From the NCBI RefSeq assembly GCF_000003815.2, contig NC_049980.1, positions 11,400,192 to 11,464,191 of the forward strand: DNA of 64,000 bases. The letters are read 5' to 3'. Positions 1-64,000 of the stretch are shown piece after piece; position 1 is the first letter of the stretch, and every line of letters begins with the position of its first letter. The notes beneath the pieces were generated by a model. It made no database searches. It was not told the origin of the DNA and saw only the letters and a list, made by a program, of their open reading frames with translations. The stretch comes from Branchiostoma floridae. Lineage: Eukaryota; Chordata; Leptocardii; Amphioxiformes; Branchiostomatidae. A program made the position numbers and the translations under genes.

Positions 1-1799
1 TACTGAGTTCACCAAAACGAGTTGTAAAGTTCGATCGGAGTGTTTTAGGCGAGTTGCATCGACTCATCCATGGTAACGTGAACAACTAGCGGCTCCTAGG
101 TTAATTGATATCACTACGAATCTTGCTATGTTCACTAAAAAGGCCGCAAGTTTGTTTTGTAGTTCTTTAATACTATCGTACTGTTTCAGCAGCAAAATTT
201 CCGCAAAGATAACTAAAGCTAAAGTTACTGGCACAAAGTTTCATAAATCATTCTGATATGTAAAGATAGCTTATCTTTCATACTTATGAACTGAACGGTA
301 GACATGAGCCGGGACAAAATTGTAGTCATACTTTAATTAATGAAAAATAATCTACTGAGTCTCACGAAAATATGCGGCGCTCTCCCCCACACAAGTGTCA
401 TGTGTTGTTATTGTGTGTGCATATTGGGGAGGGGGTAACTAGTGTGATGCAGAAAGTGACGAGCCGTGTGTACTTCAAACTATGTAGGAATTATGCCGCC
501 TTCATCTACGTTACTTTTACCACATCGTACCTGTCACCAATAAACAGTCACCCTGTCGACACTGACCTATAAACTGAAATCAGATGGCGCTCGCCTGCCA
601 TCTTATGATCCTAGCTATTCTTCACTGCCATCTCTCAATGGATTCAAAATTCCAGAAGATAAAATATCTTGACCTAAAAACTTGAATACTGCCCTTATGG
701 GTCATTCAATTCATAAAACTCAATCACCACGAGACAGCCATATTGTACTCTGTTGAAACGCCCTGGCTTGGAGAAATCAGTGGCCAGTTGTCCTGTGGTT
801 CGGTTTCATCCTCCCTTGTGATACACACACAACATGTCGCATCTCATCGATGGACTAGAGAGTGATAAAATATTCATCCGTTAGGTTTGTGTTTCCTGGA
901 ACATGAGGCGTTAGCTGTAGGCCGTGAGGAAGGCACGGGAGCGGCGATTGCCGGAGGGATTAGCGGGGTCGGTGCGGGGTTAATTGAGCGGGTGGGAGAG
1001 ATTTACCGGTCTGTCCGGGGATTTAGGAGGGGGGAGGGGGTGATCATCACACAGGGCTTACGTGACCGAAAAAGGGTCTACAAGAAAAAAAAGAAGAAAT
1101 TTGGAGAAAAATACCGAGTAAAGACAAACGCAGACTTACTTTTTGATATCCATGTTTGAGATGTAGTATTTCAAAAAGAGCTATCTACCATTGAAAATAC
1201 TCAGAACACTATCCAAATCGGAAGTTCCACTGCAGTATCCTAGGAAGCCGCCAGGGGGCCCATGATCAAACTTAACCTTTTTTTCCTGAACCTGAAAAGA
1301 CAAAGACATACCAATTTTTGGTCGCTTGAAAGTGTTAAATATGCACTCAAAATCACTCAATAACGTGCTATATGCTAAAGCAACAGGGCGGTACGATTCC
1401 CACCCTTACTGCAATTATTGTTCTCACGGCCGTAATGGTAATTATGCAGTCCTCTGCAAATGGTCCAAATCTAGGCTAGTCCCACTGTCGCATAAAATTC
1501 ATACAAAAACCCACCTGTGGTTCCAGAGTCTACCCACACGACACCGTTAATCACCTCCGGTGAGAGTTTATATTTTCTCCCGTGTTAATTTGTGGGAATA
1601 ATAACTTTAGAGGTTTCGACTGATTTCCATTAATGTTTGTATCTCCATAAGTCTGGGCCCTAGGAAGAAATAATCAACATTCGACATTCGGAAAGATATT
1701 TCCACACCCATTTCAAGACACAGTTTTTGCAAGAAATGGGATATTGTGCAAGGAAAATCTGATACAATTCTGACCGAGAGAAAGATACCATGACAGCCT
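1..1799. other. Intergenic sequence, no supported gene
   Basis: Only short open frames occur here. None has a signal peptide, a recognisable domain or a convincing splice context. A purine-rich patch near 1000-1110 (G runs, then A runs) gives a 90-codon open frame that looks compositional. I see nothing else to annotate. Confidence 0.6.
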
Positions 1800-1966
1800 C
1801 TAACCCTAACCCTAACCCTAACCCTAACACTAACACTAACCCTAACCCTAACCCTAACCCTAACCCTAACCCTAACCCTAACACTAACACTAACACTAAC
1901 ACTAACACTAACCCTAACCCTAACCCTAACACTACCCCTAACACTAACCCTGAACCTAAACCTAAC
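1800..1966 (-). repeat. Interstitial telomere-type repeat array (TTAGGG on minus strand)
   Basis: About 28 consecutive hexamers, mostly CCCTAA on the plus strand with blocks of the variant ACTAAC and a degenerate right end (CCTGAA, CCTAAA). CCCTAA/TTAGGG is the telomere repeat of vertebrates, lancelets and many other metazoans. It is flanked by ordinary sequence on both sides, so it is internal rather than a chromosome end. The block structure of the variants suggests local amplification after the array formed. It is open in several frames only because the unit lacks stop codons there. Confidence 0.95.
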
Positions 1967-4108
1967 ATATGCACGACTAGTCCAATAAAGACTGTCCGCA
2001 GTTTGTAATTGTACGACGATCACACTACAAATGCCACCGGGTCGTTAGGAAGGAATACTAGTATTACAAATGTGTCACCGTACCAAGAAGTAGACTTGAC
2101 TATTTATAAGTTATCTTCCAGATTTAGGAATGTTTAAAAAGTTTGTTATCCTTACAAGCTAAGGCGACATGCAGGCAGGTTGTTCCAGTTCACTAGATTT
2201 TATATCAATAGCTTTATGCTGTGTTCCCTGATAAAACTAGTCTTCCCGTAGGTTCCCACGTACGATATATAGCTCCTCGTTAATGTACGAAGCTATTAGG
2301 CAGACCACCCTTAAGTGTGATCAATTGGGACCTGGAGTTTATATACTGAATCACAAGCGTTTTACTACTTATGATTCATAGGGTGGGAGCTAATTAACGG
2401 GTTTTTGGAGTTGTCGTAAAGCACAAATAATGCGTCTACATTTGCTACATTCCAGAAGCTCATATAAGAGATGAATGCCACATTTATCATAATATTTTTT
2501 GTTCTAGAGAGGCTGAAGTATCAAAGATTTAAGAACCAACTTCTTACAATATGTCATAGCGAAGAAGATGCCATGTTCAGAAAAGCTCTATAGCTCTATA
2601 TACAACATATACGGGAATGACAGGACATTGGTGTCCCTGTTAAGTCAACGTAATTCAAAACATAGAAAAAGGAGTCACCCATAATCTATGAACAAAAATA
2701 ACGTTGAAAATTAGATGAAAATTCTTGATTTTAGAAAGCCATTGCAAGCCATAGAAGAATAATGACGTTTTTTCAGCGTTACGACTGAGCTATTGGTGGC
2801 AACCTTAAACTGTTGCTACTTGGAGATAAAGTTTTATCGGCATTTTCTGTGATGTAACCTGCATTACATTGCTACTATCCAACCCCTCGGAAAATCTCTC
2901 TCAAAGAGGTTGCAAAGTCCATGGCTCTATGTGGCTGTCCTGAAGCCTTTTGATCTGAATGATTACTATACAACTGTTGTACTGGGCAAAGTTGTTCTTG
3001 ACCTAGACAAATTGGTACCTGGCGATCTTTTAATAAATTTCTACCAGGCTAAATCTGTTCCTATCCGAGCTGTGGTAGTTAATATGGGATTACGTTTACT
3101 CCAAAGTAGAAAGTAATCTTGGCTGCTCTCACCCAAAAGTTTCGTCTCTGATGTTTATCACCTGTGTCTCCGATTCTGGCATGCTCGACCGCAGGGGATC
3201 TACACATGAGACGCTGGAGGGATATTAAAGCTTTGAGTGATGATATCTATAGCACATTTCGCCTACAAAAGAATACGGGTAGTGGTTAGGAACACAAAAA
3301 AGATCAACCTAACATAAATTCATTACCGTCGATGGTCCTTTGTATTTTACAGAAAACTTGAGAGAGAAAAATACCTCCGGGCATTGTTTATGACTGCCAA
3401 GCCCATTAGATCAAACTGATGCTGTATATCCTGACATTTCCTTCACGTGTAATGAAACCTTTATGTTGCAGTTGTTTTTGTGGCTGACTCGTTAAGTATA
3501 GTCCCATATGGCCAACGATCAAGGAACAACATTTTTATCGGAGGTAGGAACGCAGGTGCTTTTACGTTGCAAGATATCCCAAGGCGAACAGCCTCTGGGA
3601 AAAACTATATTTGGAGATGTACGATATTCTATAAGCCAGTATGCTGAGGAAATGTTTATCGCAATTCTCTCTCCTTTTTCTGCAAGTGAGTGTAGTGTGT
3701 TCAAAAGGAAAGTTTCTTCCGATGATGGTAGAAAAAGATTCGTGACGTAAGCTGGATTGAAGCTCAAAATAAGTCAACAGCTAAACCGGATATCATCATC
3801 GTAGTCTCCTTTGATGGAACGGTAATCACTCTAGAATGACTTCATTTCTTCTCTCACGCTTTGCCTTTCGCTGTACCCTATCAAAGAGGACTGCAGATCG
3901 GAATGTATGCGGTCATTATGTATACAATAATTTTGAAGCTACAACTTCTCTTATATTTGTGGAAGATTCACAGATAAAATTCGGATGAGCGGTCGGTTTA
4001 CTGCATGCATGTATCGATCTCTTGAAAACCCTATTCCCCGACGAACGTCTCTTGCAGCATCAAGAAAGGACAATGTTTAGTTCCACATATCATGCATTGT
4101 CACACATT
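1967..4108. other. Intergenic sequence, no supported gene
   Basis: AT-leaning sequence with short open frames under 85 codons. Frames overlap on both strands around 3508-3777, which is what chance predicts. No recognisable exon, RNA gene or repeat was seen. Confidence 0.5.
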
Positions 4109-4409
4109 AACACTCCTGTCACACATTCCCAGGACTTTGCTCCCGACCAGTCTCCAACCAAGGTCAGTGCTGGGTTGGCAATAGCTTGGTGTCCAATATT
4201 AGCTCCACTTTGCTCCTGAATGTCGATCGCATCCAAAGACTTTCCCGATTTTGGTTTTTCAAATACATAGAAGGCTGGCGCAGGCAGATTTCAAAGACTA
4301 GTAGACAACCTGGCCGACTGACCTCCAACCGTAATATGACCTTGCTCATGACTAACTCCAAGCCACTGTCTGTAGAAGGTCGGGAGGCCATGGTCGGGTA
4401 TGTGACAGA
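4109..4409 (-). mobile_element. TIR-MITE copy, same family as 7412-7695, inverted orientation
   Basis: The left end (CTCCTGTCACACATTC) and the following GCTGGGTTGG stretch match the reverse complement of the right end of the intact element at 7412-7695. The right end (GTAGAAGGTCGGGAGG, then CCATGGTCGGG and TGTGACAG) matches the reverse complement of that element's left end. No transposase is present, so it is non-autonomous. The terminal repeats have decayed slightly, which suggests an older insertion. Confidence 0.7.
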
Positions 4410-4537
4410 AACTTAAGTAGACAACCGCCTCCACGCTATACTCACGCACGGATCCATCAAAACGTTCTAGGTTACTTATGATTCATTCACACCCTTGTAG
4501 TGCATAGTAGTACATGCATAGGGCTTGATTTCTTGCT

Positions 4538-4769
4538 GTTTCAGTAGCAGGGTAAATTTACTGAGAGGGTTGCTAGCCTTTCTGATTTAACGTGCCCGAG
4601 GCACCTCCCCGAACATGGAACACACATTTTACGTCCCTTCTGAAAGACGATGCAGCTCCAACCGGGATGTTTGCACCCAAGGATCCCCGGACTTGACAGA
4701 ATCTCTCAGATACTTTGGAACCAGGAGCTCAAGTATTTGTAGCTACCAGTTGAGCCACAAGGACATCCC
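4538..4769 (-). mobile_element. tRNA-derived SINE, copy 1
   Basis: Read on the minus strand the element starts GGGATGTCC and then has a pol III A-box-like TGGCTCAACTGG. A degenerate B-box (GGTTCCAA) follows about 30 nt later. The body contains AGAAGGGACGTAAAA and GGGGAGGTGCCTCGGGCACG, and the copy ends CCCTGCTACTGAAAC. The copy at 43394-43605 matches along its whole length. The body motif also occurs behind a 5S rRNA-like head at 42283-42500. The tRNA of origin cannot be assigned by eye. Confidence 0.75.
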
Positions 4770-5129
4770 AGGCAACTTATGATAAAAAGAAAAATCTCAC
4801 TCAGGAAGTCCGATACACATCTTCCTTTTATTCACAGGTTTACTAGGTCCTCCATCTGTCCTACTGGACAGGACGCAGCTGTCATAACGTTATACTTAGT
4901 TCACTTCAAGTATAAGAGATAAATCTACTTGAGCGACTGAAGTTTCTGCCAAACGATCCGCTCAAGACAATAAGATCAGTAAAATCATTGCACTCTGTGA
5001 CACATGGCAAGCTCATATCACCAATTCTCAATCGTTACTTTTGTCCATAGCGTATAGATTACATTCTACATTTATATGTTATAGTGTACAATGAAAGTCG
5101 AAGGACGAATCTAGAGAGTACGCCTTTTG

Positions 5130-5369
5130 CATTCTCCTACGCAGGCCCTCGCCTGTGGCCCATACAATATACCTTGGATAATCTCTGCTACACCGGACTG
5201 AGGCTTCTACTTTTGTGGGCTTGGGCTCTAACCAACTGTCAGCCAATCAGAAACGCCCAAAAGTTTTCTTTAGGTAAAACTGCTTCTCTGATTGGCTGAC
5301 AACTCAGCCTCGGTTGAGCAGAGCCTATCACGCATGTAGGCAGATGGCAGGTTCTGCGTAGGGGAATGT
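5130..5369. mobile_element. Foldback MITE (about 240 bp)
   Basis: The two halves are imperfect inverted repeats. CATTCTCCTACGCAGG at the left faces CTGCGTAGGGGAATG at the right. CTCTGCTACACCGG faces the complement of a CTCTGCTCAACCGAGG stretch, and GTCAGCCAATCAGA faces TCTGATTGGCTGAC near the centre. There is no coding capacity. The inner arms carry CCAATC/GATTGG, a CCAAT-box-like sequence that is probably incidental. Confidence 0.75.
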
Positions 5370-7411
5370 TTCCGCGAAAATGACATACAAGACAATTTGG
5401 ACTCCCGGATTATTGATATCGCTTTGTTTCAGAGTGGTTCGCCATCCAAGAAAGTCCACAGGTGATCCTCATCCCAACAATATTATCATCACACTCGCTG
5501 CTACTTTAACAACCAATTTACAGTAAGTGTGTGTCGGTATGCCACAGAGCTTCATCTACTTAATGGTCTCTAAAGTACAACCGTCTGCTTTGTTATATTA
5601 CACAGGAGCCAAAAGGCGTTATCCGTCACGCTATGCCAGTCCAGTGTAAAACTCTCTCAGCTGGATTGGGAAACATTCCTGGTTAAGAAACAGACTGTGG
5701 CCGTGGATCACCGGATGTCATTCTTGTTCAGGTTTCATCTGTGAAAAACATCAGATTTATGAGTCAAAACTTACTTTTTTGCTTTAATAGTGTTTGTTGC
5801 ACAAGTGATGACCATTACCATAAAGATAATAATGATACGCAAGAAGGATGATAATGATAGGCTATAGTCGCTATACCAGTTATATCGCATCAAGTAGTGT
5901 AATGAACACGAGGGAACTTGATCAATACATAATAGTTAGAACATCATAAAAAAAATTTACGTACCAGCCAACCGACCAACAGTCTTAACCAAAAACGTAT
6001 CACAAACTTATGCTGCTCTCCACTATAATGAAACTTGCGACATACCTAAGAACACATTTCAATTTTTATCGAAGAGCTTTCCCTTTGATATGTCAATCTT
6101 CGATCATTCTTTCAGAGATCAGATCGCTGACTCCAGTTCACACACAGCAACTCTCCAGTAACGAGTTCATCTCATATATATGACCTCCGGCTATACCACG
6201 ATTCCAATGAAATCTAAGATGTGTTAATGATGCGAATTTCGTGACAATCTATTCTAAAGCCCTTATCCATTGGGTCAAGGCCTGCAAATCATTTACTGTC
6301 AACTTCTTGTAGTTTCCAACGTTAACAAACACCATCAGATGACAGGCCTTTTGACCCAATAAATATTATACATCTTTTGTTAGTAGACTGATGCTGACAT
6401 GAAGTAGATTGATAAAGATGTAGGTTTTTTTTTCATAACTACAAAGAAATCCGATCGAGATTTTTGGCAGCACATATCTTTCTTTCTTCCATTCATGCGT
6501 ACAATATAGTTCTGAGTTCTGACACAAGTGTGGTCAACTTACATAATGCTGTTCCAGAAATCTTCGTATCGTCGGCCAGAGACGCTCAAACTTTGCTGCC
6601 ACCTCATTTTCCAGCTGCGACTCCTCTTCGGTCCTCTGGAATAAGAGAAGACATGGAATGTTTGTCAATTGTGACAATTGTGTGTGTCAAATGTTAGCTC
6701 TTTATTTACAAGCAGAGACATAACAATATATAAGATATGCAGTTACGCAAACAACTGGATATGACTTTACTTTGGAAACGGTCAGACATTTCAGACAACA
6801 ATATGGTATCTTTCGTCAGTTACACTAACTGATCACATTTTCAATATCTTCTCCTTTTCTTCATCCTGAACAGTACATGCATCTTTGCGTCGATACGAGT
6901 CAGTTGCAAACTTTTATCAAAGCAGCCAGACTCTACTTTTTGTACAAATGTGCAAATAGAAATCACCAAAAGTAGTCTAAGTTATTGGAACGCCGTTGGT
7001 AAGTATCCTCAGGGGGCCGACAGTCTTTTAAAAAAAGCCTCTAATGTTCACAGAACAAGGCAGAAATTAAAAGTAATTGATCCATATGCTTTACATGTAG
7101 CTAAAGGATACGTTTCCGTCACAGGTCGCGGGCGGGCAATCCAAACCAGACCGCAATCAAGATAGAATCTCACGGCTTTAATGACACCGAGACATCATGG
7201 CTCCAGTCTTTATCTTACAAACAGTCATAACACTTCAATCGATGGGAATTAATCGAGGGGGGGGGGGGTGATGTTCGTCAATCAAAGTCAGTCGGCGTTT
7301 TATTTTCCAGTCTCATCTCCTAAAAGTCTAGATTTTGCGTCAATAAACTACCGTTCGACAAGTACAAGTGCGGAGATGTACATTTGCAACATGCTAAATT
7401 ATGCATATGAT
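5370..7411. other. Intergenic sequence, no supported gene
   Basis: No convincing open frame or RNA gene. One short spaced inverted repeat lies at 6269-6360 and a G homopolymer at about 7257-7268. Confidence 0.5.
6269..6360. repeat. Spaced inverted repeat
   Basis: ATTGGGTCAAGGCCTG at the left faces CAGGCCTTTTGACCCAAT at the right with about 60 nt between. It is probably a remnant of a small foldback element. Confidence 0.6.
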
Positions 7412-7695
7412 AAAGCCCCTGTCAAATTTGGTCGACCATGTTCTCCCGACCTTCTCCAGACCATGGTTAGGAATCGGGCAATATCATCTGTGGTTGACAG
7501 TTAGTCGGCGAAGATACCTACTGGTCTTTAAAGGTAGACTGGGCCAGTCAACTGTAAATTCCGTAAAGCCATAGTCTTCTTAGATGCGTAAAGCCATAGT
7601 CTTCTCCACGCTACCCCCAACCCAGCGCCTACCTTGGTCGGGGAGTGGTCAGGAACAAAGTCGTGAGAAGGTCCTGAATGTGTGACAGGGGCTTA
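7412..7695 (+). mobile_element. TIR-MITE with intact ends (family reference copy)
   Basis: It begins AAAGCCCCTGTCAAAT and ends TGTGACAGGGGCTTA, so the terminal inverted repeat is about TAAGCCCCTGTCA with a TA at the edge. Subterminal sequences CCCGACCTTCTCCAGACCATGG and the complement of its right-hand counterpart are also related. An 18-bp direct repeat (TAAAGCCATAGTCTTCT) occurs twice at 7563-7613. Four further partial or inverted copies lie at 4109, 30148, 32513 and about 43020. There is no transposase. Confidence 0.8.
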
Positions 7696-10600
7696 CGGCA
7701 AACCTTTCAGACCTGTACACGTTTACTTTCTCGGTCGATACAACGAAAATTATGATGCACAATTGTATTGCTTGACTTGTGACTTGTGTGGGAAGTACAA
7801 ATTGGAGCATTGTTTCAAGTTCATTACAACCCCATCGATCATTTACGGATCCTGATCAATTAACACATGCAACAGCTGAATAGCCACCGACTCCCGGTAG
7901 GTAACAATACACGGTTGAAGTCACAAAATAATCTTCGCCCTGGCGCCAGACATGGTGAGGTGGACGGTCAATGGGTTAATGCGCATCAAACATAGTTAGG
8001 TAGAAGTAGTTGGGTGCGGTTTTGCGTGATGGTATCATCTTCCATGTTGTCTAGAGCCACATGAGTTTTTCTATGGTTGTACGGAGGTGGAGGAAATTTG
8101 AGTTAGTGAGTGGCGTTTATGAAAGGAAAACACTGAGTTTCCGTATGGTATACTCAAAAGGTATAGATTGTGTAAAGATTGGCTAACAGTTCTTAGTAGA
8201 ATAGTTTATTTTTCCACTAGTCACTATTGTTATCTTGCAACGTCTGCACATTTTATACACTGCAATTAGCCCTTTGGCAAGATAAAACGTGCAGATAGAA
8301 CTCACTTCTGATTTCGGCAAACGTCTATTTGTAAATGATATCGTTTAGATTTAAAACGTACAGGCATAAAAGAGTAGGTGACCAAAACATACCCGTATAT
8401 GGCCTTGTGGATACTCGCAAAAAGTCGCAGGTGGTCCACAATAACCATTGATCTTTCTTACCGGCAATTAGCGCCCGGTAATGTGTTCCACTATAGCGCC
8501 TCTCAGCGGAGAAATTCGTCCGTTAAATTCGTTGGTAGTAAACTCACGACCTTGCGGCAGGCGAGCGCCTATCAGTTATGGCCTATCATCTGCTGTGGGG
8601 TAGTGTGCTCAACAGCTAGCTCCCCCCTAGGACGCAACATTTACCGTACATGGGAGCCCCATCGGGACACCGGGGATTTTATCATATAAAGTGATTTCAA
8701 ATCCTGATGAACGGTTGGTGCATACCGCTGAGTGTGTCTCTTCGGGTTAGGCAGTGGGCGAACAGTTATGTGCTTTGGTAGTAAATTTTATATTTTGTAT
8801 CATAATGCCCTGATGCGCTGCTGATTTGGACAGGTTAATAAAAAGGCCCGTTAAAATAATAGCTGGAGTATGATATACTAAGGTAGCGGGTCTATTTCAC
8901 TAACGTATCCCGAGGTATTGCTTTTGGAGTGTCTGTTTATCTGACTGTGTGTGTGTGTGTGTTTTCATGCTTATTCTCCAATGCTAGGCACGTTGGGGCA
9001 CTGACAGGAAGTTAGGCAAATGGTCCCAGAAAGGTATTCGAGTAAGTTATCAAAGGTTATCTCCTTTCCTGTTTTTAATATCCTGTTGTATGTTGCCTTT
9101 TAGGAGCCAGTTGGAAGATGCGTAGACAGAGTAGACAGCGAGGAAATGCACCATAATGATTAAAGTAAAAAAAAAGATCACAAAAACTCATATTTGACAT
9201 GGAATGAGGTCTTCAATTTCTTGTTTTTCTTTTGATTAAATTCTTTCTTAATCAATCTCACAACTCAAATTGTTGGTGTACGTGAGCCAAGGGTCACGAA
9301 TCTCCTTCGCGAAAGAATACGATAAAAAAGGTGTACTATTTCCTCAATTGCAGATCTGCTATCGTGTCGTTCATTTTGACTGGTGTCTTTACTGCCGTGT
9401 GGTTCGTGCCCCGAAAAGGTTGACAAGGCAAAATCGTCACGTAAGTGCGATGAAAACGGCAATAATTTGTACTACTTTTGATGACAGCACCTGACAGGAC
9501 ACATGGACATAGGCCATTGGATTCTGCCATTTTACAAACATCTCTTAAATACTTACGTGCTTGTCTACCAATGGCGAATGTCTTATGTCACGGAAATACC
9601 ATCCATGCAGCAGTTTGGGCCTTTTGCACAGAAAATGTTCGTCCAAACATATGGTAATGACATTTTGATGGACCAAACTTGATGCAAATAATTTCAAGGC
9701 ACGTGAAAGGCAACTGATCCTGTTATTTCGTATTCACTTCATAGACTTATTGTCTGACGGAAGTTTGATCGCAGTCAGTACAATTATTCTTTACTGCCGT
9801 AAAAGAGAAAGTAAAAAATGAAATAGGGTTAGAATAAATGTGCACCTTTTGTTTTGATCATCACGGACGAGTTGCCCGAACCAGGTCCACTATCTCCTTC
9901 CAGACATCTCTTTTGTTTCAAGTTTGAGAAAAAATCTTTTGCACATAGAAATCGGTTCAAATTGCATGAGATGGCCAAATAGTTATCTACCCTACATATT
10001 CTCTGGAGATTGTCAGACATAAGTCCGCAAAAGATGCCAATGTTGCTTTGTTTGGCTCATTAGAAATTTAACGTTAGTTGTAAAGAAAGGGCATGTCTCT
10101 GCCTAATTTGTTTTTCAACACTGAATAACCTCACACACCCCAAGACGCTTTAATCAAAAGGGTTCGCTCCGTCAATTTCCATCTAAGCATCCATCTATTG
10201 AGAAGAAAGCCCGACGTTCCATTGCCTTCTGGCATTTCCCTACATGGTACACTCAGGCAGAGTGTTATTTGTGCTGTCAGAATCAAGGTAAGAACAATTC
10301 GTTAGACATGGCGCCTAGCCTCGTATGAAAAGATTCATTGCTTTTTTCGGTTCATGAGTAAATGCTCTATTTTATATTGCTCTTGTTTACAGTGTTAAAT
10401 GTCAACCCTGGTTGGCAAAGTCAAACACAGGTACTCCGAACTGCCAAAGGAATCTAAATCATTGAGGATCACCTTTTCTCTCAAACGGGACGGGGCCGAT
10501 ATTGACTTCCAACGACCTTTGATGCATTGCTGACGTCACATGAGTATAAAGTCACGTGTTCAGAATGATTTGGTTAGGCAGCTGAGGGGGACTTAGTGAT

Positions 10601-11385
10601 TCAGTTGGAAATTCTGTTGAGTCCAAAATTGCAGTTGGAGAGTAGTTTATTTCTTCGCAGTAGCCAATTGACCGTTTGCATGACTAATTAGGACTTTCAG
10701 AAGCTCGAGGGTAGTTACACATTTTGCTTTGAGGCGCAGCTGAAACTCGCCTGAAAGCTCATTCTCCCTAGCATCTCAAGACGCCTAAGATTAAACAGCG
10801 GTAGAATGTTCTTTTTATCTGCATCGATACAGCATCTACGACGGTGATGTGCCCAAGTGGAACTTCGCAGATTTGTGGTTGATGAAGCCTTACAGGAAAC
10901 ATCGTTCCAATAAAGATTACCCATGCCCATGGTGTAGAAAAAGAATTTAATCCTAAGTTTAATGTCTTTCTGGTCTCAGTTTCTTAAAATCTGGCGTAAA
11001 CTTTATGGTGCAGATGGCAAAACAAATGTAAAGGTCCTTGAAAGATAAATATCAAGACTTCGCTTCGAAATTGCGAACATACAATATCTTATCTTGATCA
11101 TTTACTTCCTGTCCTTAATAGCATACTGCAAAATAAAACAGTTGGGGAGTAAATGACATATTGTTGGCCCGTTAGCATTCAAATATTTACATTTAAAATC
11201 CAAGCGAATCGAAGCCCGTTGCTACAGTAAACAAGACATTGCTGCTAGTTTTACATTTACTTTCTTGTGTCGTAGCATTTAAAACTGAAGATTCTTATTT
11301 ATAACTTTGAATAGAAACTGCAAATTCTACTCTCTTTAACGTATTTCAATGTTATCAACTTCTAAATATACGCAATCGTGTGAGA
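7696..11385. other. Intergenic sequence, no supported gene
   Basis: Nothing convincing. There is a short GT run at about 8947-8962, and open frames up to about 100 codons (8378-8689) without domain, signal peptide or splice support. Read as non-coding here. Confidence 0.5.
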
Positions 11386-11668
11386 AACGATGTGAAGATA
11401 TTTACGGACGTTTGCGAAAAAAGATGTGAAGATATTTACAGACGCTTACGGAAAAGATATGAAGATATTTACAGACGCGTACGGAAAAGATGTGAAGATA
11501 TTTACGGAAAAGATGTGAAGATATTTACAGAAAAGATGTGAAGATATTTACAGAAAAGATGTAAAGATATTTACAGACGTACGCTTACGGAAAAGATGTG
11601 AAGATATTTACAGAAAAGACGTGAAGATATTTACAGAAGCTTACGGAAAAGATGTGAAGATATTTACA
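11386..11668 (+). repeat. Tandem repeat, unit core GATGTGAAGATATTTACAGA
   Basis: About ten copies of a 20-22 nt core, GAAAAGATGTGAAGATATTTAC. Some copies are extended by a GACGCTTACG-like segment, so unit length alternates between short and long forms. There is no coding interpretation. Confidence 0.85.
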
Positions 11669-11859
11669 CATCGTTAGGGATACCCAATATGTAACGTTAG
11701 AGATATTTTGGGACATTTACGGACACGCAATCGTACGAAAAAATATGCACACACCTTAGTCTTTGGAGGCCACTGCATCGGCTCCGGGTTCCACTTGGGA
11801 GGCCACTGCAACGGCGCCATGTTCTCGTTGGGTGGAGGCCATACTCTTCGCTCCCGCAA

Positions 11860-12040
11860 CTATAGAGGCGAAGAAGTAAAAAAAAAGTCATGTTCAAAGT
11901 ATTTTCAAAGTTCAATACAACTAAAGACGCAGCCTAGAAGTAAAAAAAAGTCATGTTCAAAGTATTTTCAAAGTTCAGTGTAACTATAGACGCAAAGAAG
12001 TAAGAAAAGGTCAAGTTCAAAGTATTTTCAAAGTTCAGTC
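11860..12040 (+). repeat. Three-copy tandem repeat, 60-65 bp unit
   Basis: Each unit reads GAAGTAAAAAAAAGTCATG, then TTCAAAGTATTTTCAAAGTTCA, then CAACTATAGACGCAAAGAA. Units start near 11873, 11937 and 11997. Just upstream, GGCCACTGCA is also duplicated (11768 and 11801). Confidence 0.85.
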
Positions 12041-12989
12041 ACAACTGTTTTTTTTGGAGGGGGGGGGGGGTACAATAACTCGGCCTTGTCCTTTTAGAAT
12101 ACTTTACATCTTATGAGACGTTTCGTATGGTTCCAAAAGTATCGCAGGGCGCAGGCAACGTTGGAGTGGCTGTAATCTTTTCGCCTTTCAATTTTGAAAG
12201 GTCCCGTCTGACTGTAGTTATTCTCTGTCTGAATGAAACATCATTTGTCCGTGAAAATGTATGGTCAGCATTTGCTTTAGTAAAGTTTAGTGTAACGCTA
12301 TAGGATGAGTCAGTTTGTCATCTTCGGTACGTTTGCCGCTGACGGCTCTTTCTATGCATTCGTTACAAATCGACACACTGTTGCAGCATATCATCATCAT
12401 CATTATCATCATCTTTTGTGTTAACTTTGAATAAATGTCACTCTAACATCTGCTAGAGCATAGCTACATTACAAATTGTCGCAGAGGAACATTGTTACTC
12501 GCCCTCTGGCCCCAAGTATGTATGGACCTACAGAAGAACCAGAATCTTCTATATGTGTATACACAGACGTTCCTTCATGTTATAAGTATTCATACAGGTA
12601 AGGGTCTATAGGGCATGAAATACTGCATGCGCTACAGAGAAGTGCTTAGAACTGTCTAATTTTCAGTTGCGCTCTGCAGTGAGCAAAGTTAGAATGCGGG
12701 CTGACCCCTAGCCCTAAAAGCAGAGAGAGAGCAGCACAGGTGATTACCAGTGTGCGAAAGAATTTGTCATAGCTTCTGTAGGTCTAAACGTGTGAGAGAC
12801 GAAACACATTTCGTTTTCCAATTGTTAATTTAACCATGGCTAAAGAAACAAGTCACCACGACCAACCCCAACATACCTATATTCACGGACAAACTGAAAG
12901 CCGCTCTAAGTCTAAGAAGCCAAACTTGTCAAGATAAACACTCGTATTTGAATTATTCTCTCGTATGGATTATGTCAATAACTATCCTA
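12041..12989. other. Intergenic sequence, no supported gene
   Basis: A T7/G12 homopolymer lies at about 12050-12070 and a short ATC-rich microsatellite at 12390-12415. No gene or RNA was recognised. Confidence 0.5.
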
Positions 12990-13696
12990 TGTCATATGTT
13001 TCTTATGCCTCTACTACATGTACGTATATCAAGTTTATGCACTTACAACCAACCTACAGGCATTACCTTTCGATATCTCTAACACCGTTGAGACGTTGAT
13101 TGACTAATTTGTGTTTTCACAAATATCTAGTATCGATATGTAACGTTACGGACTTCTTTCTTCAATTGATTTTAGAGTAGAAGAATAAACGTCACTTAAG
13201 TTAGAATAGCGGTTTTTTACAATGCCAACCGATGCTCAGCTATGCTCTACTCGAAAAGTGTGCAATTTAGCCTGTGGCTACGGTATACTTTTCTTAGCTG
13301 ATCTTGATAAACCAATCGTTTTTAACCGATTTCCGTGCTGTCAACAAGAGACTAGCCAAAAAGGCGGGAAAAAGTTCCACCTCGTTTATTTTCTGGTTTC
13401 TGATTGGTTACCATGCACGTGATCCGCCCGTGATAGAAGCGTGGCAAAGATTGATGTTGCAACATCCCCGTCACCAGGGCCAAAATAAGTTAAAGCTCTG
13501 TTCCTGGAGTCCAGCATAAATCGGTATTTATTCATCCCGCTGGGTTTGGCTTCTAATTCGGCAGACACGCCTCGAGCACCCAAGAACCTCACCTCAAGAA
13601 CCCACCTCACCTATCGAAAATTCCTTCTTGGGAGAGTGGATCAAATAAGTCTGTACGGATATGCAGATATGTACTGTTCAGTACAAACGGGTCTAA

Positions 13697-13872
13697 CTAA
13701 ATACCGAAAACAACCGAAAACAACCGAAAACAACCGAAAACAACCGAAAACAACTTTCACTAAATACCGAAAACAACCGAAAACAACTTTCACTAAATAC
13801 CGAAAACAACTTTCACTAATTACCGAAAACAACCGAAAACAACTTTCACTAAATACTGAAAACAACTCGACA
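13697..13872 (+). repeat. ACCGAAAACA satellite, left arm
   Basis: Runs of the decamer CCGAAAACAA are interrupted by CTTTCACTAAATA spacers. It is the mirror of the array at 14700-14806 within the same element. Confidence 0.9.
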
Positions 13873-14699
13873 CAACCATAAACAACAGACAATAATTTCA
13901 GTGGGCTATTATCTAATAATTTTGACTTTATTTTGGACAGGAGTTAGGCTACGATGGATTTATTTGTTTGACGACCCCTGTTATTAATACAATATTAGTA
14001 ATAATAAAGTCAACGATCTCCTTTGCCTGTTCGAATATATTAATGTTCGCATTCAGATTCACGGACCCTGTACGTTATAAACGGGGACTGCTTGGTCAAC
14101 TCGCAAACTCAACAATGGATATCTATATTACTTGGCATCTATTGTGTAACTCCAAGCAGAGGTAACAGTAGGAGCGGGTTGTAGTATTGGCCACAACAAG
14201 AAATAGCAGTCACTGCTATCCCCCGACGAAATCTCTGCTTGGAAAATAGGTTTGCTTATTAATTACTGCTGGGAAATTCTGCTGCCTATTTAGCTAATGT
14301 GTACTACCTTTTTTTTTCTAGCAACCAAAACAATCTAATATATTTCTTGCTCAATTATAACGCATTTCCGCTGCCACAACAAATCGATTTAAACAGAAAA
14401 ACCGCAAACGTGTATTACCACAGAGGCCCCAAATTAAACTATTAAGTGATCAAAATATGGATTTTGCTTTACACCATAAAACAGCGTGTGATCGATGGAA
14501 AGGTGTTTTCACCGGCTACATCCCCTTTGCTGAAAGAATCCTTCCTTCAGAATCACTCCATTCTCTCCCTCGGCCGTGGAGAAAATAATTCAAGAGAGAG
14601 TTACCAGTAGATGAAGATAAAATAGACATTGTTGTTGTTTACGAGTTGTTTTCTGGCTTTTTTGGGTACTGATAGGTTGTTCGTGATTGCTTTCACATT

Positions 14700-14806
14700 T
14701 TTTAGGTGGCTTCGAGTTGTTTTCGGTATTTACCGAGTTGTTTTCGGTTGTTTTCGGTATATTTCAAGTTGTTTTCGGTTGTTTTCGGTTGTTTTCGGTA
14801 TTTAGT
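14700..14806 (-). repeat. ACCGAAAACA satellite, right arm (inverted)
   Basis: GTTGTTTTCGGTTGTTTTCGG units with a GTATTTAGTGAG boundary are the complement of the CTAAATACCGAAAACAACC boundary in the left array. Confidence 0.9.
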
Positions 14807-15040
14807 GAGACCGGTACAAACATGGTGTGTTTGCTTCTTGCACTAACGTTATATGCGGTTTACGCATATAGTAACAAGTTCGTACATATTGATACCAGTT
14901 ATTTGTGAAAACACAAATAAGTCCATCATCATCTCATCAGTGTTGGAGATATCGAAAGTTAATGCCTGTAGGTTGGTTGCATGTGCAAAGACTTGATATA
15001 ACTTTACGTACATAGTCATAGGAAGCATGTAACGTTATAT

Positions 15041-18000
15041 AAGCAACACAAACATTGACCTACACGGCTACTAATGGAAAAGCACATCTGTCGGCGTTCT
15101 AAATGCCTGGCTTCTGGCATTAAGCAGCCTGGATACAATCAAAATATATCACTGGTGACACTCATATTTTTGACAGTTATTCTGCGGGATGTTCTTTGTG
15201 CTGTTACATTGACAAACGATAATGACCAGATGTTCAACCTGCAAATTAAACGAAAACGCTCTGTATGTACATGGTATTGTACGAGTATCAAATACAAAGT
15301 CATGCATAGAACGTGATTTTGGTTTAATTGTCAGACCTATAGGATCTGGACTCAGCTAAAATATTCTCGTGGTTATAAAGTAACGTTATGAATAGCAGAT
15401 TCAATAACATACAGTTTGCTACACTGTTATGATGACGCTTGTGCGACCGATAGCTTAAGGCAACGTTAAACCTAATGCTTCACAACTCCATTTTAGACAA
15501 GTTTCACGTTGATTTTTTCCTATGGGTTTGTTGATGTAGATTGTGCTGATTGGGGCGGTTTTAAATATCTTGCAAAACTGGTAAAACGTCCTATCTTGAT
15601 CTAATGTAATCTAAAGTTTCTTTCAGAGATGAAAATGCATGCCACTTGCAGTGAGATTGCCATTCGCAGTGATTAGATATATCTGATAGAGTGAAGTACT
15701 TTTTACCTTGCATTCTTCGTTCCCTTCCAGACACAGCGATCTTGCGGCCTGTGAAAAATAAGCAACAACAAGCTACAGTGACAAGCGGTAATTTTTCTGA
15801 TAAATGAACTGGGGTCGCTGTAAAATTAAAACAGCCTTCAGCTAGATTAGTTAGGATTTGTGAAAAGCTACATGGAAATCGAAATTTAGCATGGCTTATC
15901 CGCTTGATTGTCCGTAGTAAAAGAAAACCTTATTCTGGTAAAGCGTACAATGTAGCTAGCCCACACAGCATGTCAAACATTGTAGTATCTCACTAATTTT
16001 GGTTTGTTTATAGGTTGGCTTTTAATTTATGTGTTCGATTACCTCATATGATGCTGCAAATGCTAGCATCTCTTGCATTATGTGTCCATGTAACTTAAAC
16101 AAAAAGTCTTCCCATTTCGTCTTAAACCAACACGATAGCTGTCGACTTGTAGAACAAACAACAGCTTTTGTCACAGACCGATGTCTTCCAAAAAACTTAT
16201 AAATGACTTTGTCAGCTGGATAGTCGCCAAAGTGGAAAATTTGTTGGGAGATGGAGAGTGAAGACCACGCCACTGGCGATCATCCCCGACCGCCTGTCAG
16301 CAGACAAACCGCACGAACATGCCGCTGTAAGGCCTGCGGAAACCAGTGGAACGATCAGTCATATCCTCCATTAGGCCAGCGACAGCCCATCATCACCAAC
16401 ATGTGTCCAGTGCCAAGAAAAACGTGCTTCAGGGTTAGACTCACTCGCCTTCCACCGGATGATTAGGCAGCGATCGATTTTGAAAGCGTGTTAGTTGTGC
16501 TGATAGGGTTTATTTCTGTCGGACTAATGGTGGAAGACTATTACCAGAAGTTATAAACCATCGGGATGTCTCGCAGTGAAAAATACTTAAGTATCGCCTT
16601 TATCAGGAGCTTTGGGTTTACGCCAGGACGTTTTATCCTATTAGCCCTGCAAATCATGTTCTTCACGACAGAATTTTAACTAAGAAGAGGCATAATTGTC
16701 AAGTTCAATGTCCTAACATCTTTGACGCTACACTTGTTTTTATCGATCAGCCTAGGAGCGCACTATTTTGACCAACTGACGCACATCGAGGACAGCTAGA
16801 TATATGTTAAGACAGCTCAAGCGATCATAAAGAACATAAAGAATATCATCAAAGATCTATCATTATATCATCATCTCCATCGTGTATGCAAAGTCGTAAA
16901 GGGGTAAATTTGCGTGTTAGGGGAATCGCATCAATCTAAAAAAAAACTACTCCCTCACATAGGAAAGAAATAGTACCAGAAGACGCTTTTACGTACGGCG
17001 CGTGACCGATGACGACCACGAAGGGTTTGACGGGCATAAGATGAGATATGAGATGAGTTCTATATATTTCATCCTGTACCGAACAGGACTGGTGAGTATT
17101 TCATTCCCACAGAGACTGGCAGTGTGACACCCTTCGAGGACGATGAACTACAGATAATAGTCGTTTTATACACTGTATACCTAGCGTTCTCCTAGATCCT
17201 GGAAGAACCACTATATTCGTAAAATAAAGTTTGTTTTCGTAGTTGAGAGAGATGTTGTCTCTACGTACACTCTCCACTTCTACACTAGGCATAGACTGTG
17301 AGGTACTGATGATGTTGCCGGTGATAGTGGTGATGTGGCGGTTCAACAAGTTATCAACTTGGTGTCCTCTCACATAAAAAGCTCCACACCCCAGCTTACT
17401 TGGTGTCTACTGTCCCGCATCTGCCGCGAGGATAAAGTAAGCGAAAGCTAACGTTGTTAGTTGTTGGTGTTCCTCTGTTTATCAAAGAGTGATGCAGTGG
17501 AAAATGTGGCACTAGTTATTTACAACAGCACACATTATGAGGCCGAAGTAAAAGATTTGTTAAGATATTTTTCACAATTTCTTCAAGCTTCTTCTTTAAC
17601 CAGAAAAATTGTGATAAAGCTACATTTCTTCCAAAATCAGAAAACGCAATCGTCATTGAAAGCCTGATAAGTCAATTTCCTATAAATTACGTTAAACATT
17701 ATAGATAGAATAGACATTCTTTTTACCTTTTTTTGTCAACGTTAATATATAACATATAGGTGTGTTCCTTTCCATATAACCGTTGGGCATTAGTTTTCAA
17801 ATAAAAAAATATACCGTTTTTTAGCATCATAAATTTATATTGCTTTATACCCGCTATGTACATGGAAAGTATGCTCAATCTGGTTTCCTATCAAGGTATC
17901 GCTTTGACAACATTTAGCTGTGCAGAAAGAGATGAACGTTATCCAACAAATAAAACATTCTACATTGTAATTGCATAGGATACGGTTATAATTCCTAAGC

Positions 18001-19007
18001 TGTGGAGTCTTGTGCAAGTGCTAACTAACAATAGCACTGGACTCGCAAAGAGTAGCCGTACGATACGTGATTGAGGAAGGCAATGGGAGATTATCCGGTA
18101 TTGATTACCCCTAATTACCACTAAACGAGCTAATTCAAACAGTAATCCATCTTTCGGAGCTGATTTATCCAATTAAATGCTCTGTTAGGGTTTTCAATTG
18201 AGTGCCTGGTCCTCGTATATTTGTCAGCTTACGGGAATTAGATGATGCTGTTCAGTGCTCTAAAAAGCTCAAATGCAGTTCGCTTACAAAGTCCTTTGTA
18301 GTGCGAGTGCGTGTTAACGATATTCTAACGATTGCGGGCATAATACATTTCTTGCTATGGCTTACATCGACTCCGATTCCTTTAAAGGTTAAAAACGGTG
18401 TTTGGTCTTTCTTGGTCCATGCAAAGTGGGCTGAAATTGAAATGATCTGATGTAGTAGAGAGACGTATCTTTCGGGATACACTTCAACTGGAAAGAAATG
18501 TCTTGTTCGAAACGATTTCAGACTGGCAAGGCAATCTGTAAATAAGGCATAAAGAGCGTCTTGAAGTGCAAGGGCCATGGTCTGCCATGCATATGTTCGT
18601 AGTTATAGTTGCTACGTATCGTCAAATCTGGCACAGACCAAAAACAAAATGACACCGTTTCTCTTCTTTTTTTTCCACACTTTTGGTTTCTTGTTGAACA
18701 AAAAGCATTTGCTTTGTCATCTGATACCACAATAAAAGAATGTACTCAAAGAACGTAGATAAAATCGTTGACTGGAATTGAGCGCATACAATTTTGGCCA
18801 AAATTTGAAAAGAAATCAGAATTATTTACCAATGTTCTTGAAGATAATCTAGTGGTATACACGGAGAGAAGAATCACATTTTGAAGGAGAAATGTGCCAA
18901 AGTACGGCGACCGCTCATGTCGAAAATGGTAAAACTCATCACGGATTGCGTCTGGTTTAATACCATTGCGATTGATTTTTCTACCATTAAATATTAATAT
19001 TTTGTAA
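15041..19007. other. Intergenic sequence, no supported gene
   Basis: Short open frames on both strands, the largest about 108 codons (18252-18578, minus). None shows a recognisable domain or a coherent chain of splice sites. If the signal-peptide exon at 19484-19549 belongs to a longer gene, its downstream exons would lie here, but I could not identify them. Confidence 0.4.
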
Positions 19008-19549
19008 TCAGACGCAACAGGTACCCCGTGGCATTGACGCTCCACCATCGCCATCGCCTTCACGCATCCACTGTGTCTAGGAGACAGGCGTTTTGGGTTT
19101 GCAGATAATTATCCATGATCACACACATGCGGTAAAACATTGGATGAAAATATTACCTACAACAGTACGATTGGCACATTTTGACGACATATAACAGAAA
19201 ATCAACCTCAGTACGTTTAGATAAAAGGAAAGAAGTCTTAAAGAATAACACTTATTTCTGCTAAGGACTCGATCATAAACATCGTACGATTGTCGTACTA
19301 TCGCACACCGGTCATGGGGGTATTCTTATAATAGCCGTGCAGCTGCCTTGCAAAATCTAGCTGTCCTGACTTAGATTCTTGCCAGCGGTTGGCTCGGTCA
19401 CAGCTTGCTTGAAAATTCTACATCAAAATCCTACGACGACCTAGAAATAATGTGACCGCGCCGTAAAGATTCGTAAAACTTACCGCAAAGGAAACGCAAA
19501 CAGCAACAAGTAGGCAGAGGACGGACAGAAGGAGAGAGAACCTCGGCAT
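19008..19549 (-). CDS. Candidate small secreted protein: signal-peptide exon plus tentative second exon
   Basis: The first exon (19549-19484) is the solid part. Its ATG follows a GC-rich leader and encodes 22 residues, MPRFSLLLSVLCLL followed by VAVCVSFA. This is a textbook signal peptide, and it ends at a strong GCG|GTAAGT donor in phase 0. The nearest in-phase acceptor I could see (CTCCTAG before 19076) gives 22 more residues starting TQWMREGDGDGG and ending PRGTCCV before a TGA at 19008. The total is 44 residues with two adjacent cysteines near the end. The second exon is speculative because the tract before its acceptor is only moderately pyrimidine-rich and other acceptors are possible. 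A longer gene with unseen exons is the main alternative. I do not recognise the product. Confidence 0.3.
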
Positions 19550-20189
19550 CTTCTGGTCACTGAGGCCTCGGCAACAAACGTTCAGTCGTTCAGGCGGAGT
19601 CGCAACCGCCGCTGTTCGTCGGGTCTGCGGCCACTTGGATATGGTGGAATAACGCGGATCAGTACCATTTATTACATATTCTTTCCCAGGAGGGTATGGT
19701 GGGGGTGTTCTCAACTGATTAGCATAATGAGCCTCTGAATCGTGCTTGACACGCCCACTCGAGACGCGGGGGTGTAGAACATGTTGTCAAACGTACCCCA
19801 ATCACCGGACGCAATTAGCAACTTCTAGGCGTCAAGGTGGTCCAATCCAGTCATTGGCATTGGCGATAATTCTGGCACATACTGTCGCGTACACTCTACT
19901 TGTCGTATCTTCATAAAATCTGACCCGTTTTTAGCGCAAAATGTTGTTATATCAATCTACATATCAACAGCATTTTTTGCTGTTATGGTTAACGTTATTT
20001 GTCTAAAGATAAGATAACGTGAAACTGGTATCATCATAAGAGGTAATCGTTCACCTTTGTCTGGCAACTTGAGATAACGTATCCCTTACGATCGGTGCAT
20101 TTCGACATGACCGCATAAAAGAACAGCTAAAACGACGTCAACCAGTTGAAATTGTTGGTAGTAAACAATGATTGCAGCGGCGGGATGTT
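19550..20189. other. Upstream region of the 19.5 kb exon; no gene seen
   Basis: The CpG-containing stretch at 19560-19640 would be the 5' UTR or promoter of the minus-strand signal-peptide exon. Nothing else was recognised. Confidence 0.4.
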
Positions 20190-20592
20190 ATTGCAGGATT
20201 TTCCTACAACTACTGCAGGATGTTCCTTCAACTACTGCAGGGTGCACCTACAACTACTGCAGGATGTTCCTACAACTACTGCAGGGTGTTCCTACAACTA
20301 CTGCAGGATGTTCCTACAACTACTGCAGGGTGTTCCTACAACCACTGCAGGATGTTCCTACAACTACTGCAGGATGTTCCTACAACTACTGCAGGATGTT
20401 CCTACAACTACTGCAGGATGTTCGTACTATTATTGCAGAATGTTCCTACAACTACTGCAGGATGTTCGTACTATTATTGCAGAATGTTCCTACTGTTATT
20501 GCAGGATGTTCCTACAACCACTGCAAAATGTTCTTAGCTAGAACTACTGTGGGAGGTTCTTACAGCAACTGCGGGATGTCCTTACAACTGCA
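20190..20592 (+). repeat. 22-bp minisatellite containing PstI sites
   Basis: About 16 copies of AGGATGTTCCTACAACTACTGC. Most copies contain CTGCAG, and the right end decays (TATTATTGCAG, then GCAACTGCGGGA). Because 22 is not a multiple of three and the unit has no stop in this orientation, all three plus frames stay open for 120-150 codons, each encoding the same 22-residue cycle in a different register. I read this as non-coding. Confidence 0.9.
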
Positions 20593-21099
20593 GATGCCGA
20601 AGCCAATGGACGACGATGCCAAGTGAATAGTTATGGTTAGTATCAACAGCCGCAGGAGGTAGGATTATGTTTGGAACATTTATATCTGCGATGCTATTGG
20701 ATGGACATGGTGACGTCAGAATGACGCACTTATGCGATCAAGCAGGTGAAGCTAAAAAGATGTCTGCCACTCATCATAAAACATGATGCTTTAACATAAG
20801 GAAAATTATTCTAATTGCAATGTCTCTAATAAGTGCTGCTCAAGCGTGCTAACTGTCATTCTTTGTCTAAACCAAAGTGTTAGAATTCGAACATGATATT
20901 TGATAAATCATCAGCTGTCATAGTTGTCAACCATCTACATTTGATATTAACCATTGGCTTACCAACTGCTGTATACAGCTATAATATGGTAACTGCTGCA
21001 AGAAAATGACCAATATGTTTTGAATGAGAAGGAGAGATTCGAGCATGTTCCGTAGATGTAGTCTTTAAGCAAGACTACATTTATCTTCTTTTCTTTCAG
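20593..21099. other. Intergenic sequence, no supported gene
   Basis: Nothing recognised except the long pyrimidine tract (21072-21097) that forms the acceptor of the next entry. Confidence 0.4.
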
Positions 21100-21165
21100 G
21101 TGAAGGAGATACAAGCCCGCCTTCAGATTGATGACCTAACATCCGAATCTCTGTTCTGGCCATGA
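21100..21165 (+). CDS. Possible terminal coding exon
   Basis: A strong branch and pyrimidine tract ending CTTTTCTTTCAG is followed by a short open stretch, VKEIQARLQIDDLTSESLFW plus P, then TGA. The charged, hydrophilic residues look like the C-terminus of a real protein. No upstream exon could be linked to it. It may instead be a chance acceptor or a non-coding exon. Confidence 0.22.
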   Translation: MKEIQARLQIDDLTSESLFWP

Positions 21166-24100
21166 CAAAGGCTTGCGGTTCGCGTTACACCGTTCGGCCT
21201 AAGACGCTTTCAATAATTGAGCGCCGTCGAAAATCCGAGACCCCAAAAGGGAAGTGAGACACAATCGTTTTCCAATCATTTCCTCCTAAATGCGGCCCTG
21301 CAGGACATATTGGAAATTGCCTGGGCCGGCCCGAATGTCGCGAGGAAGGCACTTACTGACCTTTGTTTCAATCGCCGCTGTCCCTTGTGGTCAAAGGAGT
21401 CTTGACACCATAAAGACAACAAAGGTGTTAAAAGCAAGCCGCCTCATTGTAGAGAAGAATATAGGTTTTAACGTCCTTTCCCTTGCTCCGCTGAAAGGAT
21501 TGCTTCAATTCTTTACTACTTTATATACTGTATACCTGTACAACTGCTGGTACATCGTACCTACATTTCGTGATTTCATGATTAGCAGAATTTTATGCCA
21601 ATTATGCAAAAAAACTATACCCGGTGTTTTACCGTCTTGTTTGGCCTATTGCTACGCCTTTGGCCGGATTGGTATGGAAACCATGTTCTCCATAGCGCCT
21701 ACAGGGGAAAAGAAAAGATGAGGAAGTAGCTAATTATAACTAGCTACACATGAAACCTCCAGATCCAGCTCCCACTGCCGATGGCGCTTCGGTGTAAGTT
21801 ATTCCGGTAGGAGTACGTCGACGTCTCTGCCTCTTGAAAAATTAAACTCCTTTCTGCGACGTATTCTTTCATAATACGTCTATGAAATATTACGAATGCA
21901 AAAGCTTCCTGAAAGGTTAAGTATTGATAGAGATCTGAAAATATGTAGTACATGTATGTTAAGAATTATATAACACTTTGAAATTCGCTAATAAGATGGA
22001 ACTGTAACTAAAAGAGAATAATCGATTTTTCCAATGAGGTTGTATTTTAACGACAAGTCACATGTAAGTTGTTGAGGTTACGACTAGACAATAGACTAAA
22101 GATGACACTTCCCACCAATCCTGTCATTATGAGTTTGCGTGTACAGCTGACTAGCATTTCATTTGATGTACCTTCAGGTTCGTGCCCTTTGTCTTCGTTA
22201 GTTCCTAATAGAGCGTAATTGCGTCTTTCTCGGTGTATTAATGGTCTAGATTACTTTTCCGCCTTGATCTAAGATTGCTTCTGCGAGATTGCTCTCTAGA
22301 GTCGCTGGTTTTGATTGTTTAGATTGTTTAGCGGTCGTTACAACTTCCTGTGCGAGATGAGTTGCCATCAGTGGCGTCGAAAATGTTTGGTCTTGGAATT
22401 GAACCTGACAACTTACTTTTGAGAGGCCGTTGATGATGAAACTGTTTTTGAATTATCAGCAAGAGCATATCGACTATCAAAGGTAATATATGTTACATCA
22501 GAGAGTTGAGTCATCTTCTCAGTTTTCAACTTGATGTATACATAGATATACATAGGCTCATTACTTACCTTTCTAAACAATATTGGTCTCTTACAAATTA
22601 CAGACCGATGGATATCAATAGACACCTTTAGCTAATCGTCTGGATGATGGCTTCCATATCAAAGGGACTGTATCCGATTTCCAGGGATTTGGCTAGGTTA
22701 TGACACATTTTGGATAATTGAAAAATTGTACTTGCGATGTCGTCGTATTATTTGCGCAAGCCCGCAAGATGATGCAGTCTTCCCAGACATGACAGATCAA
22801 AGCTAGAAAACAAGAGTGCGAGGCTAGCATGCCTCCATGAAATATTTCGAATTGAATTATTCTATTTGTTTATTGTGGTTCATTAATCACGCGACCATAA
22901 TGTGCCCATTGATCACTTTGTTTCAAACCATGGTGGACGCGACTAGCATATAGAATATTATATACACGACTGCAAAAATGTATACAGACCAAAAATATAA
23001 GCTCTTATGAAATAGTAACCTCTCCTCATTGACCCTATGAGCTAGAATGTCTGTAATGTCTGATTAATAACTAGTTCTATTATCACCTCTGAACTCTACT
23101 TCCTGTCACTGCAGCTAGTCTGACCAACTTCTCACTCATTTCCTGGCAGTTACTGCACTGCCGTTTTTTATTAACTGAGAACTCACAAGAACACAAACAT
23201 TCAGATTCTAAACACACCGAAAACGTAGACACAACCTTTGTATACATGAAGTCAAAACAAGTTGTCGTTGCCTTGTTTGCCATCGAGTACGCTAAGTGCG
23301 ATCAATACAGGGATTTACTATAGATTGATCACGCCAAATGAAAAAAAAAAGAGAGCTTCAAATTTCCCAGTTGGGAATTAGCCTATTCAGTTGAAAGTGA
23401 AATGGATGATTAACAAAGTAGTACCTGGACCAATCATTCGTTAGATTATTCAAGATTGTTTCTGGGAAGCAGTTTTTATAGATCGATAGTGATACCTATA
23501 TGTATTTATTGGAAAACTACGAGCATTATTTTTTTTTCATTCCTATTTAAAAAAATAAAGACAATAGTGGAGTTCAGTCGCCAACTAACAGCATTTCTTT
23601 AACATCAAATTCCATGTCTAGATGTGATTTTTATTTCATCAGGTTAAACACCATTGCCTTGTCTCCAAGCAGATGTGAGGAGGAGGTGAACAGTAAAAAA
23701 AAAATACTTAAAATGTTTCAAACAACCAGGCGTAGAACATCTAGACGATCCAAATTCATACATCTGCCGGACGATCAAAAATTTGACCGGTAGCTTTAAA
23801 AAATCGCCGAGGGGCGACGATACTGAAATAACATTCTGCACACAGTGCTCTCAGGTAAGGAATGCCTTAGGCGGAATCACATAAGAACAGCTCGCCAGTG
23901 TCAGTACCAACAAATCACGGCGTTCTCAGGACAGGACAAGCACAGCAAAATCAATAGATTTGTAATAAAAACCTGGCATGAAAATCTTTCATATTCCTGC
24001 TGGGCCAATGTAAATGTGGAAGTAAGGATTTACCACGCTTTAATAATTCTGCTGGGAGGTTACCTGGTCTTAGCCGAAATTATGACTTTCCGTTGGAAGT

Positions 24101-27100
24101 AATCAGAAGTATCAAGCGCGACCTGGCCCTGCGGCTATTCCAGCCCCAGATATCATATATTCAACATATATAAAGCTTAACACGCGTTCGTGCACAGATT
24201 GTATGTATGCGACTTTTCTTATATATAGTCTTACAGTTAGAATTCCAATTTGCAGACACCGTTTCTTGCATACTGTGTTTACAACTTGGAACGAGACCGT
24301 CAGCTATCCCTCGTGTTATGCGATAAATAAGTTATCCACTATTTAATGCTCTTACAGCTTCGCACAGACAATTTCAGGCGACAAATGCCGTGTAACAGCA
24401 ATGAAAACGTACAGCTCATAGACTTATCGGATTATACCAAGTACACAGGTCAGAGGTGACATTGAATTACAACAACACTAACGTTATAACATAGGTCCTA
24501 TGTAATTTGGTTAATGACACGTCGTGACGCACGACCTATATTTGTACGTGCGTAGGCTTACACGACTCAGTTTCTCTAGATGACGTTTGAGACCAAGCTT
24601 TCTTTAGTCATACTTTCTTGAAAAACGTCTCAGAAGAAAGATCAATCTTTACTTCTACTTAAGTGATTTGCTTCTACTATTTCTCCGTGGCGCAATGATG
24701 AATGGTAATGGTGCAAAGTAGATAATATTATTTACCAGCATTGCGGCAAGTTACGGAAGTAAGGTATACTCTAGACAACACTCTGCTGTTTTACCCGCAC
24801 AATGAACCATAGAAAACATAATATTCTAATGACTGCAACCTTTATCGTTATCGAACTTTCTATAGGTTCCCCCAATACCCTTAAATTGGGTAAATCAATA
24901 CATGTCTCACAGGAATATGTCAAGTATCAAGTGTTGACCTGATTATTGAAACAACATGAAAATGTTCGATACTTGTGGTGCAATAAGTCGGTTCGCGGTT
25001 TAAACTGTGCAAGCGCATTGTGGTACATTGTGGGCAATGTATCGATGTCCCTAACACAAAAAGGAGAAAATCTGGACAGGTATTAAGCATAACATGAAAG
25101 TTCATATGTGTTGGTAGAAGTCATTCTGGATCAAAAATGAACTTTAATTTCGAAACAAAAATGCACTTACCTAAATTTACAACAAAGTCCTAAACGGAAA
25201 CGGGGGTGCCGTAGATTGTCTAAAGCTTATGATCCATTGCTCATGCATAAAGTAATATGTTATCTCTACATTATAATTAATTTGGCGTCATTCCTTGACA
25301 TTGACTGGAGTTGGACAGTAAAAAGATTGCGTCAGTGCAATTTCTGTGTATTGAAAATGACAGTTTATCTTCGATCCCGAACATGGTGAAGAAATGGAAT
25401 GTTGACAATGACAGGTAAGGGATTTTCAACTCGCTCATGCGCAGTTCAAACCCTTAACTGGCTTATTGATGCGTCATAAAAAACTCTGACATGTAAATTT
25501 AGATCAGTTTGTGAAATCTTATTTTCAATTCTTCAAATGGTTTCCTGTGAGCCAAAATGCCTTACTGTATTGCCTCATTTATTATTCTCGGCCTTCACCC
25601 TCTAAGATTAGTGTTATGTATATCTACTTCTACATCTTGTCGTCGTTACAAATTACCCGAAGGACAGGACCCATGAAACGTGGGTTGAAAGACGCTGTAC
25701 ATCATGTCGCCTCAGGAAAGTGGAGATATGGCCCACAGGCAGCACGACAGGCCGCAGGCAGTAACGTAATTTATTTGGCATTACGTTAACATAAGAAAAT
25801 TGTAGCAGCCTTTGAGACTTCATGACTAAAGATAATAATATTTTAGATCAGTGTCAGTGTTATAAATTATTAATTTTTTTAGGTAAAAGTACTTTTTTTC
25901 GGCCGTAGAATTATGATTAGCAATCCAAAGAATTTCAAGAACAGACTCAGTGGGTTGCAAATTGTAATTTTACAACATGGCTGGCTAATTTCTCTGATAT
26001 ATCGTTCAGTCTATTTGATGACCAGTTTCTACTACTCTTAAAGCAGGCCATGGAATCTGATAGAAACAATACAGGACGACAATCCTAATCTTTGTCATGA
26101 GTTTAATATGTTATAGGAGTGAAATCAGTTGGAGAGGTGGCAGTAGCCTAACCTTGAGTGTTATTCTAGGGCTATGGATACTAGGCTGCCACAATGGTGT
26201 CACGAACACCATGATACCATGTTATGTCCAATCATTGTTTTCCTTTTCTATATCTGGCCTAAAGCAAAGACGGCAACAAAGGGAACAGTGGGCGTTGTTC
26301 CTTGATCTTCCATCTAGAAAATATATGGTGTCGTGTAGGCGTAATAGTAGTCAAAGGGCGTCTAGTGGTGAAAGGGTCCCACAAAAAGAAAACAAAGTCT
26401 GTTTCTTCAAACAGAAGCCAAATCGATGTTTTTTTTTCAGTTTGAACCCTCACACATCTTTCAAAACAACAACCAAGTTTCTTCTGTGTAAGCTGATAAT
26501 GAAGATAAATTCCGAGGTACGTTTTTACAATGGTCAACGTTTGGATTAACTAGTCCAATTTTGAGCTGAATTTTGTACACTCGGATAACTGGAAGAATCC
26601 AATTTTGTGTACCCACAAGTAGTAGATTAGAATAAGGTTTATAGCTTTTTAATGACTTTCACGGCTATTTAAATAGTAACTGTTGATTGTTCAGGCTATC
26701 AGTACTCAATAACTAGAAATCAAGAACATATACCCTGGTCAGTGCAGAAAACTGTGACTAACTGAAAACGTAACACAAAGTTGCATCGCAAACTTTGACA
26801 AAACCTATTTACATGTACGTCCCTGTTCAACATCGCGGATTGTAAACCATATCAACGTTGGTCATCTGACCGTTTAGTTCCCACGCACGTCTTTCCGAAT
26901 AATGTTTGTTAAAATTCTACCAGTTCGGAATGTCAGCGACTTCAATCCGATATGAAATCAAATTTAGAAAAAAATGCCAACAACCTCTGTATCAACTTGG
27001 AATATCAACATATCCAAAGGATTGACTCCTAAACCATTTCTGCAAATGCTAAGCATGTCATATGCATGTGGAAAGAAAATGTGCGGCCTAAAACGTCTTC

Positions 27101-29652
27101 TACTTTCATGACATTTTGGCAAGGTCGGTTTGTAATTTTAGAATTGACATCAATCGTTTATGAATTTCATATATGTTACAGATGAAATATTCCTCACACA
27201 AGTTCTATAAATAAAAGTTTATAAATCGTATCCTTAAGTAGCTCAGGCAGGTAAGGGTCAATCTAGATTTGGCAGTGAACAGTAAAGGTGTACTGTGAAG
27301 CCCAGAGTTTCATAAAGCGGCGCGACCACAAGGAAAGAGAAGACAGATGTTCCAATAAGAAGCTACAAGCCAAGTAGATTGAGCAAGACTAGCAGTGGTC
27401 ATTACCAGAATCAATCAATCAATCTAATTGCCCAGCACACCTTTGGGGTGGACTTGATCGTTTAAAAGTAAGGCTTTAATCTTCAATCCAAAACAACTGC
27501 CTCGAGAAAAGTTCTCGAAATTAGGAAATGAACATTACGAGTTGCCTCCAGGATTCTCTTGGTTCTTTTATCCTCGTAAGTCGTGCCAATTTGCACCTTA
27601 TTTGCTGTCTTGTCAGCGATATCTCAATCATCTCTCTTCCCGCAGCGTTGCGACGGCATCAGAACGAAACGTTAGTTGCAATCGGGAAAAATTACACAAA
27701 AGACAGACTTCCATGCTTTCAACAGACTGTACAATTCGGAGTCCAGAACACTAAACATTACTCAGTACATTCAAACATACATTGAGACTAACTGACATCG
27801 TAAAGTTTTGGAAAAGTTTATACAGTACGCCTATCTTAATTTGGCAACCTGTTGCAAAAAGCAACAATTCCAGACTAAGACCCCGCAAACTAAGATTCCG
27901 GAGTAGGCTTTCAAGTTTTGCCCAGAACCATGCTGTCTTAAGCCTCATAATATACGTCGACTGCTTCGCTGACGCAGTCATCTAATCTGGAACGACTTTT
28001 CTTACTTCATACTCTTCAACTAAGCATTGTAATTGACAGCTCCGATCGTTTACAGCTCTATGAATGTGTCTGCATGTGATAATTGTGCGTTTTAGACATC
28101 TTGTATCCAATTATTTCATATCTCCCTCCATATACCCTGCTGTTGAACGAAGTGAATCGCGCCACAGTTAATGTTGCCTGTCGGTGTTCATGTAGCATCA
28201 CATAATTGACAAGAAATGGTTTCTGACGTCAATATCCGCAATATATCATGCAGGCTGGTTTTAGGAATTATGTTATATTAGGTGGTCAATTTGGATGAAC
28301 ACATCATAAAATTGATCTACCCACAGAAAATCAATGGATATCAAGTCATGTACGTAATAAACCAATCATTGCTACCATATGAACACCAACGCATATTAAA
28401 ATCGGATTAAGCTACAGATCACTCATTAATTCATTTCTTTATCAGTATCAATGTTAATTGTTTTCATTATGATATTTGACCTGTAAAATATCTTGTTACA
28501 AGTCGGTTTATCTTGACTTGAAAATTGTCGTCACAAACGTTTTTGCTGCCTATTCTACGTTTAATTTAAGGATACAAGACAGTCTGGTGGGCATACAGCA
28601 GCATCGTTAAAGCCTGGTCAAAGTAAGACCCGATACCGTTGAAGTCAATACTTAACGTAATGCCTAACGCAATATGGCTCTTACAAATGTAGTTGCAAGA
28701 GGAAAAGACGTTATATTAGATCGACGAAAAACTACTTGTTTTAAAGATGAAGGAAACCCTCATTTTCTCAATACATATTAAAACTGCTGAAGAAGTCACA
28801 ACTTCGGGAGTCGATAAGATCTGGTCTATGTGGACAGATGGTCACTACAGACAGGATTGTTCATGCCTGCATCAATAGAAATCCAATATATCATGTGCCC
28901 AAAAGCGGTCACATTGGCCAGGCGGTCCTAGTATAGAGACCTGACTGTACTGAGTAACTCTGACCAATGTCTACTACATGTACTACCAAACAGATTATTG
29001 GAGCACGCCAATATGAGTACCAATTTATTGAGAGCCTGAACACCCTCCCTGTATGTTCATGCTGCGTTTACAAACCACACAGGATAGTGTACGTATCATT
29101 AGGTCAGTATAACATTGATGGGACCCATGAGCAGCTGGTAAGACAGAGTCACACATGAATCATACACGGTTCCTAGCCCATCCCTCCACCAGAGAGGTAA
29201 TTTACAAGGTACCGCACACTAGATCATCCGGAAGAAGACGAACATCAATTCTCGGACTCTCGCCGTAAAAGGATTTATCAGTGCGGAAAGAGGTCTACTG
29301 GGCATCGACGCCCATCTCAACACCTGCCGCCTAGCCTATTTATGACGCAACATCCGGTCCCATGATACAATGAATTACGTCCCCGGTGATTTACAGAGGA
29401 ACAAGGATCCTCAACAGGAACTCTGCTTTGGGACATGATAGTGCCTAAACGATGTCAAAAACCGCCCATGCGCTTCAAGAATAAAACGGAGCGGTTTACA
29501 TGGGTTAGCAAGAATTCTCCTTAGACCTAGAGTAAGTGTGGAGACATGGTAGGGGGTTGATTGCTGTAAAAGTAATGGTGGGCTGATTGTTTATCTCTTG
29601 TGACCACTGGGTGATGATCCGAATCTTTGTTGAACACTGTTTCGGTAGGGAA
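21166..29652. other. Gene-poor intergenic region
   Basis: More than 8 kb of AT-leaning sequence. The longest open frames (21290-21721, 143 codons; 26097-26549, 150 codons) show no domain, signal peptide or splice context. Homopolymer A and T runs occur, but no tRNA or rRNA was seen. A regulatory or non-coding RNA role cannot be excluded from sequence alone. Confidence 0.4.
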
Positions 29653-29732
29653 TACTGCAGTGGCAAAGGTGCTAAACATATTAATGGTGTTTTAACATCA
29701 TTAAGATGTTCAGCACCTTTGCCGCTGCAATA
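29653..29732. repeat. Near-perfect 39-bp palindromic hairpin
   Basis: Two 39-nt arms (29653-29691 and 29694-29732) are inverted copies with five differences, two of which would be G-U pairs in RNA. The shared core is GGCAAAGGTGCT, and only TT lies between the arms. The fold would be a continuous stem of about 37 bp with a tiny loop. It is either a minimal palindromic MITE or a transcribed hairpin precursor; the small loop is unlike a typical animal pre-miRNA. Confidence 0.85.
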
Positions 29733-29757
29733 AAAAGGGTTCACCAAATGTTAAGAT

Positions 29758-29817
29758 AGAGATTACGATCAGGCAAAATCGCTGTTTCTATCGATAAAGA
29801 TTGTGATCATAATCTCT
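29758..29817. repeat. Short spaced inverted repeat
   Basis: AGAGATTACGATCA faces TGATCATAATCTCT (13 of 14 complementary) across 32 nt. It lies 26 nt from the 39-bp hairpin. Its AGATTACGATC arm resembles the left arm of the element at 37768-37900, so a shared MITE origin is possible. Confidence 0.55.
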
Positions 29818-30147
29818 GTAGACAGGGGTTGCATTCAGACAGATCAGGGTATTTTAGAGTGGCCTTCCATTTATAAATTCTGAGTTTCAAGTCAGATTGA
29901 TCTAAAATGACATAGATTAAAGTTAAAAAGTTCTGTCTTTAGATTTTCATTTTAATACCTCAGTTGGAAATTCTCTTTCGATAGATTCGCCACTTGCACT
30001 GGCAGAAATGCTGATTGCGATCTCTACCGAAAAAAAATCGGCGATTCTTCCAGATAACAATCTCTACCCGGGTTCACGCCTATCAGGAGGTGATTGTTTT
30101 AATCATTAAGTTTTTAATCTTAATCCAATCAAAACCCTCACAAATGT

Positions 30148-30264
30148 AAGCCCATGTCACACACAACGGCCAAGGCTTCTCGACCTTCTCCAGACCATGA
30201 GTTGGGAGTTAGCCGTGAGCGAGGTCATCAGTGGTCGGAGAGGCTACCTGCTGGTTTTCGATAG
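30148..30264 (+). mobile_element. Truncated TIR-MITE copy
   Basis: AAGCCCATGTCACACAC matches the terminal repeat of the 7412-7695 element. It is followed by CTCGACCTTCTCCAGACCATG and a diverged CATCAGTGGTCGGAGAGG..CTACCTGCTGGT segment in the same order as the left half. The right half is absent. Confidence 0.65.
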
Positions 30265-30433
30265 TCCTCTACGCTAGTTATAATTTTGAAAACGGAGTCA
30301 GGAAAATTCTTTTTGGATGCCATCATATGAATAAATTCATAGGATAGGTCCTACCAAACCAGTTTAGGCATTGATTGTCGTTGCAAAGCATACGGAAAGC
30401 CCTGTATGTGCGGCAGCAGCTTAGAAGTTAACC

Positions 30434-30796
30434 ATGGAATTTAGGGTTGACGAAGGCCAAGGAGCATGTCAGCTTACAGTGAAGCTTCCATTGAAATGTC
30501 GTACATTCAATCCTAATCTGACAAATCATTTCATCGGGTACAATTGTGATGGTATCTGGGTCTCTTTTAGGTCCCATCCCAAAAATGGACCCATTAACTA
30601 TCAAGGACGCCAAGGAACAGTTATTCAACCATATCCACCCTATCAGTCACTTTTGTCAGTCCCAAATCATGGAAGGCCCGTAAAACCTCCCATGTCACGA
30701 CAGCTTTTAACAGCTCTTATAGTGGAAGAAATACTCGGAAGTACGAGCGTTCACATGGGCTTTACAATGATGAACGTCTCCCATTCACCAAATTGA
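30434..30796 (+). CDS. Uncharacterised 120-codon ORF, uncertain
   Basis: A single uninterrupted frame begins in a good Kozak context (AACCATGG). It has mixed composition including a Pro-rich middle (IQPYPPYQSLLS) and a hydrophobic LLTALIVEEI segment. There is no signal peptide and no domain I recognise. A gene fragment or an exon-derived remnant is possible, but so is chance. No neighbouring exon could be joined to it. Confidence 0.25.
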   Translation: MEFRVDEGQGACQLTVKLPLKCRTFNPNLTNHFIGYNCDGIWVSFRSHPKNGPINYQGRQGTVIQPYPPYQSLLSVPNHGRPVKPPMSRQLLTALIVEEILGSTSVHMGFTMMNVSHSPN

Positions 30797-31112
30797 CTTA
30801 AATATATTAGTCACTTTGCGATGTTATACTATGTGTGAAGTACTGATAGTGGGCACTTATGTTGACAAAAGTTTGGAACCCACACAAAAGATTGATTTAT
30901 ACACAGTAATACATCTCAATGTTGAGATGGTCCACTTCTGTGGAAGTAGTTAACTCCTGGGACAAATCTCTTTACCTGCAAAGCTGATTCATCTAAGCTG
31001 ATACTACACCAACTTAAACATACCAAAGCTATGGTTTTGCATATTATGTTTTTAAACAGCATCTTCACCCTCCGTGAGTAGATTCGTTAGGTTGGTACGT
31101 ACCTCAACGAAA

Positions 31113-31310
31113 AAAGAGACTCTTTTTTCCACAACCGTTTCTTACTCACACCAATTGCAACGTTTCGGTGACCATCTATCACCTTCTTCGGGGCAATTCT
31201 GACTGAGATGCAGTGCAATGTGAACCAGTCAGAATTGCCCTGAAGAAGGTGACAGACGGTCACCGAAATGTTGGTGTGAATAAAGCAATCGTTGTGTAAA
31301 AAGTCTCTTA
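31113..31310. mobile_element. Foldback MITE with about 85-bp arms
   Basis: The left arm (31115-31205) and right arm (31226-31307) are nearly complementary throughout. Shared blocks include AGAGACT, TTTCGGTGACC, CACCTTCTTC and GGCAATTCTGACTG, with only about 20 nt of spacer. There is no coding capacity. It lies beyond the 3' end of the SLC17 gene. A transcript through it would fold into a long hairpin. Confidence 0.9.
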
Positions 31311-31502
31311 ATTCAGATCTTCACCCTGTGAGGCATCTGCGACACCAAGCTTCTTATTAGGAGATGCTATTTAAGATATATTTCTTATGATAAGAAATAA
31401 ATGAAAGAATCATGCAAAATAGAATACCATAGTATTCTCTTTTACTATAATGGTACTTACAGTACACCAATATGGTGATATGCTTATTGGCGGTATGAAT
31501 GT

Positions 31503-31508
31503 TTTATT
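31503..31508 (-). terminator. Candidate polyadenylation signal AATAAA for the SLC17 gene
   Basis: This is the first AATAAA on the minus strand after the stop codon, about 560 nt downstream, which would give a 3' UTR of roughly 580 nt. No other canonical hexamer was seen between it and the stop. Confidence 0.35.
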
Positions 31509-32069
31509 GTCTGTCAGCTTTTCAAACGGAATAAATAATTTCACTAAATGTTAATACTTTTGTCTTTGATCTCTCTGTGTATGGTAAAATGTATGGGACA
31601 ATACCAACATGTCAAAAAACAATTTTGAGGTTTATACAACAGTCAACAACACAACATACACATATACAGATACTGCCATCATTGCACTAAACATTATTAA
31701 ATGCAAAAATGAAAACACATATTGGTATAATTCAATATCTTTACCATAACTCTAGGGTAAAATCAACGCTTATCGATTCTGAATGGTAAATATAAATTAC
31801 ACATTAACCACTCTCAGACAATCATAAAAGGTAATATTGATTATTAGATTTTCTTTGGAAATCCTCAAAATAAAGACATCAACTGAGAAGATTTGGATCG
31901 ATAAACCAATACTTTAAAATGCACTCTTACATGTGTCATTGCCATTGGAGTGCCCGTATCATTTACAGGTCATACAAAGAAATTTGATAATGATACTTAC
32001 CTACTCAAAATGAGCACAAAATATGCTTTTTTAAAGAAGAAGTCAGACAAAGTGTAGAAACCTAAATAC

Positions 32070-35000
32070 TTAAGTAACTATTTTTGTGTCATCTTGAGTT
32101 TGATCTTGATTGACAAGTAGACCTTTTTGTGTATTTTTGTGTCCTTGTTCCGACTCCTCCTTGGCCCACTCCTGTACTGTGCCCCTCCCCATCAGGAGAA
32201 ATGTAAGAGTCCCAAAGGCATAGATGCCCCCTGCTATGTAAAACACTTTCTGCCATTGAAGTTTCCGAGATGGCCAGGTTTTCTGTAAAAAATGATGCAA
32301 AAGATGCGTCTGAATGATGAATAAAATGAAAAATAAATTCTTATGTATCTATTTATATATGTATGAATAAACCATTCTAAAAACTGAGATGTTGATGACA
32401 TTTCTGGAAATATATAGTAGCAGTTGTAGTTGATGATCTATCATAATTCATACACCTATCATAGAGGAAGATATATTGTGTGATCATCTTCAAATTCTAT
32501 GCTATTCTATGACTGCGCTCCTGACAAAGTTGGTGTTGGGTTGGGAGTAGCTTGGAACCCATCCTATTTTAGCTTCAGTTCATTCGTATGCACCCAAGCA
32601 GAATATGAATGTCCTGACTATTATCTTTCCAAATCCATAGTCGACCGAGGAGCAGACATCTTTCAATGACTTGTTGGTAATCTCACTGACTAACTCTGAA
32701 CCACAGTCGTTCATGACTAACTACCGACCATGGTCCGGAGAGGGTTGGTATTACTAAGCAAACAGCTATGCGTGACAGACAGTTTAATCAAGGTTCCTTA
32801 CAGCATGTTTGGTGAGAAAGCCCACCACTGCAGGCCCAGCAAACCCGGGGACTGTTGCGATACAGTTGGTGATGCCCATCAGCACACCTGCATGCCTGTG
32901 GGGGTTGGGGGAAGAAAAGGCCAACAAAAGGGCATTGACAATCACATTGGTCACTCTAAAGCTGGTTGACTGTCTGATGATAGAAACGGTCGTTGACAGT
33001 GAGACAATGGCTTAAGATAGTGCACATGAACATGTCTGTGCTAAATTTGTCCCCATAAGGAATTGATATTTCAAAAGTTTGTTAAGTGGCAGTATAGAAA
33101 TGAAATTGGCACATTGGCATTCTGTATCTGTCACCTGTTGCTTGTGTGACTCATTCACTTCATTAACGAAGATATAAGTATGTGTTGGTTATGTTATCTC
33201 GTTCATCTTTAGACACATCACAACTTGAAAAGGGAAATTTGCAAAAGAATAGTTGATATCATCAGAAATGGTGATTACATTGCTGGCCTCTCCATTAGCA
33301 TCTGTTGTATACATAATGGCATTTTCTCAAAAGGTAAGCACAAGTTTTTTTTTTCCAATTCAAGCGATTTCTGGTGATGCAATAAAGCAATATGAAGAGG
33401 CAAAAATTGAAAAATGTGTGGCAGTCCTATCATACTGATGATATTGCTGCTTTTCCATATTGATCTGTGGGAGGGGGTTCGACCCCAGGGTCAGTTCCAG
33501 CTCACACATGTTGTAAGGGGTTATATTCGTCATTTCAGATGCTGACGTAAAGCCGTTGACCCCGTGTATGAGGGAGCTTCAGGCATTAGCCTCAGGCACT
33601 AATTGTGAAGAGAATGGGTGGCCTGCTTTGCTTGAATAAAGATGTAAGCTGTAGAGAGGCCACATTGCACTACTAGCTTCTTAAAAAGCATCATACTTCG
33701 ACTCAAATGTGTTCAGAAATTAAAAGAAGAAGTTCCATTATAATATTTTCAAAATCCCCTGGTTTTCTGATCTCTTTAGGCTTTGCCATTGTGGTTATAG
33801 CTATTACCATCGTTGAATGCAGCACATCTTTGTTCTAATATATTGTCGATAACTCCAACATATGTTTCAGCACCTTGGAGAGCACTGGTCTGGTGTTGTT
33901 TCCTGTCTCTTGATTTTCAAAGTTTTCTTATATCGATCAAAACCCCAGAGAGCATGATTGTTATCTCTCCTGCAGCAGTTATTGGAGGGTGACCATTACA
34001 GCCCACACGCCCATCAGGGTGACTGACACAGAACCTAAGGAAGAGACCCTGAGTACGTCACTGCTGTCTAATACGCCATCAACTTGATGTTATACATACA
34101 TCACCATTTGGATGCCCAAGAGTCACCCTAGGATCCACAAGTGATTCTTTGATGCTGGAACAGATACCTGTTCACTGTTCTATTGTTTCTCAGAAACTAG
34201 TCATTCAGGAAAGCCCAGCTGACCATGCTATGACTCATAGAAAATAGCCTATATTCATTGGTTGATTTTGTAATGATCATTAACAAACCAGTGCTCCCAT
34301 AGAGGGTGTGATTGTCCCTGATGTTAATCCCTCTTATAATTCCTATGCTATCATAAACAAATTTAATTTGCTGCCATACAGTAAAATTAAGAATGGTAGA
34401 TATGAATATTCAAGGCTAAATCTAATTTTAAATAAATCATTTTCATAGCAAACCTGGTTAAAAGGCACATGTATAACAACCATCAATGCCAAATTCCAGA
34501 ACTGATGTACCTTGTAGTCATCAGAATGAAAAATTAAAGTGGGCCAGCTTGTGTAGTATCATACCAATTGCCTTTATAAGAAGCACTTAAGAAGGAATGA
34601 TGTCATGGATTAAGGGGTAAAATCCTTGCAAATTACACATGTCAAAGGACAACGGTTTAAAGATGCTAATTTCTCCCCATCTGACTGAGGAACAGCAGAG
34701 GCTAATGAAACAGTGGAAGTGCAGTAATCATTATGAGGATTCCTGTGGGGTTGGTGGCACATATGGCCCGCCATACTGGGTAATGAGCAGGGATTTAGAT
34801 GGGATTATCTGCTTCTAAGAAAGTGTTAAGCCTCATCAGCGTCCAATAGACATGTAGTGTTAGTAATATCTAGCATGTTCTTTCCTGTACGAGGTTCAGC
34901 TATGACGTAAAATTTCAGATCATGTTATAGCAGATGCAACACTGTTCCTGAGTATTTTCTCAATGCTTGTTCTATAGCTTCAACCTTTCTGTTATGTGAT

Positions 35001-38000
35001 GTTATGCATATGTAGCATATTGTATTACTGTACTAACTGTTACAAGAATTAAGTTGTATTTTGCAGAGAGAATATCCTCTACTCTTTCTAAGCTGATCAA
35101 AAACCATCAAGAGCAAAGCTGTTACTGTAGTTGTTATATGGCATCGGAGAATAAGGAATAAAGTAAGGAGGGAATAGAACAAAATCATCATGTTGGATTC
35201 TCTAACGGAATTAAAGCACATTCTTGTTTGATCCTTGAAAGGACCACAGTAATTCATGAGATTCCACCTGGGATGTGTACATAAAGCTACAAAAGAAAGG
35301 TGGGATGAAGGAACAGCTAGATAGGTGGGAACTCATTTGTGTGGGTGATCTGATTGATAAGCATGATGATTAAAGGACACTCACACTTCAGACAACTTTT
35401 ACTATCGTCGCTCAAAAGTTGAGCCAGCTTTAGTATATTGTAAAAACACATCAAAGTGCTTTTGAGTTATTGGATGTGCACTGGTGCATTCAGGGTATTT
35501 TGGAACTCAGCTCAGGCTTTCAAACTTAAAACTTTATTATAGATATATATCAGTACAATCATTGCATATGTAATTTTGTATACTATGATAAACTATAAAT
35601 TTCATTTAAAGATACAAATGATGTACAAATAAAGCAGCAAAATGTACAAACCTAACCCCGACACTAACGCAAGAAACATACTGTGAATTTGTTTATTTTT
35701 GTGGGGATTGAATTTTGACGGGGAACTACAGACGATGATGAGTGAGTGAGTGTGGATGTAAAGGTTTTTCTATATTCCTGTAAGTCCATCCAAAGCAGTA
35801 CTGCAGCACATGTACAAGAACACAATTATTCATGGTGTGATAATTTGGCGGTCGTCATCATTTTGCAGTGAAGCGGCCCCATAAATTTGTAATACTATGA
35901 AATGTTTGCAGATTTCTAGTACCTGGGTGCGATGTCTAGGTGGTTGATCTGGAAGCCTGACATGCCCAGCCCACTGGAGGCGATCCCCACGGTGAGGAAC
36001 AGCACTCCCAGGTACTGCTGGTGACAGCTCACATACCCGGCCAGCACCAGGAAAACACCTTGTAGCAGCATACCTGTCATATAAGGGAGAGATATACCAA
36101 ATGTTACTTTAAATTTCCAGTTGACAAATATCACCTCATTCGATGCTTTCAAAGAGCCACCTTGGGAAATTGCAAGACTGTATTTATCTAATTCATCTAA
36201 TTATAAAATGTGGGGAAACAATCATTATGGTTACCAATATGGACACATTACATAATTTGCATAGGAAGACACTACCTAATTCTGCCAAAATGTATTGTAC
36301 TTGGTAAAACCCTATCCCTTGCTTCTTTTTTCCTAGTGTACTGCCTATAGTTGAACAGACTTTGGATACAGCAATGCACATAGCAGTTAGCTTAAGAACT
36401 GCAGCTAGCCTATTGCTCTTTGAACCATACAATATTAAAGGGGTTTATTGTGGCAGTCTCAATAAAGGATTGTTTGTAAGGACAATTCAAGTTTCTTAGC
36501 AACATCTTGCTGTCAAAAGCTGAGGGTATGAATCATCACACACAGCTCAGGCAGCAGACAGAACAAGAACTGAATGACATAAGATATGGACCCAACATAA
36601 TCCAAACTTGGAGATGTACAATGTTATTGAGTCTAAGCAGACAGTTGAAACACAGAAATACATTGTACAATTCAAAGATATACATGACATTGTAAGATTC
36701 ACCTCTAAAGAAACATGCACTTCCAACCATATGACATTCAATAAATAAAATGTTGATTTGACCTTCAGCTTACCCAAACTGTTGAATAGCTTCCTGACAG
36801 CTGCTGTGCTGAGCAGCTGCTGTTCCCTGAGCTTGTCAGCCAGCTGCCCTCCCAACACCTGTACCAGCCACATGCACAGGTATGGCAGGGCTGACAGGAA
36901 ACCATCCTAGTCATTACAAAAAAATGATATATGTTCATATATTCATCAAAGCTATATACATATAAATTGTGATAGTTGCAAACAATGATGACAGATACTG
37001 TGATTTGTTTGGTTCCATGGGTTAAAATGGAAAGGACACTCAGGTTTTTGCTGTGATTTAGAATAAACACCTGCAAACATTTCAAGATATACAGTCAGTT
37101 CATTTTTGTTCCTGTGCATGATTTTATTTCTACCAGATGATTTTCACACCTGATTCTGTGTCAATTGCCAGTCTCCGTCGGTATGTAACATAAATAACAC
37201 AAATTTATCATGTTGGGTTGCTTTCTGTGCCTTTTTAACATGGACTTTTAGTATTGAATATACTTTGTAATTAGATACTATTATGAATGAATTTTTATGG
37301 AACACTGTTGTGAGACCAGATAGAAAGAGTTAAACACCTGTGTGAGATCAAATAGCAGTATTTCCTTCATGTAAGTTGGGAGGTTGGTGGAGAGGGTGTA
37401 TGTTCCCCAGTTGAAGCAGATGTGTGTGATGATGAGGCCCCACACCGGCACAGAAGTGGCAAAGGACAGCCAAGGGGTAGAGGTAGTCTACAACAGAAAA
37501 AAAATCAATTGTTGGGAAACATGTCACAATGTTAAATGAGTTTAATCCTGCAGATCATGACACATTGTCTGAATGTCCAATTTAGAAGTATTTCATCATC
37601 ATCATCGGTCAACGTGCTTACACACAATGGGGTTATACTGCCCCTTATATTGCACCGGGTGGTTTGCGGTGAATCACCAACTCCCATCAGAAGGATTTGC
37701 ACCAATGCACACCGCACTTGTGGGGGTTCTTTAACGTGCCTAATTTACTAAATTTTATTCAATGCATATGTCACAGTAAAGATTACGATCCAGGACAATT
37801 GCCGATTGTCCTAGGACAGATCGCAATGAGAGTTGGTCCTAGGACAGGCTGCAATCGGGATCTGTCCTAGGACAATCGGCGATTCTACTGTGACACATAC
37901 ATGTAGTCATGATGCTTTGACAAATCTTGTCACTGTTACAGTAATTGTTAAACTAAGTCACAGACAGGTGAGTGCATAAAGATCTTACCTTAGATAATGA

Positions 38001-41000
38001 AGTCCCTTCCCTGAGCAGTGATTGCTCAATATACTCCCTCTCTATATGAGAGATTCTGGGATGGTCTCTGGGAGAGTTATACACTAGGAACATCCATGCA
38101 ACAAACCACAGACAGCCAAGAGTACCTGGGTCAGGATGCAAATATTATGAACAAAAAGGGTTATACACACCTAATATCTATACTGTCTATTCCTGGCAAT
38201 TATGAAATACCTCATTTCATTGCCTCACGGTGCAATATAAATGATTCTTTTAAAGAAGGGCAATCGTTTTTACACATTAAACGTATTTTCATTAACAACT
38301 AGTATTCAAAACTTGGACTGAGCAAAGCAATTTGGACTAATCCTTGTTGCCATTCACAGTTTAGAATTAGTGGACATATCTGATATTCTGTGTTTCACAA
38401 TGGACCCTAAGTCTAGTGGGGTCTTTATACTTTAATATCAAAAAATCAAATAATATTGGGACCTATTCCAAACATTGCAAACTTTAGCAGAAGATTTTTT
38501 AACTATCTTAAAACTTTTTAAATGTTATTAAACTTAATCTTAAGTTGTTCTAAACAGTCTTCAAGATGCTTTGAATACATCTTGAGACTCTTAAAGTTAC
38601 CTTCAAGATGCTTTAAAAGGATCACAAGAACTTTATACAGATCTCGAGAAACTTTGAAAAATCTCAAGATACTTTGACTTCTCAAAGATTCTTCTTGAGA
38701 TTTTTCCAAAGTGGTTCAATCTATATATATCGAAATGTTTTTTTTTCCATAATCGTTCTTACCAAATGCATAGAAGACCACAGGCCATCCAAAATGTTGA
38801 CACATAATGCCTGACACAGGGAGGGCCAGCATTATGCCAAGGTTTCCACCTGAAATTGTGACAATTACAACATGTAACATACATGTATCCATCATTTTCA
38901 GTTTCTGTTCATTGAAGACTTCAACTTCACTGAAGACACTAATCTATGAAACAAAAGACTAAAATTGTAAATGATTTAGCATTTAGACCATTAATTTAGC
39001 ACGTACAACTATAGAAAGGTAGCACTGTCTGTACCTGATAGTGAAATAGTTACCAGCTTGCTTCTCTCTATGGGAGGTGCCCAACTCCTCCACATGGCAT
39101 GCATGGCTGGGAACAGAACACCCTACAGGTATGGGGGGGCAGGTAATTTTAATTGGGGGACAAGATTGTTTTTGTATAGTGTCAAAACTCTGTTTTCTGT
39201 GGGTTAGGTCAAGGAAGTTTAATATATACAACTTCCTTGGTTAGGTAAAACAAATTTGCTTTTGGAAGTAATACTGAGAGTCTGAAATTCCTACACATGC
39301 TCAAAGAAACAGTCATAATTTTAGATAAGAGTTCAACTAGTACAACATTAAGAACTTTTCCAAGATGTGATTGATAATTGTATGGCCATGCTAGATACCT
39401 TGACAATTTATCAGCCTTATGTGTTATAATTATATCAAATATTGTCTTTGCCTTTTTTTGCCAAGTCTGTTTTACAGTAACTGCAATGTGACTCTTTGAC
39501 AAAAAATTGTATAAATCTGACTATCATATAGTATATAAATACATGGAACAAAATTTAATGGTATTTTCACATCCTCACAGAACCATGAATCTGACCTCTG
39601 CCAGCCCTTCGGCCACTCGGACAGCAATGAGCAGCCATGTGGCTGTCCGTGCTGCAAGGGGTGTCAGCAGGGTGAAGACAGCTGTGAACAGGATCCCCAG
39701 CCCAAATACCAGCTTCCCTCCGAACCGACCTGCAGGAAAACAAACAGGCCAACTGGTATACAGTATACTCAGGTTCTTGAAATAAGTTAATATATTGTCA
39801 TCAGTGCCTTTAGAAGAGCAAAGTTTTTTAAAGGGCAGCTATATTTCTCTCCTAATTAAAAGCAAGTTTGTAATTTTGTGTTTTATATACAGTAGGTGCC
39901 TTTCCAGGGGTTACCTAGTAGTGGCTATAATTTCTTTAATTTCTGTTAAGCCACTACTGGGGAATCATACAAAAGTTTACAACAATTTAAAAAAAAATTA
40001 ACTCCTGACCAAAACCTGCATGAAATTTCAGGTGTACAGTATAAAACTGAGAACTGATCAGTGTCTTGCCTTATCAGTGTTACCACTGTCAGCGGAAAAA
40101 AAATTAAGGACTATTACCTTGTTTGTGTATTATGAGTGTTCCCACCTCAAAGTAGCACACGTTACATGGTCATCCTTTTGTTTCTTAATCTTTTTACCAC
40201 AAACATAAAGAGTACTAGAACTCTATTGGATGTGTCACAATGTAAACTGTATCTCTGTTATATACTTTGTCTGACCCTTGCCTCTTCCCTCAATGAAAAG
40301 TGGCCTACAGGCTAATTTGAGCTTTCATGAATAAATAAAGGTTCAAACAAAACTCAGTGTTCCTGTTCTACCCTAGCTTACCTGCCAGCCAGCCTGCAGG
40401 TATCTGTGTGAAGATGTATCCATAGTAGAACGCCCCCAGGATGGTGTTCTGGGTGGTGGCATCCCAGCCAAACTCTGCTGGCTAGTCATGCGTCAAAGGC
40501 CAAAAAAAAAAGATTACCAACATTGATTCATGCCTGGTGAATGAACATTTCTTACAAATCTCTTGCTTGCAGCTTGGGGAACATAAAACTTGCAGATGGA
40601 TGAAACAAGATACCCCACAAATTCAAACTGTAAATGATGTCAAGATGTGATAGTAAACAAATACTAAGCTTATCAACCATTAATCCATCTAATGTTGACT
40701 TAAATAAACATTTACAGCTTTGATATTTTTCATCAATTCTAGCAAAAAACTTCATCTCGGTGTTCCTGTCAACAAGACTTTTTCTCAGTACTATTGACAG
40801 GAATTGTCAAAATCAGAAGCCAAAGAACCTTTCAACTCTAACCTTTGTATCCCTGAGGATGATCCTGTAGATGTTGCAAAAGTATGACCTCTTGACATTA
40901 CGGTACAAGAATGATTTAATATACTGAATGGATGCATATTGACTGAAATATAGTCCTGTCCTCCTCGTTCATACAGCCACCTCATTCCCTTTGCTCACTC

Positions 41001-42114
41001 GTTGGTTTTATTTGGCCGTTATGGTATTTAAAGGACCAGGTGTCTATATGACACCATAGATACCTCGGGGTGGGTCATGAACCCATAATTCATTATCTAA
41101 TAAAAATACTCCCACCTTCTCATCATGGGTGATGTTCACATTTTGTATGCAGTCTTCTGAGCCATTGAGAGCTGGTTGCTGGGTGTGGTTGACCATGGCA
41201 ACCAAGGCAATGGTGAGGTTGACCCTCATGGTGTACGCGTTCAGGAAGCCCAGAGTGGACATGATAGCCAGGCCATACCGACAAGACGTCCAGATTGGTA
41301 CTAAGGACACAGTGCAGATTAATTTACACCTGAACAAAAATGAACATTTTTCAAGGCCTCTGGCATTTGTATTAATCAAAATAAGCATGAGCATGCGCAG
41401 CGACAGGAACTCTGGGTATTATATGTAAAGGCCCCTGACTTATAAACAGTATTAGTTTCCACCATGATTATATCTTCCAGACATGTTTCATTTTATGTCT
41501 CTGGGGCCTTTACCTTTGACATACCCATTTTGCTGCACACTGGCGTATTAAGAATGATGAACGAGCTTATAGCACTTGACAAAACTTATTGACAGGAATC
41601 ACATACCTTCAAATACACTATCAAAGCAATACGAACATGTCCTGCAATAAGGACGTCAGTAAATCATTAACAGGAACTACTATGAAATTAGGGCAATTTT
41701 CTTTATAATCTTAGTACATAATATTTCTTGAAAGAATTTTGAATTTTCCACGTCAATGCACTGTGAATGTAACGTTGCGCCATTTGAGTTTGTCATTCTA
41801 TCTAGATCTTTATGGTTATTTCGCAACAACTATTGACAGTTTGAATGCAAAGATACTCTTACAGCCCTCCCCCCCCCCCCCCCCGACACACACACCGGTC
41901 AGCCATATTTAGAAAAAGTTGCAAATCTGCTTGCGCTTACTCAATTAAACCATTGCATTTGACAATACAAAATGCCTTAAAACGTCATATCAATGGATTG
42001 CGAGCGGTCAAGGGCAATTTTTGCCACTTTTGTGATTTGTTCTGCAGGCAAACCTTTTTCTGGAGAGCGTCTTGTCTTTTCCTTGTCCAGTAAAGGTTCA
42101 TTTTCGTCCGCCAT
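32070..42114 (-). CDS. SLC17A5-like: SLC17 family anion transporter (sialin-like), complete, 12 coding exons
   Basis: Exons on the minus strand: 42114-42054, 41300-41116, 40481-40382, 39729-39596, 39122-39035, 38849-38763, 38125-37989, 37487-37338, 36906-36774, 36073-35923, 32895-32802, 32282-32070. Every junction is GT-AG with matching phase, and the sum is 1533 nt, or 510 residues. The order is a cytosolic N-terminus [13 protein letters not shown] with an ExxxLL signal (4-9), TM1 with the family RVNL motif (46-49), a luminal loop with sequons N58, N66 and N76, then TM2 [18 protein letters not shown] (96-113). Further on are [12 protein letters not shown] with H168, [23 protein letters not shown] and the [10 protein letters not shown] loop, and the last helix is near 453-472. 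The family (MFS) moves organic anions such as sialic acid, glutamate or urate, often driven by H+ or membrane potential. TM2 has Leu and TM7 has Asn at the sites where vesicular glutamate transporters carry His and Arg, so I favour a sialin-type lysosomal transporter. The substrate is not proven. Confidence 0.95.
32513..32748 (-). mobile_element. TIR-MITE relative inside SLC17 intron 11
   Basis: GTTGGTGTTGGGTTGGGAGTAGCTTGG matches the subterminal part of the family at 7412-7695. At the other end CCGACCATGGTCCGGAGAGGG matches the opposite subterminal part. The terminal TIRs themselves are missing or decayed. Orientation is the same as the 4109-4409 copy. Confidence 0.6.
33465..33645 (+). mobile_element. 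Candidate SINE in SLC17 intron 10
   Basis: A T-arm or B-box-like GGGGTTCGACCCC is followed by a body GCTGACGTAAAGCCGTTGAC and CCCCGTGTATGAGGGAGC. That body resembles the (G)GACGTAAAA..CCGTG..GAGG core of the SINEs at 4538, 42283 and 43394. The tail ends near TGAATAAAGATG. An A-box was not found, so the head may be truncated. Confidence 0.45.
37590..37745 (+). repeat. Probable dispersed repeat in SLC17 intron 7
   Basis: A relatively GC-rich island reads CAACGTGCTTACACAC, then GGGTGGTTTGCGGTGAATC, then GTGGGGGTTCTTTAACGTGCC, unlike the surrounding AT-rich intron. The CAACGTGC..GCACGTTAAAG ends are roughly complementary. The phrase looks like an interspersed repeat, but no second copy occurs in this window. 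Confidence 0.35.
37768..37900. mobile_element. Foldback MITE in SLC17 intron 7
   Basis: The ends TATGTCACAGTA and TACTGTGACACATA form terminal inverted repeats. Inside, GCCGATTGTCCTAGGACAGATC on the left faces its complement on the right, and the palindrome GTCCTAGGAC occurs three times. It would fold into a long stem in the pre-mRNA of the transporter gene. Confidence 0.85.
41869..41884 (+). repeat. C16 homopolymer in SLC17 intron 1
   Basis: Sixteen C residues are followed by GACACACACACC. Length polymorphism is likely and the exact length should not be trusted. Confidence 0.9.
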
Positions 42115-42135
42115 ACTGTTTGACAGCTGATTGTG

Positions 42136-42143
42136 GTCACGTG
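42136..42143 (-). promoter_or_regulatory. CLEAR/M-box-like E-box upstream of the SLC17 start
   Basis: GTCACGTG lies 22 bp upstream of the ATG and matches eight of ten positions of the TFEB/MITF lysosomal element GTCACGTGAC. CLEAR sites typically sit close to transcription starts of lysosomal genes. The match suits a lysosomal anion transporter, but the transcription start is unknown here and CACGTG alone is common. Confidence 0.4.
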
Positions 42144-42282
42144 GGCAAACAAAAGCACATGCATTTGGGCAAAGTCCACCTGTTGATGTTCTACAAGCAG
42201 ATGTGTGATTTCAGCTCAAACACTGTTAGTATATAATATCGGGTGTATTTTGCAGCCAGTAGGTACCCAAAGTGTGTGCGGT

Positions 42283-42500
42283 AATGAGGCTGTTTAACGT
42301 GGTCGAGGCACCTCCTCGAGCACGGGACCCCCGTTTAACGTCCCTCCCGGAAGACGATTTCGTGGAATTTAGCTTCGTGAGGCTACAGCAATCCGGACGT
42401 CCTTGGTTGGGGGACTCCCATCCAAGTACTGTCCGGACCGCGCGTTGCTTATATAATAACTTCCGAGATCGAGGGATCGGGTATACCAACGCGCCACGCG
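42283..42500 (-). mobile_element. 5S rRNA-derived SINE
   Basis: On the minus strand the first half (about 42495-42390) follows animal 5S rRNA: ACCCGATC, then CGATCTCGGAAG, an AAGCA box-A remnant, AGTACTTGGATGGGAG (box C region) and finally TGCTGTAGCC. Two short stretches between these blocks have diverged. The second half is CGTCTTCCGGGAGGGACG, TTAAACGGGGGTCCCGTG and GAGGAGGTGCCTCGACCACG, the same body that follows the tRNA head in the SINEs at 4538 and 43394. I therefore call it a SINE rather than a 5S gene. Confidence 0.8.
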
Positions 42501-42537
42501 GGCGTAGCTTAGTCATCAGCAGTTGACCCTTAAACTG

Positions 42538-42606
42538 CCAAACCCGGATATATATCCGGCACACATATACATGTCCTGTGTGCCGCACCCGGATATATCC
42601 GGGATA
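42538..42606. repeat. Nested palindromes of CCGGATATATCCGG
   Basis: CCGGATATATATCCGG and CCCGGATATATCCGGG flank an inner inverted repeat (CCGGCACACA facing TGTGTGCCG). The structure can fold either as two hairpins or as one long stem, so it is probably a small palindromic element. Confidence 0.7.
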
Positions 42607-42765
42607 GAAATTTCCCCGAAGTAGCAACTTTAATTTGCGCGCGCGTAGCGTACGAACCCCGGAAGTTAGGGACTTCGGCCTTGTTCGGGGGGTTCTTTTT
42701 GGAGGTCAGCAGCCAACCCTGGCACTGATAGCATTTTATAGTGCTGAAACTCTGGCAGATGCCGT

Positions 42766-43012
42766 GACTTTCACTGCACTGCACTTGCGTCAAGCTTGCG
42801 TCACTGCAGGGTTCAAAAGATACTCAACGAATTTCAGAGATAAAGAACGAATTTTCTTACTTTTTGTGTATTTTGACGTCTTTAAGTCATACTTTTACGT
42901 ATTACGCAATAGTTAAGTTGTAAAACATCGGAGAAAATAACAAAACAGTGACACAGTGAACGAACCCCGCAGTGACACAAGCTTGACGCAAGTGCAGTGA
43001 GAGTGCAACTTT
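42766..43012. mobile_element. MITE with about 45-bp terminal inverted repeats
   Basis: The left end (42771-42814) contains CTGCACTTGCGTCAAGCTTG and CGTCACTGCAGGGTTC. The right end (42962-43006) is its complement with two or three changes. The 150-bp centre is AT-rich and non-coding. Immediately to the right, AAGCCCCTGTCACAC at about 43023 is a terminal-repeat fragment of the 7412-type MITE. Confidence 0.85.
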
Positions 43013-43393
43013 ACGACGAAGCCCCTGTCACACAGTTGAAAGCTAGCGACGACGTCCCGACATTCTGCAGACAATAGTAATCGCGAGCAAGGTTGTGTGT
43101 GGTTGGGAGTTTGTTGACGAATTAACCTACTGATCTTGAAAGTCGTCTGCGTCAGTTTAGGTTGGCTGAATTTTCAGCAACAACAGTTGCAATACCCCTA
43201 GCGTCCTATCCGCTTCATTATTCATACCCAATTACATTGTTATGAGTAGACAAAAAAATCCGACTCCGGCAAACTTTTCTTGCCCCTGGAGTAACGTTAA
43301 ATCCGTTGATCACAATAACGATACTGTGTGTTACTCGTTCTTTAGTTTATCATCCTTGTATAGCATGGTGACACGTATAAATGGCAGGAAGTT

Positions 43394-43605
43394 GTTTCAG
43401 TAGCAGGGTATATTTAGGGAGGGGTTTCTAGCCCTTCCCCTTTGACGTACTCGAGGTACTACCAGGAACACGGACCCCCATTTTACGCCCCTTCCGAAAA
43501 ACGGGTGCAGCCCTAACAGAGATCTCCCAGGGACTTCCAACTATCAACTATTGATTGAGCCCAGGAGCTTACCTATGAGGCCAATTAAACTACAGGGACA
43601 TCCCT
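43394..43605 (-). mobile_element. tRNA-derived SINE, copy 2
   Basis: On the minus strand it begins GGGATGTCCCTG with A-box TAGTTTAATTGG and B-box-like GGGCTCAATC about 30 nt apart. The body is GGAAGGGGCGTAAAATGGGG, then GGTCCGTGTTCCTGG, then CTCGAGTACGTCAAAG, and it ends CCCTGCTACTGAAAC. It matches the 4538-4769 copy end to end. Confidence 0.8.
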
Positions 43606-44668
43606 ATACAGTAGAATTAATGTAATTATAGTCTCTTAATTACGTTATCTTCAACCTTACACAAGTGTGTGGAGTGCCAATCGTGAGTGACGTATTACCC
43701 TAGAATTCACAAACTTTTGGGAGCGGTTTAACTCCTTCTCTCGGCCAACTCCCTTGCCGGGATCCCCGGCATAGAGAACTTTATAACTAGCCCATGTTGA
43801 AAATCCCGAATCAGCGCTCCCAAAATAAACACCACCGCTCTGAATGTCTGTAATGGAGACTAGCATTACCCCACTCAGGTGAAGTACTTGTCATAAAAAA
43901 ATCCTATAGGACGGACTGAGACTCAATTTAGTACATTTAGGCCATCACTGGCAAGCTAATCAACAAATAAACAGATTAATTAGTACTTGGATTATAAAGG
44001 TAATGTTGTATGGCGTATTGAGAAGATTAGGATCCTCCCATGACATACAAGACTTGCTTTTGAAATAAGCAGTAACATTTTAAAGGGTATTTTTAGTAGC
44101 TGTAAGGAACGTGCGTCAGCATACATGTCAGATTTGACATACAACCCGCTGTTCTGTCGCTTATGGTGTTGACATATCATGGCCGTTACGTGACAGAACC
44201 ACTCCTAACTTGACTTTTGTCCGATGCATGAGATGGTCTGCCAAACGTCTTATATCAATATACCTACAGACGTGCTGTCACACCTTAAAACGTATTAGTC
44301 AGCGTACAAGGGGTCCCTTGGTTCTATTTGTTTACAAAATATGTCACTTTTGATCATTGTTTATTTGCTGACAGAAAAGATTAACTTTCATAACGACTAA
44401 ATTAATACACAGAGCTGCCTTTCTCTGTGTGATATTTTTTATACGGAATATGGCAAGCCTATACATGACGTTGGCAAGAAATGTCCAACAAACATTGCAT
44501 TCAGAACTACAGGTGAGGCGAAAAATAAACAGCACCACCTATTTGCCTGCTACTTCAGAATCGACTTCCCCTTGCGTACCGTCATAAAGAATGTGGAATG
44601 TCGGCGACGCCCTTGGTACTTTGTGTACTTTGAAAGGTGTAGCCAGTGTAGAAGTGACGTCTGGCTTT
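43606..44668. other. Spacer upstream of the mucin-like cluster, no gene seen
   Basis: No supported gene. This is the distal promoter region of gene A and part of the divergent spacer with the SLC17 gene. Confidence 0.4.
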
Positions 44669-45065
44669 GGGTGCAACTACTGAACACTCACAGAGCGAGA
44701 GAGGCCCTTCGTAATACTAGTGCTGTTATCATTTGCTGTGTAAAATGGCATCGTTAAGTCTGGCGAAATTGTTGACTGTGGTCTTTCTATGGGGATTAGT
44801 CAGCGGTTCAACAACATTAACACCGACTGGCAGTACAGGTACGTAGTTGCTTTGTTTTCACTTCTAACTTCGGGTGAAACTAGCGAACACCCGCAGAGCG
44901 AGATAGGCCCTTTCTCATAGTGCTGTTATCATTTGCTGTATGAAATGGCAACGTTACGTCTAGCGAAGTTGTTGATGGTGGTCTTTCTGCCGGGACTAGT
45001 ATGCGGTACAACAACCTTAACACCGAGCGGCAGTACAGGTACATAATTTACTTTCCTTCACGCCA
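44669..45065 (+). repeat. Tandem duplication (about 200 bp unit) carrying a signal-peptide exon
   Basis: Two adjacent units (from 44669 and from 44872) share leader, ATG, signal-peptide codons, donor and the start of the intron. The ATGs are exactly 200 bp apart and both exons are 94 nt. The copies differ by scattered substitutions and small indels. Confidence 0.9.
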
Positions 45066-47841
45066 TGGATAGAGGAAGTGAAACCTGTATAGAATCCGGA
45101 GCCTTCTGTATATGTTCCAGCGTCTTATTCTGCCAGTGTTGAGAATGTGCAGTACGTTGCACTGATGTTTTAAACCAAAAGTTGTTTTAAAGTTGCGCTA
45201 GCTATAGCTGTCCGTTAGTGGGTACAAATCTATCAATATTTTCAGTACACGAACATGTTTACTTAGTAAACAGGGGATCGGATTCGCGAAAAAACACGAG
45301 TCACCTTTGGAAGAACCTGAAAACCAACGTCCACCGGCAAAACTGAAAAAAAAGCGGAATTTTCACCATGTAAAGCATGATATTAATTCGATCTATGAAG
45401 ATCAACCCGAAACAGAGAAACATGCAACGATACATTCCTAATAATCATCTAATAATGATTGTAAAGTGCCTCTGGACTTCACGACTGCACAGCGCTGGTC
45501 TGGCTAAAGCCTGTCTGTTGAGACCTGTCGTCTATAGCGGCAGTTCGGTCCCTCGAGTGGTCGTTTTGACAGGTTTGTAGGCAGAATTTGCAAGCGCTGA
45601 AACCGCACTGCAACACAAACATCGTAACTGTAGAATGTAGAGGGGTACGTCATGTGTCAGGAATGGCAACGTTGGGACACTTTTGTCCAAGGCACGATAT
45701 ACATAATATACTATGACGTCTGGTAACGCAAACGGATGTTGTCTACTATGCTAGTACTGTCATTGAAACTGGTAAATATCATTCTAACTTCAGGTGTAAT
45801 GACAACATCTGTGGGTGAAATGACGACAGCAGTAGGTGGCACAACGACAGCAACCGGTAGCGCAACGACAGCAGCAGGTGAAATGACGACAGCAGCAGGT
45901 GGCGCAACGACAGCAGCAGGTGGAATGACGACAGCAGCAGGTGGCGCAACGACAGCAGCAGGTGGAATGACGACAGTAGTAGGTGGCACAACGACAGCAA
46001 CAGGTGGCGCAACGACAACAGAGGGTGGAATGACGACAGCAGCAGGTGGCGCAACGACAGCAGCAGGTGGCGTAACGACAGCAGCAGGTGGCACAACGAC
46101 AGCAGCAGGTGGCGCAACGATAACAGCAGGTGGCGCAACGACAGCTGCAGGTGGCGCAACGACAGCAGCAGGTGGAATGACGACAGTAGTAGGTGGCACA
46201 ACGACAGCAACAGGTGGCGCAACGACAACAGAGGGTGGAATGACGACAGCAGCAGGTGGCGCAACGACAGCAGCAGGTGGCGTAACGACAGCAGCAGGTG
46301 GCACAACGACAGCAGCAGGTGGCGCAACGATAACAGCAGGTGGCGCAACGACAGCTGCAGGTGGCGCAACGACAGCAGCAGGTGACACAACGACAGCAGC
46401 AGGTGGCGCAACGACAGCAACAGGTGGCGCGACGACAACAGAGGGTGGACTGACGACAGCAGCAGGTGGCGCAACGACAGCAACAGGTGGCGCAACGACA
46501 ACAGAGGGTGGACTGACGACAGCAGCAGGTGGACTGACGACAGCAGCAGGTGGCGCAACGACAGCAGCAGGTGGCGCAACGACAGCAGCAGGTGGCACAA
46601 CGACAGCAGCAGGTGGCGCAACGATAACAGCAGGTGGCGCAACGACAGCTGCAGGCGACGCAACGACAGCAGCAGGGGGCGCAACGACAGCAGCAGGCGA
46701 CGCAACGACAGCAGCAGGTAGCGCAACGACAGCAGCAGTGGGCGCAACGACAGCAGCAGGTGGAATGACAACTCAGCCAGGTACATTTTAGAGCACGAGA
46801 AAACTGGCTACGATTATGAACATTATAAGTAAATAGTAAATATCTTAGGTATGAATATCTATAGATAGGCGTACAAAATTTGCGGAAAAAATATCTGTCA
46901 AACACACATTACCATTACATCCGAGCTAGCAAGCCAATGGCTCCAGCAAGGGAATCAGTTACATAGCTCTTCCAAATAGGTTTTGCTAGAATTCATATCG
47001 TCCAGTGTATGCACAGAAGAGTTCAATATACAACAGCAACTGATGCTGCTACTTACTTAGCCATACATGTGTTAAAACATTTCAACAGAGTCTACCACAG
47101 ACCAAGAGGGCGTAAGCAGCTCTCCCCAGGTCGATGAGCAGACGATCATCATCATCGCGGTTGTGGTGGCGGCCTCCGTACTTGTACTGGTGCTCGCGGT
47201 GACCGGGATAATTGTGTACATGCGCCGACATAACAAGTAAGTAAGACAACGTAGATAGCTCTATATTAGCATGGGTTTCAGCCTGTGAAAGTGAACTGAC
47301 GGAACATCTCTGGCTGTGGTGAAAATATTTGGATTGAATATTTTTCCGGACTTCATGTGAGCCTGTGCTTCAAAGCAGTCATTTATTGACCCTTTAATAA
47401 ACGTTACATGAAGAGAACTTTATTGCACGATAATTGTACACGGTACAATATATGGCAACAACTTTTGCACAAAGTACAAAATAAAGGTATAGAATAACGC
47501 TTAACATCTTAGTTAACATAGCAATAAGAACTAACATCATTTTGATATAGTATTACAAAAGAGTGGGCTAATCATTAGTATCAGTATTCCTTCTAAAGTC
47601 TGGTCTCTGATAGTTTGATCTCTGATAGTAAGATCCGACTGTGACAGAATGTTGGACATAATTTTCATAAAAACCCTTAATGAATTCAAAGTTACTTTTT
47701 TATAAATTATATGTGCATCCTTATACATTCATATTTCTGTTCCTGTTTGTATGTAACCCATAAACACTTTTATTGATACATAATCATTTTTTCAGGAGCG
47801 CCACCTTGTCATCTTCAAACGTTGAGTTGGCCCAGCGGTGA
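44745..47841 (+). CDS. Mucin-like single-pass membrane protein A with heptad VNTR
   Basis: Exons 44745-44838, 45794-46780, 47089-47236, 47796-47841 give 1275 nt, or 424 residues. Intron phases are 1, 1, 2. The signal peptide MASLSLAKLLTVVFLWGLVS is followed by a stalk (33-360) of about 45 copies of the heptad ATTAAGG, with three of every seven residues Thr or near it. This stalk would be heavily O-glycosylated. Next come a short linker, one helix (about 379-404, TIIIIAVVVAASVLVLVLAV), a basic stop-transfer YMRRHNK and a 14-residue tail ending NVELAQR. There is no enzymatic domain. It is probably a cell-surface mucin or glycocalyx component. It heads the array of related genes B-E; the phase pattern and the 46-nt last exon are shared with B and C. 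The first exon could be replaced by its duplicate (next entry). No ortholog can be named. Confidence 0.85.
44945..45038 (+). CDS. Duplicate (alternative) first exon of gene A
   Basis: It encodes MATLRLAKLLMVVFLPGLVC and then GTTTLTPSGST, with the same phase-1 donor (ACAG|GTAC) as the first copy. It can splice in frame to the repeat exon at 45794. An upstream out-of-frame ATG at 44940 overlaps its start (seven codons, then TAG), which may lower initiation; the first copy has TAA in that place. It may be an alternative promoter/exon, or a relic. Confidence 0.6.
45794..46780 (+). repeat. 21-bp coding minisatellite (gene A stalk)
   Basis: The unit is GCAACGACAGCAGCAGGTGGC, with variants changing Ala to Met, Thr, Val or Leu at position 1 and AA to AT, TE or TA. 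The 210-bp block 45961-46170 is repeated without a single difference at 46171-46380. Antisense and shifted frames are also open because the unit lacks stops. Confidence 0.95.
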
Positions 47842-49453
47842 AAGTAGATTAGCAGCAGCCGGCATCTAATTTTAGCCCGACAGTTGGAAACGTTTATAGT
47901 CTGTACAATCAAATTTATGCACATATAAATGACAATACTTTCCTCAAAATGTTGTCCAAGGCCAGCTTAGAAAACTGACCAATTCTAACTAGAACTACAT
48001 CTATTTGTGATAAAGTTCTAAAGAGATACCAGTGTTTAGCTTTTAGGACTCAAACTAGAACTATTTATTATTCTTTTGTACCTTATCTAAGTGAGTACTG
48101 TAAATGCATCTATAAAATGTTTTGGGCATTGGTGATTTTGAAATGCTTCAAATTTGGGCGAATTTTTCTTACTTCAAGTTTTTTTTTGCATGGAGATTGT
48201 TATCATCATAAAAGATGACAAAAGATTAAAAGACAGCCGTCTTAAACTTTTCATTGTATCTTTATGAAAAGACAGACAATTGTTTTCTTTGGTATACACG
48301 TGTAAGTCATAGAAGCATAAAACCAAATATCTAATCAAATGAGAAGGAGAATATTACCCAGGTATAGGTCAGTAACATTTAAAAAAAAAGCGTTGCTGCG
48401 CTTGATAAAGGCACTTGCCGCATGCGAACAAATTGTCTGTGGCAGTATCTTAGCATACATAAACTAAGAGGTATTTCTTCTGCATCAAGATTGTAAAAGA
48501 CGTCGACAGGCGATCTGATGATAGATATAACCCGGGTTATATAATGATTGCATTATCTGTAAATTCTCTGTTGACGTCGGCCTACATGGATGTTATAATT
48601 CTACTTGGCATCCTTAAGTTTGCATTTACATGTACACAATTCGCTAGGTTCATACTCACTGTTTTCAATTTAAAGAATGATCTCAGATAATGGGAGAAAA
48701 CTATGTCTTGTTCCAGAAACACCAGCACAATTTGTGGTTCAGGGTAGTTAGTAACTATAGCAATGGCATGTAGATTCGTATCTATAAATAAAGTACACAT
48801 AATCATGCCTAACTCTTGCAAGGCCATATTTCCTGTGAGCAAATACTCGATTAGTAGTCCAAGATGTTTTCTTCAAATCAATATGAGTTCGAGTAATAAT
48901 TTATACACTATTAGAATTGGTTATTGCACAAATTAAGACAGCTATTCTCGTAAGATGACTAAGTCTGATACACTCTTCGCACTCTAACAAACATGCACAT
49001 TTCCATCCTCAACATTCATATTTATATGAAAAAAATGCAGCGTTAAATGTTTCGGTAAATATGCAGAATCGTAAGCACCAGGGTAGTACGTTACTCGTTA
49101 GTGTACAGAATACAATATAATAAAGACTTTTTTCTATATCCACGGAAAGTAACAATGGCGTTATGCCTTCAATTTATATTCTACAACCGGTTAACCGTCC
49201 ATGCTTAGAGACTCAATCACAACCAATTATTTTGATTCATCAGTCCTTAAATTAAGGTGATCTGCCGCACGCACGTATACGAAGGCCCTTAGCAACGCTT
49301 AATATAATGATGTCCACAATTTGGTTGCTATGGCGATGGACGTAAGCCATCATGAAAGCACGTTGGTTGCTAATGAAATTCAATATAAATGCCTGTGGCA
49401 TTTTGGAGATCTGAAAAGGTTTTACAGAAGTAATTGGGAACCAAGCAGTAAGG
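47842..49453. other. 3' flank of gene A and spacer to gene B
   Basis: AT-rich. It contains the presumed 3' UTR of A. No canonical AATAAA was seen near the stop, and no further exon. Confidence 0.45.
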
Positions 49454-52158
49454 ATGTACTGGACATTATGCTGCGTTTTATCTATTGTTGCTGTGCAGAG
49501 CACAGCATTTTCTACTCCTAACCCTCCTGGACAGAACACAACATCACCTGACGCTAACGTTACCGTGGCTAACGTCATCGCTACGACGGCAACAGACGGA
49601 GAGACAATGCCGCCAGGTAAGACAAGTCTGCTCATGCTCATCTCTCATCCGTCAGCGCACCACCGTTATCTTGCAGATGTTTTTGGAAAAATACTGTAAG
49701 TTTGATTTTTACACACTTTTGATAGATAAAATCGAGTAACGTGTTCTTGACCTGTCCTTGGTGCTGAAAAGTTATCATCTGAGTACTGCATGTAATAACC
49801 TCAAAATAAATTGTATTAGTTTCTGGAATCAAGAGCTACATTCACTGTTGAATTTTTGTATTGAAAGAGTACAACTATGGGGCTTGTCCCTGGTGCTGAA
49901 AAATCATCATATGGGTACCAACTTACAGTTTCTGGATTTTTTTCTACATTGTAATGTGAGCTCTTACGTATGTGCTTTTGGGGAAAATGACAAGATTGAC
50001 TGAGCATGTGTCCAAACACTTACTCGTAGTTAATGACCATTCTTTGAATTTTGCATGTTTTCAGCATAAATCATATATTTGCATGATATGTATTTGAATA
50101 CGTTGACTTTTTATCTGTTCCAGATGTACTTACAAGTATCCTGAGTTCAGGGGCCATTGCTGGTATGTTATTGTATGAAACCCGTATTAAGACCTATGAG
50201 AAAAAAAATTTGTCTGGTTACAGTCCTGAAAAATTCTCCTTTGTTCCTTTTTTAATTGACGGTAGATTCTAACCAAAGTAATGGAATAGACACAGTTGTA
50301 CAATGTCAAAGTAAAATGCACCAGGAAAAGGGTACATTCAACAACATCATATTGTAATTATATAAATATGACTTGTATAAAATGAAAGAAATACAAGCCT
50401 TACATCAAATATTCAAAGCCGCTTTCTGCTCATAGACTGTGAAGTACAGACTGTTGAAGAACCTTTGAGTCCCTTTGTTTATCAAATTTCAGATCAGAAG
50501 TGTCATGTCGCTTGCCGGCAGTAAATCCAAGACCCTGAAATAGGGCCAGGGTCGGTAGGCTTTTGTCAGGATTGGTCGGGTAGCCGGAAACATTACTGTA
50601 TAACAAAAGTTGTCGACATTGCAAATTCTGAGATAAATAACATCAATAAAAGATCAAGTAGTATTTTCAAGAAATCCTTCAAAATATGGTAGATCTTTCT
50701 AAAATCTAATTTATCACATATTTGAATGTAAGTTTTATCAGCCCGGAGAGTATGANNNNNNNNNNNNNNNNNNNNNNNNNNNNNNNNNNNNNNNNNNNNN
50801 NNNNNNNNNNNNNNNNNNNNNNNNNNNNNNNNNNNNNNNNNNNNNNNNNNNNNNNNNNNNNNNNNNNNNNNNNNNNNNNNNNNNNNNNNNNNNNNNNNNN
50901 NNNNNNNNNNNNNNNNNNNNNNNNNNNNNNNNNNNNNNNNNNNNNNNNNNNNNNNNNNNNNNNNNNNNNNNNNNNNNNNNNNNNNNNNNNNNNNNNNNNN
51001 NNNNNNNNNNNNNNNNNNNNNNNNNNNNNNNNNNNNNNNNNNNNNNNNNNNNNNNNNNNNNNNNNNNNNNNNNNNNNNNNNNNNNNNNNNNNNNNNNNNN
51101 NNNNNNNNNNNNNNNNNNNNNNNNNNNNNNNNNNNNNNNNNNNNNNNNNNNNNNNNNNNNNNNNNNNNNNNNNNNNNNNNNNNNNNNNNNNNNNNNNNNN
51201 NNNNNNNNNNNNNNNNNNNNNNNNNNNNNNNNNNNNNNNNNNNNNNNNNNNNNNNNNNNNNNNNNNNNNNNNNNNNNNNNNNNNNNNNNNNNNNNNNNNN
51301 NNNNNNNNNNNNNNNNNNNNNNNNNNNNNNNNNNNNNNNNNNNNNNNNNNNNNNNNNNNNNNNNNNNNNNNNNNNNNNNNNNNNNNNNNNNNNNNNNNNN
51401 NNNNNNNNNNNNNNNNNNNNNNNNNNNNNNNNNNNNNNNNNNNNNNNNNNNNNNNNNNNNNNNNNNNNNNNNNNNNNNNNNNNNNNNNNNNNNNNNNNNN
51501 NNNNNNNNNNNNNNNNNNNNNGTCGGATGTATGAATTTTGATTTGGTTCAGTTCAACTTGATCAGAAGACTGATCTAAATCTTGTTGGTAAACGCTTAGT
51601 TTTGTGTACGGATAGTTATAATTCTTAAAAATGTAACATTATCACATATTCATTTCCTCAGGAATAGCGGTCGGTAGCGTGGCAGGAGTGGCGCTGATGA
51701 TTGTAGGAGTCATCGTGTGTGTCTTCATGTGTGTGACGGCGTGTACCAAGAACAGGTCAGAGGTCATCGCGTTTGAAATGAACCCTTTCTACTTATAACA
51801 AATAAGTGTTTTGTTAAAGAAAACTAAATAATGGGTTCACGCAAAGAGCGTCGCAAAAAAGATATAGAAGATTTTATCTTATTGATCATAAGAGCTTCAA
51901 TCTTTATACATGTCTGTGTGCTTGCCAGAAACCCATATATTGATATGGCAGATACATTTTATAATTTTGAGTTGTAACTGATATGAAATTGTAAGAAACG
52001 CATTTACAGTAGCTGGTCAATCGGTTTATGTATACTAGCTTGATTGACGTTTAAAGTGTACGAAATCACCTTTATGATACCTGTATTAATGAACAAATGT
52101 AATCATTTACAGGCAAGTGTCACCGAGGACGTCTGCAGTGAACTTGGGCGATGTGTAA
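49454..52158 (+). CDS. Mucin-like single-pass membrane protein B (interrupted by assembly gap)
   Basis: Visible exons 49454-49616, 50124-50162, 51662-51755 and 52113-52158 join in phases 1, 1, 2 to 342 nt, or 113 residues. The signal peptide is MYWTLCCVLSIVAVQSTA, followed by a short Thr/Asn-rich ectodomain with sequons NTT and NVT, and a 13-residue linker exon. One helix (about 66-93) has small-residue GxxxG-type spacing (GIAVGSVAGVALMIVG) and several cysteines. The tail is RQVSPRTSAVNLGDV. The last coding exon is 46 nt, like A and C. A 766-base run of N lies in the intron between the second and third exons. Because both flanking junctions are phase 1, a symmetric stalk exon could be hidden there, so the true protein may be longer. 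Confidence 0.7.
50756..51521. other. Assembly gap (766 N)
   Basis: Unsequenced bases inside the third intron of gene B as modelled. The content is unknown. Confidence 0.99.
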
Positions 52159-54689
52159 CAGCATCAGCCTTCGTCACAAAAATCGTTGATTGCAAACCCT
52201 TCTGACAAGTAGTTGCAAAAACGATGGTAACATAACTCAAAACCTGTTGTTTTATCAATTGTAGTGGCCTAAATGTACATTTTTAATGTTCCATAGGGAA
52301 GTCGTAATCGTTTTTCGTTGATACCAGATTAGTACGTTCAAACATCATCAGGGCTTATATGTGGGAATATGACGGCTAGGGAGCTAAGGACACATACCAA
52401 TTAGACTTCGACTCCAACTCTTTCGGATGCACCCTGAACCCTATGCGTTTGACATACACTACTCGTATAATGGAATCTTGGTATGTCATCGATGGTAAAA
52501 ACAACAGCACATTTTGAACAGTTCAGTTATCTTATACGTATATCATTGAATTTGTGGGAAGATGTCAATGAGGCTCCCAAGAAAAGTTATGATTACCGCA
52601 TTTTATTGCTGTGCCTGTTTGTAGATAGATGCAGGTGGACAGTAGGACAATGAGAACATGAATTTGGAAGTTAAAGCATGTACCATGCAGCTGTAAAAGT
52701 GTGGCCGAGACAAAGTAAAGCAATGTTGATTATTCAGCAACTCATGAATGCACTGTTGTTTTATTTTCTTTTGCAGGGTTGTTCTATTTTTTTTGGGGGG
52801 GGGGGGGGGGTCATGCCAGTCACTTACTTATGTNNNNNNNNNNNNNNNNNNNNNNNNNNNNNNNNNNNNNNNNNNNNNNNNNNNNNNNNNNNNNNNNNNN
52901 NNNNNNNNNNNNNNNNNNNNNNNNNNNNNNNNNNNNNNNNNNNNNNNNNNNNNNNNNNNNNNNNNNNNNNNNNNNNNNNNNNNNNNNNNNNNNNNNNNNN
53001 NNNNNNNNNNNNNNNNNNNNNNNNNNNNNNNNNNNNNNNNNNNNNNNNNNNNNNNNNNNNNNNNNNNNNNNNNNNNNNNNNNNNNNNNNNNNNNNNNNNN
53101 NNNNNNNNNNNNNNNNNNNNNNNNNNNNNNNNNNNNNNNNNNNNNNNNNNNNNNNNNNNNNNNNNNNNNNNNNNNNNNNNNNNNNNNNNNNNNNNNNNNN
53201 NNNNNNNNNNNNNNNNNNNNNNNNNNNNNNNNNNNNNNNNNNNNNNNNNNNNNNNNNNNNNNNNNNNNNNNNNNNNNNNNNNNNNNNNNNNNNNNNNNNN
53301 NNNNNNNNNNNNNNNNNNNNNNNNNNNNNNNNNNNNNNNNNNNNNNNNNNNNNNNNNNNNNNNNNNNNNNNNNNNNNNNNNNNNNNNNNNNNNNNNNNNN
53401 NNNNNNNNNNNNNNNNNNNNNNNNNNNNNNNNNNNNNNNNNNNNNNNNNNNNNNNNNNNNNNNNNNNNNNNNNNNNNNNNNNNNNNNNNNNNNNNNNNNN
53501 NNNNNNNNNNNNNNNNNNNNNNNNNNNNNGGTCATTTACGTCGATGGAGGTCAGACATTTAGGTGATGATATACACCAAAAAGCCGAGTTACTCCAGCAA
53601 CTGGGTATAATTTTCGAAAGGGTCATTTAGTTGAAAAAAAAAACACCTTTGGAGATGATTGTTGATTTTTAAGCAAGTGAGGAGTTTTAAAAAGATCTGA
53701 GGAGGAGTAAGTGTCATTACTAAGGGATCAAAGATATAACGTGTTATTTGCTTAAGTTGTAGTGCCTAAATAGAAGCACACAACGACTACTGCACATCTA
53801 TGAATATTGACGTATGATTTATAGCATAGATTTTTAACCTAATAAGACTGGAGTGCATGTACTATATTCAGATACCTTAAGTTGATTTATTATCGTGACC
53901 TAAATGTAAAGCAGGTCAGCTATCTACATTCTTGAAGAGTTCATCAGTTGCATAGCTACTGCATCAGTGTATCAGTGTAATGGTGATGATATAGTGTGAC
54001 TTCCGGCAAAACTGGCAAACACGAGCTCGTATGTACGTATACGTAGTCAGTAGCGTCGGTGCACAAATCACATTTCGGGGCATTATTATTAAGTACAAAT
54101 CTTTCAATGAATGTCTACAAAAATTACTTTCCATGTGACACCACCTTTATTATTATCATATTAAACCTTAGATGAGAGAGAAAGAAAAACATTGAGCTGT
54201 GACCTAAGGTGTGCGAGTCAGCTTGCTATGCTGGCTTCTTTCTAGTTGATATACGAATGAAATCCTAATCAAACATTTTGACAATGTCTTCAAAGATTTC
54301 ATGGCACGATCCACAGCTTATCCTTGTTTTCTCTCGTCAATTAACGTTACATATTTCATTTGAAAAAAAGATGTTTACTGAAAAATAATCGGACCTTGAT
54401 GAAATTGGTAGATATTGATCAAAAGCTTTCTACTTATTTTTGATAACTATACCCCGAAATTTGAGTTGTGTGGTTTATTTTTAGCGTGAAGTCACCAACA
54501 CCTGACTTTTCGCTGTACGGTAGTGTCATAGCAACTAGGGCGGTGGTCTACAATTGTGTGAAGGTTACGACACATAAGCGTACACGTGAAAGATGTCATT
54601 AGATTGATTCATCTCTGCGGTGGGTCTAATATGGAGCTTACATATGGCGTAACTCGGGGGCAACTTTGATATTTTCCCTGCAAATGCAA
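52159..54689. other. 3' flank of gene B and spacer to gene C, with a second gap
   Basis: No exon recognised. A run of Ts and about 17 Gs (52788-52810) comes just before the N block at 52834, so the sequence stalled at a homopolymer. The gap could hide coding sequence. Confidence 0.45.
52834..53529. other. Assembly gap (696 N)
   Basis: Unsequenced bases between genes B and C, preceded by a poly-G tract. All open frames running through it are artefacts. Confidence 0.99.
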
Positions 54690-54874
54690 ATGAATGTCAT
54701 CCCATGCCATAGTTACCATCGAAGATACCGCTGTTTTTGACAAACAGATTAGTGGCCACAGGTCAACAATACGGTGGGGTTGTATGCTCAAAACATGTGA
54801 CATCCACCATTATATGTCGCCAGTCACAGTATAGGACATCGTTTGAGATAGACTCTACAGAACGAGTCTTAAAG

Positions 54875-55565
54875 ATGATGTCCTCCACGTGCACAGTGTT
54901 CATGTTGATTTGTGCGTTGTCCACTTCTAGTGCACAGTTCGGCTTCGGTACTAAGCCCCCGTCTCCATCGACGCCACTGATAGTACTCACGACCACTGTT
55001 TCCACTCCGAATTCGAAGTTGCCGACTACTTCAGCCGACCAGCTGACAACCACACAACAGGAAGAAACTACACTACCTGGGCTAACAACCGAAATCGGTA
55101 CCCCTGAAGCGGAGACTGCCACGGTTACAGCGCCTCCTGGTACTGAGAGTACCACGGACTACAGCAGTCCTTCTATACAGGGGTTACAGGCATGGGAAAT
55201 CGCTCTTATTGCAGCCGGGGCGAGTCTGGCCGGAATACTCGTCATTGCAGCAGTTGGATACGGTATCTACAAAGCATGTAGGAAACGTAAAAGGTGTGTC
55301 TACTGTATGGTACATAACATGCATTTTTTTAGTACACGCTAACGTTGTTTTGATGTGGATATTTATAATTTAGATGGCTCCAAAATGGACAAGTTACAGT
55401 TTCAGTGAGACGTTAAACCATCACAGTAACATTTTTGTCCTTGTAAGAACGAAAAAGAAAAATGAATTTTATGTACATTCCCTACTATTGCGTCCATTAA
55501 TGTTGAAATTATCCTGCAGGGCCCGAGTCGGTTCCCAGCATGAGATGGAGTCACATGGAGAATGA
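54875..55565 (+). CDS. Mucin-like single-pass membrane protein C
   Basis: Exons 54875-55293 and 55520-55565 (phase 2) encode 154 residues. The start (MMSSTCTVFMLICALSTSSA) was chosen because it gives a signal peptide and aligns with gene D's start; longer in-frame ATGs lie upstream but are not conserved. A Thr/Pro/Ser-rich stalk (about 25-105) is followed by SSPSIQGLQAWEIALIA and one helix (about 107-132). Next is the basic juxtamembrane CRKRKRAR, of the kind that binds ERM proteins in other sialomucins (inference), and a tail HEMESHGE. Relative to D the stalk is about 200 residues shorter and the tail stops early at a TGA, after which D-like tail codons continue in frame. It is a tandem paralogue of D. 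Confidence 0.8.
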
Positions 55566-56675
55566 CAGCAGAGTGGCTCCAGACAGCAGCTGTCCTCGTC
55601 TGCTTCAGGTCAATGAACTGTACAGACATCACTGAATAGTACACGATTTGAACAAAAATAAGACGGCTACTCCATGTCTGTAACATGTAATATACGTGAT
55701 GAGGGCTTTTTATATGTCGATTAGACGACGCTTTAAATCTTACGATTTAGTTGTTGTGCTATATCTTGAGTTGCTTGACATTGTTTAGTGCCATGTGATG
55801 TGACGTGTTATCTGCACGTGATTGACAGGCAGCAAGGAGCCATGGCTCAGCTGAGCACACAAACGTGTACTGTATAACGCATCAATCAGTGGGATTTTAA
55901 TCAGACACTCAAGTCCGATGACTAACGGGAGGTTAAGAGCTGGATCCCTGCCGTTATTACACGTGGGACCAGTTGAGGAAAACTTTAAAACTTACAACAC
56001 CGGTTACCGCATCACTAGTCATACGCTAACGGGCTCGTCAATGAGACGTCGCCAAAAGCTTTGCGTTCATTATTACAAGGGCAGGGTTGCTAACTTGGTG
56101 ACAGAGTATACGCAACATTATATATAGATAAATACTAGATAGATGTGACGAAGAATTAATGTAAAAATTGATCAACTTTTCTATAATCATTTATTTTCCA
56201 AATCACTGTACCTACTTTTGTGTGTCTATAGTTGTAGAAGACCATACGAAAGTACCTGTACTTTTGTTGCGACAATAAAAAGTTAGTCTTTATGTAACAA
56301 TGGGAAGACGATTTTGAATACAGCATGCGAATTTAGAGTAAAATATACCATATCGTGGCAGTTAAAGTCAGATTTCAACGCTTACAATTTATATTCATCT
56401 GACAAGGCGAGTTCTTAACATTTATTTTCGATTAAGTTTTAACTTTTTTCTAAGGAAAAAAATAATCTTGCTACTGTAGCTATAGAACCTAATCACATTC
56501 ATTTATTACAGGCAGTTGAAAAGCACTCACAGACACAGCTATGTTATATATGGCAAGCGTCTGTGCTGCCTTCAGACCGACTTTGCAGAAATATTTCCGT
56601 GGTTTCAATAGCGAGAAGACCTTTCATTGTACATCCTTGTCCCAATGGGATAAGCAAAGGTTATGTGTTAACAAT

Positions 56676-56701
56676 CGTGTACATATACATATACATATAC
56701 G

Positions 56702-56779
<78 letters not shown>

Positions 56780-56870
56780 TATACACATGCACATGCACAT
56801 GCACATGCACATGCACATGCACATGCACATGCACATGCACTTGCACACGCACATGCACATGCACATGCAC

Positions 56871-56901
<31 letters not shown>

Positions 56902-56905
56902 TACT
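56676..56905 (+). repeat. Compound hexanucleotide microsatellite (ACATAT / ACACAT / GCACAT)
   Basis: Blocks of ACATAT, then ACACAT, then GCACAT (about 13 units), then ACACAT again. It lies in the 3' flank of gene C. It is open in several frames because the units lack stops. Alternating purine-pyrimidine throughout, so Z-DNA-prone. Confidence 0.95.
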
Positions 56906-57220
56906 CTCTTCTTGGAAATGGCATAAATGTAGTACAGCAGGCTGTATGATTAGTTAGACTTAAAGCTGGTTTATCGAGGGCTGTAATGAATATTAAGATC
57001 TTATGTATGTTAACGTTACTTAACTTTGCGGGAGGCCCATGGCACGGATCCCAAGGCCAGGCAAACTATCCGCATCAGCGTGCAAACACGCGAGCTAAGG
57101 AGAGAGCGAACTTTAGCCTGGGAGCAAATCAACTGATAAGAAGTCCATTGTTTTGCTGACTGCAGGTGCATGCACTTTTTGAAATAGTCGCTAGATGTCT
57201 CTAGATTTTTGCGTGTATCC

Positions 57221-58479
57221 GTCATTGCATCCAAATCAGAGACGCGCTCACTGCTTCATACGTGTAGCTATCAGTAGACATGATATGACACGACACGATG
57301 CTCGAACATATCTTAATGAATTTCAGACTGCATGTAACTTTTTCTCTGGAAATTTTGTTTCAAAATGACATCTGTAGTTTCCATATGGACCGTGAAGAGA
57401 AATTCAAATTTGACATGCATTTCCCAGAAATTGGATATGTGCGTCATACAGGAGTTTGTATAGCTCATACGGGTTAGTTTGGACAGGCTTTATGATGATA
57501 ACGTGAAAGGGGCATTCTACAACAGATGGGAGTGATATCTTCCGGTTAATATTAATTTTAGGAAGTAATAAATGCATACTACTTCACATTATACGATAAA
57601 GCACCCATTAGCCCCACGCGCATCAAAAATGATTCAGTCTTCTAGTAGACTCCCCAATTACCCTAGCCTCTAATCAATCTAAGCCTATGGGTGAATACGT
57701 AATGTACTTGACAATGCCAGACTTAAGTTAGGTTACAATACTAATTTCAGGAGCGCTAAGCAAAACTCTTCTTGTTCGGTGTTCTTTGATATCTACTGAG
57801 CAATTAATTGGCCTTCTCGGTGTGCTTAGCGCTCCTCAGATCATGCATTCCAAAAATATGCACGATAAACGAAGTGTCTATATGCATAGAGAATGCAAGG
57901 GTAGGGTCTGTATGGGTTTAGGGAGTGCCATGTTATTTCACAATACAGACATCGCGTAATTCACCATAAGTGGAATCCCGCAAAAGGTCGGCTGATTATG
58001 TATTAATTGATACGTTATCTATTGAAAAATAACACTCCCTTCTGGAGTGGAATGCCTTTTTAATGACCCGTCTATTCCTCGGTGTTTACGCTGTACGGCA
58101 TATACACATCGGGTTGGCTCATTAACTCTTAATCAAATGGGTGATTATATTACCTTTTAATCACAAGACAAATGCAAAGAGTATGTTTTTCTTATCAGTG
58201 TTTTTGTGTGCATGGAAATGTGTAGGCTGAGTGTGTTTGAGTGGCTTGATACAACGGAGGAAATAAATTAGATAAAGAGATGGCTAGCATTCTTCTGTAT
58301 GAACGACCATATATGTTTGATACATGTTCCTGTATATGTGTACTATGGCAACAGGATGGTGTTGTAAAAATTGTATGAAGGATATGACATCGTGCTTGTG
58401 ACAGATACCACGTGATTGATGTATGGAGAGGAGGAATACACCGCGTACACAGTCGCTGGGCAGTGATGGTGATATTTCC
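57221..58479. other. Spacer between the C and D duplication units
   Basis: No gene seen. It contains the inverted repeat at 57749-57836. Confidence 0.45.
57749..57836. repeat. Perfect 14-bp inverted repeat
   Basis: AGGAGCGCTAAGCA faces TGCTTAGCGCTCCT across 60 nt. It may be the ends of a tiny MITE or a stem-loop. Confidence 0.7.
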
Positions 58480-58572
58480 ATTAGCAACACAAATAGATAC
58501 CGCTTCACGCCATAGTTACAGTTGAAGATATCGCTGTTTTCGACAAACACTGTGGTTACCACGGGTGAACAG

Positions 58573-58580
58573 TATAAAAG
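58573..58580 (+). promoter_or_regulatory. TATA box of gene D (TATAAAAG)
   Basis: A canonical TATAAAAG sits 112 bp before the ATG, predicting transcription start near 58605. The homologous position in gene C (about 54768-54776) reads CAATACGGTGG, so the box is lost or was gained after duplication. Confidence 0.65.
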
Positions 58581-58684
58581 GGTTGTACATCCCAGATAAA
58601 TAAGATAACGTCGGATATTCCATCTTGCTAGAGGGACAGTGCTACAAGCTGTTTAAGATGGGCACCAATCCTAGGCGTTTAAAG

Positions 58685-60112
58685 ATGGTCACGTTGACAG
58701 TTTTTGTTTTCTTGTGTGCGTTGTCTATGTCAATTTCGAGTGCACAGAGTACATTCTCTTCTCCAGCGACCGCCCAAACCATCCCTGTCGCTACCACTTT
58801 GAATTCATCAACTTCTCCGGGGCCTACAGCTGCCAACACAACTTTACCAGGTAAAGTAACGTCACCCCCTAGGTGTCCTGCATTTTTTTGTTGTTGTTTG
58901 CATCAACCTCTAGTTTTTCCTTCTGTGTGACAGTATTTCTAACAAAAAGAATCTGTTTTGAATTGTAAAAACATCAGCGATGACGGCGACCACTGTATCC
59001 TTGCCGCAATTGCCGACGTCTTCTTCTTCAGCGGAACAATCGACAAATACGCCACAGGACAAGTCTACGGCAGGAGGATCACCTACAGCACTGCTCTTGA
59101 CTACCGTACAAGATGAAAGTACAACACAGAACTCAACTACATCACAGAGTGAAACTACAACATGGGGCTCACCTACCGCACAAGATGAAAGTACAACACT
59201 GGACTCAACTACAACACAACCGACTGAAACTACAACATGGGACTCATCTACAGTACTAGATGAAAGTACCGTGGCACAGGACTCAAGTACAACACAGGAC
59301 TCAACTACAACACAGGACTCAACTACAGCAGAAGATGAGAGTACCTCAACTACAACACAAAGTAAAACCACAACATGGGACTCAACTACAACACGGAGCG
59401 AGACTACAACATCGGTCCCAACTATAACAAAGAGTGAGGCTGCAACATGGGAGTCAACTACGGCACGGCATGATGAAGCTACAACACAGGACTCAATTAC
59501 AGCTCATGAATCAACTGCAACGCCGGCTGGTACTACAGCAAGGGACTCAACTACAGCATCAAGTGGAACTACAACATGGGGTCCAACTACAACACTGGCT
59601 GAAAGAACATCACAGGGGGCAGCTACAGCACAGGCGGAAACCACTCCACATGGCGAAACTACACAACGGAAATCAACTACACCGAGTACCGAGACCGACA
59701 CAGTCACAGTTCCACCTGGTACTGCGAGTACCACGGGTTACAGTAGTCCCTCTGTGCCAGGGTTGCAGACCTGGGAGATCGCTCTTATCGCTGTGAGCGC
59801 AAGTCTGGGTGGGATACTCATCATTGCAGGCTCGGCGTTTGGTATCTACAAAGCACTTGGAAAACGTAAAAGGTGTGTCTTCTATACTTCTTACTACTTC
59901 TATGTAACTTTGTTGTATGTTTCTGTCCATGTAGATTAGTATCAAATCATATTTGCGTCACAAACGTCAAACGTAAAAAGATGCTTATGGGGTGTTTATA
60001 TATCATCTGCAGCGCCCGTGTCAGTTTCGAACATGAGATGGAATCGCAAGAAGATCAGCAGCGGAGGGCCAGCTCTGGACAGCAGCTATCCTCGCCAGCT
60101 TCAAATTACTGA
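58685..60112 (+). CDS. Mucin-like single-pass membrane protein D
   Basis: Exons 58685-58850, 58978-59872 and 60013-60112 (phases 1 and 2) give 1161 nt, or 386 residues. The start MVTLTVFVFLCALSMSISSA aligns with gene C's signal peptide. The stalk (about 25-310) is dense in Thr/Ser with recurring DSTT, ETTTW and QDEST phrases, typical of O-glycosylated mucin domains. The membrane-proximal VPPGTASTTGYSSPSVPGLQ and the helix (about 321-346, WEIALIAVSASLGGILIIAG) are close to C. The basic KRKS juxtamembrane is followed by a 32-residue tail (HEMESQEDQQRRASS.. ending SSPASNY). The last coding exon is longer than in A-C because the early stop of C is absent. It is preceded by a TATA box. It is a tandem paralogue of C with a stalk expanded about threefold. 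Confidence 0.88.
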
Positions 60113-62022
60113 ACTGTCTGCAGTTCGCCCTGAAAGACAAGACAAATTGAACAAATAGTAAGATCAGATTTGTCAAGGACATGATATACCAGTGAGAGTA
60201 AATAGTTTGTAAATTTGACAATTGGATTGTTACTATTATATATAAAGTTATTCAGCATTGTTAAGTTGTCAGGAATTATGACATCTTATCTATGTTTTGA
60301 TTGACAGGCCAGTAGGACGCTCGGACTAATCCATGCGTACACATACATGTTTATCAAACAACATATCAATCACATCAGGTTTTTAATGAGAGTCTTAATT
60401 ACGATCATTAATGATACTTTGAGTGTGCATTGATTGAATCACATCCATTAAGTAGGATTAGATGAAGAAGCCAATATGAACGGAAATGACTCATTTGTAA
60501 AACCTGGAATTTGCAATGATAAGGGCTGAGATAGTACCAAATTATGTAAAGATTTGTATTCATATAACGTTACTGTTAGGTAGATAGATTGGTCGATTTG
60601 CATTAGTTGTGATAATTGAGCTATTTCTTCTGATACTGGACCCATTAAACAATATATGCAATCATTAAAACGTCTACATGTCAGCAATATGTAATGTCAA
60701 AAGCTCATCATTTGTCTTATCTTTGTAACAATGGATATTAAAGAGAAGTGGAGGGAACATTCATGGAAAATTATTCACGACGTCTATGTTGTATCACTGT
60801 TTTAAATTTGTAAAAATAGCACTGGTTACATATAGTGACATTGTTATTAATGTTCATGTACACAACTCCTATTGTTGTCCATATTTGTGGAACGCCCAAC
60901 CCAACGCATCTCAAGGCTAAGTAAACTTGCTTTGCACATCAGTATATACACACAAGCGATTGGCAGAGGGAGAACTGTAACCAATAAACAAATTAACTGA
61001 TAAAAAGTCCATTAAACACGTTGACCTGGAGGTATCTGGAGTTTCCGAAGTCCTCGCCATAGGTCTCTTGTGTAAAAAAAAAAAAAGAAGTCAAACACAA
61101 CCTGTTTAGAAATAGCCAACACTAGTATTAGATTAGAATATTGTTTATGACTGTCCATTGTCACTATGTGTATACCATGTACTTGCAATTAGCCCTCGGG
61201 CACGAACTTGCAAATAAACTTCTATTTGTTGTTTTTTTCCTTTTTTTTCAGATACTATATTACACTTTCGTGCATGCAGATGTAACTCAAAGTACATGTA
61301 TGTCAACTGATTCATTGTTGCATCTGATGACAAAACTAGATGTGATAAATGCGAACAGTTAATCCACTGGTAACTATTGAGTCCACAAAGAAACCATTAT
61401 TGTAAAGTAGCAGTAGATATGTGTATATTGTCCTTCACAACAAAGCACTGTAAATTAAATTGTGCCTGTACTTTTGAAATATGTCGCCAGATGTCGCTTC
61501 ACTAATATACACATTTCTTTTGACGTAGCTTCTTACCGCTTGACTTGCGTGAGCGACCCGGTGCAGGTACGACCAACATGAAAACAAACAGGAAGAATAT
61601 TGCATGGAGGCTCGGCCTTTTCTGAAGCAGGGCAAATATTGTTTAACAGAAGAAACCCATTAGCAATCTAGCATTGTCTCTATAAACCTTTCGGTACATC
61701 AAACAGACTATCGATGTATTTAATTGCTCACATGGAATTGTTTGACCAGGAAAAAATAAAAAATAAAGAATTAAGAAGTCGTGTCTTGATGAGCCTCACA
61801 AATCTAAATTACCGCGATCGCATTCTCGTGTGTTTATGAAATTTCAGTGTACTGTAAAGACACATTGTTCAGATGCGGATGAGGAAATAACTGGATTTCT
61901 ACAGCTGTATATGCCTATTCGTTATTGATCGGTTAAACGCCGATGAAAGAACGGAAGAACGGAAGAAGAAGTATTGACACGGTTCGAACCCCGGTCGCAG
62001 GGTTTGTTTTTCAGCTGGCGTT
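60113..62022. other. 3' flank of gene D and spacer to gene E
   Basis: It includes the duplicated 3' flank to about 61500. An A-rich run lies at 61073-61087. No exon was recognised. Confidence 0.45.
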
Positions 62023-62030
62023 TATAAATA
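62023..62030 (+). promoter_or_regulatory. TATA box candidate of gene E (TATAAATA)
   Basis: It lies 136 bp upstream of the gene E ATG. Start would fall near 62055, and a four-codon upstream frame (ATGGTCGAGTGA, about 62081) would lie in the leader. Confidence 0.5.
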
Positions 62031-62165
62031 TACATATGCATAGATCAGCAGAAGGTGGTGACAGAATAAATTGTCTCAAAATATGGTCGAGTGAGCAACG
62101 TACTGAATCAAGACGGCGTGTTGTCTGCTCTCGAGGAAAGAGTTTTAGGAAAGATTGGTACAACG

Positions 62166-64000
62166 ATGAAGCTTTGCGCATATTGGAAGCTACTGTTGCT
62201 GTGGTGCTCGGTTTGTAACGGGCAGACTACAACAGAAGTCACAGCACTTGCCACCACCAACGATACTACATGGAGCCTCACGTCTGGGACAACGTGGGAA
62301 CCGACAACAGAAACCATAACTGTGACGGGCATATCCACCACCGACGCAACATATGCCCCTGGCTCTAATACCTTCCCCATTCCTGCTCAAACCACCCCAA
62401 CGACAAATGTAACTGATAACGGAACGACGGATGGCAACAACACGGCCGCTACTACAACAGTTGGCACCACCAGTGATACAACGGTGGAACTGACAACCAT
62501 TCTCGATACAACGGCAAACCCAACCGAAGCTGCTACGTCCTTTCTGACCACCCCAGTCAGAAATGTAACTGACAACGGAACGACGGATGGTAACAGCACG
62601 GCCGCTGCTACAACAGTTGGCACCACCGAAAATACAACTGTTCAATTGACAGCCATTCCCGATACAACGGCAAACCTAACTGAAGCTACCACGTCCTTTA
62701 CCAATGCCGCTTCAAGTTCACCCGGGCCCAATCTTACCACCCCAGTGGCAAACGTAACTGATAACGGAACGACGTATGGTAACTATACGGTTGCTAATAC
62801 TACAACATTCGGCACCACCGATAGTACAACAGTTGAATTGCAATTGACAACCATTTCTGATACAACGGAAAACCCGACCGAAGCGACCACGTCCTTTTTC
62901 AATGCCCCTCCAAGTTCAAACGGGTTCATTCTTACCACCCCAGTAGCAAACGTAACTGATAACGGAACGACGGATAGTGACTATACCACTGACACTACCT
63001 CAGTTGATACCACCGATAATACAACTGTGGAACTGACAACCATTCCCGATACAACGGGGGAAGCAACCGAAGCGGCCACGTCCTTAACCCATGTCGCTTC
63101 AAGTCCACCCATGCTGTCCAATACAACGACAAATGCAACTGGCAACGGGACAACGGGTGGTAACAATACTGCCCCAACAACCACCATAGCAGTAGGTACC
63201 AACGACAGTACAACTTGGAGCAACACCACTAATGGTTCATTGACTACTTGGGAATCAACGTCGCCCATGATCAACACAGCGACACCTGTTGATTCTTCGG
63301 TATCAACTTTTCCGAACGAAACAACACCAACTGATTATGGGACAACGACTGGAGACATAACAAGCGCAGCTGATAATACTTCAACAACGTGGGCCTCTAC
63401 GACCGTCTTCGGTGTAACGTCAAACGAAACCACGACAGACATGTCCTACACCGACACCACATCGGACACAGAAAACACAACATCTGTCACTGACACCTGG
63501 TCTTCGGAATCAACTCTGCCGGGCGACCCAACGACAGAAGCAACTGCATATGAAACGACGGATTGGAGCACGGCAACCGAAGCCGCAGAACCTGAAACAA
63601 CATTTGACACTCCGCCAAACACCATCACAGCAGCTATGACCACAAATGTTACAACAGACACGATTATCAGCACAGCAGAAGTTAACACCGTCACTGGGGA
63701 TGGTATCACATCGGTATATACCAACGGATCTGAAACAACAGACCTACACATGACAACAGTGAACGTACCTACACCGACTCCAAATCCTGTTATGACAGCA
63801 GTGACCACAGAGATTACAACGGACACGACTGACAACACAACAGTCAGTACAACCAACGAAACTATCACGGTCCCTACTTCATATGAAACAGCAACCCCGA
63901 TTACAACACCGACTGAACCTAAAACAACATTGTCTGCTACATTTGAAACAACGCCCCCAGAAGCAACGCCTTACACACCTGAAACAACACCTTCAGAAAC
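62166..64000 (+). CDS. Mucin-like protein E, 5' part (runs off the window)
   Basis: I translated this frame by hand from 62166. It stays open for 611 codons to the window edge with no stop. The signal peptide is MKLCAYWKLLLLWCSVCNG, then QTTTEVTALATT and an extracellular region dominated by Thr, with Asn, Asp, Glu and Pro. The first 330 residues hold five diverged repeats of 52-66 residues starting NVTDNGTT, with many N-glycosylation sequons (NVT, NGT, NNT, NTT). After about residue 400 the pattern changes to ETT/PETT-type phrases. No membrane segment is reached, so membrane anchorage as in A-D is only inferred. Unlike A, B and D, the signal peptide and stalk share one exon, as in C. It is larger and more N-glycosylated than A-D. 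Confidence 0.85.
   Translation, partial: MKLCAYWKLLLLWCSVCNGQTTTEVTALATTNDTTWSLTSGTTWEPTTETITVTGISTTDATYAPGSNTFPIPAQTTPTTNVTDNGTTDGNNTAATTTVGTTSDTTVELTTILDTTANPTEAATSFLTTPVRNVTDNGTTDGNSTAAATTVGTTENTTVQLTAIPDTTANLTEATTSFTNAASSSPGPNLTTPVANVTDNGTTYGNYTVANTTTFGTTDSTTVELQLTTISDTTENPTEATTSFFNAPPSSNGFILTTPVANVTDNGTTDSDYTTDTTSVDTTDNTTVELTTIPDTTGEATEAATSLTHVASSPPMLSNTTTNATGNGTTGGNNTAPTTTIAVGTNDSTTWSNTTNGSLTTWESTSPMINTATPVDSSVSTFPNETTPTDYGTTTGDITSAADNTSTTWASTTVFGVTSNETTTDMSYTDTTSDTENTTSVTDTWSSESTLPGDPTTEATAYETTDWSTATEAAEPETTFDTPPNTITAAMTTNVTTDTIISTAEVNTVTGDGITSVYTNGSETTDLHMTTVNVPTPTPNPVMTAVTTEITTDTTDNTTVSTTNETITVPTSYETATPITTPTEPKTTLSATFETTPPEATPYTPETTPSE
62406..63190 (+). repeat. Diverged coding repeats in gene E (NVTDNGTT units)
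   Basis: Units begin at 62406, 62562, 62751, 62949 and 63132, giving lengths of 156, 189, 198 and 183 nt, all in frame. Each contains NVTDNGTT (NATGNGTT in the last) followed by a VGTT/VDTT phrase and, in most, ELTTI and a TEA..TS segment. The divergence contrasts with the homogenised gene A array. Confidence 0.85.

Follow-up and report, generated by a model that had tools for sequence, protein, structure and literature searches.

The small sialomucins, among them CD34/podocalyxin and PARM-1, are built from a signal peptide, an O-glycosylated stalk, a helix and a short tail. MUC21 and MUC22 are membrane mucins that lack a SEA domain and consist of a Thr/Ser repeat stalk, one helix and a short tail, the repeat of MUC21 being 15 residues long. 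A PTS region, as defined in the mucin literature, holds at least 40% Ser plus Thr and at least 5% Pro over 100 residues. According to the available part of a published account, MUC21 and MUC22 both lie at 6p21.33 (PMC12245684). For the vertebrate MUC3 cluster (MUC3A, MUC3B, MUC12 and MUC17), the accessible text of the source describes a PTS exon with higher divergence and repeat expansion (PMC9578598). The available portion of another study names mucin-1 as fastest-evolving, in a comparison that was made in fish and not in amphioxus (PMC5787515). Among the best-ranked matches in open-licence literature, titles and abstract openings contained no lancelet membrane-mucin array.

Here, we describe eight tandem mucin-like genes of a lancelet, A to H, which all lie on the + strand within about 38 kb and were modelled from the sequence only. 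The first-pass annotation of the window, which is the whole 64-kb stretch of DNA that was analysed, had counted at least five such genes. This count was exceeded, as three further genes (F, G and H, strand +) follow 3' of E, beyond the window end. We conclude that the eight genes probably form a tandem cluster encoding mucin-like glycoproteins of type I, each anchored in the membrane by a single pass, and that this cluster would have grown by local duplication with conservation of the anchor. It resembles MUC21 and MUC22 in its general layout of Thr/Ser stalk, helix and short tail, and the 15-residue unit of F recalls that of MUC21, but no kinship is claimed. The array also has the layout of the small sialomucins, from which it differs in that the Pfam CD34_antigen and PARM scores are far under their cut-offs. 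The nearest functional parallel is the MUC3 cluster, which in the available text likewise comprises tandem membrane-tethered mucin genes with a fast-diverging stalk or PTS exon (PMC9578598); unlike that cluster, the lancelet array has no detected SEA domain. The same text reports a class I PDZ motif for the MUC3 cluster (PMC9578598), whereas the tails of the array are short and revealed no common C-terminal PDZ motif by inspection.

Gene models and extent of the array

The region surveyed covered 264 kb, namely the 64-kb window, which spans 11400192-11464191 of contig C2, and 100 kb on each side. All seven complete models (A–D and F–H) have GT/AG sites and a frame that closes on exactly one stop. 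By hydropathy and composition, each of the seven has the layout of a tethered mucin, with a signal-type hydrophobic N-terminus, a Thr-rich or Ser/Thr-rich stalk (short in B), a dominant hydrophobic anchor representing the single helix, a basic stop-transfer and a cytoplasmic tail. The long helix of B was scored as two adjacent 19-mers in the hydropathy analysis.

Gene A begins with a signal-peptide exon at 44745..44838 (ATG, 94 nt, gtacgt donor, phase 1), and a second copy of this exon, its frame and donor intact, lies at 44945..45038. The stalk exon of MTTAAGG-type heptads (45794..46780; 987 nt, phase 1 to 1) has a 21-nt period with 44.8 copies. It is followed by a transmembrane exon (47089..47236; 148 nt, AG/GT, ending in phase 2) and a last coding exon of 46 nt (47796..47841), for a modelled product of 424 aa. 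Aligned over 192 bp, upstream sequence included, the two copies (44657-44848 and 44860-45048) show 81% identity. Both keep the ATG, the frame and the donor, and their 16 differences give a pN of 0.125 against a pS of 0.30. Gene A likely has two alternative first exons, judging from these intact copies.

In the final model of gene B, a signal-peptide and short stalk exon with a phase-1 donor (49454..49616) is followed by an optional exon of 39 nt (50124..50162; phase 1 to 1), without which the frame closes too. The transmembrane exon (51662..51755) ends in phase 2 and the last coding exon (52113..52158) is 46 nt, giving a modelled product of 113 aa. Gene C, which is paralogous to D, encodes signal peptide, stalk and helix in a single exon of 419 nt (54875..55293). 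Its last coding exon (55520..55565) runs for 46 nt to an in-frame TGA, behind which the frame stays open to a stop at 55614-55616; the modelled product is 154 aa. Gene D has a signal-peptide exon with a phase-1 donor (58658..58850), an exon for a stalk of DSTT phrases and the transmembrane segment that ends in phase 2 (58978..59872), and a last coding exon of 100 nt (60013..60112), for 395 aa in the model. The phase-1 donors that had been proposed after the signal exons of A, B and D thus recur in the final models.

The signal peptide and stalk of E (62166..64000) contain repeats of 156 and 198 nt and are open to the window end. The unbroken frame from 62166 spans at least 611 codons with 33% Thr; the next 1471 bases past the window are N, so that the frame enters N and a helix would lie outside the sequence read. 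A candidate last exon of E starts at 65870 in window coordinates. In coordinates extended beyond the window, F comprises 68202-71485 and 71885-72017 (1138 aa), and its first exon sits in a 1,100-codon stop-free frame made up largely of 15-residue units. Gene G comprises 74261-74339, 74594-74839, 75780-75917, 76238-76319 and 76550-76616 (203 aa), and H comprises 80612-80708, 80927-81157, 81669-81915 and 82453-82525 (215 aa). Five genes (A, B, D, G and H) have the first intron, whereas C and F lack it and in E it was not seen. At five of nine starts examined (B, D, E, G and H), a TATAWAW motif precedes the ATG by 70-143 bp, a modest excess over the expected 0.23 per 300 bp.

A scan for T/S-rich frames over the 264 kb returned 27 frames. 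Those outside the array genes were mostly His-Thr, Tyr-Thr or similar simple repeats, plus a few unassigned frames (e.g. at -98475 and 145692), and one frame was antisense to the helix exon of A. No further gene of the array layout was recognised among the T/S-rich frames of this region. Downstream of the array, two WSC exons were confirmed. One of the listed frames, at 153315, opens with a Thr/Ser-rich stretch, flanked by an exon that looked WSC-like by eye and by a helix at 153971, and continues into simple repeats; it had no Pfam match. Since the Thr/Ser-rich stretch precedes a helix, such stalks are not confined to the array. Upstream, the minus-strand frames at 35919, 36550 and 41047 had no Pfam match at E up to 0.01. 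One of these three frames matched sialin structures.

Composition and domain searches

The stalks contain 28-45% Ser plus Thr; that of A is rich in Thr, Ala and Gly with 1% Pro, and that of B is only about 49 residues long. When the 40% and 5% thresholds for PTS regions were applied, with stalks of fewer than 100 residues (B, C, G and H) scored whole, four of the eight stalks (D, E, F and G) reached both values, and those of A, B, C and H did not.

No Pfam family was found at the curated cut-off in B, C, D, G and H whole, the anchors of A and F, the stalk of A, the E fragment or the long exon of F. The SEA domain in particular had no match at E up to 1 in B, C, D, G, H and the anchors of A and F, nor at E up to 0.1 in the A stalk, the E fragment and the long F exon. 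Likewise, Pfam gave no match to the VWD and cystine-knot domains of gel-forming mucins, and a helix is present. Several candidates under the curated cut-offs were rejected. CD34_antigen had a single match, to the anchor of A (E 0.076, 13.4 bits, cut-off 26.3), and PARM matched B at E 0.12, far under its curated cut-off. The anchor of A also matched a plant Cys-rich domain (E 0.00018) and DUF3377 (E 0.00065), G matched WBP-1, and B matched VSP and CYYR1. The sub-cut-off matches in parts of A, B, C and G fall mostly on the helix, and a PDB search with the Cys, transmembrane and tail parts of G gave mostly matches of helix type (best E 0.013). From these results and the gene layout, a lineage-restricted membrane-mucin cluster that lacks SEA domains is the most likely class for the predicted products.

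Last-exon length and junction phase

Two features had been taken to mark the array as one family, a final coding exon of exactly 46 nt and a phase-2 junction after the basic stop-transfer. The 46 nt were measured in A, B and C as claimed, but the last coding exons of D, F, G and H are 100, 133, 67 and 73 nt long. All seven lengths are 1 mod 3 because of the phase-2 junction. In C, the in-frame TGA relative to D is followed by 16 open codons that lead to the same TGAACTG as in D, with a net difference of 3 nt. The tail exons of C and D align past the stop of C, whose 46 nt represent a shortened D-like exon. The tails of A and B are no more similar than shuffles. We therefore rejected the 46-nt exon as a family mark, because the length varies over the array and that of C is cut by a TGA.

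The phase-2 junction itself was confirmed in A-D. A scan for a helix, a basic cluster and a donor in all three phases and on both strands of the 264 kb gave 13 phase-2 matches, every one of them on the + strand. These matches were A, C, D, F, G and H, five further helix-coding stretches downstream and two low-complexity repeats. On the + strand, phase 0 yielded one match and phase 1 two, all of which were decoys located at C and D; the minus strand yielded no match in either phase. Gene B was missed by this final scan and found at another donor in a looser one (24 matches on the + strand and six on the minus strand before donor filtering). As five helix-coding stretches outside the array have the same phase, the junction was rejected as a mark of the family too, and both diagnostic features are coincidental or generic.

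Similarity of the helices was likewise rejected as proof of kinship, since array pairs score no higher than pairs of an array helix with a downstream receptor helix; apart from C/D, helix-only scores do not separate the two kinds of pair. Helix A compared with the downstream helix at 140126 gave p 0.0002, B giving p 0.0015 in that comparison, and within the array B-H and G-H reached p 0.0016 and 0.007. These scores raise the question of whether the array arose from the WSC-type receptor genes nearby, which would have lost their ectodomain and acquired spreading Thr-rich repeats while retaining the exon pair for transmembrane segment and tail. Such an origin would agree with the shared strand and phase-2 junction, with the two WSC exons and with the Thr/Ser-rich stretch before the helix at 153971. 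We nevertheless regard it as very unlikely. The link consists of helix composition, with p below 0.02 in nine of the 35 helix pairs tested, and behind the helix at 153971 the frame extends much further.

Anchor and stalk in the C/D pair

Genes C and D have diverged in a way that points to conservation of the anchor. Over 70 aligned codons of the juxtamembrane region, helix and tail, pN is 0.153 and pS is 0.514, giving a dN/dS of 0.20. At the DNA level, identity is 76.5% in the 3' part of the transmembrane exon with its donor, 74.8% over 111 bp of the tail exon and 75.6% upstream of the genes (54703-54784 and 58506-58587). A search of the own genome (513 Mb in 431 contigs), in which scoring was limited to the best candidates so that distant relatives might escape, returned D (E 3.6e-32) and C (E 3.1e-20) for the anchor of D. 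The next best match, on C12 (E 0.43), was rejected, as its open frame also contains other extracellular sequence, which we take to be CLCA-like. By their codons and flanking DNA, C and D form a clear duplicate pair with a conserved anchor.

The stalk repeats give a different picture. The ratio corresponding to dN/dS is 1.05 between adjacent copies and 0.95 over all pairs for the 45 heptads of A, and 0.76 and 1.02 for F, where 12 of the 45 units, those matching the reference unit in register, were compared. Gene conversion and unequal crossing-over among copies make these ratios rough; at that precision, the stalk repeats of A and F evolve near-neutrally. The proposal of the first-pass annotation that the anchor is kept while the stalk is free to change is thus supported for C/D, and its extension to the other genes is an extrapolation.

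The in-frame TGA that cuts the tail of C relative to D, and the stalk of B with its few residues, could also indicate that some members, above all these two, are decaying or non-functional copies. For C, such decay would have to be reconciled with an open frame, good splice sites, the low dN/dS of the anchor and a frame that is still open behind the TGA, and we consider decay unlikely.

Relationships among the other genes

When the six-cysteine exon of G was compared with the whole genome, only two candidates appeared, G and H (E 0.16, 39%). Weak as this E-value is, the one other match, H, is located about 6 kb away; the reverse search of the genome with the longer exon of H returned neither G nor B. 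The tail starts of B, G and H are alike in a junction-anchored permutation test (p 0.0002 over 13 residues, 0.0004 over 9). Those of D, E and F are weakly alike (p 0.005 over 13 residues, 0.07 over 9), with values of 0.025 and 0.31 after addition of A. Nine sets of tails were tested, among them B, D, F, G and H together (p 0.12 over 13 residues). All eight tails taken together gave p 0.0004; omission of C or of D changed this to 0.023 or 0.002 over 13 residues and to 0.06 or 0.007 over 9.

Whole anchors were compared by segment-wise shuffling (500 shuffles each, floor p 0.002) in the 21 pairs of seven genes (A-D and F-H). The pairs B-H, G-H, C-D and C-H reached p 0.002, followed by B-G (0.004), D-F (0.008), A-C (0.01), C-G (0.018), D-H (0.028) and F-H (0.048). 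The remaining 11 pairs were above p 0.09, including A-B (0.48), A-D (0.12), B-D (0.20) and A-H (0.69). Transmembrane and tail exons without detectable similarity had been set beforehand as grounds for refuting a single family, and the anchors of A-B, A-D and B-D, which do not exceed their shuffles, come close to that outcome. One family for all members, as proposed at first, is therefore borne out in parts: strongly for C/D, by a common module for G/H and moderately by the tails of B, G and H, but not by those three anchor pairs.

Among the 21 stalk pairs of A, C, D, E, F, G and H, A-H and C-D reached the floor of 200 shuffles (p 0.005), where the slice of C holds some conserved juxtamembrane sequence. 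They were followed by D-E (0.01), C-F (0.03), E-G (0.035) and A-D (0.045), and all others were at 0.06 or above. The DNA match between the repeats of A and H is 67-75% over 91-150 bp. Contrary to the first statement that the stalks share almost no sequence, those of C and D are alike, as to a lesser degree are those of A and H. Searches of the genome with the stalks of H and E returned at E up to 0.01 only H itself, among 10 candidates and without A, and only E itself. The anchors of A, B and F returned no other array member and that of D returned C alone, and none of the anchor or module searches with A, B, D, F, G and H gave an off-locus match better than E 0.045. Gene A appears only weakly tied to the rest, through the stalk repeats of H and not through its anchor.

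These comparisons leave real room for a different explanation, in which membrane genes from two or three groups unrelated to one another (C/D, perhaps with E and F; G/H with B; and A) became neighbours and resemble each other through the generic layout of a type I membrane protein with a Thr-rich stalk. The anchors of A, B and D that do not rise above shuffles, the genome searches in which array members fail to find one another, and the phase-2 junction and helix similarity held in common with the downstream receptor helices would all be expected if the groups were unrelated. The failure of the H stalk to return A led us to raise our estimate for this explanation slightly, and it stands as a substantial, though minority, possibility. 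It would, however, have to explain why eight such genes lie on one strand within 38 kb when no further gene with their layout was recognised over the 264 kb. It would also have to account for the weak links C-H, D-F and A-C among the anchors and A-H among the stalks. We favour a cluster grown by local duplication. Duplication is evident from the alignments for C/D and for the signal exon of A and has good support for G/H; it is likely to connect B with G/H and is possible for the rest. Descent of all eight from one gene is plausible on these comparisons. By sequence, the array of membrane mucin-like genes is real and larger than first described, with common ancestry supported for parts of it only.

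Predicted product and biological meaning

In the favoured reading of a membrane-mucin cluster, the signal peptide would direct each product into the secretory pathway. The Thr-rich stalk would be heavily O-glycosylated and stand off the cell surface, and one helix with its basic stop-transfer would hold the product in place, the short cytoplasmic tail serving as a minor handle. Stalk exons would diverge and change length by repeat turnover while the anchor is conserved, so that stalk length and glycan density may be tunable properties. The products may coat epithelial cells, for instance those of the gut, pharynx or endostyle, with tethered glycans and so shield the membrane from particles and microbes. 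We infer expression, glycosylation, location and this barrier role, as well as the anchor of E. In lancelets, as described in the accessible text of the source, food is transported by mucus nets from the endostyle, and the gut through which it passes has a chitinous membrane (PMC6109156), which makes an epithelial coat of the pharynx or gut a reasonable place to look.

A bolder reading would see a coat locus restricted to lancelets, with a selected anchor and near-neutral stalk turnover, that began from the neighbouring receptor genes as an independent chordate counterpart of the MUC3 cluster, and in which a read-through stop in C would add a second D-like tail. We judge this combination to be distinctly unlikely and retain the simpler reading of a membrane-mucin cluster grown by local duplication.

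As the comparisons made here indicate, a gene family is only weakly supported when the evidence consists of exon length and intron phase alone. The pairs C/D and G/H offer a natural comparison of a conserved anchor and a free stalk at one locus. If the array is indeed a cluster of membrane mucins without SEA domains, it would reveal by what means an epithelial coat can be tethered in a non-vertebrate chordate.

Tail and cysteine module within the array

In gene C, 16 codons stay open behind the TGA, up to the same stop that is used by gene D, its duplicate (window 55563-55616). This open stretch may represent either read-through or a recent truncation. Genes G and H, which lie beyond the end of the window, each contain a six-cysteine module adjoining the helix (L003:1780-1917 and L003:7669-7915, in a piece of the downstream flank). 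The two modules have a DANCTC stretch in common, and a Pfam search with them gave no match at the cut-off.

Sequences flanking the array

Directly upstream of the array, a coding sequence resembling sialin and VGLUT (SLC17) occupies window 35919-41418 on the minus strand. Its frame 36550-36906 matched sialin structures at E 1.2e-8; Pfam yielded no match at E up to 0.01 for this frame and two adjoining frames. Elsewhere in the window, a 22-nt tandem repeat (17.9 copies, 20192-20589) lies inside a 153-codon open frame, and CTAACC is repeated 27.8 times at 1800-1966, which is 11.4 Mb into a 35-Mb contig; this unit is the telomere repeat CCCTAA in circularly permuted form.

Downstream, about 70-97 kb past the window end and on the same strand as the array, Pfam detected two WSC-domain exons exceeding the cut-off and one SRCR-like exon slightly below it (flank pieces L009:453-965, L009:8373-8852 and L011:6833-7090). 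The downstream flank also contains, at L010:9315-L011:867 (window coordinates 153315-154867), a Thr/Ser-rich stretch with a helix behind it at 153971; farther along comes a frame in which tyrosine motifs of the YATVQDDP kind recur, as read by eye. Together, the stretch, helix and tyrosine-motif frame probably constitute a single receptor gene.
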